Below, piece by piece: positions 1 to 64,000 of a DNA stretch of 64,000 nt (the first letter of the stretch is position 1; each line of letters starts with the position of its first letter). The position numbers and the translations under genes are program-made. Source of the DNA: Acidisarcina polymorpha (GTDB lineage Bacteria > Acidobacteriota > Terriglobia > Terriglobales > Acidobacteriaceae). The stretch is from NCBI RefSeq assembly GCF_003330725.1, contig NZ_CP030840.1, positions 5,208,001 to 5,272,000 on the forward strand, in the 5' to 3' direction. The notes beneath the pieces were generated by a model. It worked only from the letters and a program-made list of their open reading frames with translations, was not told the origin of the DNA and made no database searches.

Positions 1-623
1 GCCCCAGCCGCTTTCGGTACGTAGCGGAAAAGCCATCCAGTGGCGACCGCGGAGAAGAAGTATGTCGCTAGAATTCCTGCCTGCATCAACAGGCGCTCTT
101 CATAGTTTCGGCTCGCATGCGGAGCCTTGCGCCCGGCGGTGAATCGGACCATTCCGTTCATGAACGTCGTCCAGGTGCCAGTGATGTACGTTGTGACGAT
201 ACCCGGAACCTTCAACTGCAGCATGGCTCCGCTCTGCATACCAATGGCGAAGGCCACAAAGGCCAGCAAGTAGTCTACCGACCGAGTCGAGGGCTGCAAC
301 ACTGCCCTTGCAACCTCCGCACCGGACATGAAAATAGCTTCAATAAGAAGCGTCCAAGAGATCGATCGAGCCCATGCAACTCCGGGCTGGACTTGCTTTG
401 TCAAGGCAGAGGCAGAGATAACGCCCAATGCATAAGACAGAAGTGAAATCAGCGGAGGAAGAACGGAGCCGTGCAGCTGAAACACTGCGATTCCCAGAAG
501 GACCGTATTCCCGGTCATGTTCGCAACGAAGGCGTGAGCTGGCCCTAAATAGCTCCAACTATCCGCGGATCCCGCCGCTGAGGCCAAGAGAAACAACAGC
601 ACATCTCGTTCGTATGGGCGCAC
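1..623 (-). CDS. DUF1275 (YoaK-like) integral membrane protein, 3' end cut by window edge
   Basis: The reverse strand is open from a GTG at 621-623 to the left edge, about 207 residues with no stop. The start is supported by a GGAGGG box 6-7 bases upstream. The translation opens with VRPYERDVLLFLLASAAGSA and continues with a Tyr-Leu-Gly-Pro-Ala-His-Ala-Phe segment, then MTGNTVLLG, GMQSGAM and TYITGTW. These are hallmark motifs of DUF1275, a family of five- to six-helix inner-membrane proteins of unknown function. Several hydrophobic helices are visible. It is transcribed away from glpK, with about 200 bases of spacer in which I see no convincing promoter. The C-terminus lies outside the window. 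The family call is firm, but the role is unknown. Confidence 0.85.
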   Translation of the reverse strand, partial: MRPYERDVLLFLLASAAGSADSWSYLGPAHAFVANMTGNTVLLGIAVFQLHGSVLPPLISLLSYALGVISASALTKQVQPGVAWARSISWTLLIEAIFMSGAEVARAVLQPSTRSVDYLLAFVAFAIGMQSGAMLQLKVPGIVTTYITGTWTTFMNGMVRFTAGRKAPHASRNYEERLLMQAGILATYFFSAVATGWLFRYVPKAAG

Positions 624-826
624 TGGTTCCCTCCGGCGGGATCGATTGAAGTTTGTAAGAATTGCGGCGTAATCTTGGAATCGCAGCGAGATGGAAGCGG
701 GCACGTTTTGGAGTCTGCTTGATGGATGCTCTTCGGCAGCTCGGTGGATGCAACGCGATAGGCTCGCTCGCGTGAACCAACCGATGGCCGGGCTCCGCGC
801 AATATTACGAACATAAGTGACAGGAG

Positions 827-2341
827 ATGGCATCTCAAAAGCCGATGCAAAACATACTCGCTCTCGACCAAGGCACAACTAGCTCTCGCGCTGTCCTCGT
901 CGGACACGACGCGAAGATCCTCGGCGTTGCCCAGCATGAATTCAAGCAAATATATCCCAACGTGGGCTGGGTCGAACACGATCCCTACGACATTCTCACC
1001 TCACAGCTGAGTTCGGCGGTTGAAGTTCTGGGAAAAGCAAATATCCGTCCTCGAGACGTGATCGCGATCGGAATTACGAACCAGCGGGAAACGACGATCG
1101 TTTGGAACCGGGACACGGGCAAACCAATCTATAATGCTATCGTTTGGCAAGACCGGCGCGGCGCTCCGCTGTGCGAAAAGCTGACCAGAGATGGTGCCGA
1201 AGACACGATACGCCAGAAGACCGGATTGCTCATCGATCCGTATTTCTCCGCCACGAAAATCTCATGGATTCTTGACAACGTTGAGGGTGCCCGCGCCCAG
1301 GCAGAGCAGGGCAAACTTGCTTTTGGCACTGTCGACAGCTGGCTGGTCTGGAACCTTACCAGCGGGAAGCGCCATATCACCGATCGTACCAACGCCAGTC
1401 GCACCATGCTCTATAACATTGTCGAAGACCGGTGGGACGCCGACCTGCTGAACATGCTCAACATCCCCGAGAGCATGATGCCGGAAGTGGTCTGGTCGAG
1501 CGAGATAGTGGGTCAGGTCACAACCTCGCTCGGCCTGGGCAGCGTTCAAATAGCCGGGATCGCGGGCGACCAGCAATCAGCGCTCTTCGGTCAGCTATGC
1601 GTCTCTCCAGGCGACGCCAAGAATACCTATGGTACCGGCTGCTTTCTGCTCCAGAATATCGGGAACAAGTTCACTCTTTCGCAGCAGCGCCTGATCACCA
1701 CGCTCACCTGCAGTCCACAGAAGAAGCTCGAATATGCGCTGGAAGGCAGCATTTTCGTCGGTGGCGCGGTGGTGCAGTGGCTTCGCGACAACATGCGCTT
1801 CTTTTCGTCGTCGCCCGATGTTGAAAGCGTCGCTGCATCAGTCAAGGACACCGATGGGGTGGTCTTCGTTCCGGCATTCACGGGCCTGGGAGCGCCGCAT
1901 TGGGATCCCTATGCCAGCGGAATGATTATTGGAATTCAACGCAGTACGCAGATCGGTCACATTGCCCGGGCTGCCCTGGAGAGCATCGCCTTCCAGGTCG
2001 CGGATGTGCTCCAAGCCATGAACAAGGACACCCGGCAGCCCTTCCGCGAACTGCGAGTTGATGGAGGGGCCGCATCGAATGACATCCTCATGCAGTTCCA
2101 GGCGGATTTGTTGCAGATCCCGGTTCGTCGTCCTGCTGAACTTGAGACCACGGCGCTCGGAGCCGCTTACCTCGCCGGCCTGGCTGTCGATTTCTGGAGT
2201 AGTACAGAGGAGATTGCGAAAGTTCTGGGTGGAGATAAGTTATTCGAGCCGCAGGCTGACCGCAAAGAGATGGAGGCTCGTCAGGCGAAATGGCAGGATG
2301 CGGTTAAACGGGCGGGTGGCTGGAATCGGACCAACGCATGA
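827..2341 (+). CDS. glpK: Glycerol kinase
   Basis: ATP-dependent phosphorylation of glycerol to sn-glycerol 3-phosphate in the cytoplasm. The 504 residues match the usual length of about 500 for FGGY-family glycerol kinases. The N-terminal phosphate-binding motif DQGTTSSR is at residues 14-21. QRETTIVW, NAIVWQDRR and the glycerol-contact segment follow, with GIAGDQQSALFGQ near residue 243, YGTGCF near 268 and the C-terminal FGGY signature around DGGAASND. An AGGAG lies directly against the ATG at 827, which is unusually close. The in-frame ATG at 845 is 18 bases beyond it, so the exact start is uncertain. No glpF or glpD is adjacent. rpiA follows 24-42 bases downstream on the same strand, so the two may be co-transcribed. 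Confidence 0.97.
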   Translation: MASQKPMQNILALDQGTTSSRAVLVGHDAKILGVAQHEFKQIYPNVGWVEHDPYDILTSQLSSAVEVLGKANIRPRDVIAIGITNQRETTIVWNRDTGKPIYNAIVWQDRRGAPLCEKLTRDGAEDTIRQKTGLLIDPYFSATKISWILDNVEGARAQAEQGKLAFGTVDSWLVWNLTSGKRHITDRTNASRTMLYNIVEDRWDADLLNMLNIPESMMPEVVWSSEIVGQVTTSLGLGSVQIAGIAGDQQSALFGQLCVSPGDAKNTYGTGCFLLQNIGNKFTLSQQRLITTLTCSPQKKLEYALEGSIFVGGAVVQWLRDNMRFFSSSPDVESVAASVKDTDGVVFVPAFTGLGAPHWDPYASGMIIGIQRSTQIGHIARAALESIAFQVADVLQAMNKDTRQPFRELRVDGGAASNDILMQFQADLLQIPVRRPAELETTALGAAYLAGLAVDFWSSTEEIAKVLGGDKLFEPQADRKEMEARQAKWQDAVKRAGGWNRTNA

Positions 2342-2383
2342 AGTCTTTGCCGCGAGCCGCCCGGCGTGATATCACCTTATGAC

Positions 2384-3100
2384 ATGACTTTTCCAGCGCA
2401 AATGGATCCGGCGGAAGCAGCCAAGCAGAAGGCGGCGGAGTGGGCTGCCGCCCAGGTTGAAGATGGCATGGCGGTAGGTCTCGGTTCCGGCACCACTTCA
2501 GCTCTGGTGATCCAGGAGGTGGGGCGGCGGGTAGCGTCTGGTCTCCGCATCACCGCGATCGCCACTTCCGAGCAGTCTCATCGTCAAGCTCTAGCACTGG
2601 GGATACCCATCACCAGCTTTGCTCAGACGCCGCATCTGGACCTCACCATCGACGGCGCCGACGAGGTCCAGGAGGGTACGCTCCACCTGATCAAAGGCCA
2701 CGGCGGTGCGCTTTTGCGTGAAAAAATAGTGGCGATGGCCAGCCGCCGGCTGCTCATCGCTGTCGATCCCCGGAAGCTCGTGAAAGCGCTTGGATCCGTC
2801 TTTGCCGTACCGGTTGAGGTCGTTCCTTTCGGCTGGGAGACCACGGCCACGCGCTTACGGGAAGCTGGTTTCGAGTGTGAATTGCGCCTCAAGGACGACG
2901 GTCAGCCTTATATCACCGATGGGCAGCACTACATCCTGCACTGCGATCTGCTGAAGTCCGGGCAGGCCGCGGAGCAGGCCGCAGAGACGATGAAACGGAT
3001 TGTTGGCGTGGTTGAGCACGGCCTCTTTCTGGGGATGGCGAGCGAAGTTGTCATCGGCGGTTCCGATGGGATCAAGATTCTCGAGAGGACGATTTTCTAG
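2384..3100 (+). CDS. rpiA: Ribose-5-phosphate isomerase A
   Basis: Interconverts ribose 5-phosphate and ribulose 5-phosphate in the non-oxidative pentose phosphate pathway. The sequence shows the family landmarks in order: GLGSGTTSALVI (phosphate-binding loop), TSEQS, the active-site DGADE motif, KGHGGALLREK with the catalytic acid and lysine, and a C-terminal GLFLGMASEVVIGG. Length is about 238 residues, in the family range. Start choice is open. A GTG at 2366 (6 codons upstream) and ATGs at 2384 and 2402 are in frame, and none has a good Shine-Dalgarno. Homology to other RpiA proteins begins after the ATG at 2402. It follows glpK closely and converges with otsA. Confidence 0.96.
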   Translation: MTFPAQMDPAEAAKQKAAEWAAAQVEDGMAVGLGSGTTSALVIQEVGRRVASGLRITAIATSEQSHRQALALGIPITSFAQTPHLDLTIDGADEVQEGTLHLIKGHGGALLREKIVAMASRRLLIAVDPRKLVKALGSVFAVPVEVVPFGWETTATRLREAGFECELRLKDDGQPYITDGQHYILHCDLLKSGQAAEQAAETMKRIVGVVEHGLFLGMASEVVIGGSDGIKILERTIF

Positions 3101-3105
3101 AGCCG

Positions 3106-3140
3106 AAGCGGCGAATAGAGCGTTCAGGCTTGAGCCGCTT
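3106..3140. terminator. Possible bidirectional terminator between rpiA and otsA
   Basis: AAGCGGC at 3106-3112 pairs perfectly with GCCGCTT at 3134-3140, followed on the + strand by TTCTTT. The loop is long (21 bases) and the right arm lies inside the end of otsA, so this is only a weak candidate. Its position, between two convergent genes 23 bases apart, is where a shared terminator would be expected. Confidence 0.3.
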
Positions 3141-4638
3141 TTCTTTCGGGTAAGTTCTCCAGTGCCGCAAAGAAATGGTCGCGCCAGCCGAGTATATCCG
3201 CATTGCGAATCTGCCGTCGCAACCGTAGCATGCGCTGATGCCTTTCTCGCGGCTCCATTTCGATTGCCTGGCGCAGGGCGCACGCGACGCCAACTTCGTC
3301 ATAGGGATTAACCAGGATCGCTCCCGCTCCGAGTTCTGGCGCTGCTCCGGCGAACTCGCTGAGAATCAGCACGCCGCTATTTTCAACGTGGGCGGTACAG
3401 TACTCCTTCGCAACCAGATTCATGCCGTCTTTCAGCGGAGTGATCAAGGCTATGTCCGCCGATCGATACATTGCTAACAGCTCTTCGCGGGGTACCGAAT
3501 GATGCATATACTCGATCGGCGTCCAGCCGGGTTCGCTGAAGTCGCCGTTGATGCTCGAGACCAGCTGCTCGATCTGCGAGCGTAACTCCTGATAGCGCGG
3601 GATATTCTCGCGACTCGGCACCACCACTTGCATCAACGTGATCTTGCGCCGGTACTCTTCATGATCGCGAAGCAGGGCGCGAAAGGCCCGCAGCCTTTCG
3701 GGAATACCCTTGGTGTAATCGAGGCGATCGATGCCAATGGCAATGTGCAGTCCTGGATATTGCTTCTGTATCGATGCCATTCGTTCGACCACGGTGTCTG
3801 CGCTTGCACCTCGGGCGAAATCGCGATAGTCGATGCTGATCGGCATCGCTTCGATCCTGGTCTCGCCCTGTGGGCCGAGCACGCTGTGCCGGCGTCCACG
3901 CCCCATGATCTTGTAATGCGGCAAGAAGCCGCGAAGGCAAGCGATCAAGTTTCGCTCGTCGCGGGCTGTCTGTACCCCGATCAGATCGTAGTCGAGTAGG
4001 CCTTCGAGGATTTGCCGCCGCCAGGGCAGCTTTTCAAAGATGTCCGGCGCAGGAAAAGGAATGTGCAGGAAGAAGGCGACACATGCCTCGGGGCGCTGCT
4101 CGCGGAAGAAGTGCGCCACCTGCAGCAATTGATAGTCGTGCACCCAGATCACATCCCGCTGTTCAGTCTCAGCGAGAGCGGCTTCAGCAAACTTGCGGTT
4201 AACCCGCTGATAAAAGTCCCAGTAGCGGGGCTCGAAGACGCAGCGCGACTGCAGGTCGTGAAACAGAGGCCAGATCACCTCGTTTGAGAATCCTTCGTAG
4301 TAATTGACCTGCTCGTCCGCTGTGACAAAAACGGGTGTATAGCGGTAAGCATGTTGCTTCGCCGCAGATTCCAACTGCTCGCGAATCTCAGCCGAGTCTT
4401 CGCTCCCCGCACTGCCCACCCACAATCCACCATGGGCCTTCAACAGGGGTTCGAGCGCGCTGATCAGACCGCCGCTAGAGGGCTTGGTGGTGAGATGCCC
4501 TCCCTCTTGAACCCAGGAAAGAGGAATGCGGTTCGATACCACGACCAGCCGGCGATCGAGTGACGATGGTGCTCCATTCCCCTGACCTGCATGAGAGGCT
4601 TCCTCTAGCCGATCGTGGACCGTCGAAGCAGTGTTCAT
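3124..4638 (-). CDS. otsA: Trehalose-6-phosphate synthase (GT20)
   Basis: Transfers glucose from UDP-glucose to glucose 6-phosphate to make trehalose 6-phosphate, a cytoplasmic osmoprotection and stress route. The 504 residues are close to the usual 460-500. Visible GT20 landmarks are VVVSNRIP and SSGGLISAL near the N-terminus, WVHDYQLL, FLHIPFP, GIDRLDYTKGIPERL (nucleotide-sugar binding) and the C-terminal PLKDGMNLVAKEY / LSEFAGAA segment. About 27 residues before VVVSNR have no family match. Its ATG directly abuts the stop of otsB (4639-4641), so the genes are almost certainly transcribed together and translationally coupled, with phosphatase first and synthase second. Confidence 0.97.
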   Translation of the reverse strand: MNTASTVHDRLEEASHAGQGNGAPSSLDRRLVVVSNRIPLSWVQEGGHLTTKPSSGGLISALEPLLKAHGGLWVGSAGSEDSAEIREQLESAAKQHAYRYTPVFVTADEQVNYYEGFSNEVIWPLFHDLQSRCVFEPRYWDFYQRVNRKFAEAALAETEQRDVIWVHDYQLLQVAHFFREQRPEACVAFFLHIPFPAPDIFEKLPWRRQILEGLLDYDLIGVQTARDERNLIACLRGFLPHYKIMGRGRRHSVLGPQGETRIEAMPISIDYRDFARGASADTVVERMASIQKQYPGLHIAIGIDRLDYTKGIPERLRAFRALLRDHEEYRRKITLMQVVVPSRENIPRYQELRSQIEQLVSSINGDFSEPGWTPIEYMHHSVPREELLAMYRSADIALITPLKDGMNLVAKEYCTAHVENSGVLILSEFAGAAPELGAGAILVNPYDEVGVACALRQAIEMEPRERHQRMLRLRRQIRNADILGWRDHFFAALENLPERKAAQA

Positions 4639-5508
4639 CTACGGTGCGCTCTGATGATCTGAGTTCCACAGGGCCGTCGATTTTTCATCGGACACTGCCT
4701 CCCACCATTGGTCAAGAAAAGCCAAAAGCTCGTCGGGAGGCTTGAGCCAAAGGTCCGCTGCCGTCGGCCGCACCGTTTCGCGCACCAACACCCGCAAGCC
4801 CCGTCCACTGAGGGCGCGGAAGGCCTCTTCATCGGTGCGATCATCGCCGAGATAAGCGACGATCGCGTCGGCGGGTTCCGTGCTAAGAATCTCTTCGACG
4901 GCTGTTGCTTTACTGCATCCAGCAGCCCGCACTTCAATGCCGCCGTCAAACGGCAGCCAATCGAATCCAGATTTTTCGATCTCCGCGAAGAGACTGCCGG
5001 CCACCCGGGTGATCTGGCGCTCTTCGTCGAGCGAAAATCCGCGAGTGTGAAGCGCAAGGCTGCCGGGCTTAGTTTCAAGCAGCTGTGCAAACCCGCGTTC
5101 GCCGATACTTCGACTCAACCAATGAAGTGCCTCGCTTTGAGCCGGGCTCAGTGGATACGCTTGATAGCGCCCGTCGGGCAGCAGGCGCTCCCGGCCGTGA
5201 CTTCCCCAAATCTCTGGTTGGATGCTCGGGGGCAGCAGATGAGGCAATTCGCGTGCCGCGCGACCGGAGACGAAGACCAGTCGCATCTGGGAACATTGCG
5301 CGAGAGCTAAGAGACGATCGGCAACGCCTGGATACAGAGATGCGCGAAGCCGGTCTTGAACGAAGGGCGCAAGTGTACCGTCATAATCCAGCATCAGAAC
5401 GGAGCGTCCTCGGCCGTTGAGCCGCCGCCACCACTCGGAGCCGCGCCAAGTAGGCCAGGGCGCTGGCTTCTCTTCGGCCATAGGGGTCAAACGAGCTAGA
5501 GAAGGCAT
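4639..5508 (-). CDS. otsB: Trehalose-6-phosphate phosphatase (HAD superfamily)
   Basis: Dephosphorylates trehalose 6-phosphate to trehalose, completing the OtsAB pathway. HAD motif I is LMLDYDGTLAP (nucleophile Asp, then Asp two residues later). Motif II is the Ser in VFVSGR. The C-terminal motif is YLGDDRTDEEAF with the metal-binding aspartates. At 289 residues it is slightly longer than the 240-270 typical of OtsB. The extra length is at the N-terminus, where an alternative ATG at 5479-5481 would remove nine residues. Neither start has a strong Shine-Dalgarno. It is the first gene of the otsBA pair and diverges from the Tat-signal gene at 5631. Confidence 0.95.
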   Translation of the reverse strand: MPSLARLTPMAEEKPAPWPTWRGSEWWRRLNGRGRSVLMLDYDGTLAPFVQDRLRASLYPGVADRLLALAQCSQMRLVFVSGRAARELPHLLPPSIQPEIWGSHGRERLLPDGRYQAYPLSPAQSEALHWLSRSIGERGFAQLLETKPGSLALHTRGFSLDEERQITRVAGSLFAEIEKSGFDWLPFDGGIEVRAAGCSKATAVEEILSTEPADAIVAYLGDDRTDEEAFRALSGRGLRVLVRETVRPTAADLWLKPPDELLAFLDQWWEAVSDEKSTALWNSDHQSAP

Positions 5509-5630
5509 CGTCCCATTAGGATGCCACGGAAGCGGATCAAGCTGCGTTTATTTCTGCAATTTGCACCGGCCCGACCCCTTGCATGGGGTCTCATGGATCA
5601 TTTACAACGTTTCGGAGGAGAGGTGTGCCG

Positions 5631-6359
5631 ATGCGGCGTCGTGAGTTCGTCAAGGCAATGATGGCGGCATCGATGTCCGCTAAAGCGATGTTGGGCCAGC
5701 AGTCGGCGACACCCGTAACTCCATCTACTCCGCCGCCGGCTCCGGCAGGACCGGGCGTCATCGGTGGGCCGGCTCCTGCGCCCGGGCCCGTACCTTGGAT
5801 GAGCGGGCTGCTCGAGGTGAAACCGCTCCCGATGACTCCGCTCGTTGCGGATGCAATCGCTCGAACGAATGCCAGCTTTTTGAGCCAGCAACAGGTTGCC
5901 ACCCTGCGCCGCCTCTGCGAAATTTTCTTGCCTCCTCTGAAAGGGTATCCCGGCGCCATCGATGCCGGCGCGCCCGAGTTCCTCGACTTTCTGATTGGTG
6001 TTTCGCCGGCAGAAACTCAGCATCTCTATCAGTCTGGACTGGATCGCCTCCATGCGGAAGCCAGGCAACACTTTAGTGTGCCTTTCGCCGCAGTCGACCC
6101 TTCACAAGCCGATCAGCTGCTTCGTCCATGGCTTCAAACCTGGATGAACGATCACCCTCCAACTGATGCTTACGCCAGGTTCATCAATCTGGCCCACAGT
6201 GATATCCGCACGGCGACCATTAATTCACAGGCTTGGAGTGAGGCGGCTAAAGCAGCCGGGAAGACGCCAGCGGATGTCGGACTTTACTGGTTTCCCATCG
6301 ATCCAGACCTTCGCCAGCAAAGTGTTCCCACCCAGCCGGCGCGGAAGAGGAGTGCGTAA
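5631..6359 (+). CDS. Tat-exported gluconate 2-dehydrogenase subunit 3-like protein (small subunit of GMC pair 1)
   Basis: Small-subunit family that accompanies membrane-associated FAD-dependent sugar and alcohol dehydrogenases. It carries the export signal and takes the unsignalled flavoprotein through the Tat pore with it. The start at 5631 is chosen because a long purine box (GGAGGAGAGG, 5614-5623) lies 7 bases upstream and the protein then begins MRRREFVKAMMAAS, a good twin-arginine motif (RRxFVK). A Pro/Ala/Gly-rich linker occupies roughly residues 22-55, followed by the domain with LRRLCEIFLPP, PGAIDAGAPEFLDFLI and a helical C-terminal half (242 residues). The GMC gene follows after 83 bases on the same strand. 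Family call is good, but the substrate of the pair is unknown. Confidence 0.85.
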   Translation: MRRREFVKAMMAASMSAKAMLGQQSATPVTPSTPPPAPAGPGVIGGPAPAPGPVPWMSGLLEVKPLPMTPLVADAIARTNASFLSQQQVATLRRLCEIFLPPLKGYPGAIDAGAPEFLDFLIGVSPAETQHLYQSGLDRLHAEARQHFSVPFAAVDPSQADQLLRPWLQTWMNDHPPTDAYARFINLAHSDIRTATINSQAWSEAAKAAGKTPADVGLYWFPIDPDLRQQSVPTQPARKRSA

Positions 6360-6442
6360 GCGGCGCCGGTCAGCGCAAACAGCGACCCACTCCGAACGCA
6401 CAGTCAACACGCAAATTATAGATAGAGGACAGCTTCCGTCAC

Positions 6443-8014
6443 ATGGCTGAAGAGATTGTTGATGTGTTGATTATCGGCTCCGGCCACTCTGGCGGCATGG
6501 CTGCCAAAATCCTGACCGAGAAGGGCATTTCGTGCCTGATGCTCAACGCCGGTCCCGTCGCCGATGTGCAAAAAGACACGGAGGTCAAGCCAGCGTATGC
6601 CCTTCCATATCGCGGCTTCAAACAGCCGGGGCGGCTCTCCCATGTCTTTCAATCCAATGAATTCAATGCCAATACCTGGGTTGACGAACAGGAAGTCCCT
6701 TACACCTACGATGCGCAGAATCCCTATAATTGGGTCCGCGTTCGTTTGTTTGGAGGACGCTCCCTCTTCTGGTCGCGTCAGTCTTTCCGGCTTAGTGATT
6801 ACGAATTCAAAGCCAAATCGCACGACGGCTTTGGCGATGACTGGCCGATCAGTCTGGCCGACGTGGCGCCCTACTATTCCCGGGTTGAAGAGATCTTCCG
6901 GGTTCGTGGCCATGCAGACGGCCTGCCGCAATATCCCGACGGTAACTTTGTTCCCGACGATGCCCCGTGGACTGGTTGCATGCAGCGCTTTGTGGACGCG
7001 GGCAAAGCAGCGGGCATTCAGGTTTGTAAAGCGCGTAGTGCTCAGGGGATCAATGGATTGGCCAGTTCGGTCAACTTGCTTTTGCCAGATGCGTTTGCGA
7101 CTGGAAAGCTTCGCGCCATTCCCAACGTCGTGGTGCGGGAATTGCGGGTGGACAAGAACACCGGCCTGGTCAATGAGGCACACTTTGTCGATCGGCTCTC
7201 CCGCCGCGAAATGTCAGTGAAAGCCAAGGTCGTCGTGCTGGCAGCCGGGACACTTGAAAGTACGCGCCTGTTGTTGAATTCCAGGATCGCGAACTCAAGC
7301 GGGGTCATGGGCCACTATCTCGTCGATCAGGTTTATGGACCGGGCATCGTTTGCTCCGTGCCCGAGGCGCGCGACGGCAAAGGGGGAGCCAACTTGATGG
7401 GCGGCTCTGCACTGGTCCCGCGCTTTCGCAACATCAATTCCCGCCATCCGAAATTTATTCGCGGATATGCGTTAAATGTTTTCAGCAGCAAAGGTGCGAT
7501 GGATCCCAGAAATTTCGCCACGTACGGCGCAGACTTGCAGCACAAGTTGGATAGCTACCATGGCAGCGGCTTTTCGACCGGGATCATGGGCGAGGTATTG
7601 CCGCATTATGAGCACTGCGTCAGCATCGATAAAGACGTGGTGGATGCCTGGGATATTCCGGTGCTGCACATCCAGACCAAATACACCGACAACGAATTCA
7701 ACATGGCGCGCGACGCAGTCGACACCAGCATCGCGCTTGCCGAGGCTGCCGGCTTCGAGGTCCTCACGAAGAATTACGATCCTAACCCGCCCGGCTACAG
7801 CATCCACGAGCTAGGTACTTGCCGGATGGGCGACGACCCGAAGAGCAGCGTTCTCAACAAGTGGTGTCAGAGCCACGACATCAAGAATTTGTTTGTCGTG
7901 GATGCGAGTAGTTTTGTGAGTGGCGGCTGGCAAAACCCGACCATGACGATCCTGGCATTGTCAATGCGGTCCTCGGAGTTCCTTGCCGAACAGATGCGCC
8001 AAGGAAATGTGTAG
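6443..8014 (+). CDS. GMC-family FAD-dependent oxidoreductase (flavoprotein of pair 1)
   Basis: FAD-dependent oxidation of a sugar, polyol or alcohol CH-OH group. The dinucleotide fold starts at once ([16 protein letters not shown], about residues 9-24). [15 protein letters not shown] follows near residue 102, [13 protein letters not shown] near 134, [16 protein letters not shown] near 264, and the C-terminal GMC signature is [11 protein letters not shown] then [12 protein letters not shown]. There is no signal peptide, consistent with co-export alongside the Tat-signalled subunit upstream. Unlike the second GMC protein here (15582-17267), the segment before the substrate domain ([15 protein letters not shown]) has no cysteine cluster, so an Fe-S relay is not expected. 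The substrate cannot be read from the sequence. Confidence 0.88.
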
Positions 8015-8037
8015 AGCATCCTGGCAGCTTGCAAATA

Positions 8038-9129
8038 CTATGCCGCTGAAACCGCCGAGGGTGAGCTCACGGTCGAGAATTCTTCTGCCACTTCCCGCAA
8101 GTCGCGACTGAGAGCATCGATTCTTACCAAATCCGTGTCCCAGGCAAACATGAACCGTGCTGCTCCGCCGATGAAGGTATAGAACTTCCAGCCCCGTTTG
8201 CGTAGCCCAGCCAGAACCTCCTCGGGAGCCAGCAGGAAAACGGCGTTAGCATCGATGCGAGAGGCAATCTTCACATTGGGAATGCCGGCAATCTGCTCGG
8301 CAAAGTACCGCGCACACATATTCGCATGGGCTGCATTCCGGAGCCATGCGCCATTCTCGAGCAGCCCCACCCAGGGAGCCGCGAGAAAGCGCATCTTCGA
8401 GGCCAGCTGTCCGGCCTGCTTGCAGCGATAGTCGAAGTCGATGGCGAGCTTCCGGTCGAAGAACAGGACTGCCTCCCCGATGGCCATCCCATTTTTGGTG
8501 CCCCCGAAGCAGAGCACATCGATACCGCTCTTCCAGGTCATCTCGGCGGGCGAGCAAGCCAGGCTTGCACAGGCGTTTGCGAACCGCGCCCCGTCCATAT
8601 GCAAATAGAGTCCATGAGTACGGCAGACCTCGGAAATTGCACGGAGCTCGGCCAGCGAATATACGCGTCCCGTCTCTGTAGACTGCGTGATGGTGACTGC
8701 GTGGGGTTTGGGGAAGTGGATGTCCTGGCGCTTGGTTGCGATTTCATGGATAGAGTTCGGCGTCAACTTGCCGTCCTCGCACTCGGCGACCAGGAGTTTC
8801 GAGCCGTTGGAAAAAAACTCGGGCGCGCCGCATTCGTCGGTCTCGACATGCGCGGAGTTGCAGCAAATCACACCGTGATAAGACTGACATAATGAAGCTA
8901 GAGCAAGCGAATTTGCCGCGGTGCCGTTGAAGGCGAAAAAGACCTCGCACTCGGTCTCAAAGAGCTCGCGAAACGCATTCGAAGCCTTCACCGTCCAGGG
9001 ATCGTCGCCATAAGACGATACATGGCCATGATTGGCAGCTTCCATGGCCGCCCATGCCTCTGGGCAGATGCCAGCGTAGTTGTCGCTGGCGAACTGTTGC
9101 AGCAAATCGGCGCGATCGATTTCAGTCAC
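8038..9129 (-). CDS. PLP-dependent L-threonine aldolase-like (beta-eliminating lyase family)
   Basis: Fold type I PLP enzyme, most similar in motif order to low-specificity L-threonine aldolase, which cleaves L-threonine or L-allo-threonine to glycine and acetaldehyde. Seen in order are FASDNYAG, SSYGDDPWT, FFAFNGTAANSLAL, HVETDECGAPEFF, LHMDGARFANAC with the PLP-contacting Asp, and CFGGTKNGMA with the Schiff-base Lys. I start it at the GTG at 9127-9129 because GGAGAAGAAG lies 5 bases upstream. A GTG eight codons further upstream is also in frame but has no ribosome site. Length is 363 residues (family about 340-360). It converges with the GMC gene (23 bases) and follows the multicopper oxidase gene on the same strand. 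Confidence 0.88.
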   Translation of the reverse strand: MTEIDRADLLQQFASDNYAGICPEAWAAMEAANHGHVSSYGDDPWTVKASNAFRELFETECEVFFAFNGTAANSLALASLCQSYHGVICCNSAHVETDECGAPEFFSNGSKLLVAECEDGKLTPNSIHEIATKRQDIHFPKPHAVTITQSTETGRVYSLAELRAISEVCRTHGLYLHMDGARFANACASLACSPAEMTWKSGIDVLCFGGTKNGMAIGEAVLFFDRKLAIDFDYRCKQAGQLASKMRFLAAPWVGLLENGAWLRNAAHANMCARYFAEQIAGIPNVKIASRIDANAVFLLAPEEVLAGLRKRGWKFYTFIGGAARFMFAWDTDLVRIDALSRDLREVAEEFSTVSSPSAVSAA

Positions 9130-9166
9130 GATGTCTTCTTCTCCGCGGGGCACGGCGTAGATCTCT

Positions 9167-10579
9167 TTAGATATTATCTGCTGCGATCCGGCGGCCGCTA
9201 TTGCCGTAACGCAGCAGTTGCATGAAGCCGTAATCCATGTGCAGCTGCTGATGACAATGAAAGAGGCTGTTTCCCGGGTTATTCGCCAGAAGATCCGCTT
9301 CGATGACGTTGTAACGTTCGAGCCGCACAGTATCTTTGAAAATTCCGGATACGGGGACCTGATCCACCCGCTTCAGTTCAAAGCTGTGCCGGTGCAGGTG
9401 GACGGGATGAGCGCAGCCAGTCGCATTCATCATGCGCATCCGATAGCGCTGCCCTTCGCGCAGGTAAACCGGCTCAATGTCGGGGTACGAGCGCCCGTTG
9501 ATGGTCCAGCGATCGATGCTGCCAGGGGCATCGGAGTTCTTTTCAAAGAGCATCTCGAGAGTCTCGATGGGCGTCTCCTCGCTGCCTGGCTTCTTCGGCT
9601 GCGGCATGCTGAATCGCGCATAGGACCAATCAACGACCTGAGGCGGATTCCAAACTGCGGCGCCTTGGTGATTAGCATATTCGACGCGAATTCCTAAACC
9701 GCGGTCGCGCTCGGTTGCATCCAGCGAACCAAGGACCCAGTTACCAGGGGCATCCATCTCGACGATGGCATCGATCCGTTCGGCTACGCCCAGCGACAGC
9801 ACCTCTACCTTGGCCGGGTTGGGAACGGCGTTCCCGTCAAGCGCGAGCACCGTGAACCGGTGGCCGGGCAGACTGAGCCAGACATCTTCCGTCGCACTGG
9901 CGTTGAGAAAATGAAACAGGACGCGCTGCCCCGCGCGGACCCGGAGCGGTTCAGCCGTGCTTAAAAGCTTGTCGTTAAAGGACGCATAGCGGTAAGTAAT
10001 CTCAGGGCAAGACTCGGATTGCTCCTGGGCAGGCACAAACGAGGGCTCCCAATGATGGACAGCCAGAAAGACTTCCTGATCGTAGTCCCCCGGCTGGCTG
10101 CGGGGCTCCACGAGTAGAAATCCGAACTGGCCGCTGTAGGTGGCTCGATTGAGATCGGTCAGCGCCATGGTGTGCGTGTGATACCAGCGCGTTCCCGAGG
10201 GGGCAGGAGTGAAACGATATTCGACTTTGGCCCCGGGCGCGATCATGGGGCTGCCCTCTTCCATCGCTCCGTCGGCGAGCGCACCGATATGCAGGCCATG
10301 CCAGTGGACCGATTCAGCGCTGGCGGTCTTATTGACAACGGAGACCGTCACCGGCACACCTTCTCGCATTCTCAGAATTGGGCCCGGTGCTTTGCCGTTG
10401 TAACCGGTCGTCTGCACAACCACGCCTGGAGCTAATTCGACCGTGACGGGAGTAATCTCAAGGGAGAATTGCTCGACGGTTGAAGACCAGGCCAGAGAGC
10501 GGTCGATCAGCGACACGGCGCCGGCGCTTGCGGCGAGTTGAAGAAATTGCCTGCGGTCCATCGGCCCGTGGTCGATCAT
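9167..10579 (-). CDS. Tat-exported three-domain multicopper oxidase
   Basis: Laccase-type oxidase that couples one-electron oxidation of a substrate or metal to reduction of O2 to water in the periplasm. From the ATG at 10577-10579 (GGAGAG 5-6 bases upstream) the protein begins with a Tat signal, MDRRQFLQLAASAG at residues 7-20. The four copper motifs are present: HWHGLHIG, WYHTHT, HPVHLHRHSFEL and HCHQQLHMDYGFM. At the type 1 site, the residue ten after the ligand Cys442 is Phe452. CueO-type bacterial enzymes have Met there, and high-potential fungal laccases have Phe or Leu. There is no Met-rich insert as in CueO. About 470 residues, usual size. The likely substrate is unknown (phenolics, amines or metals). 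Confidence 0.92.
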   Translation of the reverse strand: MIDHGPMDRRQFLQLAASAGAVSLIDRSLAWSSTVEQFSLEITPVTVELAPGVVVQTTGYNGKAPGPILRMREGVPVTVSVVNKTASAESVHWHGLHIGALADGAMEEGSPMIAPGAKVEYRFTPAPSGTRWYHTHTMALTDLNRATYSGQFGFLLVEPRSQPGDYDQEVFLAVHHWEPSFVPAQEQSESCPEITYRYASFNDKLLSTAEPLRVRAGQRVLFHFLNASATEDVWLSLPGHRFTVLALDGNAVPNPAKVEVLSLGVAERIDAIVEMDAPGNWVLGSLDATERDRGLGIRVEYANHQGAAVWNPPQVVDWSYARFSMPQPKKPGSEETPIETLEMLFEKNSDAPGSIDRWTINGRSYPDIEPVYLREGQRYRMRMMNATGCAHPVHLHRHSFELKRVDQVPVSGIFKDTVRLERYNVIEADLLANNPGNSLFHCHQQLHMDYGFMQLLRYGNSGRRIAADNI

Positions 10580-10751
10580 CGACACTCTCCGACCAGGGTT
10601 GGCCCTTCGCTCTTCCAGTTGATAAATTCAGCTAGAAGCGTTCTACACTGCATGTGCCGCAGTGTAGCACCGCAGGTCATCTGGAACGCCAAAACCAGGA
10701 GGGTGTCTGTCACAGGAGAGACAAGAGAAGTCAATTGACCGGGCGCTCGGT

Positions 10752-12563
10752 ATGGATGAGCAAATCACCCGAGCCGACCACGTCGATGGCCACGCTCGGA
10801 CGATCGACACCGCAAGCAGCGAGGACAGCCTACTCGCGGCGGAGCAATGGGACGGCTACGGCGGCGAAGGAGACTATGCCAAAGCCAATGGGAATACCCA
10901 CGCCGTGATGCGGGCGGGACACGGCATCCGCGACGCGGTCTACTCGGGGAGGCTCAATGAGGCGCAGGCGATTGAAGAGACCCTCGACTGTGTTGTTGTC
11001 GGCGGAGGAATCAGCGGTTTGGCTGCCGCCCACCTTTACACCGAGAACACGGGACGCTCAAAGCGCTGCCTGATCCTCGAAGATCATGCGATCTTTGGCG
11101 GCGAGGCGCGCCGCAATGAATTCCTCGTCGACGGCCAGCGATTGGTCGCCAATCAAGGGTCGGCAATGTTCTTCCCGCCGATGCCGCTTTCTTCTACCCA
11201 GAAGTTCTACGAATCGATCGGCTTCGACGGTCGCCCCTTTCAATACCAGGATTGGGGCGGCGGCCAGCCTGTATTGCCGGTTGCCCAAACTCCATATGCG
11301 GAGGGTGGTCCTCACTCCGGCATGTTTTTCGGAGCGCGCTTTGGTCATCCCGAAGGCCTTTGGCTATTCGATCCATGGGGGAAGAGTCTCGCCGGGGCGC
11401 CGTTTCCTGAACCAGTGAAGCGGGAATTGCTGAGGGCGCGCAAAGAGAAGCCGGCCTTCAGCCCGCCCCGCTCCCATGGCGATGCGGTCGCTCGAGCGCT
11501 CGATAAGATAAGCCTTGAAGATCACCTCATGCAGCGGGATGGACTCAGCCGGGGGACGATCCGTACTTACATGCCTTACGCCGCGAACGGTGCGGGAGCT
11601 TCGGCCGATGAGATCTCCGCCTACGCCGACTATGCTCCGGATCTACTCTTCCCGTGGGACGACTCCTCGGGAGCACAAATGTTTCCGGGAGGAAATACCG
11701 GCATCGCCCGTTTGCTGGTGAAGACAATGCTTCCGAATGCGCTGCCTGGGCCAACTGGACTTGGCTCGGTCTTTGCTCAGAAGGTCGACTTCACCCGGCT
11801 CGATCGCGAGGGGGACCCGGTGCGTATCCGGCTAGGCGCGACGGTCGCCGAAGTGAAGCATGAGGGGGATGCAGTGCGTGTCACTTATGCAGTGAAAGAT
11901 AGATTGTTCGCGGTACGCGCCCGCTCCGTCATCATGGCCGGAGGTTGGAGCACCTGGAGGACGATTCCGGATCTGCCCGAAAGCTATCGCGATGCTTATC
12001 GTCAGTTCTACCGCATGCCGTGCCTGGTAATGAATGTCGCGCTGCGCAACTGGCGTTTCCTGGCAAAAATGGGCATCACCGAAAGTCAATGGTTCGAAGG
12101 ATTAGGCGACTCCTTTGCTGTGCGCCGGATTGCGACCTTTGGCGGTGTTCCCGCAGCGATCAGCCCGGACGACCCGACTGTCTTGACGATGAAAATTCTT
12201 TTTACCGAGCCCGGACTCCCGCTTGCGCAACAGGCGACCCGCGGACGAATGCGTATGTTGAGTACATCCTACGAGGAGTTCGAGCGCCGGATTCGTGAGC
12301 AGTTTACGCTGATGTTCGCGCGGGCGGGCTTTGATGCCCGCCGTGATATCGCGGGAATCATTTTAAATCGCTGGGGCCATGCTTATCTCTGCGCCCAACC
12401 GGGGTTCTTCTTTGGCAGAGACGGCAAACCGGCTCCGCGTGAAATCATCAGAAGCGCTCCTTTCGGCAAGATCGCTTTCGCCAACTCCGACCTTTCCGGC
12501 ATTATGGACCATCGCGCCTCCATTGCCGAGGCGGATCGTGCCGTGAAGCAAATCCTGGCATAA
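10752..12563 (+). CDS. FAD-dependent spermidine dehydrogenase-like oxidoreductase
   Basis: Flavoprotein of the amine-oxidase type. Motif order resembles bacterial spermidine dehydrogenase: GYGGEGDYAKANGNTH and HGIRDAVYSG near residues 35-65, then the FAD-binding VVVGGGISGLAAAH (Gly84-Gly89) and EDHAIFGGEARRNEF. Further features are PGGNTGIARLL near residue 320 (the region that carries substrate residues in the family) and a C-terminal FANSDLSGIMDHRASIAEADRAV typical of FAD-contacting ends. At 603 residues the length is right. Family members are often Tat-exported, but no signal is visible here: the first 33 residues are acidic and hydrophilic. The ATG has no clear Shine-Dalgarno (an AGGAG lies about 35 bases upstream), so the start is uncertain. 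Spermidine as substrate is an inference. Confidence 0.75.
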   Translation: MDEQITRADHVDGHARTIDTASSEDSLLAAEQWDGYGGEGDYAKANGNTHAVMRAGHGIRDAVYSGRLNEAQAIEETLDCVVVGGGISGLAAAHLYTENTGRSKRCLILEDHAIFGGEARRNEFLVDGQRLVANQGSAMFFPPMPLSSTQKFYESIGFDGRPFQYQDWGGGQPVLPVAQTPYAEGGPHSGMFFGARFGHPEGLWLFDPWGKSLAGAPFPEPVKRELLRARKEKPAFSPPRSHGDAVARALDKISLEDHLMQRDGLSRGTIRTYMPYAANGAGASADEISAYADYAPDLLFPWDDSSGAQMFPGGNTGIARLLVKTMLPNALPGPTGLGSVFAQKVDFTRLDREGDPVRIRLGATVAEVKHEGDAVRVTYAVKDRLFAVRARSVIMAGGWSTWRTIPDLPESYRDAYRQFYRMPCLVMNVALRNWRFLAKMGITESQWFEGLGDSFAVRRIATFGGVPAAISPDDPTVLTMKILFTEPGLPLAQQATRGRMRMLSTSYEEFERRIREQFTLMFARAGFDARRDIAGIILNRWGHAYLCAQPGFFFGRDGKPAPREIIRSAPFGKIAFANSDLSGIMDHRASIAEADRAVKQILA

Positions 12564-12628
12564 TCACAGCCCGCCCAAGGGCCCCGATGGTGTTGCGACC
12601 GCATCTGAGTAATTCAAACGAGGTGAAA

Positions 12629-13726
12629 ATGAAGGATGGTCCAGTTCGAGTCGGTATCATCGGCTCGCAATTTCAAGCGGAATGTCATGCCGCCGCAATC
12701 GATATGATTGAGGGTGAAATGACGGTGGTGGCAGTGGCATCCCCAACCCCCGGAAACGCTAAAGCGTTAGCAGATCGTCATAAAATCGCCCGGGTCTACA
12801 GCGACTATCGCGATTTGGCTGCCGACCCGGAAATCGAGGCAGTGACCATTACCTCGCCCAACGCTCTGCATTGCGAAATGGCCGTAACCCTGGCGCAGGC
12901 AGGCAAACATGTCATCTGCGAAAAGCCGCTCTGCGTCACCCTCGACGAAGCAGACAGGATGATCGAAGCGTGCCGTGCTAATAGCGTTCTGCTGCTTTAC
13001 GCGGAGGAGCTTTTCTTCACGCCGAAATACCTCAAGGCGAAAGAGATGGCCAACTCCGGCGCCTTTGGGAAGGTACACCTCATTAAGCAGAGCGAGAAGC
13101 ATTTTGGTCCGCACTCGGAATGGTTTTGGGATGTCAAGCGCTCAGGCGGCGGCGCGCTGCTCGATCTCGGCTGCCACGGAATTGCCTTTGCTTACTGGTT
13201 TCTCGGGCGTCCCAAGCTCTTGAGCGCCTACTCTCATCTGGGCACGTACGTCCACGGCGACAAGACCCAGGCCGATGATGAAGCAGTCACCATCATTGAG
13301 TTCGAAGGTCAGGCGTTCAGCGTTATCGAGAATAGTTGGGCGCGTCGCGGAGGCATGGACGACCGCATCGAAATTTACGGCGAAGGTGGCTTGACCATCG
13401 CCAATCTTCACATGGGAAACGCTCTGCCCACCTATAGCGAATATGGCTTTGGCTATGCGGTAGAAAAGGCCCCAACGACGACCGGCTGGACCTATCCTGT
13501 CTTCGAAGAGTTATGGAACTACGGCTTTCCTCAAGAGATGCGCCACTTCGCACGAGCCATCCGCGGACTGGAATCACCGCAGGCGACCGGCGAAGATGGA
13601 AAGGTAGTGCTCGAGGCGGTGTACGCCGCCTATGCCTCTGCGGGCCTTGGTTGTAAAGTATCGCTGCCTTACCAACCAACGACGGCACGGCCCATCGATG
13701 AATGGTTGAAGAGGAAGCAGGCATGA
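12629..13726 (+). CDS. Gfo/Idh/MocA-family NAD(P)-dependent oxidoreductase (cytoplasmic)
   Basis: Oxidises or reduces a sugar, inositol or keto-sugar using NAD(P). The N-terminal Rossmann motif is VGIIGSQFQAECHAAA. The family signature CEKPLCVTLDEADRM lies near residue 100, followed by the substrate-domain GGGALLDLGCHGIAF with the usual Asp and His. The start at 12629 is preferred over an in-frame ATG at 12587 because GAGGTG lies 4-5 bases before it and the Rossmann fold begins six residues later. Length is 365 residues, typical. No signal peptide. Its stop overlaps the start of the SIS-domain gene by four bases (ATGA at 13723), so the two proteins are translationally coupled and probably act in one pathway on an amino or keto sugar. 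Confidence 0.9.
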   Translation: MKDGPVRVGIIGSQFQAECHAAAIDMIEGEMTVVAVASPTPGNAKALADRHKIARVYSDYRDLAADPEIEAVTITSPNALHCEMAVTLAQAGKHVICEKPLCVTLDEADRMIEACRANSVLLLYAEELFFTPKYLKAKEMANSGAFGKVHLIKQSEKHFGPHSEWFWDVKRSGGGALLDLGCHGIAFAYWFLGRPKLLSAYSHLGTYVHGDKTQADDEAVTIIEFEGQAFSVIENSWARRGGMDDRIEIYGEGGLTIANLHMGNALPTYSEYGFGYAVEKAPTTTGWTYPVFEELWNYGFPQEMRHFARAIRGLESPQATGEDGKVVLEAVYAAYASAGLGCKVSLPYQPTTARPIDEWLKRKQA

Positions 13727-14826
13727 ACCGTCTTCCCATGCTCGAGAACATCTTTGCGCAACCAGCGTCGCATCGAACCCTGCTCGACTACCATGCCGGT
13801 CAAGGAAGCACATCGCTTCAAACATGTGGCGAGCGACTCCGCAACGCCTCGGGAAGATTGATTTACTCAGGGATGGGCGCTTCGATCTTTGCGGTTATCC
13901 CGGCCGTCAGCCGGTTGCTCGAGAACGGTTATCCGGCCCAGATCGCGGAGAGTTCCGAGCTGTTGCATTACGGTAGCGCCTCCTTGACAAAGGAGGATGT
14001 CGGTATTTTGATTTCGCGTTCCGGGGAATCGGTCGAGGTTGTGCGTCTTGCAGAGAAAATGCGAGAGGCCGGTATGACCGTGATCGGTGTCACCAATGTT
14101 CCTGGCTCGCCTCTCGAACAACTCGCCGACCATACCCTGACCATTGGGTCGCAAGCGGACCAGCTGATTGCCGTCCAAACTTATACGGGCACGGTTCTCA
14201 CCCTGCTTCTGCTTGCCGAAGAGGCTATCTCGGGCAGCAGTCTTGAGTTCAGCCAAGCTGCCTCGGCGATGCTGCCGCAGCTTTCGGCCCACATTGACGC
14301 GTGTTTCGAGGCAAGCGAAAGCTGGCGACACTGGTTGGAGCCAAGTGGAGTGCTCTACTTGCTTGGCCGTGGTCCGGCGCTTGCCTCCGTGCAGGAAGGC
14401 GCGCTGCTGATGCATGAGACTGCCAAAGCTTCAGCGGTCGGCATGTCCTCGGGGCAATTCCGCCACGGCCCAGTGGAGTGGGTCTCAGCGGAGTCCCGCG
14501 TGCTTGTGTTCGGCGCGCCTGAGGCAACCCAGGCCATCGACCGGTCACTGGCCAACGATCTCTACCGCATGGGAGCACAGGTCCGCTGGATCGGCCCGTC
14601 GCAAGGCGGCAGCGACAGCGGGGAGCACGCTCCAGCACTCATCCCTTGGCCCGACGTTGCGCCTGCGTTTGCGCCAGTCTTTGACGTTGTTCCCATGCAA
14701 GTTGCATCTTACCGGCTAGCGTTGTGGCGTGGCATTGTTCCCGGAGACTTTCGCTATGCCTCCGAGATCACGTCCGCAGAGTCCGGGTTCCCGCTCTTTC
14801 AATCACGGCATACTTCAAAGGAATGA
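13723..14826 (+). CDS. Double SIS-domain sugar isomerase/deaminase (GlmS isomerase-domain-like)
   Basis: Two tandem SIS domains, as in the isomerase half of glucosamine-6-phosphate synthase, but without the glutaminase domain. SIS 1 shows YSGMGASIFAV, ESSELLHYG and ISRSGESVEVV. SIS 2 shows LYLLGRGPALASVQEGALLMHETA and SSGQFRHGPVEW. Comparison with E. coli GlmS from memory suggests that its catalytic Glu488 (here HETA) and His504 (here FRHG) have counterparts. Lys485 and the C-terminal Lys603 appear replaced (ALLMHE; RYASEITSAE). That argues against a standard GlmS and for an AgaS/NagB-II-like isomerase or deaminase, or a deglycase. Start at 13723 overlaps the upstream stop (ATGA); an AGGAAG lies a few bases upstream. 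367 residues. Confidence 0.82.
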   Translation: MNRLPMLENIFAQPASHRTLLDYHAGQGSTSLQTCGERLRNASGRLIYSGMGASIFAVIPAVSRLLENGYPAQIAESSELLHYGSASLTKEDVGILISRSGESVEVVRLAEKMREAGMTVIGVTNVPGSPLEQLADHTLTIGSQADQLIAVQTYTGTVLTLLLLAEEAISGSSLEFSQAASAMLPQLSAHIDACFEASESWRHWLEPSGVLYLLGRGPALASVQEGALLMHETAKASAVGMSSGQFRHGPVEWVSAESRVLVFGAPEATQAIDRSLANDLYRMGAQVRWIGPSQGGSDSGEHAPALIPWPDVAPAFAPVFDVVPMQVASYRLALWRGIVPGDFRYASEITSAESGFPLFQSRHTSKE

Positions 14827-14867
14827 CATGTATTGAAGGGAAAGGATGGTCTCTTGAATGTAGCTTC

Positions 14868-14896
14868 TTGACACCGCAAACGGCTGTAGATAGAGT
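14868..14896 (+). promoter_or_regulatory. Sigma-70-type promoter for the subunit 3 / GMC / TIM-barrel operon
   Basis: TTGACA at 14868-14873, a 17-base spacer, then TAGAGT at 14891-14896. The -35 is a perfect match and the -10 matches four of six. It sits 35 bases before the ATG at 14931 in a 104-base gap, suggesting that the three genes that follow are a transcription unit separate from the upstream dehydrogenase/SIS pair. Confidence 0.55.
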
Positions 14897-14930
14897 TTGA
14901 AAATCTTTGACGAAGAGTTAAGAGGGCAGA

Positions 14931-15554
14931 ATGGCAGGTCAGGCGCCTAGTCGACGCGAGCTTCTTCAAGCATTGACCCTGGCGGCCGCGGCAAGTGCCT
15001 GTCCCGGGTTCTGTCGCTGGAGTTACGGGCTCAGTGAAGCCGGCGCGCAACAAGCCAATGGTGCTTCCAGTGCGATCGTCAATCCCGTCTATCGTCCATT
15101 GTTTTTCACACCGAAACAATATCGAACGATCGAAGTACTGGCTGAACTCATTTTGCCTTCGATTCAGGATGGCGAAGGCAAGCAGCAACCGGGCGCCCGG
15201 GAGGCAGGCGTCGCCGAGTTCATCGACTTCATGGTGGCGAGCGATCCCTCTTTGCAGCCCCAATTTCGAGACGGGCTGACCTGGCTTGATCACGCCTCGA
15301 TGCCTGCAGGGACATTTGCCGGCTTAGAGCCGCAACAGCAGACCGCGCTTCTCGAGCGACTTGCTTACAAGGCCAGATATAAAGAAAGCGAACAGGCCGG
15401 GCAGCATTTCTTCAAGCTAGTACGCCGGTATACAGTGATGGGTTTCTACACCAGCAAGATCGGTCTCGAATCGCTGGACTATCCTGGGCTCACCTTTTAC
15501 GCAACCTCTCCCGGATGTACTCACGCCGGCAATCCTGAACATACCGGTCTTTGA
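14931..15554 (+). CDS. Tat-exported gluconate 2-dehydrogenase subunit 3-like protein (small subunit of GMC pair 2)
   Basis: Second copy of the Tat-carrier small subunit. The signal is SRRELLQALTLAAAA (residues 7-21), followed by the subunit 3 domain: YRTIEVLAELILPSI, REAGVAEFIDFMVA, a helical middle and a C-terminal RRYTVMGFYTSKIGLESLDYPG, the more conserved form of this family (the copy at 5631 diverges there). 207 residues. An AGAGGG box lies a few bases before the ATG. The flavoprotein gene starts 27 bases after its stop. In the well-studied FAD-dependent glucose dehydrogenase complexes the equivalent gamma subunit is needed for folding and export of the flavoprotein; I infer the same here. 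Confidence 0.9.
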   Translation: MAGQAPSRRELLQALTLAAAASACPGFCRWSYGLSEAGAQQANGASSAIVNPVYRPLFFTPKQYRTIEVLAELILPSIQDGEGKQQPGAREAGVAEFIDFMVASDPSLQPQFRDGLTWLDHASMPAGTFAGLEPQQQTALLERLAYKARYKESEQAGQHFFKLVRRYTVMGFYTSKIGLESLDYPGLTFYATSPGCTHAGNPEHTGL

Positions 15555-15581
15555 TCTTGACTCTAGGATGGGGCGCAATTC

Positions 15582-17267
15582 TTGGACACTTATGATGTCA
15601 TCGTAATCGGCACGGGGGCGGGCGGTGGCATGGCCATCAAGACCCTCTGTGAAGCGGGCCTCAAGGTCTGTGCGTTAAACGCCGGACGCCAGTTGGATCC
15701 CGCCAAGGATTTCCGTCACCATCGGCTGCCGTATGACATGAAATTCCGCGGCTTTGATTCTCCGGAACGCCGCGCCCAGAGCGTCGGCTACATGGATAGC
15801 GAGTATGTCGCTCCGGACGCATGGGAGCACGAGATCGCCTACGCGACCGCCGAAGGAACACGTTGGACGTGGCCTCGATCGAACGCCGTCGGCGGCAAGA
15901 CGAACTTCTGGGGCCGCTCTGCCGCGAGAATGGCTGAGATTGATTTCAAGGCTGCCTCGCGCGATGGATTCGATGTCGACTGGCCGATTTCTTATGACGA
16001 GATCGCCCCTTACTACACCCGCGTGGAAGAGATGATTGGCGTGGCCAGCACCATACAGAATCGGACTTCCAATCCCGATGGTAGATATCTGCCGCCTATC
16101 AGCTTTCGATGCCTGGATCACATCATCGAAGCCGGAGCGAAGAAATCGGGCATTCCTTATCTTCCCGACCGCATCGCGCAACTTACTAAGGAGCATCAAG
16201 GCCATCCGCCATGTCATTACTGCGGGAATTGTACGGAGGGGTGCGATGTGGGAGCTTTTTTTTCATCGCCGTACTTCCTTCTACCCACCGCCCATGCGAC
16301 CGGCAATCTCGAGCTGCGAACCAATGCGGTCGCTCGCGAAATCCTCGTTGATTCCGATGGCCGCGCCAAGGGCGTCGCTTACATCGATCGCACTAACCGC
16401 GCTGAGCGGGAAGTTTATGCCAAGGCCGTCGTGGTCGCTGCATCCTGCGCGACTACGGCGCAGATCATGTTGAATTCGAAATCAAGACACTGGCCTAGCG
16501 GCATAGCCAACTCCAGCGGGCAGCTAGGCAGAAATCTTTGCGATCACCTCTATGGCACTTCCGGATACGGATATCTTCCCCAGCTCCTTGGCCAGCCCAG
16601 CTTTCCTGACAATGTTTCCACAGCCACTGTGGCGTGGCTGCCGCGATGGCAGAACCTGGACAATCCCAAGCAGGAAAAATTCATACGCGGCTACTCTTTC
16701 TATCCCGGCGGTGGCTGCGATGTGTTTCCGAGCTACTACGACGATATTGAAGGCTTCGGTGCGTCCTATCGGGCTGAGATCAAGCGCCGCTACCCCACTC
16801 CGGTAAGCTTTACGGTGCAGGCACCATCACAGCGCTCCGATCAGAACTTCGTCGACATTGATCCAATCAAGAAGGATGTTTTCGGCAACCCCCAAGTACG
16901 CTTCCATTTTGCCTGGGATGAGAACACGATGAAAATGTGGGAGCACTCCGTGCAGGTATGCAAAGAGCTCTTCCATAACATGGGCGGCGTCTACCAAGGC
17001 CATGGCGAACCGGAGTCGCCCGGATGGAGTCTGCATGAGACAGGGACTTGCCGCATGGGCAACGATCCACAGCATTTTGTCACGAATCGCTTCGGCCAGA
17101 CTCACGATGTCCCCAATCTTTATGCCTGCGACGCCAGCGTGCTGCTCAACTGTACTGACAAGACCACTACACTTTCCGTTCTAGCGTTTTCTTTGCGTAC
17201 CTCCGAATACATTGTCAACCAGTTCAAGGCAGGTTCCCAAACGTCTACCGTTCCGAGCCGAGGATGA
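15582..17267 (+). CDS. GMC-family FAD oxidoreductase with a four-cysteine cluster (flavoprotein of pair 2)
   Basis: FAD-dependent sugar or glycoside dehydrogenase subunit. The start is a TTG at 15582-15584, fixed by AGGATGGGG 9 bases upstream and by the FAD-binding fold that follows at once (DVIVIGTGAGGGMAIKTL). Further landmarks are GGKTNFWGRSAARM, DWPISYDEIAPYYTRVEE, CHYCGNCTEGC with cysteines at 211, 214, 217 and 221, SLHETGTCRMGND and the C-terminal KTTTLSVLAFSLRTSEYI. The Cys spacing (C-x2-C-x2-C-x3-C) lies where FAD-dependent glucose dehydrogenases bind a 3Fe-4S cluster, so an Fe-S relay is likely. No signal peptide: it should travel with the Tat subunit upstream. Its stop overlaps the next gene's start by four bases. 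561 residues. Confidence 0.92.
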   Translation: MDTYDVIVIGTGAGGGMAIKTLCEAGLKVCALNAGRQLDPAKDFRHHRLPYDMKFRGFDSPERRAQSVGYMDSEYVAPDAWEHEIAYATAEGTRWTWPRSNAVGGKTNFWGRSAARMAEIDFKAASRDGFDVDWPISYDEIAPYYTRVEEMIGVASTIQNRTSNPDGRYLPPISFRCLDHIIEAGAKKSGIPYLPDRIAQLTKEHQGHPPCHYCGNCTEGCDVGAFFSSPYFLLPTAHATGNLELRTNAVAREILVDSDGRAKGVAYIDRTNRAEREVYAKAVVVAASCATTAQIMLNSKSRHWPSGIANSSGQLGRNLCDHLYGTSGYGYLPQLLGQPSFPDNVSTATVAWLPRWQNLDNPKQEKFIRGYSFYPGGGCDVFPSYYDDIEGFGASYRAEIKRRYPTPVSFTVQAPSQRSDQNFVDIDPIKKDVFGNPQVRFHFAWDENTMKMWEHSVQVCKELFHNMGGVYQGHGEPESPGWSLHETGTCRMGNDPQHFVTNRFGQTHDVPNLYACDASVLLNCTDKTTTLSVLAFSLRTSEYIVNQFKAGSQTSTVPSRG

Positions 17268-18187
17268 AGCTACTGACTCGAAGGACCTTTGTCGGCGCCG
17301 CATTGCTTTGCTCCGCAGATGCTGCGTTTGGAGTGACAGCGCGTTCGCCTCGGGCCAATTTTCCAATCGCTCCCCGTGCGCGGATCGCCGTTGCCACTTA
17401 TCCGTTCCGCGCCGTGATGGATGCGCCAGGTAATCCCGATCGCGATCCCGCGAAAGCTGGGATGGATCTAGCGGCCTTCGCTAAGTTGGTGAAAGATGAA
17501 TTCAAGGTCAGCGGCATCGAACCGCTCCACTCCCACTTCTCCTCGACAGAACCAGGTCAGATCGTCAAGCTGCGAGCGGCCTTTGACGCGGTCGGGGTAC
17601 ATACAGTCAATATTCCTGTCGACGAACCCGTAGAACTCTGTAGTCAGGTTGAAGAAAAACGAAATGCCGGGAATGCGAGTTACCGCCGATGGATCGATAT
17701 CGCGGTTATTCTCGGTTCGCCAAGCATTCGGGTTTCAATTCCCACCTGCTCCGATACTTCAGATATTCCCAAGGCTATACAAGCTTTGCAGCCCACTCTT
17801 GACTACGCGCGTGAAAAAGGAATCGTCGTTAACCTGGAAAATGATGATCCTGTCTTGTCCTCAGCGACCCGTATCCTGGCAGCTATCCAGCAAGCGAATA
17901 CGCCGTGGCTGAGAGCGCTCCCCGACTTCGCAAATTCGCTCATGGGTGGCGATGAGCGATTCAACACGACAGCCGTCAAGCAGATGTTTGCCCACGCCTG
18001 GAACATCACGCATGTCAAAGATGCGGAAGTTATCAAAGGGAAACGCGAGACTGTCTCGCTTGGCGAGCTCTTTACTATCGCTAAAGCCTCGGGCTATCGC
18101 GGCTACTACTCGATGGAATCGGATTCGGAAGTAGACCCATTCGCTGACACCAGGCACCTGATCGAACAGACCTTGTTGCTGATGTAA
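17264..18187 (+). CDS. Tat-exported TIM-barrel enzyme, sugar phosphate isomerase/epimerase family (AP endonuclease 2-like)
   Basis: Xylose-isomerase-like TIM barrel, a family of divalent-metal sugar isomerases, epimerases and lyases. A twin-arginine signal opens the protein (TRRTFVGAALL, residues 5-15), then the mature domain: VATYPFRAVMD, LHSHF, the metal-type segment VVNLENDDP near residue 188, WLRALPDF, HVKDAEV and a C-terminal YYSMESDSEVDPF carrying a likely metal-ligand Glu. 307 residues. Its ATG overlaps the stop of the GMC gene by four bases, so it is coupled to the dehydrogenase and is probably periplasmic. Given this pairing I infer that it acts on the oxidised product (for example a 3-keto-glycoside), but plain isomerase or epimerase activity cannot be excluded. 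Confidence 0.82.
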   Translation: MKLLTRRTFVGAALLCSADAAFGVTARSPRANFPIAPRARIAVATYPFRAVMDAPGNPDRDPAKAGMDLAAFAKLVKDEFKVSGIEPLHSHFSSTEPGQIVKLRAAFDAVGVHTVNIPVDEPVELCSQVEEKRNAGNASYRRWIDIAVILGSPSIRVSIPTCSDTSDIPKAIQALQPTLDYAREKGIVVNLENDDPVLSSATRILAAIQQANTPWLRALPDFANSLMGGDERFNTTAVKQMFAHAWNITHVKDAEVIKGKRETVSLGELFTIAKASGYRGYYSMESDSEVDPFADTRHLIEQTLLLM

Positions 18188-18269
18188 AGCCGTCGGCCGT
18201 TTCACCCGACTGCCTTTCCTCATTTCTCAGGCGTCTCGCGGCCTGGTCCTTATCACTCGAAGTGTTTCA

Positions 18270-18299
18270 TTGACAACAAGCGAAGTAGACGCATATCTT
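18270..18299 (+). promoter_or_regulatory. Sigma-70-type promoter of the GH9 gene
   Basis: TTGACA at 18270-18275, an 18-base spacer, and TATCTT at 18294-18299. Predicted transcription start is about 18306, inside the operator-like sequence at 18303-18319, so a bound repressor would block initiation. Confidence 0.6.
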
Positions 18300-18302
18300 G
18301 GG

Positions 18303-18319
18303 TTTCAATCGATTCAATA
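18303..18319 (+). promoter_or_regulatory. LacI-type operator candidate (site 1, upstream of GH9)
   Basis: TTTCAATCGATTCAATA is a near-palindrome centred on CG, of the general AAWCGWTT form bound by LacI-family repressors. It lies just after the -10 box and 21 bases before the GH9 start. It fits the consensus nTTCAAWCGWTTnAATA together with 26387-26403 (reverse strand) and 30669-30685. Confidence 0.6.
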
Positions 18320-18340
18320 CGCTCGGGAAGTGAGGCCGCA

Positions 18341-20527
18341 ATGCTGCTCTCCGCCACTCATCGGGTGCTCCGCCCCTTCAGTGTTCTAGTCGCTCTTCTT
18401 GGCTTTGTCTCGTTAGCTGCACAAGCCGAGTCCGCCTATGTCCGGGTAAGTCAAGTGGGCTATGAAGTTGGATCGTTGCCCGCGCGCGCCTATCTTATGT
18501 CGACTGCATCCGAGACAAATGCCACCTTCAAGGTTGTATGTCCCGATGGCCACAGTGCCTTTACGGGGAAGGTTGGCTCGCTTTTGGGAACGTGGGCGAA
18601 TAGCAAGCAGCTCACCTACAAGGTCTATGCTCTTGATTTTGTCGTGCCGCGCGGCCGCAGTTATACCATCTCCGTTGCTGGACCCGTAGCAGCGCTCTCG
18701 CCCAAATTCGCCGTTGATGTTCCCGACGCTTTATATCCAGGATTACTGGTCAATTCGCTGTTCTTCTATGAAACCCAGCGAGACGGAGCCGACTTCATCC
18801 AAAATGCATTGAGAGATGCTCCTGGGCACCTGAAGGACAAGAACGCTAAACTCTACGAAACTCCCCCTCTCGATGACAACGACCTTATCAACAACGTGCC
18901 GCCGGCAAAGCCGCTAACCCCAGCGAAGCTCCCCAACATCGATGCAGATGGTGGATGGTGGGACGCCGGCGATTATGAGAAGTATGTTGAAACGATAAGT
19001 TATACAACCGCATTGATGGAGATTGGGGTTCGCGACTTTCCTGCTCAAATGGGGCCCGACGCGCCACTCGATCCACCTGCGCCTCCAAATGCAGTCTCTT
19101 ACGCGGGCGACAGCGGCGCCGGATCACCCCGGTCAGCGGATTTCAGCGCGGAGGCGAAGTTCGGTATCCATTGGTTATTGAAGATGTGGGATAACTCTGC
19201 CCATGGACTCCCATATCAGGTTGATAACACCCAGGATTGGAACTATTACGGCGAAGGCGACCCAGCCTCGGCAGAGGGCGGCTGTGGCGGCACCTACAAT
19301 ACCCCTTACTGCCTCCTTACCGAGTACGACATCTGGACGCTTCCCCAGGCTGCGGACAACTACAAGCAAGATGGCGATCCAGGGGCTTGCGATCCATTCA
19401 CCACTTTCTTCATCTGCAATCGTCCCGTCTACGTAGCCCCGCGACTCTCATTAAGTCCCAACCTGGCCGGCCGTCTAGCCGCAGATTTTGCTCTGTGTTA
19501 CCAACTTAATCGCGAACAGGATCCAACCTTGGCGAAAGCATGCCTGAAGGACGCTGAAGAGGCTTTCGCGCTTGCTGACACACGTTATCCCGATCCAGCG
19601 CCCTCGGTAGGTTCCGGGTCCTGTCCAAACTGCTTGCTGACCATTGCTCCTTTCGACGGGTACCCCGAGACCGTCTGGGGCGATGATATGGAGTTAGGTG
19701 CAACCGAGCTATCCGTGGCGCTGCGCTTTGCTCATGGCGAATCGGACTTGCCTGCCGGATTGCCGCATACGGATCCTAACTTCTATTTGCGGCAGGCTGC
19801 CAGCTTTGCTAAGTATTACATCGCCAAGATTTACAAACCGGGCTTCAGCGACACTCTCAATCTCTATGATGTCAGCGGACTCGCCCACTTCGAGTTATAC
19901 CGGGCGCTTAAAGATGCAGGCGACCCACAGGATTTGGATGTTTCCCAGCAGACGATAGGCAATCAGCTTCTCTACCAGGTGAATGCGGCAGTGGCCCAAT
20001 CAAGTTCGGACCCGTGGGGGTTCGGAGTGCCTTGGAGCGCGGGCGACACCACCTCTCATGGAGCAGGTTTGTCGGTGATGGCGAGCGAGGCCTACTCGAT
20101 GACTCATGATCCGCGCTATAACACTTACTCGCAGCGATGGCTGGCTAATATCCTGGGGGCGAACTCGTGGGGATCGTCCTTCATCGTTGGCGATGGAAGC
20201 ACCTTCCCGAATTGCATTCAGCATCAGGTCGCTAACCTGGCCGGGGCGCTTGATGGCACCGCCGGCGGCACGCCCATTCTTTGGGGAGCCGCCACCGAGG
20301 GTCCCGACAGTTACACGAGTTCGGGCGTGGTAGGTGGAATGAAGCTTTGCCCCGCGAACGGGGTTGACACCTTCGCGAAGTTCAATGGGAATCCGGGCGC
20401 CTACAATCCATCCGAGACCGCGTTGTTCCAGGACAATGTGCAGTCGTACAGCACAACCGAACCGGGCATCGATCTGACCGCGACCTCCTTCCTGATGTGG
20501 TCGTGGAGGATGGCCGAGGGCAAATAG
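18341..20527 (+). CDS. Glycoside hydrolase family 9 enzyme, secreted
   Basis: Inverting glycosidase of family GH9, which contains endoglucanases, cellobiosidases and also exo-beta-glucosaminidases. A signal peptide covers about the first 29 residues (hydrophobic FSVLVALLGFVSLAAQA). An Ig-like N-terminal domain follows (VRVSQVGYEVGSLPARAYL), then the (alpha/alpha)6 catalytic domain. Catalytic features: DAGDYEKY with Asp208 and Asp211 as the base pair, GAGLSVMASEAYS, and the C-terminal TEPGID with Glu707 as the likely acid. GGAAGTGAGG lies 5 bases before the ATG. 728 residues. The gene stands alone behind its own promoter and operator-like site. Because it shares that site with a GH2 glucosaminidase-like gene, an amino-sugar substrate is as likely as cellulose. 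Confidence 0.92.
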   Translation: MLLSATHRVLRPFSVLVALLGFVSLAAQAESAYVRVSQVGYEVGSLPARAYLMSTASETNATFKVVCPDGHSAFTGKVGSLLGTWANSKQLTYKVYALDFVVPRGRSYTISVAGPVAALSPKFAVDVPDALYPGLLVNSLFFYETQRDGADFIQNALRDAPGHLKDKNAKLYETPPLDDNDLINNVPPAKPLTPAKLPNIDADGGWWDAGDYEKYVETISYTTALMEIGVRDFPAQMGPDAPLDPPAPPNAVSYAGDSGAGSPRSADFSAEAKFGIHWLLKMWDNSAHGLPYQVDNTQDWNYYGEGDPASAEGGCGGTYNTPYCLLTEYDIWTLPQAADNYKQDGDPGACDPFTTFFICNRPVYVAPRLSLSPNLAGRLAADFALCYQLNREQDPTLAKACLKDAEEAFALADTRYPDPAPSVGSGSCPNCLLTIAPFDGYPETVWGDDMELGATELSVALRFAHGESDLPAGLPHTDPNFYLRQAASFAKYYIAKIYKPGFSDTLNLYDVSGLAHFELYRALKDAGDPQDLDVSQQTIGNQLLYQVNAAVAQSSSDPWGFGVPWSAGDTTSHGAGLSVMASEAYSMTHDPRYNTYSQRWLANILGANSWGSSFIVGDGSTFPNCIQHQVANLAGALDGTAGGTPILWGAATEGPDSYTSSGVVGGMKLCPANGVDTFAKFNGNPGAYNPSETALFQDNVQSYSTTEPGIDLTATSFLMWSWRMAEGK

Positions 20528-20561
20528 ACTGGAACTCATTGCGGCGGCCTAGCGACGTGAA

Positions 20562-22613
20562 TCAGCGCTTTGTCGCTCGGACGAGTGTCTCCACTCCGGG
20601 AACGATGCCATCGATCAGCGTCGCCTGTGGCGCACCTAACTTTTTGAGCGATGCAAGTTGATCTCCCCTGGTGGCTGCACTCACGGATTCACGCTTCTCC
20701 AGCGAATCGAGCGCCGACAATCCGATCGCCGCTGCTTGGCTGAGGTTTCGCGAGAGGGGCGCGAGTTCCGCGGTCAATGCAGAATGCGGAAGCAGCGGCT
20801 GCAGTAGCGCGTCGTTGTCCCGCCATAATGTGAGCCATTGCCGCGCTTGCCGACGATCGTTCTCAGTGGCAGTGCCACCAGCGATGCGATCTGCAATGCC
20901 GCGGAACTGCCGGGCTTGGTCGCTCTCCGATGGCACCGCATCTACCAGATGATTGAGCGGAGTGTAGCTGTAATATTTGGTCAGCTCTTCACGCGAATAC
21001 CCCTTCGGGGGTTCAACCACGCTGGCCAGCACCTTCAATGAGGATGGATCTTCATCGCCAACCATCCGCTCTATCATCAGCTCGCTGGTTGTGCGATACA
21101 ACATTCCACGCTGGGCCAGATCCTCAGAGACGACTCCAAGCCGCCGGTACATCGAATCAACGTCTTTCGTTTCCTGAGGCGACCACAGCCGCTCAGCGAT
21201 TGCCGCCGTTCGAGGCCAGATGCGACCGCCAACGTTCTCCGGGGTCGTATATTCCGACCACATGGTCGCTTCGCCGCCAAGAATATTCTTCTGTTGATCG
21301 GCGGTGAGCTTCGCAGTGGCGCCTTCAAGAGGATCAACCGCATAGTGCTGCGACGCTGGCTGGTTTAAGTCGATGTAATATCCGGTGGAAAGAATGCCGC
21401 GGTTGCCGCGCTCCGCCGCCTGCGCCAGAGACTTCTGACCGCGCCACGACTGAATGACTACGTCCTTGGGCGTATCCGGCTGCAGCACTTCGTCCCAGCC
21501 GACAGTAATCTTTCCGCGCTTCGCCACCAGCTTCTGCACCCGGCCGGTGAAGTAGGCCTGAAGCGCTGCATCGTCTTTGAGGCCGTGTTCGCGCATGAAT
21601 TGCTGGATGCGAGGATTGCGGTCCCACTCCTTGCCGTTGCACTCGTCACCGCCGATGTGAAAGTATGCGTCGGGAAACAGCGCCGTCATCTCTTCGATAA
21701 ATCGATCGAGAAATTCATAGGTGCTCTCCCGGGTAGGATCCATTGCCGGATCGAAGATGCCAAATTCCCGCTCAATTTGGTAAGGCCCGTTGCCGCTTGC
21801 GATGTTAGGGTACCCGACGAACCAGGCTGTTGCATGGCCCGGCATGTCGAACTCAGGAATGACGCGGATGCCGCGATCGCGAGCATAGTCGATGATCTCG
21901 CGGACCTGTTCCTGAGTGTAAAAGAGGCCGTCGGAGCCCTTTTCCTGAAGCAGAGGGAAAGTCTTGCTTTCGATGCGAAAACCCTGGTCTTCGGATAGAT
22001 GCCAGTGAAAGACATTCATCTTGACCGCTTCCATTCCATCGAGAGTCTGACGGACGACATCCACCGGCATGAAGTGGCGCCCCGAGTCGAGCATCAACCC
22101 CCGCCAGGGAAAGCGAGGCTGGTCATCGATGGTGATTGCAGGCACAACGAAACCATTAGGCGAGATCTTCGCCAGTTGGAGAAAGGTCTGCAGCCCGCGC
22201 AAGATGCCGAGCGGATTGGCTGCATTGAGAACTGCCTGTGTCGGGGTAATCTCCAGCCGGTAAGATTCGTCTTCACCGAGCTGCTGGACCGGTGCACTCG
22301 GGCCTGCCGTTTTGATGATGAGCTTCGATTGATTCACCGGCTGCGGCGGAACCGGAAGGATTCCGGTTTCGCGCGACAGGGTGGCGACGAAGCGGTCGCG
22401 CGCCCGTTCCAGCCGGGGTTCGGTATAACCCTCGAAGACGACCTGCAGTCCTCCGTGAAGAGAAAGGCTACCAGCGCCTTGAACCACATGGGCGGGTAGC
22501 GGCATTACCGGCAGCGTCGCCTGCGCATACATCGGGCTGCCATGAAGGACAAAGAAAACGCAGGTCACAACAAGAGCGGTCGCAAACCGCCGGAGCTTAC
22601 TCAACGAAAACAT
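20562..22613 (-). CDS. Beta-N-acetylhexosaminidase (GH20), secreted
   Basis: Releases terminal GlcNAc or GalNAc by substrate-assisted catalysis. From the ATG at 22611-22613 the protein has a signal peptide (FATALVVTCVFFVLHG), the small GH20b N-terminal domain (VMPLPAHVVQGAG to about residue 135) and the barrel: PRFPWRGLMLDSGRHFMP, HWHLSEDQGFRIES, VIPEFDMPGHATAW, and YFHIGGDECNGKEW with catalytic Asp323-Glu324. VGWDEVL and WRGQKSL follow. A longer C-terminal tail (last roughly 150 residues) has no motif I recognise. An in-frame ATG at 22664 would start inside the terminator-like hairpin, so the later start (GGAAGG 11 bases upstream) is preferred. It lies 98 bases downstream of the TonB receptor gene. 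Confidence 0.93.
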   Translation of the reverse strand: MFSLSKLRRFATALVVTCVFFVLHGSPMYAQATLPVMPLPAHVVQGAGSLSLHGGLQVVFEGYTEPRLERARDRFVATLSRETGILPVPPQPVNQSKLIIKTAGPSAPVQQLGEDESYRLEITPTQAVLNAANPLGILRGLQTFLQLAKISPNGFVVPAITIDDQPRFPWRGLMLDSGRHFMPVDVVRQTLDGMEAVKMNVFHWHLSEDQGFRIESKTFPLLQEKGSDGLFYTQEQVREIIDYARDRGIRVIPEFDMPGHATAWFVGYPNIASGNGPYQIEREFGIFDPAMDPTRESTYEFLDRFIEEMTALFPDAYFHIGGDECNGKEWDRNPRIQQFMREHGLKDDAALQAYFTGRVQKLVAKRGKITVGWDEVLQPDTPKDVVIQSWRGQKSLAQAAERGNRGILSTGYYIDLNQPASQHYAVDPLEGATAKLTADQQKNILGGEATMWSEYTTPENVGGRIWPRTAAIAERLWSPQETKDVDSMYRRLGVVSEDLAQRGMLYRTTSELMIERMVGDEDPSSLKVLASVVEPPKGYSREELTKYYSYTPLNHLVDAVPSESDQARQFRGIADRIAGGTATENDRRQARQWLTLWRDNDALLQPLLPHSALTAELAPLSRNLSQAAAIGLSALDSLEKRESVSAATRGDQLASLKKLGAPQATLIDGIVPGVETLVRATKR

Positions 22614-22643
22614 TTTCTGACTGACCTTCCCGATAGTTTGAGA

Positions 22644-22681
22644 CAAAGAAAAGCAGTACGGCACGTCGTGGCGTACTGCTT
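22644..22681 (-). terminator. Rho-independent terminator after the TonB receptor gene
   Basis: On the reverse strand, AAGCAGTACG (22681-22672) pairs perfectly with CGTACTGCTT (22660-22651) across an 11-base loop that can fold further (CACG/CGTG). A T-rich run (TTCTTTG) follows. It lies between the receptor stop (22712) and the GH20 start (22613), so GH20 expression would depend on read-through or a separate promoter. Confidence 0.65.
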
Positions 22682-22711
22682 AAGTGAGCTATTCCATTAC
22701 TGTTGCTCTGC

Positions 22712-25700
22712 CTAGAAGACAAATTTTCCAGCGAGTTGCAAGATGCGGGCATTATGCGCGGCGCTCGCGGTCAAGAACGAGTCACCGGCGCAGTTCGCAG
22801 CACCATAGCAGGCGGTCGTGTTGATGGCGCTGAATTGGGTGTGGTTGAAGATATTGAAGGCTTCTGCGCGAAACTCGAAGTGCATGTCTTCGTGCACGGC
22901 GAAGTTCTTGAAGAGGCCCATGTCGAAGTTCGTCCGGTGGGGCAAGCGCAAGATGTTGCGGCCTGCATCGCCGTAGGTAAGCCCTTGCGGAGGAGCGTAG
23001 GCATCGCTGTTATACAGGCGAGGCCCGAGTTGACCGGCTGGATGCCGGATGGCTGCCGGTCCGTGGATGTTCCCGATAACGTCTGGGTAGGACTGGACGC
23101 TGGTGACAGAATTGCCAGTTCCCGCGTTGTCGGCATTCACTGAATTTGTAACGCTGAACGGAGTCCCAGTTTGGAAGCCGGTCAGATCGGAGATCTGCCA
23201 TCCGCCGAGTGTCGAATGCAAGAGCCCCGGCTTGGTGAAGAAGGGAAGATCGTAGACCAGGCTGGCTTCGAGCACATGCGTCTCATCGAAGTTCGAAGAC
23301 GCGAGACTCATCTGCGGATTATAGGCATTTGGAACTTCAATCCCGGCGCCACCATCGGAGGCATCATCGATCGAGTGGCCATAAGTGTAAGCGAGACTGC
23401 CGTTCAGCCTGCCAAAGTAATGGCTGACTCCGATTTGCAGCGCGTCATATTGCGACTGCGCGATGTTTTCGGAGTGGGTGATGCCGCTAATGCCGACAAA
23501 TGGACGATAAGGGTCGGGGGTGTTGCCGCAGGCAATGGCGAGGTGGTTTGCCACGTCTCCGCTCACCACTTGACCGTTTGCTGTGCCCGTATAATTTCCG
23601 GTGTTATCCAGCGCCAGACTACTGCAGTCTGCCGCCGATATTACCTGGCCCGGCCCGTACGGATTCTCAGAGAGCGGTATCGGCTGCAACTGGTTGTACT
23701 CGTGGCGCATCGGCAATTTCCTTCCGAGACTGCCGACATAGGCCACTTGCATGGTGGTATGGCCCGGCAGTTCGCCTTGGACCGCCAAATTATATTGCTG
23801 GACGTAAGGCCATACGGCATGAGTGGGGATCGCGATGAAGCTGAGCGGGAACTGCGTGATCGTGCCGCCAGTGGCGTTATAGCTTGTGAAGTTGGATCGA
23901 ACCGGAGTCTGCACGAGCGGTGCGGTGCCCTCGAGGTATTCGGAGTTGCTCTCGTTGCCGTTGGTGTGCTCAAAGAAGATACCGTAACCGCCGCGCACTG
24001 CAAGCTTGCCATTTCCGAACACATCGTAGGCAAAACCAACTCGCGGAGCAGGATTGAAGAGATGTCCGCTCATGCAGCCGGCATAAACCCCGTTGACGCC
24101 GCATTGGACGATGCCATTGAAGATATTGCCGCTGCCGGGCACAATCGAGCCATCGACCGGGCTGACCTGCGGGGCGGCGGCTGAGTTCCACGCTGCGGCC
24201 TCGAAGTTGCCAGACTGGTTGCTGATATCTTCGTAGGTCCCGAAGAGACTAATCCGCAGTCCCAGGTTCAGCGTCAACTTTTGGTTCACCCGCCAGTTGT
24301 CTTGAAAGTAAGGCTCGAAGATCTTGTACCGGTTGTAGTACTTCGGTTGGTCTGAAGTTTGCGTAAACGACCCGACCTGGCCGGCCAGCAAATCGGCGAA
24401 TGGGTTGCCGGTAGTGACGGAAGAAGAGGTGCTGAAACTATAGACCCCCTGGACGGGAACCCCGTTGTTGTTGCCCACCGCGGGCTCATTCTTCTGTGCG
24501 GCTATGAAGGAGGCGCCGGTGATGAAGGTGTGGTCTTTATACGTTTTAGTTAGATTGTCGCGGTAGGTATAGGTGGGGTTCGAGTTTTTCCACGGGAAGT
24601 ACCCGGTGTTCGCATTAAACCCGCTCCCGTAGGCTGTTCCGCCGCTGACGCTGATCCACGGTAGAACCCCGCCATAGCCGTTATTGAAGAAGCCCTGACC
24701 AGTGAAGTCTTGCCGTCCGATACCCGGCGTGGTGTTGAGCAGGGTAATGTGGTCAGAGGTGTAATCGGCAACGAATTCATTCACCAGCGAAGGGGAAGCG
24801 GTGTAAGTCAGATTTGCCACCATATCGATGCCGGGGCCGGCGAAACTATTCTGCACGGTAGGAAAGGAACTGGATTGGAAGGTGGGTGGATTGCTGACCG
24901 TTGACCAGGAATCATAGATGAAGCGGAAGAAGCCGCGAAGCTTCTCATTGACCACCTGGTCGACGCGGAAGAGTTCTTCGCGATTGGTGGTGAGCTGCGA
25001 TGGAGAAGACTGGAAGAACGAAGAGGTCCCGGAGCCGACATTTCCTGCGGGGATGAGGACCAACAGCGCGGCGCCATTTGGATCAATCGGAACTTGATTA
25101 TTGGCGTAGTACGCGCCCGTTGTCGGGTTGACCGGGCAATTGGGGAAGTCTGTAGCGTCCACCGCACTTCCCGGGGCCGGGCAGAGGTCGGAGAAGTCGC
25201 CAGTGCGTTCCGCATTTGAGGGGACTTGCTGGTTGAAGACCTGCCCGGGAACGTTCTCATGGCGAAATTCCTGCGAGTAGAAGAAGAAAGTCTTTGGCTG
25301 CGCAGGATGGTAGAGCTTAGGGATGAAGATGGGACCGCCGATGGTAAACCCGTAATCATGCTTCTTGTAGGTGGGTACCGATGTTTGGAAATAATTACGA
25401 GCGTTGAAGGCGTCGTTCCGCAGAAATTCGAAGACATCACCATGGAAGTGCTCAGTACCGGACTTCGTCTGCGAGAGAACCGTCCCGGAGGCATTGCGGC
25501 CATACTGCGCACCATAGTTCGAGGTCAGCACTTCGGTCTCAGCGATCGCGTCAACATTGGGATAGACATTGAGCGTGGTGTTGCTGCCGTTGTCCATGAG
25601 ACTCGAGCCGTCGATCTCCCAGTTGTTGTACTCCGTCCGGCCGCCGTTGATGCTATAGGCGATACTGCCGGCGACGCCGGTCTCCCCTTCATCCTGCCCG

Positions 25701-26287
25701 GTTTGATTGATGACGCCAGGAGACAGGGTGACGAGTTGGCTGAAATTACGACCATTGAGGACAAGCTGCGTAATCTGTTTGCCCGTGATGGTGAACGATA
25801 TCTCGGGAGACTCGGTCTGTACAGTGCCGAGATCGCTGCCGCTCACCTGAACTTCGGAGGACACCGCGCCAACCACTAGCTTCGCGTCCACTCTTTCGTT
25901 GCGGGAGACGCGCAAGACTATGCCGTTCGCCGTGAACTTCTCGTAACCAGGAACGGTTACTTGCAGGCTGTACGTGCCGGCATCCAGCGCCGGGAAGGAA
26001 TATTCCCCGCCGCTATTGGACGTGGTGGTGGTTGCTGTGCCTTGTCCCGACTTGGTAAGCGTCACCTGCGCGCCTGGGATTGCGCCGCCGCTCTGGTCGG
26101 TGACTGCGCCATTGATCGATCCGGACTGCTGGCCCGACGCGCGGTTCAATTGAACGAGACCCAGAAACAGCAAAAGCGATCCCGTAAGAAGGAGTCGCTT
26201 GGTGAAGGATCGGGTTAGGCTGGCTTGGAGGGGACATGGACCAGAGAACTGGCGCTTCTCCGATACGCGTTGATCTTGGCAAGACAT
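22712..26287 (-). CDS. TonB-dependent receptor, Oar-like, with carboxypeptidase regulatory-like domain
   Basis: Outer-membrane beta-barrel for energy-dependent import of large ligands, here most likely oligosaccharides. N-terminal hydrophobic signal (KRLLLTGSLLLFLGLVQ), then the regulatory-like beta-sandwich (INGAVTDQSGGAIPGAQVTL ... GGEYSFPALDAGTYSLQVTVPGYE). A plug-like domain follows (QLVLNGRNFSQLVTLSPGV, INGGRTEYNNWEIDG, YGAQYGRNASG), then a long barrel ending in an aromatic residue (LQLAGKFVF). About 1191 residues, typical for this acidobacterial type. The ATG at 26285-26287 has GGAGG 10 bases upstream. A GTG three codons earlier is too close to that box. GH20 lies downstream on the same strand, and a promoter with an operator-like site lies upstream. 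Confidence 0.92.
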   Translation of the reverse strand: MSCQDQRVSEKRQFSGPCPLQASLTRSFTKRLLLTGSLLLFLGLVQLNRASGQQSGSINGAVTDQSGGAIPGAQVTLTKSGQGTATTTTSNSGGEYSFPALDAGTYSLQVTVPGYEKFTANGIVLRVSRNERVDAKLVVGAVSSEVQVSGSDLGTVQTESPEISFTITGKQITQLVLNGRNFSQLVTLSPGVINQTGQDEGETGVAGSIAYSINGGRTEYNNWEIDGSSLMDNGSNTTLNVYPNVDAIAETEVLTSNYGAQYGRNASGTVLSQTKSGTEHFHGDVFEFLRNDAFNARNYFQTSVPTYKKHDYGFTIGGPIFIPKLYHPAQPKTFFFYSQEFRHENVPGQVFNQQVPSNAERTGDFSDLCPAPGSAVDATDFPNCPVNPTTGAYYANNQVPIDPNGAALLVLIPAGNVGSGTSSFFQSSPSQLTTNREELFRVDQVVNEKLRGFFRFIYDSWSTVSNPPTFQSSSFPTVQNSFAGPGIDMVANLTYTASPSLVNEFVADYTSDHITLLNTTPGIGRQDFTGQGFFNNGYGGVLPWISVSGGTAYGSGFNANTGYFPWKNSNPTYTYRDNLTKTYKDHTFITGASFIAAQKNEPAVGNNNGVPVQGVYSFSTSSSVTTGNPFADLLAGQVGSFTQTSDQPKYYNRYKIFEPYFQDNWRVNQKLTLNLGLRISLFGTYEDISNQSGNFEAAAWNSAAAPQVSPVDGSIVPGSGNIFNGIVQCGVNGVYAGCMSGHLFNPAPRVGFAYDVFGNGKLAVRGGYGIFFEHTNGNESNSEYLEGTAPLVQTPVRSNFTSYNATGGTITQFPLSFIAIPTHAVWPYVQQYNLAVQGELPGHTTMQVAYVGSLGRKLPMRHEYNQLQPIPLSENPYGPGQVISAADCSSLALDNTGNYTGTANGQVVSGDVANHLAIACGNTPDPYRPFVGISGITHSENIAQSQYDALQIGVSHYFGRLNGSLAYTYGHSIDDASDGGAGIEVPNAYNPQMSLASSNFDETHVLEASLVYDLPFFTKPGLLHSTLGGWQISDLTGFQTGTPFSVTNSVNADNAGTGNSVTSVQSYPDVIGNIHGPAAIRHPAGQLGPRLYNSDAYAPPQGLTYGDAGRNILRLPHRTNFDMGLFKNFAVHEDMHFEFRAEAFNIFNHTQFSAINTTACYGAANCAGDSFLTASAAHNARILQLAGKFVF

Positions 26288-26385
26288 AGGCGGCACGCCT
26301 CCGAAATTTCTGGGGAATTATAGTTCTGCTTAGCTTGAACAAGCCTTTTTGCTGGAGATGAAAATTCTTGCAAAGGAATTACCAG

Positions 26386-26413
26386 ATATTAAAACGTTTG
26401 AACATCATGTCAA
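26386..26413 (-). promoter_or_regulatory. Promoter of the TonB receptor gene with LacI-type operator (site 2) in the spacer
   Basis: Reverse strand: TTGACA (26413-26408), a 16-base spacer, and TAATAT (26391-26386). The spacer and -10 hold GTTCAAACGTTTTAATA (26403-26387), which matches the 17-base consensus of the GH9 and GH2 sites, so a bound repressor would sit between the -35 and -10. The 26288-26591 gap shows nothing else I can support. Confidence 0.6.
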
Positions 26414-26591
26414 GCAAAAGTTTTTTCTAAGTGAATCGTGCCCCCTTTTTGAGCTTCTACTCTCCCGGGCTGAACCGAATCGCGACAGACTCTCCCCAGG
26501 AGTTACAAGCCTGCAAACCGCCCCTCAAGCACCTGGCTTTCCTCGTCTGTCGCTCCAAACCGGTACACTGCTCTGGAATGCGGTGCAGCCT

Positions 26592-27812
26592 GTGAAACGC
26601 ACAACCCGCCTCGGTGCATTGCTGCCGGTGCTGCTCTATGGCGTCTTGTTGCGTCCCTCGAACGCGGCTGGGGAATTGATCCTACTGGCAAGCGAACAAG
26701 CCAATAGCGCGTCAACCAATGATCCGGCGGCGCTTTTTCGACTGGGCAAGCAGGCGATGCAAACTGGCCAGCTGACAATCGCCGAAGAGGACTTCCGGCG
26801 GGTCATCGCTCTCGATCCAAAATCTGGAGCGGCTCACGTCAACCTTGGCGTCACTTACATGCGATTGAAGCGCTGGGATGACGCACTGAGTGAGTTCCGC
26901 CGGGCAGAGGAGCTATCGCCCGGTCAACCCGGTATTGAATTGAACATCGGACTCGCCTACTACCGCAGAAACGACTTCGCCTCAGCGATCGAACCATTCT
27001 CCCATGCCTTGGAGCGAATGCCCGACCCGAGCCAGGCCAGATATCTGCTGGGGCTGTGTTACTTCTTCACCAACAAGTACAAAGAAGCGACTGACACCCT
27101 CGCGCCCCTGTGGGAAAAGGAATCTGCCAATCTCAACTATCTCTACGTCCTTAGTATCGCGGCCAGTAAGTCTTCGAACGCCGCACTCCAGCAGCAGGCC
27201 TTTGAGCGCATGCTCGCCATCGGACAAAACACTCCGGAGTTTCACCTCTACATTGGCAAGGCGTGGCTCGCTGAAGACGACACTGATAAGGCGTTGAATG
27301 AGTTTAAGCAGGCTGCATCGATGCGGCCGGATCTTCCCCTTGTGCACTACTTCCTGGGGCGCACTTACCTCGAGCAGCATGCGTTTTCGCAGGCCGAAGC
27401 CGAACTGCGAAAGGACATTGCCATCGAGCCCGACTTCGCCTACACCTACGAAGATCTAGGCATCATGTTCGCCCAGCTCGATCAGCCAGCGAAAGCGGAA
27501 CAGGCCTTTCTGCAGGCGATCGAACGCAACAGTTCGCTGGTGAATTCGTACTTCGGCCTTGCCAAACTCTATCGCGGCCAAGGCCGCTATTCTCAGGCAC
27601 TGGAGATGCTGGATCATGCCATCCCTCTGGCGCCGCAAAGCGCCAGCCTGCATTACACCCGCGGCCAGGTGCTCGCCCATCTCGGTCAAACCGCCAAGGC
27701 GCATGCAGAATTCGACACCTCGGCGAAGCTGCTCAAATCCTTCAACGATCGACTGCAGCTCGATCCTTCGGGCGACCGCTCTGCGGATGCCCAGGACGCT
27801 GCCCAGCAGTAA
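26592..27812 (+). CDS. Secreted TPR-repeat protein
   Basis: Tetratricopeptide-repeat scaffold protein of unknown partner. I start it at the GTG at 26592 because a signal peptide follows directly (KRTTRLGALLPVLLYGVLL, then a small-residue cleavage region ending in NAAG). The frame is open back to an ATG at 26349, but that stretch is AT-rich and overlaps the promoter on the other strand, so it is probably not coding. About nine TPR-like units follow from residue 30 onward, for example AALFRLGKQAMQTGQLTIAE, AHVNLGVTYMRLKRWDDALS, VHYFLGRTYLEQHAFSQAEA and SYFGLAKLYRGQGRYSQALE. Length is about 406 residues. It diverges from the TonB receptor gene and could share its control. Such proteins are common beside glycan-uptake genes, but no function is proven. 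Confidence 0.82.
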   Translation: MKRTTRLGALLPVLLYGVLLRPSNAAGELILLASEQANSASTNDPAALFRLGKQAMQTGQLTIAEEDFRRVIALDPKSGAAHVNLGVTYMRLKRWDDALSEFRRAEELSPGQPGIELNIGLAYYRRNDFASAIEPFSHALERMPDPSQARYLLGLCYFFTNKYKEATDTLAPLWEKESANLNYLYVLSIAASKSSNAALQQQAFERMLAIGQNTPEFHLYIGKAWLAEDDTDKALNEFKQAASMRPDLPLVHYFLGRTYLEQHAFSQAEAELRKDIAIEPDFAYTYEDLGIMFAQLDQPAKAEQAFLQAIERNSSLVNSYFGLAKLYRGQGRYSQALEMLDHAIPLAPQSASLHYTRGQVLAHLGQTAKAHAEFDTSAKLLKSFNDRLQLDPSGDRSADAQDAAQQ

Positions 27813-27878
27813 TGCCGGCCAGCAGTAACGCCGGAAGCTTGAGCCCCTTCGCGCATCCACAGCTGGCGCCCCAGCCGG

Positions 27879-29405
27879 TCAGCTCGCTGCCCAGGGCGCG
27901 CGATATTGGGGCATCAACAAACTACTGGCGCGCTCGGAACCCTGGGTCAGGCGGAAGCTTTCGGGGTCCCACTCCAACAGCTCCTGGGTTCGGATGGCGA
28001 TGTTCCCCAGCATCAGGCTCTCCACGATCGGTGCTTCGAAGGCGTAATTAGCACTGGCTGGGGGTCCTCCATGACACGCGTGGATCCACTCGTAATAATG
28101 CGCTAAGTTGGCTGATGTCGCGGTCGGTCCAAGCTCAGGGCGCAGCGGCTGAAAGGGCTCGTTCGCCTGGGTCAACGCCGGCAACGGCGCAGCCAGGCCG
28201 CCATTTGAAGAGAACATCCGAGGCGACGACGCCATGTAGCCGGTGAGCAGCTTGCCGCGATCTCCGCTGTACATGACCCCCTCACCGCCGACACTCATCT
28301 GCGCATCTACTGGGAAACCATCAGGCCGCTCTGGCTTAATGCCTCCGTCATACCAATGAAGCTCGACGGACGGCTTGCCGGCTCTGGCAGGGAAGTTGTA
28401 GTTCAGCCGCGAAGCTACCGGGTAACAATCCGGGAAGAGCTCCGTGGAACTGGCATCGACGCGATCGGCGGCCCCGAGATCGAGCGCACGGAAGATGGTA
28501 TCGAAGCCGTATTCACCCATGTCCCCGATTGCGCCGCAGCCATAGTCGTACCACGCGCGCCAGACGAACGGCAGATAGGCGTGGTTGTAGGGCCGGGATG
28601 GTGCTGGCCCAAGCCACATATCCCAGTTCAATCCGGCAGGGATCGGATCGGCCGTCGCCGGCGTGTTGAGCCCCTGCTTCCAGAATGCCGAAGCTCGTGT
28701 GGTCCAGATATCCACGCGCTGGACCGCGCCAATTGCTCCGCTCTGTACCAGGTCGATCACCCTTTTCGAGTCGGCGGTTTGTGAGTTAAAGATGGAAACC
28801 TGCGTCGCCCGCTTGGTCTCCTGAGCCACCTTGGCCATCTGCCTTGCCTCGCCGACCGTATGCGCCATCGGCTTCTGGCTATACACATGTTTCCCGGCGC
28901 GCATCGCGGCAATGGCAATCACTGCATGCCAGTGATCGGGCGTGCTGATGACGACTGCATCGAGGTCCTTCTCTTTGCTGAGCAGCTCGCGGAAATCCTC
29001 ATACGCAGTGCAACCAGCGTAGCGCGACTTGCCTGCGTCCTTGGCATAGAAGGCGTTCGTGATAGATTGAGCCACCTCACGGCCGGCAGTGGGGCCGGTC
29101 AATCCCGTGCCCCAGCCAGGCTCCTGGAGTAGCAGTCGAACCTTGTCGCGAAGCTCGTGAGGGCCCCAATCAAGATAGTCGCTGCTCTGCCGGTTCACAT
29201 CGCACACGGCAACCAGCTGTACCTCGGGGATGCGCAAGAGGTCCAGCATCACCCGCAAACCCTGGGAGCCCACGCCGATGCAGGCGACTGTCAGCTTGTC
29301 ACTCGGCTTTGGTGTAGTTTGGCCACTGGCCCAACGAGGGAAAAGAAGCGCGCCCGAGGCAGCTGCGCTATAACCGAGGAAGTTGCGACGACTGATGTTC
29401 CGCAT
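27879..29405 (-). CDS. Tat-exported Gfo/Idh/MocA-family oxidoreductase
   Basis: NAD(P)-type Rossmann oxidoreductase family, of the exported type common in Acidobacteriota and Planctomycetota. Twin-arginine signal SRRNFLGYSAAASG at residues 5-18, then VACIGVGSQGLRVMLDL (Rossmann), VISTPDHWHAVIAIAAM, YSQKPMAHTVGEARQM and a C-terminal domain with GCGAIGDMGEYGFD. The usual EKP catalytic-loop motif reads QKP, a conservative change at a position normally important in the family. 508 residues, with an insert relative to the cytoplasmic type. AGG lies 6 bases before the ATG. An exported member needs a tightly held cofactor, because free NAD(P) is absent from the periplasm. It converges with the TPR gene; the ROK kinase gene is divergent. 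Confidence 0.9.
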   Translation of the reverse strand: MRNISRRNFLGYSAAASGALLFPRWASGQTTPKPSDKLTVACIGVGSQGLRVMLDLLRIPEVQLVAVCDVNRQSSDYLDWGPHELRDKVRLLLQEPGWGTGLTGPTAGREVAQSITNAFYAKDAGKSRYAGCTAYEDFRELLSKEKDLDAVVISTPDHWHAVIAIAAMRAGKHVYSQKPMAHTVGEARQMAKVAQETKRATQVSIFNSQTADSKRVIDLVQSGAIGAVQRVDIWTTRASAFWKQGLNTPATADPIPAGLNWDMWLGPAPSRPYNHAYLPFVWRAWYDYGCGAIGDMGEYGFDTIFRALDLGAADRVDASSTELFPDCYPVASRLNYNFPARAGKPSVELHWYDGGIKPERPDGFPVDAQMSVGGEGVMYSGDRGKLLTGYMASSPRMFSSNGGLAAPLPALTQANEPFQPLRPELGPTATSANLAHYYEWIHACHGGPPASANYAFEAPIVESLMLGNIAIRTQELLEWDPESFRLTQGSERASSLLMPQYRAPWAAS

Positions 29406-29652
29406 GTGTGCCTCATCTTAAACACGGCCGATTCATTTGGGAAACTGCAATCGAACGCTGGATGGACGCGCGTCCCACTTATGTATTGAATGCGGGGCGT
29501 AGTTCTATTCCTCGTATCTAGGCTTAGCAGGCCGCATTTGTCCAGGTACCGTTGCCGTTAGGCCGAAGCTTTGGAGCGCCATGCTACGATGCACGAGATC
29601 AATTGCACCCGGCATGACTCCAGTCTCGCCGGACAAGGAGAGCACATCGCAG

Positions 29653-30585
29653 ATGAACCCGGGCCCCATGAGCGAGGCCGCAGCTGTCATTGCTATCGAC
29701 ATCGGCGGCGGCTCCACCAAACTCGCACTCGTGAATAGAAAAGGCGCAATCTCCGGCTGGCACTCTTTCAAAACAGTTGCGTCGAGCGGGGCTGCACTTC
29801 TCGAAAGAGTCGTGGCCGCCAGTCGCCGCCTCCAGACGCAGGCGGAACAGCCCATCGCCGGGATCAGCGCTGCGGTCGCCGGCTTTGTGACACCCCAGGG
29901 CGAACTGGAATATAACCCCAATCTGCCCTGGCTGGAGCGCATTCCGATCGCTGCTATCCTCGCCGGGGAGTTAGGTTTGGACGTCCTTGTCGATGCCGAC
30001 TCAAATGCCGCCTGCGTTGCTGAGTACATCTATGGCCGTGGTCGTGGTTCCGAGCGATTTCTTTGCCTGACCGGAGGAACTGGCCTCGGCGTCGGCATGA
30101 TGGTCGAAGGCAAATTGTTGCGGATCGCCCACGGCTGCATGGGCGATGCCGGGCACGTCATCGTTTCGCCGGAGGGGCCTGCTTGTAGTTGTGGCGGCCA
30201 TGGTTGTGCTGAGGCCATGCTCTCAACCGCTGTCTTGGCCAAGCGCTACGCAGAGATCATCGGATGCAAAGATGCGGGCTTCCGTGCGATCGTTGAAGAC
30301 GCACAATCGAACAAGCCGGCGGCCCTCGAGTTGCTGAAAGAAGCAGGCTACTGGCTCGGTATCGCTTCCGCTTCGCTGGCGAACATCTTCTTTCCCGATC
30401 GCATCGCCGTTGCTGGGGGACTTTCTCAAGCCGGGGATGCACTTATGATTTCTGCGCAAGCTTCTTTTCGCTCGCATGGTGGCCAGCTTCCTCTAACCAA
30501 AGCCTCCCTGGTGCGCTCAACCACTGGCGAACACGCGACCCTTCTAGGCGCTGCAGCATCCTTCTTCCACCCCGAGCTTTTATGA
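29653..30585 (+). CDS. ROK-family sugar kinase
   Basis: Phosphorylates a hexose or amino sugar (glucose, N-acetylglucosamine and N-acetylmannosamine are typical ROK substrates). Start at ATG 29653 with AAGGAG 12 bases upstream. A farther in-frame ATG at 29581 has no ribosome site, and the conserved part begins after 29668. Motifs: AIDIGGGSTKLALV (phosphate-1 loop), DADSNAACVAEY, LTGGTGLGVGMMV (with catalytic Asp in the preceding loop), HGCMGDAGHVIV and the zinc motif CSCGGHGCAE. No N-terminal helix-turn-helix, so it is a kinase and not a ROK repressor. About 310 residues. It sits just upstream of the GH2 glucosaminidase-like gene, so a GlcN or GlcNAc kinase role is plausible. Confidence 0.88.
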   Translation: MNPGPMSEAAAVIAIDIGGGSTKLALVNRKGAISGWHSFKTVASSGAALLERVVAASRRLQTQAEQPIAGISAAVAGFVTPQGELEYNPNLPWLERIPIAAILAGELGLDVLVDADSNAACVAEYIYGRGRGSERFLCLTGGTGLGVGMMVEGKLLRIAHGCMGDAGHVIVSPEGPACSCGGHGCAEAMLSTAVLAKRYAEIIGCKDAGFRAIVEDAQSNKPAALELLKEAGYWLGIASASLANIFFPDRIAVAGGLSQAGDALMISAQASFRSHGGQLPLTKASLVRSTTGEHATLLGAAASFFHPELL

Positions 30586-30634
30586 GTTCGAAAGACCTCA
30601 AGGCCGGCTGCGGCAAGGTCTCCCAAGTTTCTTC

Positions 30635-30686
30635 TTGACAGTCAGAGCAGAACAGCGTAATCCCATATATTCAAACGATTGAATAT
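30635..30686 (+). promoter_or_regulatory. LacI-type operator candidate (site 3) with -35 box upstream of the GH2 gene
   Basis: A 20-base inverted repeat, ATATTCAA-ACGA-TTGAATAT (30667-30686), contains ATTCAAACGATTGAATA (30669-30685), the best copy of the shared 17-base consensus. A perfect TTGACA lies at 30635-30640, but the -10 (perhaps TAATCC at 30658) is poor. It is 107 bases before the GH2 start. The remaining 30586-30793 gap shows nothing else. Confidence 0.62.
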
Positions 30687-30793
30687 TTCAAAATCATTTC
30701 TGTTCCACCAGACCGGGCCAGTAGCGCTCGATCGCCGTCCACTATCATGACGCGCGCGCCCCGCAGCCCTGTTTAAGAGAGGTACTACCCTGC

Positions 30794-33451
30794 ATGTGGT
30801 CTAGATTTGTCGCCCTGCCTGTGTTATTCGCCATCGGCTCCAGCTGCCTCGCTTTGTCTGCGACCCTTCCGTTACGGGAAGGCTGGGAACTCCAATCTGG
30901 CTGCAAGACTCCATCGCAAGGGGATGCTATCTCCACTGCCGGCTTCGACGCCAAGGGCTGGTCCACGGTCAATGTGCCGTCGACCGTCCTGGCTGCTCAG
31001 GTCGCCTCGGGAGAGTTCAAAGACCCTTACTACAGTGACAACCTCCGCAAGATTCCGGGAACGACTTACCCGGTCGGCGACAATTTTTCCAATCTGCCCA
31101 TGGCCGCCGATAGCCCTTACCGCTGCAGCTGGTGGTACCGGAAGCAATTTAACGTGCCCGCCGCCGAGAAGGGAAGCAGACTCTGGCTGCGATTTGGCGG
31201 CATTAACTACCGGGCCAATCTGTGGGTCAACGGCAAGCGCATCGCCGAGGCGACCCAGGTGGCGGGTGCCTATCGCACGTATGAATTCGATGTTACCGAG
31301 AGCGCGCTTCCGGGGAAGACGAATGTCGTCGCGGTCGAGACTTTCGCTCCCACCGAAACCGATCTCGGCATCAACTGGGTCGACTGGAATCCCTGTCCGC
31401 CTGACAAAGACATGGGTCTCACTGGAGCCGTAGACTTGGTGAGCAGCGGTCCCGTAACCGTGCGCTCTCCGCTGGTAGTTACCCACATAACCGGCAGTGA
31501 CGGAGCTGCCGCGGACCTTACCGCCTATGTGCAGCTGCACAACGCTTCTACCGAAGCGGTCAAAGGGAACGTTCTTGCAACCATCGCCGGCGTGTCATTG
31601 AAACAGGCGGTCGAGTTACAACCCGGCGAAGACAAGGAAATCCTCTTCGATCCGCAGACTTACCCAGAGCTACACCTCAAGCACCCAGCACTCTGGTGGC
31701 CGTATCAGATGGGCTCGCCTCACCTTGAGACAGCGTCGGTCTCCTTTGTAACCGCTGGAAAAGTCTCCGACGAGCAGTCAGTGCGGTTCGGTATTCGGGA
31801 AGTTACTTCAGAATTGACGGACAAAGGCTTTCGCCTATTCAAAGTCAACGGCAAGCCGATTCTGATTCGCGGTGCGGGGTGGTCCCAGGACATGCTCCTA
31901 CGCGAGAATCCGCAGCACCTGGAACAGCAGTTTCGACTCGTCGAAGATATGCACCTGAACACTATCCGTCTCGAAGGGAAGTTAGAGACCGAACATTTTT
32001 TCCAGTTGGCAGATGAACAGGGGATTCTCGTGATGCTCGGCTGGTGCTGTTGCGATCAGTGGGAGCACTGGGACAAGTGGACCGCGGAAAATCACGCCGT
32101 CTCGACAGCCTCGCTGCGCTCCCAAATGTTGCGACTGCGCCATCACGCCAGCCTGCTCGTATGGCTCAACGGCAGCGATAACCCTCCTCCGGCAGATGTG
32201 GAGAAAACCTATCTTGATGTCGAATCTCAAACCCGTTGGCCAAATCCCATCCTGTCTTCCGCCACGCAAGCTCCTACAACGGTGACCGGGAAGAGCGGTG
32301 TCAAGATGACGGGTCCTTACGACTACGTCGCGCCGTCCTATTGGCTCACAGATGCGAACCGCTACGGCGGAGCCTACGGCTTCAATACCGAAACCAGTCC
32401 CGGCCCGGCGATCCCGACCTTAAGCAGCTTGAAGAAGTTCATTCCTGCAAGCAATATCTGGCCTCCAGACGATATCTGGTCTTTGCACTACGGAGGCGAG
32501 GGATTCAAGAAGCTTACCGTTTACAACGAAGCACTCGAGGCGAGCTATGGCCCGGCGAAAGACCTCGACGACTATCTTCGCGTCTCGCAAACCATGGCTT
32601 ACACCGGCGAACGGGCCATGTTCGAAGCCTATGGCAGGAATAAGTACACTTCGACCGGAGTTATCCAATGGATGCTCAACAACGCTTGGCCATCGATGAT
32701 CTGGCACTTGTATGACTACTATCTCGATGCCGGCGGCGGATACTACGGCGCCAAGAAAGCCTGCGAGCCCCTCCATGTGCAATATTCGTATGACGATCAC
32801 AGCGTCTTCGTTGTGAACAGCGACTATCATTCGGCCGGCAAGCTGAATGTCAGCGTGGAACTCTACGATTTGCATATGCAAAAGCTGTATTCTCAGCAGG
32901 CGACGGTTGTTCCTGAATCCGACTCGTCTGTGAAAGCTTTGACAATTCCGCAAGAGCAATTCTCCGACAAGTCTCCGATCTATTTTGTCGAGCTGCTGCT
33001 CAAAGATGCGCAAGGAGCTACCGTCTCCCGGAACTTCTACTGGGTACCGTCGAAACTCACCGAGTTCGCATGGGAGAAAACCGACTACACTCATACGCCT
33101 GCCGTGAGTCATGAGGACCTTACTGCGTTGAGGCAATTGCCGAAGACCAAAATCGAATCTTCCCTGCAGGTTGAGAAGGATGGTACCTGGCGGGTCAACC
33201 TGCATAACCCTTCGACGGCGTTGGCCTTCCAGGTGAGCGTGGATGCAGTGGATGCAACCGGGCAGGATATGAGCCCCATGCCTTGGTCGGATAACTATGT
33301 CGAGCTGATGCCCGGAGAAACACGCACCCTTAGCGCCAAGCCGCCAGCTGCGAACGCCGGCGCTTCCATTGTGGTCTCCGGATGGAACATCCCTTCGGAA
33401 ACCTTGAAGGCGGCCCCTCAAAAAAGCGTGCCTCAAAACAGCGCTATGTAG
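30794..33451 (+). CDS. Glycoside hydrolase family 2 enzyme, exo-beta-D-glucosaminidase-like, secreted
   Basis: Signal peptide (VALPVLFAIGSSCLALSA), then a GH2 sugar-binding domain (WWYRKQFNVP, NYRANLWVNGKRIAE), two Ig-like domains, the TIM barrel from about residue 330 (GFRLFKVNGKPILIRGAGWS, HLNTIRLEGKLE), and C-terminal beta domains. The active site reads LVWLNGSDNPPP, with Asp462 where most GH2 enzymes have Asn-Glu, and FNTETSPG with Glu533. The Asp acid/base, the Glu nucleophile and the roughly 71-residue spacing match the exo-beta-D-glucosaminidase (CsxA-type) subgroup, as does INWVDWNPCPPDKDMGL. This suggests removal of GlcN from chitosan oligomers. 885 residues. AGAGAGG lies 11 bases before the ATG. 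The APC permease gene follows 49 bases later. Confidence 0.9.
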   Translation: MWSRFVALPVLFAIGSSCLALSATLPLREGWELQSGCKTPSQGDAISTAGFDAKGWSTVNVPSTVLAAQVASGEFKDPYYSDNLRKIPGTTYPVGDNFSNLPMAADSPYRCSWWYRKQFNVPAAEKGSRLWLRFGGINYRANLWVNGKRIAEATQVAGAYRTYEFDVTESALPGKTNVVAVETFAPTETDLGINWVDWNPCPPDKDMGLTGAVDLVSSGPVTVRSPLVVTHITGSDGAAADLTAYVQLHNASTEAVKGNVLATIAGVSLKQAVELQPGEDKEILFDPQTYPELHLKHPALWWPYQMGSPHLETASVSFVTAGKVSDEQSVRFGIREVTSELTDKGFRLFKVNGKPILIRGAGWSQDMLLRENPQHLEQQFRLVEDMHLNTIRLEGKLETEHFFQLADEQGILVMLGWCCCDQWEHWDKWTAENHAVSTASLRSQMLRLRHHASLLVWLNGSDNPPPADVEKTYLDVESQTRWPNPILSSATQAPTTVTGKSGVKMTGPYDYVAPSYWLTDANRYGGAYGFNTETSPGPAIPTLSSLKKFIPASNIWPPDDIWSLHYGGEGFKKLTVYNEALEASYGPAKDLDDYLRVSQTMAYTGERAMFEAYGRNKYTSTGVIQWMLNNAWPSMIWHLYDYYLDAGGGYYGAKKACEPLHVQYSYDDHSVFVVNSDYHSAGKLNVSVELYDLHMQKLYSQQATVVPESDSSVKALTIPQEQFSDKSPIYFVELLLKDAQGATVSRNFYWVPSKLTEFAWEKTDYTHTPAVSHEDLTALRQLPKTKIESSLQVEKDGTWRVNLHNPSTALAFQVSVDAVDATGQDMSPMPWSDNYVELMPGETRTLSAKPPAANAGASIVVSGWNIPSETLKAAPQKSVPQNSAM

Positions 33452-33500
33452 AGTTCGTCCGACCATCTGAACTAGTATTGTCCCTAAACGAAGGAGCTCG

Positions 33501-34856
33501 ATGGCAGGCCCAACGACGCCGGCGACGACCGGCGCAACCCTTAAACGAAGTCTGCGCTTTCGCGACCTCGTTCTCTACGGCATCATTCTCATCCAGCCGA
33601 CCGCACCGATGCCAAGTTTCGGGGTGATCTACCAGGAAGCTCGCGGCCATGTCGTCACCGCTATCTTATGTGCGCTGGTCGCGATGCTGTTTACCTCGAT
33701 CAGCTATGGCCGCATGGCCCGCGTCTATCCGGAAGGCGGTTCGGCCTTTATGTATGTGGGACGAGAGTTGCACCCGGCACTCGGCTACATCACCGGCTGG
33801 TGCATGGCCATGGATTACATCCTGAATCCCCTGATCTGTACGATCTGGTGCAGCAAGGCCGCCCAGAACTTCTTGCCCGAAATCCCTTATGTTCTCTGGG
33901 CGATCTTTTTTGCCGGTTTATTTACTCTCCTCAACCTGCGTGGCGTGGAGACATCGGCGCGTATCAATGCGATGATGGCCGCTGCGCTAGGCGTCGTAAT
34001 CGTTCTGGTCGTCGCTTCGATCCTCCGGTACCTGCTCAAGTTGCCGCACCAGCCCGGTTCGTTCTATACCACTCCCTTCTATGACCCGTCCACGTTCTCA
34101 TCCAAGGCGCTCTTTCGAGGGACCTCGATTGCGATCTTGACGTACATCGGCTTCGATGGGATTTCGACTTTGACGGATGAGGCGAAGGACCCTGCCCGCA
34201 ACATCCCGCGAGCGATTGTGCTGACCTGCCTCATCACCGGCGTGCTGGCCTCGATCGAAGTTTACCTGGCGCAGCTGGTCTGGCCCCGGGGGATGGCGTT
34301 CCCGGATGTCGATACCGCTTACGTCAGCATCTCCGGCCGGGCTGGAGGCGTGTTCATGTTTGCGCTCGTCAATGCTTCTCTGCTGCTCGCGACGATTGGC
34401 TCGGGAATGGCCTCGCAACTCGGCGCCGCCCGCCTGTTGCTCGCGATGGGCCAGGATGGCGCGATCCCCGGTAAGTTCTTCGGGGCGGTCCATCCCAAAA
34501 ATCGGATACCGCGGAACAATGTCCTGCTCATCGGAGCGATTTGCTTGGCCGGCGCTCTCGTCTTCAGCTATCAGCTAGGCACGGAGCTGCTTAACTACGG
34601 GGCCTTGCTGGCCTTTATGGGAGTCAATGTCGCCTCCGCAGTTCTTGCTTGGCGGGCGGCGAGGCTGAAGCAATGGCTGCCAATCCTCTCGTCACTCTTC
34701 GGCTTCGCAGTCTGCTTTTTCATCTGGCTCAACCTCGGTCATCTCGCTCGCATCGTCGGCACGACCTGGGCGGTCGTCGGTATCATCTGCTGGGCGTTCT
34801 ATGGACGCAAAGCAGGGACAATGCGAAAGGCTTCAACCGGAAACCCGCCCTACTAG
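33501..34856 (+). CDS. APC-superfamily permease
   Basis: Inner-membrane secondary transporter of the amino acid-polyamine-organocation superfamily. About twelve hydrophobic helices are visible. Helix 1 follows LKRSLRFRDLVLYG, the conserved loop GGSAFMYVGRELHPALGYITG lies after helix 2, GFDGISTLTDEAKDPARNIP is the signature after helix 6, and AARLLLAMGQDGAIP marks the region after helix 8. 451 residues, normal for the family. AGGAG lies 4 bases before the ATG. It directly follows the GH2 gene and is probably in the same transcript, so it may import a product of that locus, although classic APC substrates are amino acids and polyamines. The substrate cannot be read from the sequence. Confidence 0.9.
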   Translation: MAGPTTPATTGATLKRSLRFRDLVLYGIILIQPTAPMPSFGVIYQEARGHVVTAILCALVAMLFTSISYGRMARVYPEGGSAFMYVGRELHPALGYITGWCMAMDYILNPLICTIWCSKAAQNFLPEIPYVLWAIFFAGLFTLLNLRGVETSARINAMMAAALGVVIVLVVASILRYLLKLPHQPGSFYTTPFYDPSTFSSKALFRGTSIAILTYIGFDGISTLTDEAKDPARNIPRAIVLTCLITGVLASIEVYLAQLVWPRGMAFPDVDTAYVSISGRAGGVFMFALVNASLLLATIGSGMASQLGAARLLLAMGQDGAIPGKFFGAVHPKNRIPRNNVLLIGAICLAGALVFSYQLGTELLNYGALLAFMGVNVASAVLAWRAARLKQWLPILSSLFGFAVCFFIWLNLGHLARIVGTTWAVVGIICWAFYGRKAGTMRKASTGNPPY

Positions 34857-34887
34857 ACACTTTCGCTTCGAGTCTGCACGACGCATG

Positions 34888-35748
34888 TCAGTGCGCCATA
34901 CCCGCCAGAACTCCTCGCATATAAGCGAAGCTGGAGGTCACGCCCGGCATTGGATCATCGCCGTGCACCTCATATTCAAGATCCACGAAGCCGTCGTAGT
35001 TGATCGCGGTGAGCGCCTCAAATATGCCGCGAACCGGCATAATACCTTCTCCGACTGCTACCTGGCTTTCTTTACTCTGAAAGTCGGTGAGGTCCTTCAT
35101 GTGCATGTTGAAAAGCCGGGGTCCTACTTCATGGATTGCCTGGACCACGTCTGTGCCAGCACGGACTGTATGTCCAACATCAATGCAGCATCCGAGGCGA
35201 GCATCCATATTCTTGACGGCTTTCAGTACATCGAGCGGCGAATGCCAAAGCTTATCTTCCGGCCCATGATTGTGAATAGCGAATCGGATGTCGTATTCCT
35301 TGACGAACTTCTCAATTCGCGGAAGGACTTCGGGCGCGGGATCTCCGGCAACAATCACGGTGATACCCGCCCGTTTGCAATAATCGAACTTGCTTCGAAT
35401 GTCTGCATCCTCGTCCTTGGGAAAATAGATGGTTCCGGCGGCATGCAGCTTGATCCCGGCCGCGGCATAGTCCGCGAGCGCCTTCGCCTCCTCCCCGGGA
35501 TCCATAGGAAGGTGGTCCTTCACGTCTTTAGCGTTCAACGCAGAAACCTTGAGCTGCTTCATAAAGCCAATTAGCTGCGTTCGATTGAACTCACGAAAGG
35601 TATAGCTGGCGACGCCGAGATGGGTGGGGAGCATCCGCTCCTTTGTGGAGGCTTGCGCGACCGCTTGCGTATCACGCGATGTGAGGGATACTGCCGCGGC
35701 AAGAGTACCGGAACCAATGAAGTTGCGACGGGTGAGCTTATTGTTCAT
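34888..35748 (-). CDS. Second Tat-exported TIM-barrel enzyme, sugar phosphate isomerase/epimerase family
   Basis: Another exported xylose-isomerase-like TIM barrel. From the ATG at 35746-35748 it begins MNNKLTRRNFIGSG, a clean twin-arginine motif. A TTG six codons upstream is in frame but has no ribosome site. Features of the mature domain are LGVASYTFREF, LKVSALNAKDVKDHL, FAIHNHGPEDKLW, GCCIDVGHTVRAG, FNMHMKDLTDF and the C-terminal GFVDLEYEVHGDDP. Glu, His and Asp residues at these positions form the usual divalent-metal site of the family. About 286 residues. It is only distantly like the copy at 17264. It converges with the APC gene. Function is inferred as a sugar or keto-sugar isomerase or lyase in the periplasm. 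Confidence 0.83.
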   Translation of the reverse strand: MNNKLTRRNFIGSGTLAAAVSLTSRDTQAVAQASTKERMLPTHLGVASYTFREFNRTQLIGFMKQLKVSALNAKDVKDHLPMDPGEEAKALADYAAAGIKLHAAGTIYFPKDEDADIRSKFDYCKRAGITVIVAGDPAPEVLPRIEKFVKEYDIRFAIHNHGPEDKLWHSPLDVLKAVKNMDARLGCCIDVGHTVRAGTDVVQAIHEVGPRLFNMHMKDLTDFQSKESQVAVGEGIMPVRGIFEALTAINYDGFVDLEYEVHGDDPMPGVTSSFAYMRGVLAGMAH

Positions 35749-35952
35749 AGATGTGCATGTTCTCAAGATGTCCGTCCGACAAATTTCAATCTCTCGGCAG
35801 GACGCTTCTCATTATGCTACAAACCAGGCCCTCACGAGTCTGGCGTGCCAGCGATAAAGAACGCCCAAATTCCTGTCGACGGCCCTCGGCGCGTTAGAAT
35901 TGAAGTGCGCAGAACGGTAATCTGCCTGTTCATTTGAAGGGGTTGTTGTTCC

Positions 35953-36417
35953 ATGTCCAGTGCTCCTGCTCGCCCCCGAGACGTTAGCCCCTCCCGGCCG
36001 GAGCCCTTGCCCGTTGTTTCCGGTAAAGCGCGGGAAGCAATCGCCTGGTCCAGTTTTCTCTTTGCCATCCTGCAGAGCATTTGCACCTTCTTTGCCGCCC
36101 TGAGTGGTCTCCGTCTGGTGATCGGTATTGGGTCTTTAGCATTAAGCACCGGCGTTGTGACTTCTCTGGAGAGGCTTCATTCGGATTGGATCCGGGTGCC
36201 GATGATTGTGGTAGCTCTGGTCGGGGCGCTCCTGAATCTGGTCGTGATCATGCAGATACGACGCCTTCGCAATCGCCCTGCTTCGCGTTGGCGGCAGCGA
36301 CCTTTGGACCCGCGAAAGCTTCGGATGGAACGCCTGCAGCTCATTCTTTCCTTCGGGACTCTGTCTCTTATCGTGATCGAAGAATACCTGCATTTCCTCA
36401 AATGTCATCACCTCTAG
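35953..36417 (+). CDS. Hypothetical membrane protein, 154 residues
   Basis: No family recognised. The N-terminus is a Pro/Arg-rich cytoplasmic-looking stretch of about 30 residues. Three or four hydrophobic segments follow (about 32-50, 55-72, 85-105 and a last one near 130-148), with a basic loop RRLRNRPASRWRQRPLDPRK between the last two and ending EEYLHFLKCHHL. An AGGGG lies about 11 bases upstream of the ATG. It sits alone, 59 bases before trmFO on the same strand. Confidence 0.6.
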   Translation: MSSAPARPRDVSPSRPEPLPVVSGKAREAIAWSSFLFAILQSICTFFAALSGLRLVIGIGSLALSTGVVTSLERLHSDWIRVPMIVVALVGALLNLVVIMQIRRLRNRPASRWRQRPLDPRKLRMERLQLILSFGTLSLIVIEEYLHFLKCHHL

Positions 36418-36476
36418 CAGCTAGCTACGCACGAACGCACCCGGCAAGTCGCGCCACAAAAACGTAATCTAAGTGT

Positions 36477-37826
36477 ATGAGCAGGATCAAAGTCATTGGT
36501 GGTGGTCTCGCCGGCCCCGAGGCCGCCCTCACCGCAGCAAAATTGGGAATTCAGGTAGACCTGTATGAAATGCGGCCGGTCAAGATGACGCCGGCGCATG
36601 AGTCGGCAGAGTTTGGCGAGTTGGTTTGTTCGAATTCCTTGAAGTCGGAGAGCGAACACACCGCGCCCTGGCTCCTCAAGCAGGAGATGCGCAGGGCTGG
36701 TTCGGAGCTCCTCAAGTGCGCCGATCTAAGCGCTGTTCCTGCCGGCCATGCGCTCGCCGTAGACCGAGTGGAATTCTCAAGGAGAATCGCCGCCGCGATT
36801 GCCGCGGAATCCCTCATCTCCGTCCACCGAGAGGAAGTTACCACCCTCGATGCAGAGTCAGGGATTGTCGTTCTGGCGAGCGGGCCGTTAACTTCCTCCG
36901 CTCTCGCCGCCGAGATCGTCAGGCTTACCGGCAGCGAACACCTTGCTTTCTATGACTCAATCAGCCCGATCGTAGAGGCTGACTCGATCGATATGGAGCA
37001 GGTCTATTTCGCCGCCCGATACGACAAAGGAACTGCCGACTACATCAATTGCCCGATGACTCGCGAGCAGTACGACGCTTTCTACGACGCGTTAATGGCT
37101 GCAGAACAGGTGCAGGAGAAAGAGTGGGAAAACCTCGCTTATTTCCAGGCCTGCCTTCCGATTGAGCAGCTTGCCCGGAGTGGACGCGACACTCTACGCT
37201 TCGGCCCGATGAAACCTGTCGGTTTACGCAATCCTCGCACCGGAGAAACGCCCCACGCAGTGGTGCAGCTGCGATGCGAGAATCTGCGAGCAGACTCTTA
37301 CAACCTCGTCGGCTTTCAGAACCACCTTAAGTTCGGCGAACAGGCGCGTATCCTGCGGATGATTCCGGGGCTTGAGCATGCCAAGTTCCTTCGCTACGGC
37401 CAAATCCATCGCAATACCTATATCAACTCGCCGACCGTGCTTACCGAGAAACTTCACCTTCGTAGTTGGCCAAACATTTTTATCGCCGGGCAGCTCTCTG
37501 GCGTAGAGGGTTATACCGAATCGATCGCCACTGGGATGCTGGCAGGAATGTACGCAGCGGCGGCGGCCGATGGCGTTGAGATCGCCACTATCCCACGCGA
37601 GACGGCGTTGGGCTCGCTGGTGAACTACATCAATCATGCCGAAGCCAAGCGCTTCCAGCCAGCCAACATCACCTTCGACCTGCTGCCTCCGCTCGAAGAA
37701 TCCGTTCGCAAGAAAATCCGTGACAAACGCGAGCGGCACCGTCTGCAATGCGAGCATGCCCTGCAGCGATTTGACGAATGGCTGATGCAGTTAAGAATCG
37801 CAACATCCCATCGACAGGTCTGCTGA
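36477..37826 (+). CDS. trmFO: Folate/FAD-dependent tRNA (uracil-54-C5)-methyltransferase
   Basis: Makes 5-methyluridine at position 54 of the tRNA T-loop, using methylenetetrahydrofolate and FADH2. The N-terminal FAD motif is VIGGGLAGPEAAL. LYEMRP and AHESAEFGELVCSNSLKS follow, which are diagnostic for TrmFO. YFAARYDKGTADYINCPM near residue 180, GPMKPVGLRNPRTG near 240 and the C-terminal FIAGQLSGVEGYTESIATGM are also characteristic. 449 residues, the normal length. Enzymes of this type use a catalytic cysteine in the CPM/CSN region, and both motifs are intact. No Shine-Dalgarno stands out before the ATG. Confidence 0.97.
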   Translation: MSRIKVIGGGLAGPEAALTAAKLGIQVDLYEMRPVKMTPAHESAEFGELVCSNSLKSESEHTAPWLLKQEMRRAGSELLKCADLSAVPAGHALAVDRVEFSRRIAAAIAAESLISVHREEVTTLDAESGIVVLASGPLTSSALAAEIVRLTGSEHLAFYDSISPIVEADSIDMEQVYFAARYDKGTADYINCPMTREQYDAFYDALMAAEQVQEKEWENLAYFQACLPIEQLARSGRDTLRFGPMKPVGLRNPRTGETPHAVVQLRCENLRADSYNLVGFQNHLKFGEQARILRMIPGLEHAKFLRYGQIHRNTYINSPTVLTEKLHLRSWPNIFIAGQLSGVEGYTESIATGMLAGMYAAAAADGVEIATIPRETALGSLVNYINHAEAKRFQPANITFDLLPPLEESVRKKIRDKRERHRLQCEHALQRFDEWLMQLRIATSHRQVC

Positions 37827-37873
37827 AAAGCGGTCCGGCTTCGAGAATGCATCTAACGCGCAGAGACCCCAAT

Positions 37874-38383
37874 ATGACTGAGCCGCTGTCGCATCTTCGC
37901 TCCCACATTGAGATCATCGCGAAACATGAGCAGGAGTTTCTGGAGCGCCGTACCCGGTCGGAACGGCTGGGCGATTCGCTCGGGACGTTTATCGGCAGCT
38001 TGACCTTCGTTGCAATTCATCTCTGCTGGTTTTCCGCCTGGATATTGTTCAATGTATTCCCGCTCGGGATCCAGCACTTCGACCCATTCCCATTTTCCCT
38101 TCTGGATTCGATTGTCGCCTTGGAGGCGATCTTTCTGGCCAGTTTTATCGTGATGCGACAAAGCCGGGCGAGCCGGCGCTCGGATGAGCGCGATCACCTC
38201 ATGTTGCAGATCCTCATGCTGACAGAAAGAGAAATCACGGCCGTGCTCGGCGTAGAGCGCCTGCTCGCTGCCAGAATGGGACTCAAAGAAGTTGAAGCCA
38301 ACGAAGAGATCGAGCAACTGAGCCAGGAAACATCAATCGACGAAGTTGCTCAAACGCTTCAAGAGCACTTGACTGAGGATTGA
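37874..38383 (+). CDS. DUF1003 membrane protein
   Basis: Family of small inner-membrane proteins of unknown function. The ATG at 37874 is chosen because the conserved region begins HIEIIAKHEQEFLERRT just after it. An upstream in-frame ATG at 37778 would overlap trmFO by 49 bases, and one at 37847 is also possible. Two transmembrane helices follow the RTRSERLGDSLGTFIGSLTF motif: about residues 37-58 (FVAIHLCWFSAWILFNVF) and 74-92 (DSIVALEAIFLASFIVM), then a basic RQSRASRRSDERDH stretch and a long C-terminal helix rich in Glu and Leu. 169 residues. It follows trmFO by 47 bases. Confidence 0.85.
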   Translation: MTEPLSHLRSHIEIIAKHEQEFLERRTRSERLGDSLGTFIGSLTFVAIHLCWFSAWILFNVFPLGIQHFDPFPFSLLDSIVALEAIFLASFIVMRQSRASRRSDERDHLMLQILMLTEREITAVLGVERLLAARMGLKEVEANEEIEQLSQETSIDEVAQTLQEHLTED

Positions 38384-38641
38384 GTTACTGCGAGTTACTG
38401 AGCATTCAATCACTGAGGATGTGTTCTTTCCGCGGGAGCATCGTTGTTCGATCCCCGACTGCACTCGCACTCCGGCGCTCTTGAATCCGCCCGCTCAACG
38501 ATTCCCCGTGAGACTAACCCGCGAGCTGAACCCTCAAGATGAAAGATACGAGCGCTGAGTCTGGTCAGCTCCGGAGGTCTGCCTTCTGAGCTAAAAGCTT
38601 GTACGCATCCCTTACCCTGCTTCTCGGTGTATTGTGTTCGC

Positions 38642-39793
38642 ATGACTTCACTCTCGCCGCTTGATGCGCTCGGTCCGGCATTCCGCCGAACCCGCGAAGT
38701 GCTGGCGCAGCCTTTCCGGCTTGGGTTCTTTCTAAAGATTGCCCTTGTGGCGGCCCTGACCCAGCCAAGCTTCTACTCGATGTCGCTCTCCTATCCAACC
38801 CAGGGAGCCCAGTTTGCGGTTCTCCCGCACCTGGGCGGTCGCTCGAGTTTCGGGGAGTCGAGTTTTGCTGATCACTTTCTGACAGCGCCGCGATTAGCTG
38901 TCTTTGGGGCGGCTGCCTTGGTCGTCGGAGTGCTCTTCGCGCTGGCGGTATGGATCGTGCTCGCCTATCTATACTGCCGGCTGCGTTTCACGCTCTTCGA
39001 CCTGGTTGTTTTTAAACGAGGCCGGGTCCGGCAGGCGTGGTCGGAGTATGGACACCCGGCTTGGCGCTACTTCGGCTTGGTGATCCTGGTTTCGCTTGCG
39101 TTTATGGTAGTTGCGGCTTTGATCCTGGGGCCAGTGGTGCTGAACCTCGTCCGGGTGATGCGGCCGTTGATCGCGGCGGGTACGAATGCCAATCCATTTC
39201 CCGTTCTCGGAGCTATGCTGCCTCTCATTGCAGCGATCTTTGGCGTAGTGGCCCTTTGGGCGGTGATCGATGCCTTGATGCAGGACTTTCTGCTGCCCCC
39301 GATGGCGATCGAAGATGCTCCGCTGGAGTCGGCATTTGCCAGATTTTTTACCTTGCTGAAGAACAGTTTTGGCTCGGTGGTGCTGTATGTTCTGCTGCGG
39401 TTTGCGGTAGGGATCGGCTTGAATTGGATATTGCTGTTGATCGTATTCGTCGGACTGTTGATAGCCGGCCTGGCTATTTTCGGGGTCGGCTTCTTGCTCT
39501 ACCACGCCCTGTGGGCGAGCGTTCTTGGGCAGGTCGTCTGTGTTGCCCTGGCAATCGTGGTCGGATTCGCAGTCATTGTTGTTTATTTGGCGGCGATGGT
39601 CAGTGTTTTCGGGATCTCGGCTGTATTCAAACAGTCCTATGCGGTGTATTTCTTTGGCGGAAGATACTCAGCACTCGGAATCAGGCTTGAGCCGCCGCCA
39701 ACGTTGGCATCGGTCGACCTCATTCCGCCGATGCCGGCGAATGAACCGCCGACAGATCTTTTCCCGTCTGGCGACACTCCGGCCGTCTGGTGA
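38642..39793 (+). CDS. Hypothetical polytopic membrane protein, 383 residues
   Basis: I do not recognise a family. The N-terminus is short and polar (PLDALGPAFRRTREVLAQPF), then about six to seven strongly hydrophobic segments run through to residue 340, several of them Ala/Leu/Val/Phe-rich. The soluble loop near residues 120-150 and a Pro-rich C-terminal tail (PPPTLASVDLIPPMPANEPP) are the only hydrophilic parts. No ribosome site is visible before 38642 or before the in-frame ATG at 38627. The 38384-38641 gap upstream contains a short direct repeat (GAGTTACTG twice, about 38382-38401) and nothing else. Converges with der (24 bases). Confidence 0.65.
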   Translation: MTSLSPLDALGPAFRRTREVLAQPFRLGFFLKIALVAALTQPSFYSMSLSYPTQGAQFAVLPHLGGRSSFGESSFADHFLTAPRLAVFGAAALVVGVLFALAVWIVLAYLYCRLRFTLFDLVVFKRGRVRQAWSEYGHPAWRYFGLVILVSLAFMVVAALILGPVVLNLVRVMRPLIAAGTNANPFPVLGAMLPLIAAIFGVVALWAVIDALMQDFLLPPMAIEDAPLESAFARFFTLLKNSFGSVVLYVLLRFAVGIGLNWILLLIVFVGLLIAGLAIFGVGFLLYHALWASVLGQVVCVALAIVVGFAVIVVYLAAMVSVFGISAVFKQSYAVYFFGGRYSALGIRLEPPPTLASVDLIPPMPANEPPTDLFPSGDTPAVW

Positions 39794-39817
39794 CCAGAGA
39801 GAACGCCGGGCATCCCC

Positions 39818-41533
39818 CTACGGCTGGCCCTTCTGGTTTCTCGCGCGAACTTTGAACCAGATAGGAGAGCCTTCAAAGCCGAATGCGGCACGAACCTGGT
39901 TTTCGAGGAAGCGCTCGAACGAGAAGTGTAGCTTCACCAGCCGGTTGGCAAAGAGGATGAAGGTGGGGGGCGCCACCGCTGCTTGGGTCATGTAGTAAAT
40001 GCGAATCTTCTGCGCCATCGGCACCCCGGCGCGCTGGAAGTCGACCTGTTCGAGGAACCGGTTCATCTGCCCGGTGGTAACGCGTTTCCGGCGCTCCTTG
40101 GCGACATGGTCGGTGACTTCAAGGACCTTCTTGAGATTATTGCCCCGCGACGCCGAGATGAAGATGAGCGGCGCGTAGTGGAGATATTTGAGCGCGTGCC
40201 GAACCTGCTCCTCGAAGACGTCCTTGTCGGCAGGCGGCTTTCCATCCGTCCGGGCGGTGGTCACCAGGTCCCACTTGTTGATCACGATCACGATCGACCG
40301 GCCGCTTTCATGGGCGTAACCGCCGATTGTCGCGTCAGCAGCGGTAACCCCCTCTTGCGCATCGATCACCAGCAGGGCAACGTCGGCGGCTTCGAGATGG
40401 CGGCGGGCCATCACCACGGAGAGCTTCTCGGCCATCTCGTGGGTCTTGCCCTTGCGGCGGATACCGGCAGTGTCGACAATGCGGAATCGGGAACCCTGGT
40501 AGTCGATGACTTCGTCGACGGCGTCCCGAGTCGTGCCGGCAATCGGGGAGACGATGGCGCGGCTGGTTCCAGTAAGGGCATTGAGCAGCGTGGATTTACC
40601 GACGTTGGGGCGTCCAATGATGGCGACTTTGGTCTCGAACTGCTCGAATTCGCCGTGAGTTCTGTGGAGATTCCGTTCGTCTTCTTCCGCGGCTTCAACC
40701 TCACTCGCGGCTGTCACTTCATCGACCGGCGCTTCAACTATAGGAAGCGCCTCGAAGACCGCATCGAGCAGGTCGCCGATGCCAAGGGAGTGTTCGGAGG
40801 AGATGGGGAAGATGGTTTTGAAGCCGAGTCGGCGGTAGTTTTCAGCGGCAGCGGTCATCTGCTGGGTGTCGATTTTGTTGACCGCCAGCATGACCGGCTT
40901 GCCGCCGCGCAGCAGAAACTTGGCGAGGTCGTAGTCGGGCGAAGCAAGTTCGGTCCGTCCATCGACGACCATCACGATCACGTCAGCCTCGTCGAGCGCG
41001 ACGCGGGCCTGACGGTGAATCTCTGATGGGATCAGCGCCTCGTCGTCGGGAACCATGCCGCCGGTGTCGACGATGCGCGCGGCCCGGCCCATCCAGCGGA
41101 CCTCGCCATAGATGCGGTCGCGGGTGATGCCTGGTTCGTCTCCGACAATCGACCGGCGGGTTTCGGTGAGCTTATTAAAGAGCGTGGACTTACCGACATT
41201 TGGCCGCCCGCATATGGCGAAGAGCGGCTCGTGATCGGCGCTGCCCGGTTTATCGGGCACATCCCGGCGGTCCTTGCGGGCCTTTGACGGGGTTGGAGCG
41301 TAGAAGGCGAGGTCGGCTTCGGCGACTTGCTCGGGCTCGGGCTTCGCAGCGACCGGGCGCTTGCGGCGAGCTGATTTGGTCAGGAATCTGACTGGCTTCG
41401 CTTCGACAGCGTCGGTGCTCGCGGCTTTCTTGGGGCGCGGGGCGGCATGGCCCCGGCGGACGGCTTTCTCTTTGGCGGCTACTTTGCGGGCTGTCTTCTT
41501 AGCGCCGTCGCGATTTCTTTTGACTGCTTTCAA
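39818..41533 (-). CDS. der: Ribosome-assembly GTPase Der (EngA) with long basic N-terminal extension
   Basis: Double-GTPase essential for maturation of the 50S subunit. GTPase 1: GRPNVGKST (109-117), DEPGITRDR, VDTGGM, NKID. GTPase 2: GRPNVGKSTLLNALTG, IAGTTRDA, VDTAGIRRKGK, NKWD. The C-terminal KH-like domain follows (FILFANRLVKLHFSFERFLE). The start is a TTG (41531-41533) with AGGT about 7 bases upstream. The first 100 residues, before EPLFAICGRPNVG, are Lys/Arg/Ala-rich and absent from standard Der proteins of 430-490 residues. No ATG lies closer to the GTPase domain, although internal GTG codons exist. The extension resembles a disordered RNA-binding tail. Confidence 0.95.
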   Translation of the reverse strand: MKAVKRNRDGAKKTARKVAAKEKAVRRGHAAPRPKKAASTDAVEAKPVRFLTKSARRKRPVAAKPEPEQVAEADLAFYAPTPSKARKDRRDVPDKPGSADHEPLFAICGRPNVGKSTLFNKLTETRRSIVGDEPGITRDRIYGEVRWMGRAARIVDTGGMVPDDEALIPSEIHRQARVALDEADVIVMVVDGRTELASPDYDLAKFLLRGGKPVMLAVNKIDTQQMTAAAENYRRLGFKTIFPISSEHSLGIGDLLDAVFEALPIVEAPVDEVTAASEVEAAEEDERNLHRTHGEFEQFETKVAIIGRPNVGKSTLLNALTGTSRAIVSPIAGTTRDAVDEVIDYQGSRFRIVDTAGIRRKGKTHEMAEKLSVVMARRHLEAADVALLVIDAQEGVTAADATIGGYAHESGRSIVIVINKWDLVTTARTDGKPPADKDVFEEQVRHALKYLHYAPLIFISASRGNNLKKVLEVTDHVAKERRKRVTTGQMNRFLEQVDFQRAGVPMAQKIRIYYMTQAAVAPPTFILFANRLVKLHFSFERFLENQVRAAFGFEGSPIWFKVRARNQKGQP

Positions 41534-41719
41534 TGTTTCTACCTATTTGAATGGTACAGATACCTCAGTGAAACTGCCTGGAGTTGCAGCATCCTAGGCT
41601 GTTGCGTAACTCAATGCAGCAGATCGCTGCAAGATGCAGAACGGCCACGCTTGAGAAACGACCTCACTTTAGGCCGCACAACCATCGCCCGAAACGCTGC
41701 AGATAAACGTCTGTCTCGA

Positions 41720-42112
41720 TTATCCTGCTATCACTGACGGTGCAATTCGGCCGCCGCCAAAGGAGCTACTGGCGCGATTGATCTCTGCGAAGAACACCAT
41801 GATATCGTTCGAATCAATGCCGGCGTTGTCGAGCGCTTCGACCAAGCCTGCCAGCAGACGCGTCTTCTTGTCGGCCTCAGTCCCGGAAGACACAAGGACT
41901 TCGATCATCAATATCCTTTCCGTTCGGGGTTTCGGCAAACCAGGATAGGTAAGATCGACTCTCAGGTCGGCCTGCTCAAGAGAAAGAAAGCGTTGAAACA
42001 TGTCGTCGTCGGGATACCCTGCCTTAACGCTTGCTTCGTGTATGGCACGGGAGATCGCATTTTTTTCGTCAGCGGTTCTGCCCGCTTTCATTGTGACAGT
42101 GAACAATGGCAT
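41720..42112 (-). CDS. 4-oxalocrotonate tautomerase-like protein
   Basis: Tautomerase superfamily, of the two-unit type resembling the tautomerase_2 family. The chosen start (42110-42112) gives MPLFTVTMKAGRTADEKNAI: Pro follows the initiator Met, and an N-terminal Pro is the catalytic base of this superfamily. In-frame ATGs at 42139 and 42127 would bury it. MFQRFLSL and a C-terminal half with RILMIEVLVSSG and DIMVFFAEIN follow, matching the second beta-alpha-beta unit. 130 residues. No strong ribosome site is visible at any of the three starts. The gene stands alone. Substrate unknown. Confidence 0.75.
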   Translation of the reverse strand: MPLFTVTMKAGRTADEKNAISRAIHEASVKAGYPDDDMFQRFLSLEQADLRVDLTYPGLPKPRTERILMIEVLVSSGTEADKKTRLLAGLVEALDNAGIDSNDIMVFFAEINRASSSFGGGRIAPSVIAG

Positions 42113-42414
42113 GAGAGTTTCAATCATAAAGGATTCCATAAGCCAACGTGCACTGCCGAACGTCCGGCAGCAACAATGCGATCGTCCAGGAACTGCCGCC
42201 ATTGGTCATTAAGACCTTCCAAGTACGACTAAGGAGGTTCTGCGATTCGTCAGGTCTTGTTGGTATCGGATGTTCTTGTCGGTGGTCGATGACTTCGAAT
42301 CCAGCTAGTTCAGCCGCATCGATCACGGTACCACTGGCGAGTTCCTCCCACTATGGGAACGCGCTTCCTTTAGCGTATGGCCTAGGAGATAGCTGGCTAG
42401 ACCCGCGGCGTTCG
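42113..42414. other. Spacer between the tautomerase and the small membrane ORF
   Basis: I see no convincing gene. The only open frame of note is on the reverse strand (42120-42326, about 68 codons), which overlaps the tautomerase start and has no recognisable motif. No tRNA-like fold or strong terminator is seen. Confidence 0.4.
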
Positions 42415-42516
42415 TTATCGAAGAATCAACACCGCACGGCGCAGCAGCATTAGATATGCTGTTGTCGCGAATGCGAGCGCGAGCGCTGAAATCGTTAACG
42501 AAATAGGATCAGTCAT
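42415..42516 (-). CDS. Candidate 33-residue single-pass membrane protein
   Basis: A small open frame on the reverse strand, ATG at 42514-42516 to TAA at 42415-42417. The product begins MTDPISLTISALALAFA, continues through Thr-Thr-Ala-Tyr-Leu-Met-Leu-Leu, and ends RRAVLILR. It is one hydrophobic helix followed by positive residues, so topology would be N-out, C-in. AGAGAAG lies 8 bases before the ATG and a TATAAT sequence just beyond that, though no good -35 accompanies it. It diverges from dinG (31 bases). No homologue is known to me, and chance cannot be excluded for so short a frame. Confidence 0.35.
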   Translation of the reverse strand: MTDPISLTISALALAFATTAYLMLLRRAVLILR

Positions 42517-42547
42517 GTTCGCCGCTTCTCTATTATAGGAATAAGCG

Positions 42548-44599
42548 ATGCTGATCAGGATCGCGGATTCCGTCCACTTGCCAATCGACTCCCCAACAGC
42601 GACTGCGATCCCATCCCTCTACGACTTCTTCGCGCCGGGCGGCCTGCTCTCGCGTTCGACGCTGCCTTACGAATTTCGCAAAGGGCAGTTGGAGATGGCG
42701 CAGGCGGTCGAGCGTGCGCTCGATGAAAAAAGCCATTTGATCGTCGAAGCGGGTACCGGCACCGGTAAGACGCTCGCCTATCTCCTGCCGGCGTTGCGTT
42801 CGGGACGCCGAGTGATCATTTCCACGGGCACGAAGAACCTGCAGGAGCAGCTATTTTTCAAAGATGTGCCGTTTCTTGAGTCTCTGCTTGGGCCGCTGAG
42901 CGTTTGCTATATGAAAGGCCGAACAAACTACCTCTGCCGGCACAAGCTCTATCAGATCACCAAGCAGCCAATCCTCAATGGCCTCGAGGAGATCAGCCAA
43001 TATAACGCCATCGCCGAGTGGGAGAAGACGACCGAGACCGGCGACCGGGCTGAGATCGATGAGCTGCCGGAGGCGAGTCCGCTCTGGGCGAAGCTGGACG
43101 CGCGGAGCGAGGCTTGTCTTGGTTCATCCTGTCCGGACTACGAGCGCTGCTTCATAACCGAGATGCGGCGCAGGGCGCAGGAAAGTGATGTCATCATCGT
43201 CAACCATCACTTGTTTTTCGCCGATCTGGCGGTGAAGCAGCAGGCGCAGAATGCTCCTGACGCCGGAGTGCTGCCGGAGGCGAGCGCCGTGATCTTCGAC
43301 GAGGCGCATGAGCTCGAAGACGTCGCCTCGAGCTACTTCGGCATCAGCGTCAGCAACGTAAAGTTCGAAGAACTGGTTCGAGACCTGGAGATCACGCTGC
43401 GGTCGAAGTCTTCGCTCGGTGGTTCCGTGCAGTCGGCCGGGCAATTGCTGCGGGAGCGGGCGCGCATGCTCTTCGCGGTCCTGCCTATCGGCATTGGCTA
43501 CGGCGGCGGAGAGGGGCGAATGGCCTTCGAGGGCCGGGAGGAGTTTCTCGAGGCGCAGGGCGACATCTATTTGGGCGTGATGAACGCGCTGCATCGCCTC
43601 GAGGGGGAACTCGAGAGGTTGCGCGGTGTGGAGGAAGCGTCCGCGCTGCGTAAACGCACGGCTGGGATCCGCGAGCAGCTGAAGTTCCTGATGGAAGCGG
43701 ACAGCAATAATACGGTCTTCTGGATCGAGCGTCGCGCTGGCCGTGGACGTGAAGGTGGCAGGAATACGTTTCTACAGGCCACGCCGATCGATATCTCCGA
43801 GCTCCTCGGCGAGGTGCTTTTTGAGAATTTTCCAACCGTGGTCCTGACCTCCGCAACCATGACCGTACAGAGCGGCTTCGCCCACCTTCGTAAGCGTTTG
43901 GGGATGCAATCGGCACGGGAGTTGGTCGTGCCCTCGCATTTCAAATACGACCAGCAGGCCATCTTGTATCTTCCAGCCGACATGCCCGACCCGCGCGATC
44001 CAGGCTTTCAGGATGCCGCGGTCAAGCGGATCCGGCAGGTACTGGAAATTACCAAAGGCCGCGCCTTTTGCCTTTTCACCAGCTATAGCCAGATGCGGGA
44101 CTTTTACGAGCGACTCCTCGTGCAGCTGAGCTATCCGCTTCTCTTACAGGGAACGGCGCCCCGCAAGGCGCTGCTGGAGGAGTTCAAGGTAACTCCAAAC
44201 GCGGTGCTGTTTGGGACTTCAAGCTTCTGGCAAGGCGTCGATGTGCAGGGGGAAGCTTTGAGTTGCGTCATCGTCGACCGGCTGCCTTTCGCGGTCCCCA
44301 GCGATCCCGTAGTCGCGGCCCGCATGAAGGCCATCGAGGCTGGCGGTGGCGCACCTTTCTTCGACTACCAGGTGCCGTCAGCGGTGATTACGTTGAAACA
44401 GGGCTTTGGCCGGCTCATTCGATCGCTCGAAGACCGTGGCGTCCTGATGCTGCTCGACCCTAGAATTCAACGGCAGCGGTACGGGCGGGTTTTTCTGGAG
44501 AGCCTGCCCCCATACCGGACGACCACCGATATTCGTCTCGTGGAACAATTTTTCGAAGCGGGTGCAGTCGCTTCGAAATCAGCGCCGGGAGCGTCGTAG
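42548..44599 (+). CDS. dinG: DinG/XPD-family ATP-dependent DNA helicase
   Basis: Superfamily 2, 5'-3' Fe-S helicase family involved in unwinding DNA with R-loops, D-loops or forks. Walker A is VEAGTGTGKTLAYLLPAL near residue 66. The Fe-S domain cysteines are YLCRHKLY, then ACLGSSCPDYERCF (four Cys, as in XPD/DinG). IVNHHLFFADL and the DEAH box IFDEAHELEDVASSY follow. The C-terminal motor has VVLTSATM, FCLFTSYSQMRDF, FGTSSFWQGVDVQG and QGFGRLIRS. 683 residues, within the family range. AGGA lies about 8 bases before the ATG. No exonuclease domain is fused, so it is the DinG and not the DinG-epsilon type. Confidence 0.92.
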   Translation: MLIRIADSVHLPIDSPTATAIPSLYDFFAPGGLLSRSTLPYEFRKGQLEMAQAVERALDEKSHLIVEAGTGTGKTLAYLLPALRSGRRVIISTGTKNLQEQLFFKDVPFLESLLGPLSVCYMKGRTNYLCRHKLYQITKQPILNGLEEISQYNAIAEWEKTTETGDRAEIDELPEASPLWAKLDARSEACLGSSCPDYERCFITEMRRRAQESDVIIVNHHLFFADLAVKQQAQNAPDAGVLPEASAVIFDEAHELEDVASSYFGISVSNVKFEELVRDLEITLRSKSSLGGSVQSAGQLLRERARMLFAVLPIGIGYGGGEGRMAFEGREEFLEAQGDIYLGVMNALHRLEGELERLRGVEEASALRKRTAGIREQLKFLMEADSNNTVFWIERRAGRGREGGRNTFLQATPIDISELLGEVLFENFPTVVLTSATMTVQSGFAHLRKRLGMQSARELVVPSHFKYDQQAILYLPADMPDPRDPGFQDAAVKRIRQVLEITKGRAFCLFTSYSQMRDFYERLLVQLSYPLLLQGTAPRKALLEEFKVTPNAVLFGTSSFWQGVDVQGEALSCVIVDRLPFAVPSDPVVAARMKAIEAGGGAPFFDYQVPSAVITLKQGFGRLIRSLEDRGVLMLLDPRIQRQRYGRVFLESLPPYRTTTDIRLVEQFFEAGAVASKSAPGAS

Positions 44600-44619
44600 G
44601 ATTGGCAATAGGTGGCGGT

Positions 44620-44871
44620 ATGTCTCGCAATCTCTATGTCCTCGGTGCGACGCTCTTCGTATTTGCAGTCATCTCCTTTGGCATGACCTTTACCACCGGG
44701 CCCTACCAGATCGGGCTGCCCGGGAACGGCTCGCTGTGGAAGACGGTCGCGCTCTTCGTGCTGCTGGCAGCGCTGCTTTCAGTCTTAGCCGGGGTGATGA
44801 CGCATATGTTCGAGCAGGTGGACCGGCGGGCAGCGCAGCGAGCGGCAAGAGAGCGGGAGGGGCGCCGTTAG
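44620..44871 (+). CDS. Small two-helix membrane protein, 83 residues
   Basis: Unknown family. Start at ATG 44620 with AGGTGG 4 bases upstream; a TTG at 44602 is also in frame. Helix 1 covers VLGATLFVFAVISFGM (residues about 7-24). A loop TTGPYQIGLPGNGSLWKT follows, helix 2 is VALFVLLAALLSVLAGVM, and a basic amphipathic tail (RRAAQRAAREREGRR) ends it. It begins 20 bases after the dinG stop on the same strand and is likely co-transcribed. No motif suggests a function. Confidence 0.65.
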   Translation: MSRNLYVLGATLFVFAVISFGMTFTTGPYQIGLPGNGSLWKTVALFVLLAALLSVLAGVMTHMFEQVDRRAAQRAAREREGRR

Positions 44872-44983
44872 ATCGTCTTCACTTCAGGTACATACAAGGG
44901 AATTGGTCAGGGCGTCGCGGGCGGCCAGGCGCGAAAGTCGTCAGCCGCCCGATTTGCCAGGCAAAAGCCAGGCACAATAATCA

Positions 44984-45643
44984 TTATTGAGGCTGGGGAA
45001 CGATGCGCAGGTACGGCTTTACCGTCTTCCAGCCGTCGGCGTACTTCTCCCTCGCCTCTTCATCGGAGACCGAGGGTAAGATGATCACGTCTTCGCCTTG
45101 CTGCCAGTTGGCCGGAGTCGCCACCTTGTGTTTCGCGGTCAGCTGCATAGAATCCAGCACTCGCAGGATCTCTGGAAAATTGCGGCCGGTGCTCATCGGG
45201 TAGCTCAGCTGCAGCTTGATCCGCTTATCCGGGCCGATGATGAAGACGGTTCGGACGGTCGCATTATTGGCCGCTGTCCGGCCTTCTGAGCTGGCGCCCG
45301 CGTCGGCGGGAAGCATGTCGTAAAGCTTGGCAATCTTGAGCTCCGGGTCGCCGATCATTGGATAGTCGACGCGATGACCCTGCGTCTCCTCGATATCGAC
45401 AGCCCACTTCCCGTGGCTGGAAACGGGATCGACGCTTAAGCCGATGACCTTGCAATGGCGCTTCTGAAATTCGGGATAGAGGCCGGCGACGCTTCCGAGT
45501 TCCGTGGTGCAGACCGGGGTAAAGTCCTTCGGATGAGAAAAGAGCACCGCCCATCCATCTCCAATCCATTCGTGGAAATGGATCGTTCCTTGGGTCGTCT
45601 CCGCGGTGAAATCTGGGGCAATGTCGTTAATCCTGAGTGACAC
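44984..45643 (-). CDS. 1-Cys peroxiredoxin (Prx6-type)
   Basis: Thiol peroxidase that reduces H2O2 and organic hydroperoxides in the cytoplasm. The start is the GTG at 45641-45643, fixed by AAGGAG 7 bases upstream. An in-frame start 15 codons further up gives a basic extension with no ribosome site. The peroxidatic motif is HPKDFTPVCTTELG. WAVLFS, IGDPELKIAKLYDMLP and RTVFIIGPDKRIKLQLSYP follow, with the extended C-terminal dimerisation domain (LTAKHKVATPANWQQGEDVI) characteristic of Prx6. No conserved resolving cysteine follows. 219 residues, normal. Stands alone. Confidence 0.93.
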   Translation of the reverse strand: MSLRINDIAPDFTAETTQGTIHFHEWIGDGWAVLFSHPKDFTPVCTTELGSVAGLYPEFQKRHCKVIGLSVDPVSSHGKWAVDIEETQGHRVDYPMIGDPELKIAKLYDMLPADAGASSEGRTAANNATVRTVFIIGPDKRIKLQLSYPMSTGRNFPEILRVLDSMQLTAKHKVATPANWQQGEDVIILPSVSDEEAREKYADGWKTVKPYLRIVPQPQ

Positions 45644-45762
45644 GCAAAATCTCCTTCTTGCTTGTTTCTTATCGTTAGACGTCTTCAAGCGCCGGTTAGC
45701 AGCTAAGTCTTGTCGACATCCTGGTTGCAGGGCAAACGCGCTCCCTTGCGCGTTAGCAGATT

Positions 45763-48165
45763 TTAAGTAGTTGGCCGCGGTTTAACGGCGAAAAACTGAA
45801 CCGGCACCGGCGCCCCAGATGGGTCGACGAGACCTGGGTTAATGGCTTTGATGTCCGTCAATGACGGGATGTCTACAAAGTGCACGAGGTTGTCGCCGGC
45901 GGTGCCGACAAAGAAAGTCTCGTTGTCAGGACTGAAAGTTCCAGCGAGTGGCACGGTCGCGGTTCCGGACAGCGGCACCGTCCCCACGGTCCCTTGGGTG
46001 AACGCAGGTGACAGCTGATAGTAGGGCAATAGCGCCTGGCCGGTGTTGGACTTGCCGGTGTAGGTCACGAACGCGATAGTCGAATTTGACGAAGCAACCA
46101 CCTGGTCGATGGCAGTCGGCGCGATCGAGGCCGGAAGCGCCGGGTTGAAGACCGTACTCGTATTGAACTGCAAACCAGCCACGGTATTGATGCTGGGTCG
46201 AATGCAGGTCCCGCTGGCAGCCGTGGGACTGTTCCCGGTGGGTACGCCGGGAGCGTCAAGCGTTCCCAGAAAAATGTCGGTCAGGTTGGTAGTGTTGGCG
46301 CCGAGAACATGCAGCCGGTCCGTGCTCGCAATGACGTGGTCGGTTGCGGGAAGCACGGTCCCCGGTATGAGCGCCGAGGGGTAATAATCGAACGGATTCA
46401 CCGTCGTATTGGGGCAGAAGCCATAGGCCGTCGTCCCCGTTCCGGCTGGGCCGCTGAGAAAGATGCCCTCCGCGGGAATGGTCACAGTCAGATCGGGCGA
46501 GCAGAAGGGTGAAGTTCCGGAGTTATCCAGGGTGCAGCCGTCGCCGTTCTGAGTGGGGAGGTTCGGGTAGACGCTCCATCCGGTCAGGGTGTTGTGGATG
46601 TAGAGCGCATTGGGCCCGGTGACATAGAGGGTCTTTCCATCGGGACTGAAGACAGCGCGAGTGGCTAAACCGCCGATCGAGGTGTTAGCACCGGTCGCGG
46701 CGGTATAAAGATAAATGACTTGGCGAACCTGGTCGGCGATCACGACGGTACTCGAATCGGGAGAGACGGTGAGCACGACGCCAGGAACAGTGGTGTCTTC
46801 CTTGGTCAGCGAGTTGCTGCTGGCGCTGTACTCCATTAGTTCGCGGTAATTGCCGAAATAGAGATTTGTCCCCGCCGGATCGATGACCATGGAGTTCGGC
46901 TTGTAGGGCAGCTTGATCGGCGAGCCGATAGTGCCCGTACTCAGATCGATCGGTTCGAAGAACGACGACTGCGGACTGGCCATCCATAAGAAATTACTGA
47001 TGCGGCCGGTTGAGGTGATCTGCACCGAATTGCCAACAATCGGAACACCGTTCCCTTGCTGCCCAATCTGGGTAATGATCGAGGGATTGCAGGTGGGTGG
47101 GTTGCATACTGCTGTAATCGCAGCCGTGGACGGGAACGTGGTAGTGACGCTACCCCCGCTGCCGACGGAAATCTCCTGCGAATTCGTTGACGAGTAGTCC
47201 AGGGCGACGCCGGTGATCTGATTGCCCTGGGTGTCTCGAACCACGGTAGCCAGGGGCACCGGAGTTCCCGGAGTTACGGTTCCGACGGTGCCGCCGTTGG
47301 TGCTGGTGATGGTGCTCGGAATCTGCAGCTGGATCGAAGCCGGGGGGCATGTATAGAAGGTTCCGGCGGTGGAGCTGACATTGGAGATCGCGGCGGTGAT
47401 CGCCGTCGAACCCGGCTGGTGCGCGGTCGCGACGCCGTTCGGATCGATCGTAACGACCGTGGAATTGACCGGGGTGTAGGTCAGATGGCCAAGGTTCGCC
47501 GTGCAATCAGGAACGCCATAAGGATTGCCGGGAGGCGCGCAAAAAGGCGTTTGACTGGCGCCGTTGCCGATAAATGCCGTGGCGTCCAGCTGCGAGGTTT
47601 GGTTCTGTGAGAAACATCCGGTGAAATTCGATACATTTGCCGGCGCCGCCGTGTCGAGCTGGATCGTCGTCACCGGAGGATGCACATAAACAGCGACAGT
47701 GTTGCTGGTGACTCCAGCTCCGGAAGCCGTCATCAAGGCGACGCAGGTATTTCCCGTGCAGGCGGACTTCATCGCCTGCGCCGTGGGTGGCGTGCAGATC
47801 GTGAAGTCGGCAATGCCGCCCGGGCTCGTCCGGTTCCAGGTGCCACCACAAAGAGCGCCAGTGGGCGAGACGTCCGCGAGATTCAAATTGGTGGTGCCGT
47901 AGGTGTAGGAACCGACTGTCTCTGACCCGCCATTACAGTTGGTTGCGGTAGGAGCCTGTAACTGCCCGGTTTGTCCATAAGCCAGCGAAATACCGGTCGT
48001 TGCCGGTTGCAGACTGATCGCGGCGACCTGGTTCGTCTTCAATCCGTATCCGAAGCCCGTCTTATTGCAATAGTTGTTGGGATTGGTACCGGCACAGCCT
48101 GCGATCGAAAAACCTACTGGAAGGGAAAACACGAGCAACAAACTCAAAATCAGGAACCGCTTCAT
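45763..48165 (-). CDS. Large lipoprotein with Ig-like domains and a beta-propeller-like C-terminus
   Basis: Start at ATG 48163-48165, with GGGAGG 5 bases upstream. The signal is KRFLILSLLLVFSLPVGFSIAGC, with a lipobox-like SIAGC so the mature protein is probably lipidated (800 residues in all). The N-terminal half resembles bacterial Ig-like (Big_2-type) repeats (AISLQPATTGISLAYGQTGQ, VVTIDPNGVATAHQPGSTAI) and is rich in cysteines (for example CTGNTCVALM, CAPPGNPYGVPDC, CNPPTCNP), suggesting disulfides. The C-terminal half has seven-bladed-propeller-like repeats (LPYKPNSMVIDPAGTNLYFG, ATRAVFSPDGKTLYVTG, AGTFSPDNETFFVGTAGDNL). Such proteins are common and uncharacterised in Acidobacteriota. 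Third gene of a likely S9 peptidase / small secreted protein / lipoprotein unit. Confidence 0.72.
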   Translation of the reverse strand: MKRFLILSLLLVFSLPVGFSIAGCAGTNPNNYCNKTGFGYGLKTNQVAAISLQPATTGISLAYGQTGQLQAPTATNCNGGSETVGSYTYGTTNLNLADVSPTGALCGGTWNRTSPGGIADFTICTPPTAQAMKSACTGNTCVALMTASGAGVTSNTVAVYVHPPVTTIQLDTAAPANVSNFTGCFSQNQTSQLDATAFIGNGASQTPFCAPPGNPYGVPDCTANLGHLTYTPVNSTVVTIDPNGVATAHQPGSTAITAAISNVSSTAGTFYTCPPASIQLQIPSTITSTNGGTVGTVTPGTPVPLATVVRDTQGNQITGVALDYSSTNSQEISVGSGGSVTTTFPSTAAITAVCNPPTCNPSIITQIGQQGNGVPIVGNSVQITSTGRISNFLWMASPQSSFFEPIDLSTGTIGSPIKLPYKPNSMVIDPAGTNLYFGNYRELMEYSASSNSLTKEDTTVPGVVLTVSPDSSTVVIADQVRQVIYLYTAATGANTSIGGLATRAVFSPDGKTLYVTGPNALYIHNTLTGWSVYPNLPTQNGDGCTLDNSGTSPFCSPDLTVTIPAEGIFLSGPAGTGTTAYGFCPNTTVNPFDYYPSALIPGTVLPATDHVIASTDRLHVLGANTTNLTDIFLGTLDAPGVPTGNSPTAASGTCIRPSINTVAGLQFNTSTVFNPALPASIAPTAIDQVVASSNSTIAFVTYTGKSNTGQALLPYYQLSPAFTQGTVGTVPLSGTATVPLAGTFSPDNETFFVGTAGDNLVHFVDIPSLTDIKAINPGLVDPSGAPVPVQFFAVKPRPTT

Positions 48166-48304
48166 GAAACCTCCCCGTCCAGGCAAACTCGCAGCGTTGG
48201 ACGGTCACACCACTTTGAAAGTAACCCTGAGTGTAAAAGGTGTAACGGGTGGAAGCAACTTCCGCCGCGGCGGATCGGGCGGCGGCTCGCTTCAGGCATG
48301 GTCT

Positions 48305-48727
48305 TCATCGTGGCAGGTCAGGGCAGACAAATTCCTTGTCGATAGCAGTGAAGGTCATTTCGCGGACCTCGCGACTGCCGAATGCCAGGGTTTGGCGGAG
48401 ATGCAGGCTCTGGTCGTCGACCGCAGAGATGATGGCGGTGAACGCCAGTCGTCCGTCCTCGGTGACATCGATTGCGTCGGGAACTTTTGGATTGGCTTTC
48501 CAGGTCGCAATTCGATAGGTCTCAACGCACGAGGTCTCGAGCAGGGTGCCGCCGGGCATAAAAATATAGATGCTCGCCGAGGCGGAATTCGACATGGCGC
48601 TGGTGATCCGCCATATGTGGGCGAAAAGCGGACCGGGCTCGGAGTTCGCACCGCCAGCGGACTCGGCGGTTTGCGCTGACACGGCACCGGTGACGAGGAG
48701 GAGCAAACATAGAGTTTGGCGAAACAT
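48305..48727 (-). CDS. Small secreted hypothetical protein, 140 residues
   Basis: Start at ATG 48725-48727 (GGAGA 5-6 bases upstream) gives a signal peptide, FRQTLCLLLLVTGAVSAQ. An upstream in-frame start at 48814 would overlap the S9 peptidase gene and has no signal. The mature part is beta-rich (LFAHIWRITSAMS, ASIYIFMPGGTLLE, CVETYRIATW, GRLAFTAIISAVDD) with two cysteines. No family recognised. It starts 56 bases after the S9 peptidase stop on the same strand. Confidence 0.6.
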   Translation of the reverse strand: MFRQTLCLLLLVTGAVSAQTAESAGGANSEPGPLFAHIWRITSAMSNSASASIYIFMPGGTLLETSCVETYRIATWKANPKVPDAIDVTEDGRLAFTAIISAVDDQSLHLRQTLAFGSREVREMTFTAIDKEFVCPDLPR

Positions 48728-48783
48728 AAACTGTCTCCAATTGAGGACCCCACTCAGGATTCCGGACCCGCGCCACCAGAGTG

Positions 48784-50919
48784 TCACTGAGCAGGCATGT
48801 ATTTCTGAAACCAAGCCAGGGCGCGGGCGATCACGTCCCTCTGGTGTTCGGGATCGACGAAGTGGTGGCCTTCATTCGGGTAGACGACCAGTTGGGCTGG
48901 AACGTGCTGGGCTTTTAGCGCGTGCCAGAACTCAAAAGACTGTGGCGCCGGGCATTCGCCATCGCGGTCCCCAACCACCGCAAGCGTTGGCGTCTTCACG
49001 TTGTGAATGAAGTTAATGGCAGACATCTTCGCGTAAACTCCAGGATCGTCATAGACCGAGGCGCCCATGAAGGGAGTCATCCACTGGTCAATCGAATTCT
49101 GGCCGTAATAGCTCTGCCAATTGGAGATGCCGGCGCCGGCGACTGCAGCGCGGAAGCGGTTGGTCTGGGTGACAGCGAACATCGTCATAAATCCGCCGTA
49201 GGACCAGCCGGTGATGCCGACGCGCTCGGGATCGATATTGTGCGACTTGGTGACGGCGTCGACTCCGGCAAGGATGTCGCGGAGGTCGCCATAGCCAAAG
49301 TCCTTGCGGTTGGCCTGGGTGAAGGCTTCGCCCTGTCCATAGCTGCCGCGGGGGTTGGGCATGAGCACGAAGTAGCCGAGGGCGGCGAACGGCGCAGGGC
49401 CGTAGCCAACCTCGGGCCAGCGAGGGAGTTCGGCGGAGGATGGTCCTCCATGCACATGGACGATGAGCGGGTACTTCTTGGCGGGGTCGTAGTCGGCGGG
49501 GTAGAGAAGCCAGCCTTGGACGTTGAAGTCTTTAGTTGCGTCGCTGGCTGGGATGGTGGGGGAAGGTTGAATGGAGCTAATCCATGTGATGGATTCAGCT
49601 TTGCCCCAGGCTGGCTTCAGGCTGTCGTTGTAGTGGGTGATTTGCTGCGGGTGATAACAGTTGCCCTGGCACTCAGCGTCCACGCTCTTCTCCACCCACA
49701 CTTCCGGCGGCGAAGCAAATGAACTCTCTATGTAAAAGAAATTGTCGGCCCATCTCGACAGGCTGAGATCAAGGGTACCGTCTCCAAGCTTCGCAGGCGC
49801 AGTGAAGTCTTCAACGATTCTTAGGACTTCTGAGGAACCGGGTTTTTGCATGATGGTGCTGAGGCGGCTGGAACCGCCAACTATTTCGGTAAATTCAATC
49901 TCGCCGGGGATCCTCCAGTAAATCCACGCGGCGGTGGAGGTTCGCCCCATGGTTAAGTTGACTGGCGTTCCACCTCCTGCTGCAACGACATACACGTCGC
50001 CGCCGGTCACGCCCTGATCGGACATCAAACCCCCGATGAAGGCGATTGACTTGCCATCTGGCGACCAGCGGGGCACGGCGATCTGCAGGCCATGAAGTGG
50101 GCCGAGGGTGTTGGCGGGGTCGAGGATGGAGGTTGGCTTGTCGCTGACGATAGGTTGGGTGTAAAGCTGGGCGACCCACCAGTTATTCTCTCCGGGTGGA
50201 GGCGCCGCAATGTAGGCTAGCTCTTGCGAACCGGGCGACCAGTCGAATTCGTAGGTGTAGAGGCTGGCAGGTGTGATCTGGCGGACCTGCCCGCTGGCTA
50301 TATCGGCCTCGGCCACCCGTTTAATTTCAAGGCCCTCCTCGCCAATGACTCCAGCAGGCGGTTTCTCGGCGGCGAGCGGACTCGCGCGGCGAGTGGCTCC
50401 TTCGACGTAGAGGAATCCAAGTTCTTTGCCATCAGGCGAGAAGGCCGGCGCTTCCGGGATCCCGGGAAGATGAGTCAGGCGTCGAATCTTGGGTTTGTTG
50501 CCCATTTCGGCCAGATAGAAGTCAGCCTGCGTTTTATTCTCCCCAGCACTCTGACAATCCGAGAGGAAGGCCAGCGTCTTCGAATCTGGCGACCAGGCGA
50601 GGCTGCCTTCCACGCAGAGTTCGCCCTTGCTTCCGGCGGTGATCCGGATCGGCTTCTCGGGCGAGGTTCGGGGTGCAACTTCAATCTCGCTGCCCGAGCG
50701 CTTGCCTTGTTCTTCTCCATCGACGACCCAGGCGATGCGCGCGCCGTCTGGCGAGATCGCCGTCTGATAGAGGTTGCGCACTTTGCCCAGATTGTCGATC
50801 AGGCTATCGATGCGGGGATCGCGCCGGGCGTTCAGGTTCTGCGCCTTCAAGTTCACGGTACAAACAGCGCTAAGGACTAAGGCGGTGCAGACAAGGACTT
50901 TACGGGCGATAGTAGGCAT
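48784..50919 (-). CDS. S9-family prolyl oligopeptidase-type serine peptidase, secreted
   Basis: Dipeptidyl- or acylaminoacyl-peptidase family. From the ATG at 50917-50919 there is a signal peptide (KVLVCTALVLSAVCTVNLKAQ). An N-terminal beta-propeller follows (SPDGARIAWVVDGEE, LAWSPDSKTLAFLSD, PAFSPDGKELGFLYVEG, PRWSPDGKSIAFIGG), then the alpha/beta-hydrolase domain: VHVHGGPSSAE, the nucleophile GWSYGGFMTMF, the Asp in VVGDRDGECP and the His in EGHHFVDPEHQ. 710 residues, typical. In-frame codons run back to 51045, but the extension lacks a signal. No Shine-Dalgarno is evident. First gene of the three-gene unit that ends with the lipoprotein. Confidence 0.9.
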   Translation of the reverse strand: MPTIARKVLVCTALVLSAVCTVNLKAQNLNARRDPRIDSLIDNLGKVRNLYQTAISPDGARIAWVVDGEEQGKRSGSEIEVAPRTSPEKPIRITAGSKGELCVEGSLAWSPDSKTLAFLSDCQSAGENKTQADFYLAEMGNKPKIRRLTHLPGIPEAPAFSPDGKELGFLYVEGATRRASPLAAEKPPAGVIGEEGLEIKRVAEADIASGQVRQITPASLYTYEFDWSPGSQELAYIAAPPPGENNWWVAQLYTQPIVSDKPTSILDPANTLGPLHGLQIAVPRWSPDGKSIAFIGGLMSDQGVTGGDVYVVAAGGGTPVNLTMGRTSTAAWIYWRIPGEIEFTEIVGGSSRLSTIMQKPGSSEVLRIVEDFTAPAKLGDGTLDLSLSRWADNFFYIESSFASPPEVWVEKSVDAECQGNCYHPQQITHYNDSLKPAWGKAESITWISSIQPSPTIPASDATKDFNVQGWLLYPADYDPAKKYPLIVHVHGGPSSAELPRWPEVGYGPAPFAALGYFVLMPNPRGSYGQGEAFTQANRKDFGYGDLRDILAGVDAVTKSHNIDPERVGITGWSYGGFMTMFAVTQTNRFRAAVAGAGISNWQSYYGQNSIDQWMTPFMGASVYDDPGVYAKMSAINFIHNVKTPTLAVVGDRDGECPAPQSFEFWHALKAQHVPAQLVVYPNEGHHFVDPEHQRDVIARALAWFQKYMPAQ

Positions 50920-51058
50920 TGATGAGCATGGTAGCAGCGATGGCTTTGTTCGTGTCTTCCGCCACGGCCTGCCATAGGCCATACAAGCGATGCCCATACT
51001 TCGCGAGACCAGCTCTGCAGGAGTTCTCCACTCCCCATCCTCCACTTTGAAGGGTGTC

Positions 51059-51087
51059 TTGACCGGGGAGTTGCGAATTGATATCTT
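51059..51087 (+). promoter_or_regulatory. Promoter candidate for the rpsL (str) operon
   Basis: TTGACC at 51059-51064, a 17-base spacer, and TATCTT at 51082-51087. The -10 sequence is the same as at the GH9 promoter. If used, it gives an rpsL leader of about 475 bases. Confidence 0.45.
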
Positions 51088-51166
51088 TAAGAAGTTCCGC
51101 GAGACAGCTCTTGCCGGATATTTTCGGGCGAGAGCGTTTGTTTGTGTCCGCAGAAAGCCTCAATCT

Positions 51167-51228
51167 GATCTATACTTATTTGAGGCAGTTGCTTTGCCGT
51201 TTTAGAGCAATTGCTGAGGCTATAGATC
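51167..51228 (+). promoter_or_regulatory. Nested inverted repeat in the rpsL leader
   Basis: GATCTATA (51167-51174) pairs with TATAGATC (51221-51228). Inside it, GCAGTTGCTTT (51185-51195) pairs with AGAGCAATTGC (51204-51214) over eleven positions, two of them G-U, with an 8-base loop. No U-run follows, so it is not a simple terminator. It lies about 340 bases before rpsL. Confidence 0.45.
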
Positions 51229-51568
51229 GTTGTAGTGCCTCTCTGGGCCTTCCCTTCCGATCTCTGCAGGTTAGAGACACAAGGCGAATCGCATTGGAGT
51301 CTGCGCTACCTGCCACCTTGGTGGGCTATGCAGACCGGAACCACCGAAACGGAGTTGGCCTTCCCAGGCCTCTTTCACTTGAAGGAACCGGGAAGCGCTC
51401 AGCCACCGTCGTGGTTTGAGTCAACGGGTTATGTAAGGCTACTGCACGCGGGGACGGGTTGCGGGCGGTAGAAGTGAGTTGGGCATTCAGAGTAGATCGC
51501 GGGCGGCTTGCGCGATCATCTGATGCCTGTGTGAAATGCGTGGGTTTTGCAGCTTTGAGGAGTCAGGT

Positions 51569-51952
51569 TTGCCGACATTTAGTCAATTAGTCCGGAAGGG
51601 CCGCACTGCGCCGAGATATAAGACGGCCAGCCCGGCATTGCAGGGTTCGCCGCAACGGCGTGGAGTTTGTACGCGCGTCTACACCCAGACCCCGAAAAAG
51701 CCGAACTCGGCGTTGCGCAAAGTTGCGCGCGTCAAGCTCACCAACGGGATCGAAGTGACCACCTACATCCCAGGCATCGGCCACAATCTGCAGGAGCACT
51801 CGATCGTCCTCATTCGCGGCGGTCGTGTGAAGGACCTGCCGGGGGTTCGCTACCACGTGGTGCGCGGAACACTCGATTCGGTCGGCGTAGCCAACCGCAA
51901 GCAGAGCCGGTCGAAGTACGGCGCTAAGCGCCCCAAGGCCGCCGCTAAGTAA
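51569..51952 (+). CDS. rpsL: 30S ribosomal protein S12
   Basis: Decoding-centre protein of the small subunit. The start is a TTG at 51569-51571. GAGGAG lies about 6 bases upstream, and the protein then begins (M)[11 protein letters not shown], the expected S12 N-terminus. An ATG at 51536 would add eleven unrelated residues. [11 protein letters not shown] and [11 protein letters not shown] both retain the lysines whose mutation gives streptomycin resistance, so the wild-type form is present. 127 residues. First gene of the str cluster (rpsL-rpsG-fusA-tuf). Confidence 0.97.
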
Positions 51953-51968
51953 GGACCAGGGACTCGCC

Positions 51969-52005
51969 GTCCAGGCGTACGCGCCCATGGCGCAAAAGTC
52001 TGGAC
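51969..52005 (+). repeat. Intercistronic hairpin element, copy A (rpsL-rpsG spacer)
   Basis: GTCCAG (51969-51974) pairs with CTGGAC (52000-52005). An inner hairpin GCGCC-CAT-GGCGC occupies 51981-51993. It shares the GTCCAGGC start and the inner stem-loop with copy B at 56491, and the start with copy C at 57397. Confidence 0.5.
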
Positions 52006-52045
52006 GAATCAATTGAGCAAGTGAAGTTATTGAGATAAGGGAACT

Positions 52046-52516
52046 ATGCCGAGAAAAGGTCATATCGCGAAACGGGAAGTCGCAGCCGACCCCGTGTACA
52101 ACTCGACGCTGGTGACGAAGTTTGTCAACTCGATGATGTGGGGCGGCAAGAAGTCGACCGCGCAAAACATCTTTTATGAGGCAATGACGAACCTCGAATC
52201 CCGCGGCGGCGATGAAGCGCTGAAGCTCTTCAAGAAAGCGGTTGAGAACTGCAAGCCGCTGCTCGAAGTGAAGTCGCGCCGGGTTGGTGGCGCGAACTAT
52301 CAGGTGCCGATCGAAGTGAATCCGGAACGGCGCACTTCGCTCGCGATCCGCTGGCTGGTGAACTATGGCCGGGCGCGCGGCGAAAAGGGCATGGTCGACA
52401 AGTTGACCAACGAGCTGCTTGACGCAGCTAACGGCCGCGGAGCCGCGATGAAGAAGAAGGAAGACATTCATCGTATGGCCGAGGCGAACAAGGCGTTCGC
52501 GCATTATCGGTGGTAA
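52046..52516 (+). CDS. rpsG: 30S ribosomal protein S7
   Basis: Primary binder that organises the 3' major domain of 16S rRNA (head of the 30S subunit). [65 protein letters not shown] and the C-terminal [12 protein letters not shown] are standard S7 sequence. 156 residues, full length. AAGGG lies about 7 bases before the ATG. Second gene of the str cluster. Confidence 0.98.
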
Positions 52517-52650
52517 AGAGAAGTTTCCATAGCAAGAAAGCTTTTCAGTGACAGTTGTCAGTCCGTAAATTAGGACAAGCTCGCCGGAAGCTGGCGGGTC
52601 AAGCAGGGTAAGCAAAGGCAGGCCATGGCCTGCGAGAGTGAGAGATTCAA

Positions 52651-54732
<2,082 letters not shown>

Positions 54733-54825
54733 GTTCAGGTTGGTCAAGCTCAGCCTGCATCCGCAGCGGCTTGGTGAATAGAAACGCAGCAGCTTAAGTG
54801 TCAGTAGAGGAATAAAGGGGACGAG

Positions 54826-56013
54826 ATGGCGAAGGAGAAGTTTGACCGTTCGAAGCCGCATGTGAATGTTGGGACGATCGGGCACATTGATCATGGCAAG
54901 ACGACGTTGACGGCGGCGATCACGAAGGTGTTGTCGAAGCACAACCCGAACATCAAGTTTCGTTCGTTCGACACGATTGACAATGCTCCGGAAGAGCGGG
55001 AGCGCGGTATCACGATTGCCACGGCGCACGTGGAGTATGAGACGCCCAACCGGCATTATGCGCACGTCGATTGCCCGGGCCACGCTGATTACATCAAGAA
55101 CATGATCACCGGCGCGGCGCAGATGGATGGCGGGATTCTGGTGGTTGCGGCGACCGATGGTCCGATGCCGCAGACCAAGGAGCACGTGCTGTTGGCACGC
55201 CAGGTTGGCGTTCCTTCGCTGGTGGTGTTCTTGAACAAGTGCGATGCGGTCGATGATCCTGAATTGATTGACCTGGTCGAGATGGAAGTTCGCGAGCTCT
55301 TGTCGAAGTACGATTTTCCGGGCGACGATGTGCCGGTGATTCGCGGTTCGGCTCTGGGCGGCTTGAACGGCGAGCCGGAGTGGGAAGCGAAGATCGATGA
55401 GCTGATGGACGCGGTCGACAAGTACGTGCCGCTACCGGCGCGGGCGATCGACCAGCCGTTCCTGATGCCGATCGAAGACATCTTTTCGATCTCGGGACGC
55501 GGCACGGTGGTGACCGGGCGTATCGAGCGCGGCAAGGTGAAGGTGGGCGAAGAGGCTGAGATTGTCGGCTTCCGCGACACTCGCAAGACGGTTGTGACCG
55601 GCGTCGAGATGTTCAAGAAGCAGCTCGATGAGGGTCTGGCGGGCGACAATGCCGGACTGCTGTTGCGCGGCATTGCCAAGGAAGATGTCGAGCGCGGCAT
55701 GGTGCTGGCGAAGCCCGGATCGATCAAGCCGCACACCCAGTTCAAGGGCGAGATTTATGTCTTGTCGAAGGAAGAAGGCGGTCGGCATACTCCGTTCTTT
55801 AACGGCTATCGTCCGCAGTTCTACTTCCGCACCACCGACGTGACCGGAACGGCGAAGCTGCCGGAGGGCACGGAGATGGTGATGCCGGGGGACAATGTGC
55901 AGCTTGAGATTACGCTGCATACGCCGGTGGCGATGGAGAAGGGCCTGCGCTTCGCAATTCGCGAAGGCGGCCGCACGGTCGGCGCCGGGACGATCTCGGA
56001 AATTATCAAGTAA
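54826..56013 (+). CDS. tuf: Elongation factor Tu
   Basis: Delivers aminoacyl-tRNA to the ribosome. G1 is [16 protein letters not shown]2 region [17 protein letters not shown]3 [19 protein letters not shown]4 NKCD. Domain II follows with [13 protein letters not shown], then domain III with [10 protein letters not shown] and a C-terminal [17 protein letters not shown]. 395 residues. The codon use is heavily biased, as expected for one of the most abundant proteins. It follows fusA by 93 bases and is followed by a structured spacer before rpsJ. Confidence 0.98.
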
Positions 56014-56165
56014 CAGCGCCACACTGCGTGTGGCAAGCGGTTCAGCGAATGCATAGCAGCAAGTCAGCGGAGGAAGCAAAGTTCGCTGGCTTGCTGGGCG
56101 AACCAAGTGAGCCGCTGACTCGCTAAGAAGATCGCGAAGCGAGCTTCGCTTAAAGGAAGATTGAC
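56014..56165 (+). promoter_or_regulatory. Structured tuf-rpsJ spacer with three hairpins
   Basis: Three successive stems: GCCACAC-TGC-GTGTGGC (56018-56034, directly after the tuf stop), AGCAAGTCAGCG/CGCTGGCTTGCT (56058-56095, twelve positions with one G-U), and GCGAAG-CGAG-CTTCGC (56134-56149), just before the rpsJ ribosome site. No U-tract follows any of them. Possibly an RNA processing or attenuation region between the str and S10 operons. Confidence 0.5.
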
Positions 56166-56483
56166 ATGGTAGGACAAAGAATCAGGATCCGGCTCAAGGC
56201 TTACGACTATCGTGTGCTCGATACTTCGACGGGCGAGATCGTAGACACCGCCAAGCGGACCGGGGCGCAGGTGGCGGGGCCGATTCCGTTGCCGACGATC
56301 AAGAATAAGTATTGCGTGCTCCGTTCGCCGCATGTCGATAAAAAGTCGCGGGAACAGTTCGAGATTCGTACCCACAAACGGCTCATCGACATTCTCGAGC
56401 CCACTCAGCAAACCGTGGACGCGCTGATGAAGCTCGATCTGCCGGCTGGCGTGGACGTCGAGATTAAGGCATTCGAGAAGTAG
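56166..56483 (+). CDS. rpsJ: 30S ribosomal protein S10
   Basis: Head protein of the 30S subunit, and in E. coli also the NusB partner in antitermination. [52 protein letters not shown] and [12 protein letters not shown] are standard S10 sequence. 105 residues. AAAGGAAG lies 6-7 bases upstream of the ATG. First gene of the S10 operon, followed by rplC. Confidence 0.98.
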
Positions 56484-56490
56484 GATTGCG

Positions 56491-56530
56491 GTCCAGGCGA
56501 ACGTGCCTATGGTACGGACGCTGACCTGGG
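56491..56530 (+). repeat. Intercistronic hairpin element, copy B (rpsJ-rplC spacer)
   Basis: GTCCAGGCG at the start, inner hairpin CGTGCC-TAT-GGTACG (56502-56516), and outer pairing CCAGG (56493-56497) with CCTGG (56525-56529). Compared with copy A, C-G in the inner stem becomes T-A with pairing kept. Confidence 0.5.
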
Positions 56531-56593
56531 AAGTTGATAGCACTTAGACCCCGGCAGTGCCTGCAACCGCGGGCATGATGAGGAGGAGAGACG

Positions 56594-57388
56594 ATGGCAG
56601 TTACAGGAATTCTAGGCAAGAAGATCGGGATGACGCAGGTATTTGACGAACGGGGAGAAGTGCACCCCATCACCGTCCTGCAGGCCGGCCCTTGCGTGAT
56701 CACGCAGTTGAAGACCCTGGCCAAGGATGGTTACGATTCGGCGCAGATCGGCCTGGTCGAGTTCGTCAAGGGCTCCAAGGTGAATAAGGCGCAGGCAGGG
56801 CACTTCGCGAAGAACAACGTTCCTCCTGTCAAGCTGCTCAAGGAAGTTCCGGTAGAGGTTCTAGCCACTACGGGCGAGGTCGTTCAGGACGCTGAGGATG
56901 GCAATGGCGCAGGCAACGGCAAGATGAAAGCCGGAGACAAGGTCCTGGTCGACATCTTCTCCGATGACAAATATGTCGACGTGAGCGGCACCAGCAAGGG
57001 ACGCGGATTTGCGGGCGTCATTCGCCGGCATGGTTTCGGCGGCGGCCCGAAGTCCCATGGGCACATGTTCCAGGTGCAAGGTTCAATCGGCGCTTCGTCC
57101 TTTCCGTCGCGTGTCTTCCCCGGTCAGAGAATGCCGGGGCATATGGGTGCGGCCAGCGTGACCGTCCGCAACCTGCGCATACGCGGCATTGACCTGGACG
57201 AGAACTTGTTGATGGTTGAGGGCGCGGTTCCCGGTCCTCGCGATGGCTATGTGCTGATCTCAAAGTCGAAGGCTCCTCCTCGCGAGCGCCGTGGCTTCGG
57301 CGGTTCGGGCACAGTCGATCCATTGAAGGCATCGAAGAAGGCTTCAGGCGGCAAGGCCCCGGCCAAGGGCGGCGCCAAGAAGAAGTAG
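56594..57388 (+). CDS. rplC: 50S ribosomal protein L3
   Basis: Early-assembly protein whose loop reaches the peptidyl-transferase centre. GILGKKIGMTQVFDERGEVHPITVLQ, GFVRRHGFGG-like GVIRRHGFGGGPKSHG, RVFPGQRMPGHMG and VEGAVPGPRDGYVLISKS are canonical. 264 residues, longer than the 209 of E. coli, because of an insert near residues 95-115 (VVQDAEDGNGAGNGKMKAGD) and a Lys/Ala/Gly-rich C-terminal tail. GGAGGAGAG lies about 5 bases before the ATG. Confidence 0.97.
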   Translation: MAVTGILGKKIGMTQVFDERGEVHPITVLQAGPCVITQLKTLAKDGYDSAQIGLVEFVKGSKVNKAQAGHFAKNNVPPVKLLKEVPVEVLATTGEVVQDAEDGNGAGNGKMKAGDKVLVDIFSDDKYVDVSGTSKGRGFAGVIRRHGFGGGPKSHGHMFQVQGSIGASSFPSRVFPGQRMPGHMGAASVTVRNLRIRGIDLDENLLMVEGAVPGPRDGYVLISKSKAPPRERRGFGGSGTVDPLKASKKASGGKAPAKGGAKKK

Positions 57389-57396
57389 GGCTGGCC

Positions 57397-57430
57397 GTCC
57401 AGGCACAAGCACATCGTTGCAACGGAATGA
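57397..57430 (+). repeat. Intercistronic element, copy C (rplC-rplD spacer), degenerate
   Basis: GTCCAGGC (57397-57404) right after the rplC stop, as in copies A and B. Downstream the similarity fades, but a palindrome CGTTGCAACG (57415-57424) supplies a stem. CTGG-CCGT-CCAG (57391-57402) can also pair. Confidence 0.35.
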
Positions 57431-57479
57431 TTTTCAGCTAATGGCGAGAGGCCGATTTTGGCCTTCGAAAGAGAAGAAG

Positions 57480-58166
57480 ATGGCGAACTTAGACGTAATA
57501 GATCTCGGCGGACAAAAGGTAGGCTCGATAGAGCTGGCCGAAGAGGTCTTTGGTCCGAGCCAGGCGAACGAGGCACTCCTTTGGGAGGCGGTCAAGCACT
57601 ATCGTGCCGCTCTTCGCCAGGGGACAGCCGCGACCAAGAACAAGAAGTTGGTCTCCGGCGCTGGCAAGAAGCTTTGGAAGCAAAAGGGTACTGGGCGCGC
57701 GCGAGTCGGCTCAATCCGCTCCCCGCTCTGGCGGCACGGCGGAACGGTGCACGGACCGCAGCCGCGTTCTTACGACTACGCTTTTCCGCGCAAGAAGGTG
57801 CTTGGCGCGTTGCGCGCCGCGCTGGCCGCCAAGCTGGCCGATGGCAAGCTGACCGTCGTCGAGAGCCTGGAGCTGAATGAGCCGAAGTCAAAACTTTACC
57901 GCGCGGCGCTCGACAAGCTCGAAGCCAAGCGTACGACGTTGCTGGTAGAGAGCGGACAGGCGCTCAGCGAGAAGCTCTACCTGGGTTCGCGCAACTTAAA
58001 GAATGTTGAACTGGTGCTGACAACGGAAGTTCATCCCTACGATCTTCTTCGCTATGAGCGCGCGATCTTCTCCCGCTCGGCGATAGAGAAGCTCCAGGAA
58101 TCTTTGAAGAAGACGGTCTCCAAGCGTCGCCTCGCGGCCGCGCAGACCCAACCGGAGGTAGCGTAA
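57480..58166 (+). CDS. rplD: 50S ribosomal protein L4
   Basis: Early-assembly protein lining the exit tunnel. In E. coli it also autoregulates the S10 operon. Start at ATG 57480 with GAGAAGAAG before it. An in-frame ATG at 57417 adds 21 residues that are not L4-like. NKKLVSGAGKKLWKQKGTGRARVGSIRSPLWRHGG, PRKKVLGALRAALAAKL and DLLRYERAIFSRSAIEKL are typical. 228 residues. The rplW ATG directly follows its stop. Confidence 0.97.
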   Translation: MANLDVIDLGGQKVGSIELAEEVFGPSQANEALLWEAVKHYRAALRQGTAATKNKKLVSGAGKKLWKQKGTGRARVGSIRSPLWRHGGTVHGPQPRSYDYAFPRKKVLGALRAALAAKLADGKLTVVESLELNEPKSKLYRAALDKLEAKRTTLLVESGQALSEKLYLGSRNLKNVELVLTTEVHPYDLLRYERAIFSRSAIEKLQESLKKTVSKRRLAAAQTQPEVA

Positions 58167-58460
58167 ATGGCTACGACCTATACGACGATTCGCCGCCCGT
58201 TGATTACCGAGAAGGGGCTGGGCGTCAAAGAAACTGAAGGCACGCTGGTCTTTGAGGTCGCCGCGGATGCCACCAAGACCTCGGTGAAACAGGCAGTCGA
58301 GGTGCTCTTTAAGGTGAAGGTCGCGGCGGTGCGTACCGCCAATTATGCCGGTAAGGAACGGCGGCGGGGTAAGTTTTCCGGCTTTCGTCCAGACTGGAAA
58401 AAGGCCTATGTTCGCCTGAGGGCCGGCGAGAAAATGCCGGAATACGTGAACAGTCTCTAG
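58167..58460 (+). CDS. rplW: 50S ribosomal protein L23
   Basis: Exit-tunnel rim protein, dock for trigger factor and SRP. TTIRRPLITEKGL at the N-terminus, VKQAVEVLFKVKVAAVRTANYAGKERRRGKFSGFRPDWKKAYV and a C-terminal GEKMPEYVNSL. 97 residues, normal. Its start abuts the rplD stop, so translation is coupled. Confidence 0.97.
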   Translation: MATTYTTIRRPLITEKGLGVKETEGTLVFEVAADATKTSVKQAVEVLFKVKVAAVRTANYAGKERRRGKFSGFRPDWKKAYVRLRAGEKMPEYVNSL

Positions 58461-58582
58461 GTCGAAGATTTAGAGATCGGACGAAGCAGTAAGGCAGTGG
58501 GAGGAACGCTCTCCCGTTCTGCGAACAGGATTACGGGCGGTTGAGTTCGAACCGCCAACTAAGTTGGGCAAGGAATTTAGCG

Positions 58583-59407
58583 ATGCCAATCAAGACATAC
58601 CGACCGACAACACCGACGCTTCGTTTTAAGACGACGCTGGTCAATGACGACTTGACGACAGACAAGCCGTACAAGCCGCTGTTGGCAGTCAAGCAGCGCA
58701 CCGGCGGCCGTGCCAATACCGGCCGGATCGCGGTTCGCCATCATGGCGGCGGCCATAAGCAGAAGTTGCGGTTAATCGACTTCAAACGGGACAAGTACGG
58801 GATCCCCGGGAAGGTCGCGACGATCGAGTACGATCCGAACCGTTCCTCCCGCATCGCTTTGATCAGTTATGCGGACGGAGAGAAGCGCTACATCCTGCAG
58901 CCGGTCGGCCTGAAGGTCGGACAAGTGATTACCAGCGGGCCTGAGGCGGATATCCTCATCGGCAACGCGTTGCCACTCAAGAATATTCCCGCCGGTACGA
59001 CGGTGCATAACGTCGAGCTGCGGCCCGGGAAGGGCGCCCAGATGGTGCGCTCGGCTGGATCTTCCGCGCAGCTGGTTGCCAAAGAAGGCGATTACGCGCT
59101 CTTGAAGCTGCCTTCCGGGGAGACTCGCAAGGTGTTGGTTGAATGCATGGCGACGATCGGCCAAGTGGGCAATACCGATCACGAGAATGTCTCGATCGGC
59201 AAGGCGGGACGTAATCGCTGGAAGGGCATTCGTCCGGCAAACCGCGGCGTTTCGATGAATCCGGTCGACCATCCGCACGGTGGTGGTGAGGGCAAGACTT
59301 CGGGCGGCCGGCATCCGGTCACCCCATGGGGTCAGCCGACGCGTGGTTACAAGACTCGAAACAACAAGCGGACGGACGCGTTCATCGTGAGCCGGGCCAA
59401 GAAGTAG
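58583..59407 (+). CDS. rplB: 50S ribosomal protein L2
   Basis: Binds 23S rRNA near the peptidyl-transferase centre. Start at ATG 58583 with AAGGA 9 bases upstream. It begins [14 protein letters not shown], as expected, whereas an in-frame ATG at 58541 would add residues without homology. [57 protein letters not shown] and the conserved [13 protein letters not shown] are intact. 274 residues, typical. Confidence 0.98.
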
Positions 59408-59420
59408 GAGCGATTAGCAG

Positions 59421-59708
59421 ATGGCACGTTCGACAAAGAAGGGTCCATTCATCGATACCCACCTCACGGTAAAGATCGAGGCGTTGAATCAGGCGAATGA
59501 CAAGAAAGTAGTGCGCACCTGGTCACGGCGTTCGACGATCCACCCGGACTTCGTGGGCCACACGATTGCTGTTCATAACGGCAAGAAGTTTATTCCGGTC
59601 TATGTGACTGAGAATATGGTCGGTCACAAGCTCGGCGAGTTTTCAGCCACGCGCACGTTCAAGGGCCACTCAGCCAAGGCTTCGGAGTCGTCGGCCAAGC
59701 CCCGGTAG
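59421..59708 (+). CDS. rpsS: 30S ribosomal protein S19
   Basis: Forms a complex with S13 in the 30S head. [60 protein letters not shown] and ATRTFKGHS are standard. 95 residues. It begins 13 bases after the rplB stop. Confidence 0.98.
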
Positions 59709-59741
59709 TTTTCGATTTTTCGAAGTTTGAGAAGGTAAGCC

Positions 59742-60251
59742 ATGCAATTGGATACGAGAGAGTTTCGGGCCGAGGCCAAGTTCCAGCGAGTGTCGCCCCA
59801 GAAGGCGCGCCTGGTGCTGGAGTTGATCAAGGGCCGCCGGGTAGAAGACGCCATTAACACGGTAATGTTCACCAAGAAGGGTGTCGCTCCGCTGGTCGAG
59901 AAGGTGTTGCGTTCGGCGGTGCAGAATGCCAACTATCTGAGTGAAGAGCAGGGTCTCGATGTCGATGTCGACAACCTTTATGTGAAGACCGCTCTGGCCA
60001 ATGACGGTCCCCGGATGAAGCGGATTCGGCCTGCTCCGATGGGCCGTGCCTATCGCTATCAGCGCCGCTTGTCGCACATCGTGATCTCGGTCGCAGAGCG
60101 AAAGACCCTCGGCCTGGTTGAAACCGTAGGCGAGAGCGATGCGCCTACAGCCAAGAAGAGGCTCACCAGGAAGCCGGCCAAGAAAACCGTGACCCGGAGT
60201 GGTGCCGCCAAAGGCAAGAACTGGAACAAGAAGGCGACATCGGGCAAGTAA
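59742..60251 (+). CDS. rplV: 50S ribosomal protein L22 with extended basic C-terminus
   Basis: Assembly protein and exit-tunnel constriction. [31 protein letters not shown] and [29 protein letters not shown] are canonical. The core ends near residue 118. A further roughly 50 residues rich in Lys, Thr, Arg and Ala ([20 protein letters not shown]) follow, giving 169 residues against about 110 in E. coli. AAGG lies about 7 bases before the ATG. Confidence 0.97.
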
Positions 60252-60331
60252 GTCAGGCGACGCCAGAACTACAGTCGCAACCGGGCCGAGTTGGCCCACG
60301 AAGTAGACGGACAAGGATCAAAGAGGAAACT

Positions 60332-61000
60332 ATGGGACAGAAAGTCCACCCTTACGGATTTCGGCTCGGAGTGAACAAGCCGTGGAAGTCGCGCTGGTTC
60401 GTCGAGCGCGATTACGACAAGCTGCTGGTCGAGGACGTTCATCTGAAGCGCGAGCTGAAGGAGAAACTCAAGGCCGCCGGAGTGAGCTCGGTCGAGATCG
60501 AGCGCCCCGGCAACAAGCTGCGCCTGATCATTCGCACTGCGCGCCCCGGCATCGTGATCGGGCGCAAGGGCGCGGAGATCGACAAACTGAAGCTCGAGTT
60601 GCAGAAGCGGACCAACCGGGACGTTTTCATCGATATTCTCGAAGTGAATAAACCGGAGCTCGACGCCCAGCTGGTCTCCGAAAACATTGCTTTGCAGCTC
60701 GAAAAGCGGGTCGGCTTTCGCCGCGCCATGCGCAAGTCGGTGGATTCGGCGCTGCGCTTCGGCTGCAAGGGCATCAAGGTCCGGGTCTCGGGCCGCTTGA
60801 ACGGGAATGAGATCGCCCGCTCTGAGTGGTATCTGCAGGGCCGCTTGCCGCTGCACACGCTGCGCGCTGACATCGATTACGGCTTTTCCGAGGCGCATAC
60901 GACTTACGGCATCATCGGCGTCAAGACCTGGATCTATCGCGGCGATATCTACGAACAAAAGCGCCGTCAGCCGCAGCCGGTAGGTACCTCGGTATTTTAG
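60332..61000 (+). CDS. rpsC: 30S ribosomal protein S3
   Basis: 30S head protein at the mRNA entry site. [22 protein letters not shown], the KH-domain [18 protein letters not shown], and the C-terminal [38 protein letters not shown] and [18 protein letters not shown] are intact. 222 residues, normal. Confidence 0.98.
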
Positions 61001-61106
61001 GACTCTCCGTCACCCGCGGGTTCGAAGCTTGTGGGGCGGAGTTGAACCAAAGGGTTGAACCGACTAGTTGAAAGCTAGCGGCTAAAAGTTAAAGGCTGGT
61101 TTCGTT

Positions 61107-61541
61107 ATGTTGATGCCAAAGAAAGTGAAGTTCCGCAAGCAGCAGCGCGGACGAATGACGGGTAAGGCGTGGCGCGGTTCGGAGTTGTCGTTTGGCGACT
61201 TCGGCCTCAAGGTCATGGAGTGTGGGTATATTACTGACCGCCAGATAGAGGCCAGCCGTATTGCGATGACCCGGTTTATCAAGCGTGGTGGCAAGATTTG
61301 GCTGCGGGTCTTCCCGGACAAACCGGTCACCAAGAAGCCGGCCGAAACCCGTATGGGTAAGGGTAAGGGCGCGCCCGATCATTGGGTCGCCGTCTGCCGC
61401 CCGGGCAAACTGCTCTTCGAGATGGAGGGCGTGTCGTCCGAGATGGCGCAAGAGGCGATGCGGCTCGCGGCCCACAAGCTTCCCTTGAAGACGAAGTTCG
61501 TGCAGCGTCATGATGCCAAGGTCGTTGCCGCGGCCAAGTAA
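61107..61541 (+). CDS. rplP: 50S ribosomal protein L16
   Basis: Located near the A and P sites of the large subunit. [77 protein letters not shown] and [29 protein letters not shown] match the family. The arginine equivalent to the 2-oxoglutarate hydroxylation site is in the RPG/FPD region. 144 residues. ATGs at 61107 and 61113 are both possible; the first keeps the common MLMPKK form. Confidence 0.97.
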
Positions 61542-61587
61542 GACGAGTGGTTCCGAGTAGTCGAGAAGTCAACGAGAGAGATACGAG

Positions 61588-61854
61588 ATGGAAACCGAAA
61601 AGATCCGCAATCTGAGCGATGGGGAGTTGGTCGAGCAAGAGCGTCAAGCCGCCGAGCAGCTCTTCCGTCTGCGCTTTCAGATGAAACTGGGGCAGAACGA
61701 GGGTGTCAAGAAGGTTCGCGAGCTGCGCAAAGACGTGGCCCGCATCAAGACCATCGCCCGCGAACGCGCGTTGGGGTTGCACGGCGCCACGCCAAAGAGT
61801 GAACCCTCCTTGCCGCCGGCCAAGAGCAAGAAATCGAAGAAGGAGGCTCGCTAA
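61588..61854 (+). CDS. rpmC: 50S ribosomal protein L29 with basic C-terminal tail
   Basis: Exit-tunnel rim protein. KIRNLSDGELVEQERQAAEQLFRLRFQMKLGQNE and VRELRKDVARIKTIARERALG form the usual two-helix hairpin. The last 20-odd residues (PSLPPAKSKKSKKEAR) are an added Lys-rich tail. 88 residues. The rpsQ start follows 3 bases after the stop. Confidence 0.95.
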   Translation: METEKIRNLSDGELVEQERQAAEQLFRLRFQMKLGQNEGVKKVRELRKDVARIKTIARERALGLHGATPKSEPSLPPAKSKKSKKEAR

Positions 61855-61857
61855 GTT

Positions 61858-62205
61858 ATGTCCGAAGAAAATGCAGGCACAGTCGCCACCAGCGCTGCCG
61901 CTCCTACCGAGAAGCAGGCCCGTCGCAACGAGAAGGTTGGCCAGGTCGTCTCGACCAAGATGCAGAAGACGATCGTCGTCGAGATCGAGATGCGCAAGGC
62001 CCATCCAAAGTACAAGCGCGTCATGAAGACCAACAAGAAGTTTTACGCGCACGACGAGCAGAACTCAGCCCGGGTTGGCGATATGGTCCGGATTCGAGAG
62101 ACCCGCCCGTTGAGCAAGTTGAAGCGTTGGCAGTTGGAAGAGATTGTTCGGCGTTCCGCGCTGGCCCAGGCCGAAGATGCGGCCGCTGCGGCAAAGTTGG
62201 CTTAG
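61858..62205 (+). CDS. rpsQ: 30S ribosomal protein S17 with N-terminal extension
   Basis: Primary 16S rRNA binder in the 30S body. The core starts near residue 24 ([21 protein letters not shown]), with [19 protein letters not shown] and [25 protein letters not shown]. About 23 Ala/Thr-rich residues precede it, and a short Ala-rich tail follows. The whole is 115 residues against about 84 in E. coli. It begins 3 bases after rpmC. Confidence 0.96.
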
Positions 62206-62277
62206 CGATCGTTGCGGTAGGGTATAGGTTTCTGCGGTAACGCTGGCCAATAAGACCGGCGGTAGAGGGAGACGAAG

Positions 62278-62649
62278 ATGGCAGTACAGATGAGGACCAT
62301 GCTCGCGGTAGCCGATAACTCCGGCGCACGCAAGCTGCAAGTAATCCTTCCGCTGGGTGGGTCAAGCGGCAAGAAGGCCGGTCTTGGCGATGTAGTCACG
62401 GCGGCGGTGAAGGAAGCCTCTCCCGACGGGCAGGTCAAGAAGGGCAAAGTGGTGAAGGCCGTCATCGTCCGGACCCACAAAGAATATCGCCGCCGGGACG
62501 GGACCTACATCCGCTTCGACGAGAATGCCGCGGTGCTGATCAACGATGCCGGCGAGCCGGTAGGCACCCGCGTCTTCGGACCGGTGGCCCGTGAGCTCCG
62601 CGAAAAGAAGTTTTTGAAGATTGTTTCGCTCGCGCCGGAAGTCATCTAG
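62278..62649 (+). CDS. rplN: 50S ribosomal protein L14
   Basis: Subunit-interface protein of the large subunit, first gene of the spc operon. [53 protein letters not shown] and [18 protein letters not shown] are canonical. The C-terminal [28 protein letters not shown] is complete. 123 residues. GGGAGACG lies just before the ATG. Confidence 0.98.
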
Positions 62650-62670
62650 GCCGCGCCGCAAGTGATCTAG
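62632..62670 (+). repeat. Tandem 21-base duplication of the rplN 3' end
   Basis: GCGCCGGAAGTCATCTAG (62632-62649, the last codons and stop) is repeated as GCGCCGCAAGTGATCTAG (62653-62670), 16 of 18 identical, with a 21-base period that keeps the frame and carries a second TAG. Confidence 0.6.
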
Positions 62671-62717
62671 CTTCGACGGATCCCGCTCTAGCAGCGGACC
62701 AGAGTAAAGGAAGAGTG

Positions 62718-63053
62718 ATGCCGAGTTTGAATATACAGCGCAATGATCGGGTCCAGGTGATCGCAGGCAGCGACCGGGGGAAGCAGGGCCGTGTCCTGCG
62801 CGTCATTCCGGACAGCAACAAGGTGTTGGTCGAGCACGTTCACATCGTGAAGAAGAACGTTCGCCCGAATCCTCAGAAGAACATCAAAGGCGGCATCGCC
62901 GAGCAGGAGGCGGCTGTCCACGTCTCAAACGTTATGTTGATTTGCCCTAACTGCGGGCCGTCGCGAGTTGGACACAAGTTCGAGGGCGACAAGAAGGTTC
63001 GGGTCTGCAAGAAGTGCGATCAGGTCATTGAGACCAAGGGCAAAAAGAAGTAG
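62718..63053 (+). CDS. rplX: 50S ribosomal protein L24
   Basis: Assembly-initiator protein of the large subunit. Start at ATG 62718 (AAAGGAAG upstream); the GTG directly before it is also in frame. NDRVQVIAGSDRGKQGRVLRV is the KOW motif, then VLVEHVHIVKKNVRPNPQKNIKGGIAEQEAAVHVSNVMLICPNC. The C-terminal zinc-ribbon-like cysteines are in CPNCGPSRVGH and CKKCDQ. 111 residues. Many L24 proteins have this short C-terminal CxxC pair. Confidence 0.97.
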   Translation: MPSLNIQRNDRVQVIAGSDRGKQGRVLRVIPDSNKVLVEHVHIVKKNVRPNPQKNIKGGIAEQEAAVHVSNVMLICPNCGPSRVGHKFEGDKKVRVCKKCDQVIETKGKKK

Positions 63054-63079
63054 GCCTGGCGCGGTCGCGAATAGGCGGC

Positions 63080-63116
63080 CTTGAGCACTCGACGTAGGGC
63101 TTGAGCACTTGACGTA
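63080..63116 (+). repeat. Direct repeat in the rplX-rplE spacer
   Basis: CTTGAGCACTCGACGTA (63080-63096) and CTTGAGCACTTGACGTA (63100-63116), differing at one base, with a 20-base period. No hairpin or promoter is evident. Confidence 0.6.
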
Positions 63117-63190
63117 ATAGATGAATGCTTCACGCAACGGTAAAGGGCGAGTTCGGCCGAATCCGAGACCGTGAGAATGGAAGAGACAAG

Positions 63191-63739
63191 ATGGCAGCGA
63201 GATTGAAAGAGAAGTATTTGAAGGAACTCAAGCCAGCGCTCCAGAAGGAGCTTGGTTTGGACAACCCCATGGCGGTGCCAAGACTCGAGAAGATCGTCGT
63301 CAATATGGGGCTTGGAGAGGCCACCCAGAACGCCAAGATGCTGGATCCGTTGGTGAACGACCTTGCACTGATTACCGGACAAAAGCCAGTAACCACCCGG
63401 GCGAAGAAGTCAATCGCCGCCTTCAAGCTGCGCGAAGGGATGCCGATCGGCGCTATGGTCACCTTGCGCGGAGACACGATGTACGAGTTTCTCGATCGCC
63501 TGGTTTCTGTGGCTCTGCCCCGCGTCAGAGATTTCAAGGGCGTCTCGACCAAGAGCTTCGATGGCCGAGGAAACTACACGATCGGCGTGCGGGACCAGCT
63601 GATCTTCGCCGAGATCGATTACTCCAAGGTGGATAAATTGAAGGGGATGAATATCACGATTGTGACCTCCGCCCCCGATGATAACTCGGCACGCGCCCTG
63701 CTACGGCAATTCGGCATTCCCTTTAGGGCGGCTGCGTAG
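63191..63739 (+). CDS. rplE: 50S ribosomal protein L5
   Basis: 5S rRNA-binding protein of the central protuberance. Start at ATG 63191, preceded by GAAGAGACAAG. An in-frame ATG at 63125 adds 22 non-L5 residues. [76 protein letters not shown] and [28 protein letters not shown] are canonical. About 182 residues. Confidence 0.97.
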
Positions 63740-63812
63740 CCAAAGCGTTTTACCGGGGCTACGTCGTATTTTGAACTAGGCGGAAACGCTGCAACTTTAG
63801 TTAAGAGGAAGC

Positions 63813-63998
63813 ATGTCAACTACAGCGAAGAGGGTGAAGGACGCTCGTAAACCCAAGTTTTCATCGCGCCAGCATAACCGCTGCAAGCTTTGCGGCCGGC
63901 CGCGCGCATATATGCGCAAATTTGGATTGTGCCGCCTGTGCTTCCGGCAGCTGGCCTTGCGCGGCGATATTCCAGGCGTGACCAAGTCGTCCTGGTAG
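63813..63998 (+). CDS. rpsN: 30S ribosomal protein S14, zinc-binding type Z
   Basis: 30S head protein of the short zinc-ribbon form (S14Z) and not the 101-residue form. The zinc ligands are Cys24, Cys27, Cys40 and Cys43 ([20 protein letters not shown]). [42 protein letters not shown] complete the 61 residues. GAGGAAGC lies just before the ATG. Last gene in the window; the spc operon continues to the right. Confidence 0.97.
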
Positions 63999-64000
63999 TG

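What the first reader, a model, noticed from the sequence alone, without database searches (positions are those of the whole stretch)
14931..18187. Tat subunit + Fe-S-type GMC flavoprotein + Tat-exported TIM-barrel enzyme in one coupled operon: likely periplasmic glycoside oxidation and cleavage unit
Seen: three genes behind one promoter, with 27-base spacing and then a 4-base ATGA overlap. The small subunit and the TIM-barrel enzyme each carry twin-arginine signals, and the flavoprotein has none. Known: in FAD-dependent glucose dehydrogenase and glucoside 3-dehydrogenase complexes, a Tat-signalled small subunit exports the GMC subunit, and TIM-barrel and Gfo/Idh/MocA enzymes occur in 3-keto-glycoside pathways. 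Inference: the TIM-barrel partner acts on the oxidised sugar, perhaps by beta-elimination of a 3-keto-glycoside. The coupled Gfo/Idh/MocA-SIS pair just upstream (12629-14826) could handle the products in the cytoplasm. No cytochrome c subunit is nearby, so the electron acceptor is unknown.
Basis: partly seen in the sequence, partly recalled or inferred. Interest (0 to 1): 0.75.

Follow-up and report, generated by a model that had tools for sequence, protein, structure and literature searches.

The report
Periplasmic oxidise-then-cleave sugar operon
A bacterium, probably one of the Acidobacteriota, carries a conserved operon that probably oxidises a sugar linkage outside the inner membrane and then breaks it: a known strategy in an unusual version with altered active-site residues, in a locus that may be geared to amino sugars such as those of chitin and chitosan.

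Summary
In detail: sub3 (PF13618, twin-arginine signal), a GMC flavoprotein (Fe-S-type cysteines, no signal) and a Tat-signalled TIM barrel form a tight unit, with a coupled Gfo-SIS pair 104 bases upstream. The order Gfo-SIS-(ROK)-sub3-GMC-TIM recurs in two Acidobacteriota MAGs, and Gfo-SIS-(ROK)-sub3-GMC in three more genomes. Of 31 GMC-ortholog loci, 17 have Gfo, SIS, ROK, TIM or PF06439 (3-keto-disaccharide hydrolase) within 6 kb, against 12 of 40 paralog loci and 1 of 40 arbitrary windows. Closest known: the Agrobacterium GlycDH-TAT-OGE-HYD-Gfo operon and Caulobacter LacABC with DUF1080. New here: the GMC clade has Thr where homologs mostly have Asn or His (base His kept); the TIM clade keeps a putative E/D/H/E metal site but has Asp at the place of the eliminases' catalytic His; SIS and ROK genes belong to the cassette. 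A CsxA-like exo-glucosaminidase and a GH20 enzyme nearby make an amino-sugar substrate plausible, not proven. Verdict: new variant of a known kind.

The parts
12587..13726 (+). Gfo/Idh/MocA oxidoreductase, no signal seen (likely start 12629): proposed cytoplasmic reductase of the 3-keto sugar
   Evidence: PF01408 2e-27 and PF22725 3.5e-26; nearest solved chains 6jw6 and 6nor; orthologs precede SIS in L061, L065, L136, L137, L139
13723..14826 (+). SIS-domain phosphosugar isomerase/deaminase-like protein, overlapping Gfo by ATGA
   Evidence: PF01380 2.6e-21; aligned to the GlmS isomerase domain; Glu and FRHGP kept in seven members looked at
14868..14896 (+). promoter-like site TTGACA-N17-TAGAGT in the SIS-sub3 gap (weak)
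   Evidence: number of sites found is not above shuffles
14931..15554 (+). small subunit (gluconate 2-dehydrogenase subunit 3 family) with twin-arginine signal
   Evidence: PF13618 1.7e-28; RR motif found by pattern in 13 of 15 other sub3 proteins looked at, not in L111 and L149
15582..17267 (+). GMC flavoprotein, catalytic subunit; FAD motif GTGAGGG, Fe-S-type CxxCxxCxxxC, active-site His485 and Thr528
   Evidence: PF00732/PF05199; FAD-GDH 6a2u 9.7e-38
17264..18187 (+). Tat-signalled TIM-barrel enzyme (AP_endonuc_2) with putative metal ligands E192, D221, H250, E285 and Asp194 in place of the usual His
   Evidence: PF01261 2e-16; alignment A1
29581..30585 (+). ROK-family sugar kinase, homolog of the ROK gene inside the cassette in L061, L065 and L139 (here 11 kb downstream)
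   Evidence: PF00480 9.8e-49
18341..20527 (+). GH9 enzyme with CelD_N domain, 153 bases downstream (context, not shown to be part)
   Evidence: PF00759 2.1e-47
20562..22664 (-). GH20 beta-hexosaminidase (context)
   Evidence: PF00728 2.6e-98
30794..33451 (+). GH2 exo-beta-D-glucosaminidase (CsxA-like; context)
   Evidence: 2vzs 4.4e-163 over residues 26-874; PF18368 6.3e-27

Best explanation
The unit is a periplasmic oxidise-then-cleave module. The small subunit carries the folded FAD/Fe-S GMC subunit through the Tat pore (inferred from family knowledge and the signals). The complex oxidises C3 of a glycosyl unit with His485 as base and passes electrons through its Fe-S cluster to an unknown acceptor (inferred). 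The separately Tat-exported, probably metal-dependent TIM barrel then cleaves the 3-keto-glycoside by elimination and/or hydration (inferred from its place beside the flavoprotein and from PF06439 hydrolases lying near the flavoprotein in other genomes). The released 3-keto sugar is imported, reduced by the Gfo/Idh/MocA enzyme, phosphorylated by the ROK kinase and fed to glycolysis through the SIS enzyme (inferred from cassette content). Shown: gene order, signals, motifs, conservation of the cassette. Not shown: any activity, the regiochemistry, the substrate.
For: Same order in L061 and L065 and partly in L136, L137, L139. 17 of 31 ortholog loci have Gfo, SIS, ROK, TIM or PF06439 within 6 kb, against 12 of 40 paralog loci and 1 of 40 arbitrary windows; PF06439 6/31 vs 0/40 vs 1/40; TIM 7/31 vs 3/40 vs 0/40. 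The seven neighbouring TIM barrels carry an RR signal. A TIM homolog (G027, L117) sits in a row with a BT_2158-like Gfo and PF06439. A Pseudoalteromonas megaplasmid has isomerase/epimerase-MFS-DUF1080-GMC-sub3-isomerase/epimerase. Known parallels: PMC10628242 and PMC9007349 (passages).
Against: 14 of 31 ortholog loci show none of the five families within 6 kb (13 of the 31 have a flank cut by a contig end). Against the paralog loci the single-family differences are weak: uncorrected one-sided p 0.042 Gfo, 0.032 SIS, 0.22 ROK, 0.071 TIM, 0.0051 PF06439, and related genomes are not independent. The reference sequences came partly from the ortholog loci; among the 22 loci that gave none, 9 have one of the five. 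TIM homologs in relatives mostly do not sit beside a GMC (1 of 29 other loci within 1.5 kb). The Asn/His partner of the catalytic His is Thr. The TIM lacks the His that is essential in AtOGE. No cytochrome c partner is seen. Regiochemistry cannot be read from sequence.
Confidence: 0.55

Rival explanations
1. The GMC complex is an ordinary periplasmic sugar dehydrogenase (C1 of a free hexose or hexosamine, or a polyol), and the TIM barrel is an isomerase or 3-epimerase acting on the oxidised free sugar; no glycosidic bond is cleaved.
For: Nearest solved GMC relatives are glucose dehydrogenase and fructose dehydrogenase; the TIM profile hits L-ribulose-5-phosphate 3-epimerase UlaE at 5.7e-8 and D-tagatose 3-epimerase at 5e-4; the eliminase His is absent.
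Against: PF06439 3-keto-disaccharide hydrolases within 6 kb in 6 of 31 ortholog loci; the TIM is exported, whereas sugar-phosphate epimerases work in the cytoplasm (recalled); Gfo, ROK and SIS make sense as later steps for a released 3-keto sugar.
Confidence: 0.25
2. [quoted passage not shown]
For: AtHYD is also a 'sugar phosphate isomerase' family protein, with preliminary evidence for hydration (PMC10628242); G027 carries TIM, Gfo and PF06439 together, and the Pseudoalteromonas plasmid has isomerase/epimerase genes with DUF1080; the own genome has 6 PF06439 matches outside the window; Asp194 instead of His may suit hydration.
Against: In the window and in L061, L065, L133, L134 the TIM is the only lyase candidate found in the operon, and TIM and PF06439 do not occur together in the 31 loci (7 and 6 loci, 0 shared; not significant alone).
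Confidence: 0.15
3. The three genes are neighbours without a shared pathway.
For: 14 of 31 ortholog loci show sub3-GMC (or GMC alone, L150) without any of the five other families.
Against: GMC and TIM overlap in the same order in three genomes (window, L061, L065), and TIM lies directly upstream of sub3 in two more.
Confidence: 0.05

Closest known systems
Agrobacterium tumefaciens GlycDH-TAT-OGE-HYD-Gfo operon (PMC10628242)
   Same: Flavoprotein that oxidises C3 of glycosides, expressed together with a TAT-pathway signal protein; TIM-barrel 'sugar phosphate isomerase' enzymes for elimination and (preliminary evidence there) hydration; Gfo reductase (passages and Discussion seen).
   Different: No SIS enzyme or ROK kinase is named in the four-enzyme pathway in the parts I saw; two TIM proteins there, one here; OGE has a catalytic His134 and a His metal ligand on strand 5, here Asp and Glu. 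The OGE entry 8BVK is not among the codes printed for the profile search of our TIM. The GlycDH sequence was not at hand for a direct comparison.
Caulobacter LacABC lactose 3-dehydrogenase with DUF1080 3'-ketolactose hydrolase (PMC9007349)
   Same: Periplasmic dehydrogenase complex with a proposed PF06439 cleavage enzyme encoded near it; PF06439 lies within 6 kb of 6 of 31 of our GMC orthologs.
   Different: LacABC has three known components, all required; no cytochrome c gene was seen in the window; the window cassette has a TIM barrel and no PF06439.
C-glycoside eliminases (PuCGE 7EXZ, AgCGD2 7DNN)
   Same: TIM-barrel metal enzymes acting on 3-keto-glycosides; detectable by profile (row of 7bvr/7exz 5.9e-7, row of 7dnm/7dnn 1.9e-3).
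   Different: PuCGE has two subunits and a catalytic His143 (PMC10628242); ours is a single Tat-exported gene with Asp at that place.
FAD-dependent glucose and fructose dehydrogenase complexes (6a2u, 7w2j)
   Same: GMC subunit with Fe-S-type cysteines; glucose dehydrogenase 9.7e-38, fructose dehydrogenase 5.4e-34.
   Different: C1 or C5 oxidation and a cytochrome c subunit (both recalled); Asn in 6a2u at the place of our Thr528 (alignment).
Pseudoalteromonas shioyasakiensis megaplasmid locus CP076682.1 (L220)
   Same: isomerase/epimerase-MFS-DUF1080-GMC-sub3-isomerase/epimerase, with an annotated N-acetylglucosamine kinase nearby.
   Different: GMC about 35% identical, with HKNCT instead of DKTTT; a quick script search of its two isomerase/epimerase proteins against our TIM set printed no match (not checked further).

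Membership tests
GMC/sub3 Tat-exported FAD sugar dehydrogenase complexes | GMC N- and C-domains | tested here: met
   PF00732 1.8e-18, PF05199 4.7e-18
GMC/sub3 Tat-exported FAD sugar dehydrogenase complexes | adjacent PF13618 small subunit with Tat signal, GMC subunit without signal | tested here: met
   signals judged by the RR motif, no signal predictor available
GMC/sub3 Tat-exported FAD sugar dehydrogenase complexes | Fe-S cysteine motif | tested here: met
   CHYCGNCTEGC 211-221; the four cysteines are kept in the 11 orthologs printed
GMC/sub3 Tat-exported FAD sugar dehydrogenase complexes | active-site His with second residue His or Asn | tested here: not met
   His485 kept in 29 of 29 other orthologs and 28 of 28 controls; second residue Thr in the window and 29 of 29 orthologs; N 17, H 7, E 3, G 1 in the 28 controls
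GMC/sub3 Tat-exported FAD sugar dehydrogenase complexes | cytochrome c subunit (FAD-GDH, FDH; recalled) | tested here: not met
   no CxxCH motif in called window ORFs of 80 aa or more
Glycoside 3-dehydrogenase | C3-specific oxidation of glycosides | not testable with these tools
   only neighbourhood evidence
OGE/CGE 3-keto-glycoside beta-eliminases | TIM barrel of the AP_endonuc_2 type | tested here: met
   PF01261 2e-16
OGE/CGE 3-keto-glycoside beta-eliminases | metal ligands on strands 5, 6, 7, 8 | tested here: met
   E192 (His in 5 of 20), D221, H250, E285 aligned and conserved; by alignment only, no structure
OGE/CGE 3-keto-glycoside beta-eliminases | catalytic His two residues after the strand-5 ligand (His134 in AtOGE) | tested here: not met
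   Asp194 here (END); Asp in 19 of 20 aligned members, His only in L024; 4ovx has ENH at this place
OGE/CGE 3-keto-glycoside beta-eliminases | closer to eliminases than to epimerases | tested here: inconclusive
   UlaE 5.7e-8, CGE 5.9e-7, D-tagatose 3-epimerase 5e-4; best hit 4ovx has no named function
PF06439 3-keto-disaccharide hydrolase | PF06439 domain | tested here: not met
   TIM protein hits only PF01261
SIS phosphosugar deaminases/isomerases (NagB-II, GlmS isomerase domain) | SIS domains with catalytic Glu and His (E488, H504 of GlmS; numbers recalled) | tested here: met
   Glu and His at the aligned places in window, L061, L065, L136, L137, L139 and L111; equivalence counted by hand from the alignment
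SIS phosphosugar deaminases/isomerases (NagB-II, GlmS isomerase domain) | C-terminal Schiff-base Lys of GlmS (K603, recalled) | not tested
   the alignment ends before that place
SIS phosphosugar deaminases/isomerases (NagB-II, GlmS isomerase domain) | curated family cut-off | tested here: not met
   glmS 103.5 bits of 418, NagB-II 64.6 of 430

The most novel reading that the evidence does not exclude
An oxidative, 3-keto route for amino-sugar glycosides (chitosan or chitin oligosaccharides): a GMC dehydrogenase with a His-Thr active site oxidises C3 of a GlcN/GlcNAc unit in the periplasm, an Asp-based metal TIM lyase cleaves it, Gfo restores the hydroxyl, a ROK kinase phosphorylates and the SIS enzyme deaminates to fructose 6-phosphate, side by side with hydrolytic GH2/GH20 enzymes.
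Probability: 0.2. Interest if true: 0.75.

Novelty: new variant of a known kind. Interest (0 to 1): 0.5.

Why it matters
Cleavage of glycosides by C3 oxidation is emerging as a second way, beside hydrolysis, to break sugar polymers and plant glycosides. If right, this unit gives an Acidobacterial version whose oxidation and cleavage both lie outside the cytoplasm, with a defined enzyme set of six genes and two altered active sites that allow direct mutational tests (Thr528 to Asn or His; Asp194 to His). It would also open the question whether amino-sugar glycosides are broken this way in soils, where Acidobacteria are common (recalled).

Tried and rejected
A link through a PIG-L deacetylase (L137) was looked for in all 31 ortholog and 40 control loci and found in L137 only, so it was dropped as support for an amino-sugar substrate. 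TIM/PF06439 mutual exclusion (7 and 6 of 31, 0 shared) was considered as proof of gene replacement and rejected: the numbers do not reach significance (about 0.18 by a hand hypergeometric estimate), the tree needs two changes for each label, two of the seven TIM genes (L062, L066) are of other TIM subfamilies, and the G027 and Pseudoalteromonas loci have both kinds. Agrobacterium GlycDH itself was sought among plasmids to compare its active site; the two Agrobacterium loci and one Sinorhizobium locus opened are not that operon. The FAD protein at 10752-12563 was considered as a further member and rejected: among the loci searched with it, a homolog showed only in L105, about 9 kb from its GMC, and as a short match in L003; none in L133-L152. 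GH2, GH20 and GH3 relatives are not enriched near the orthologs (1, 1 and 1 of 31, against 3, 0 and 0 of 40 arbitrary windows), so the amino-sugar context is particular to this window. Paper searches listed almost only unrelated papers.
Full report
Observation. Pfam assigns PF13618, GMC_oxred_N/C and AP_endonuc_2. Twin-arginine motifs are present in sub3 and TIM and not seen in GMC. Upstream lies Gfo-SIS, itself coupled by ATGA, 104 bases away. A promoter-like site lies in that gap, but such sites are no commoner than in shuffles.

Conservation. In the class-level search 190 of 399 genomes have a GMC match at E up to 1e-100; only three candidates a genome were scored and the list was cut. In the listed rows, 31 places in 28 other genomes have 60-73% identity, and the remaining ones 44% or less. 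A scan of named genomes gave 49 loci, 8 of them at 65-84%. The order Gfo-SIS-(ROK)-sub3-GMC-TIM is in the window (ROK not at that place), L061 (uncultured Acidipila, 84% GMC identity, LacI first, ROK present) and L065 (Bryobacteraceae, ROK present). L133 and L134 have TIM directly before sub3-GMC. L111, L112, L113, L149, L151 and L152 have PF06439 within 6 kb; in L111 and L149 a Gfo gene lies between (for L112 and L151 the assignment rests on similarity to the PF06439 references only).

Controls. The 40 paralog loci are the 20 regions and 20 of the other 41 loci, picked mainly for long flanks; the 40 arbitrary windows are 14-kb stretches of nine genomes at round positions chosen by me. Within 6 kb, orthologs / paralog loci / arbitrary windows: Gfo 11/31, 6/40, 0/40; SIS 7/31, 2/40, 0/40; ROK 6/31, 4/40, 0/40; TIM 7/31, 3/40, 0/40; PF06439 6/31, 0/40, 1/40; any of the five 17/31, 12/40, 1/40. 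One-sided uncorrected p against arbitrary windows: 3.3e-5, 0.002, 0.0051, 0.002, 0.024; against paralog loci: 0.042, 0.032, 0.22, 0.071, 0.0051. Against this: the reference proteins came partly from ortholog loci, and of the 22 ortholog loci that gave none, 9 have one of the five; 13 of the 31 have a flank cut by a contig end, which lowers their counts; related genomes are not independent; LacI, GH2, GH20 and GH3 are not enriched. Paralog loci also show some of these genes, so the association is with this kind of GMC complex in general and somewhat stronger in the ortholog clade.

GMC active site. The ortholog clade is one branch (30 rows with the window, 100/100, stem 1.05, which warns of long branches; L068, cut short, was left out). 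The window and all 29 other aligned orthologs keep the base His485 and have Thr at position 528 (DKTTT, DKTST in L152). The 28 controls keep the His and have N 17, H 7, E 3, G 1 at the second place (the E and G rows were not checked for alignment shifts). In the earlier alignment, 61 rows other than copies of the window reach these places: H in 61; then T 11, N 26, H 22, Q 2; the 11 with T are the orthologs. Five GMC proteins from plasmid records have Asn there by eye. In the FAD-GDH alignment the Thr stands where Asn is. Work on pyranose dehydrogenase shows that the first His is the base and the second residue mainly binds substrate: H556A and H556N still turn over, and H556A oxidises glucose predominantly at C2 and only very slowly at C3 (PMC4950071, passages). 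A change of the equivalent Asn to Ser in a cellobiose dehydrogenase raised peroxide production (PMC3948749, passages). So Thr is likely a change of specificity or acceptor use rather than loss of function, but C3 oxidation cannot be taken for granted.

TIM barrel. The alignment of 20 members keeps E192 (His in five), D221, H250 and E285 at the places of metal ligands; Asp194 replaces the His of ENH in 19 of 20. In AtOGE the corresponding His134 is the base, and H134A is devoid of activity (PMC10628242, passages). The equivalence rests on the motif position and on alignment with 4ovx (ENH), not on a structure. A profile search finds 4ovx (no named function) 1.1e-47, Art22 2.4e-13, UlaE 5.7e-8, C-glycoside eliminases 5.9e-7 and weaker. 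The subfamily (window, L061, L065, L133, L134, L002-L010) is supported 99/98 and has END in all 14. For its other nine members no GMC was called in the 16-20 kb around them (L114-L122, with a simple gene caller that missed some genes); one of them (G027, L117) sits with a BT_2158-like Gfo and PF06439, next to a homolog of the window's GH20. All seven TIM genes near GMC orthologs carry an RR signal.

SIS, ROK, Gfo. The SIS protein aligns with the GlmS isomerase domain; the residues at the places that I recall as E488 and H504 are kept in seven members looked at; the Schiff-base lysine of GlmS lies beyond the alignment and was not tested. It falls far below the curated cut-offs of GlmS and NagB-II. 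ROK lies between SIS and sub3 in L061, L065 and L139; here a homolog is at 29581. The Gfo protein is nearest to solved dehydrogenases 6jw6 and 6nor, which I recall as aminoglycoside-pathway sugar dehydrogenases KanD2 and GenD2.

Substrate. The window also holds GH9 (153 bases downstream), GH20, a CsxA-like exo-beta-D-glucosaminidase (2vzs 4.4e-163), a BT_2158-like Gfo (349 bits of a cut-off of 750) with a Pfam Tat match just under its cut-off, and ROK. With a deaminase-like SIS this suggests glucosamine or N-acetylglucosamine glycosides. These glycosidases are not conserved beside the orthologs, so I give this reading about 0.2. Six spellings of 3-keto-glucosamine and 3-keto-chitobiose occur in no paper of the library; the listings showed nothing on this subject either. 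The library lacks most subscription papers.

Novelty. The strategy is known: A. tumefaciens GlycDH-TAT-OGE-HYD-Gfo and Caulobacter LacABC-DUF1080. Membership in OGE/CGE is not claimed because the catalytic His is absent; it may still work like them. The combination with SIS and ROK, the His-Thr clade and the Asp TIM clade make it a new variant.

Noticed in passing
window 5583-6356 and 6443-8014 (+): A second sub3 (PF13618 6.5e-16, not used) and GMC pair (35% identical; ends WQNPT), the only other PF13618 match found in the genome, beside divergent otsA/otsB-like trehalose genes 3127-5508. Both complexes of this genome lie within 12 kb.
   Followed up: partly
window 27882-29405 (-): Gfo/Idh/MocA protein with a probable Tat signal related to BT_2158 glycoside 3-dehydrogenase (349 bits, cut-off 750), a second possible periplasmic 3-keto-glycoside enzyme in the same locus.
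   Followed up: partly
window 10752-12563 (+): FAD-dependent amine-oxidase-like protein 65 bases before Gfo (start 12629) on the same strand; not found beside the GMC orthologs.
   Followed up: partly
window 9167-10585 (-): Multicopper oxidase with an RR motif near its start; role unknown here.
   Followed up: no
L143, L146, L147: GMC orthologs with SLHDTG instead of SLHETG around the catalytic His.
   Followed up: no
L137 5124-6172: A PIG-L deacetylase gene followed by a second partial match just before Gfo-SIS-sub3-GMC; among the 71 loci searched, in this one only.
   Followed up: partly
L220 (CP076682.1): Pseudoalteromonas megaplasmid with two isomerase/epimerase genes, MFS, DUF1080, GMC and sub3 in one stretch and an annotated N-acetylglucosamine kinase nearby.
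   Followed up: partly
L024/L124 (G004): One locus with two sub3-GMC pairs around a TIM gene; its TIM has ENH where the window's subfamily has END.
   Followed up: no
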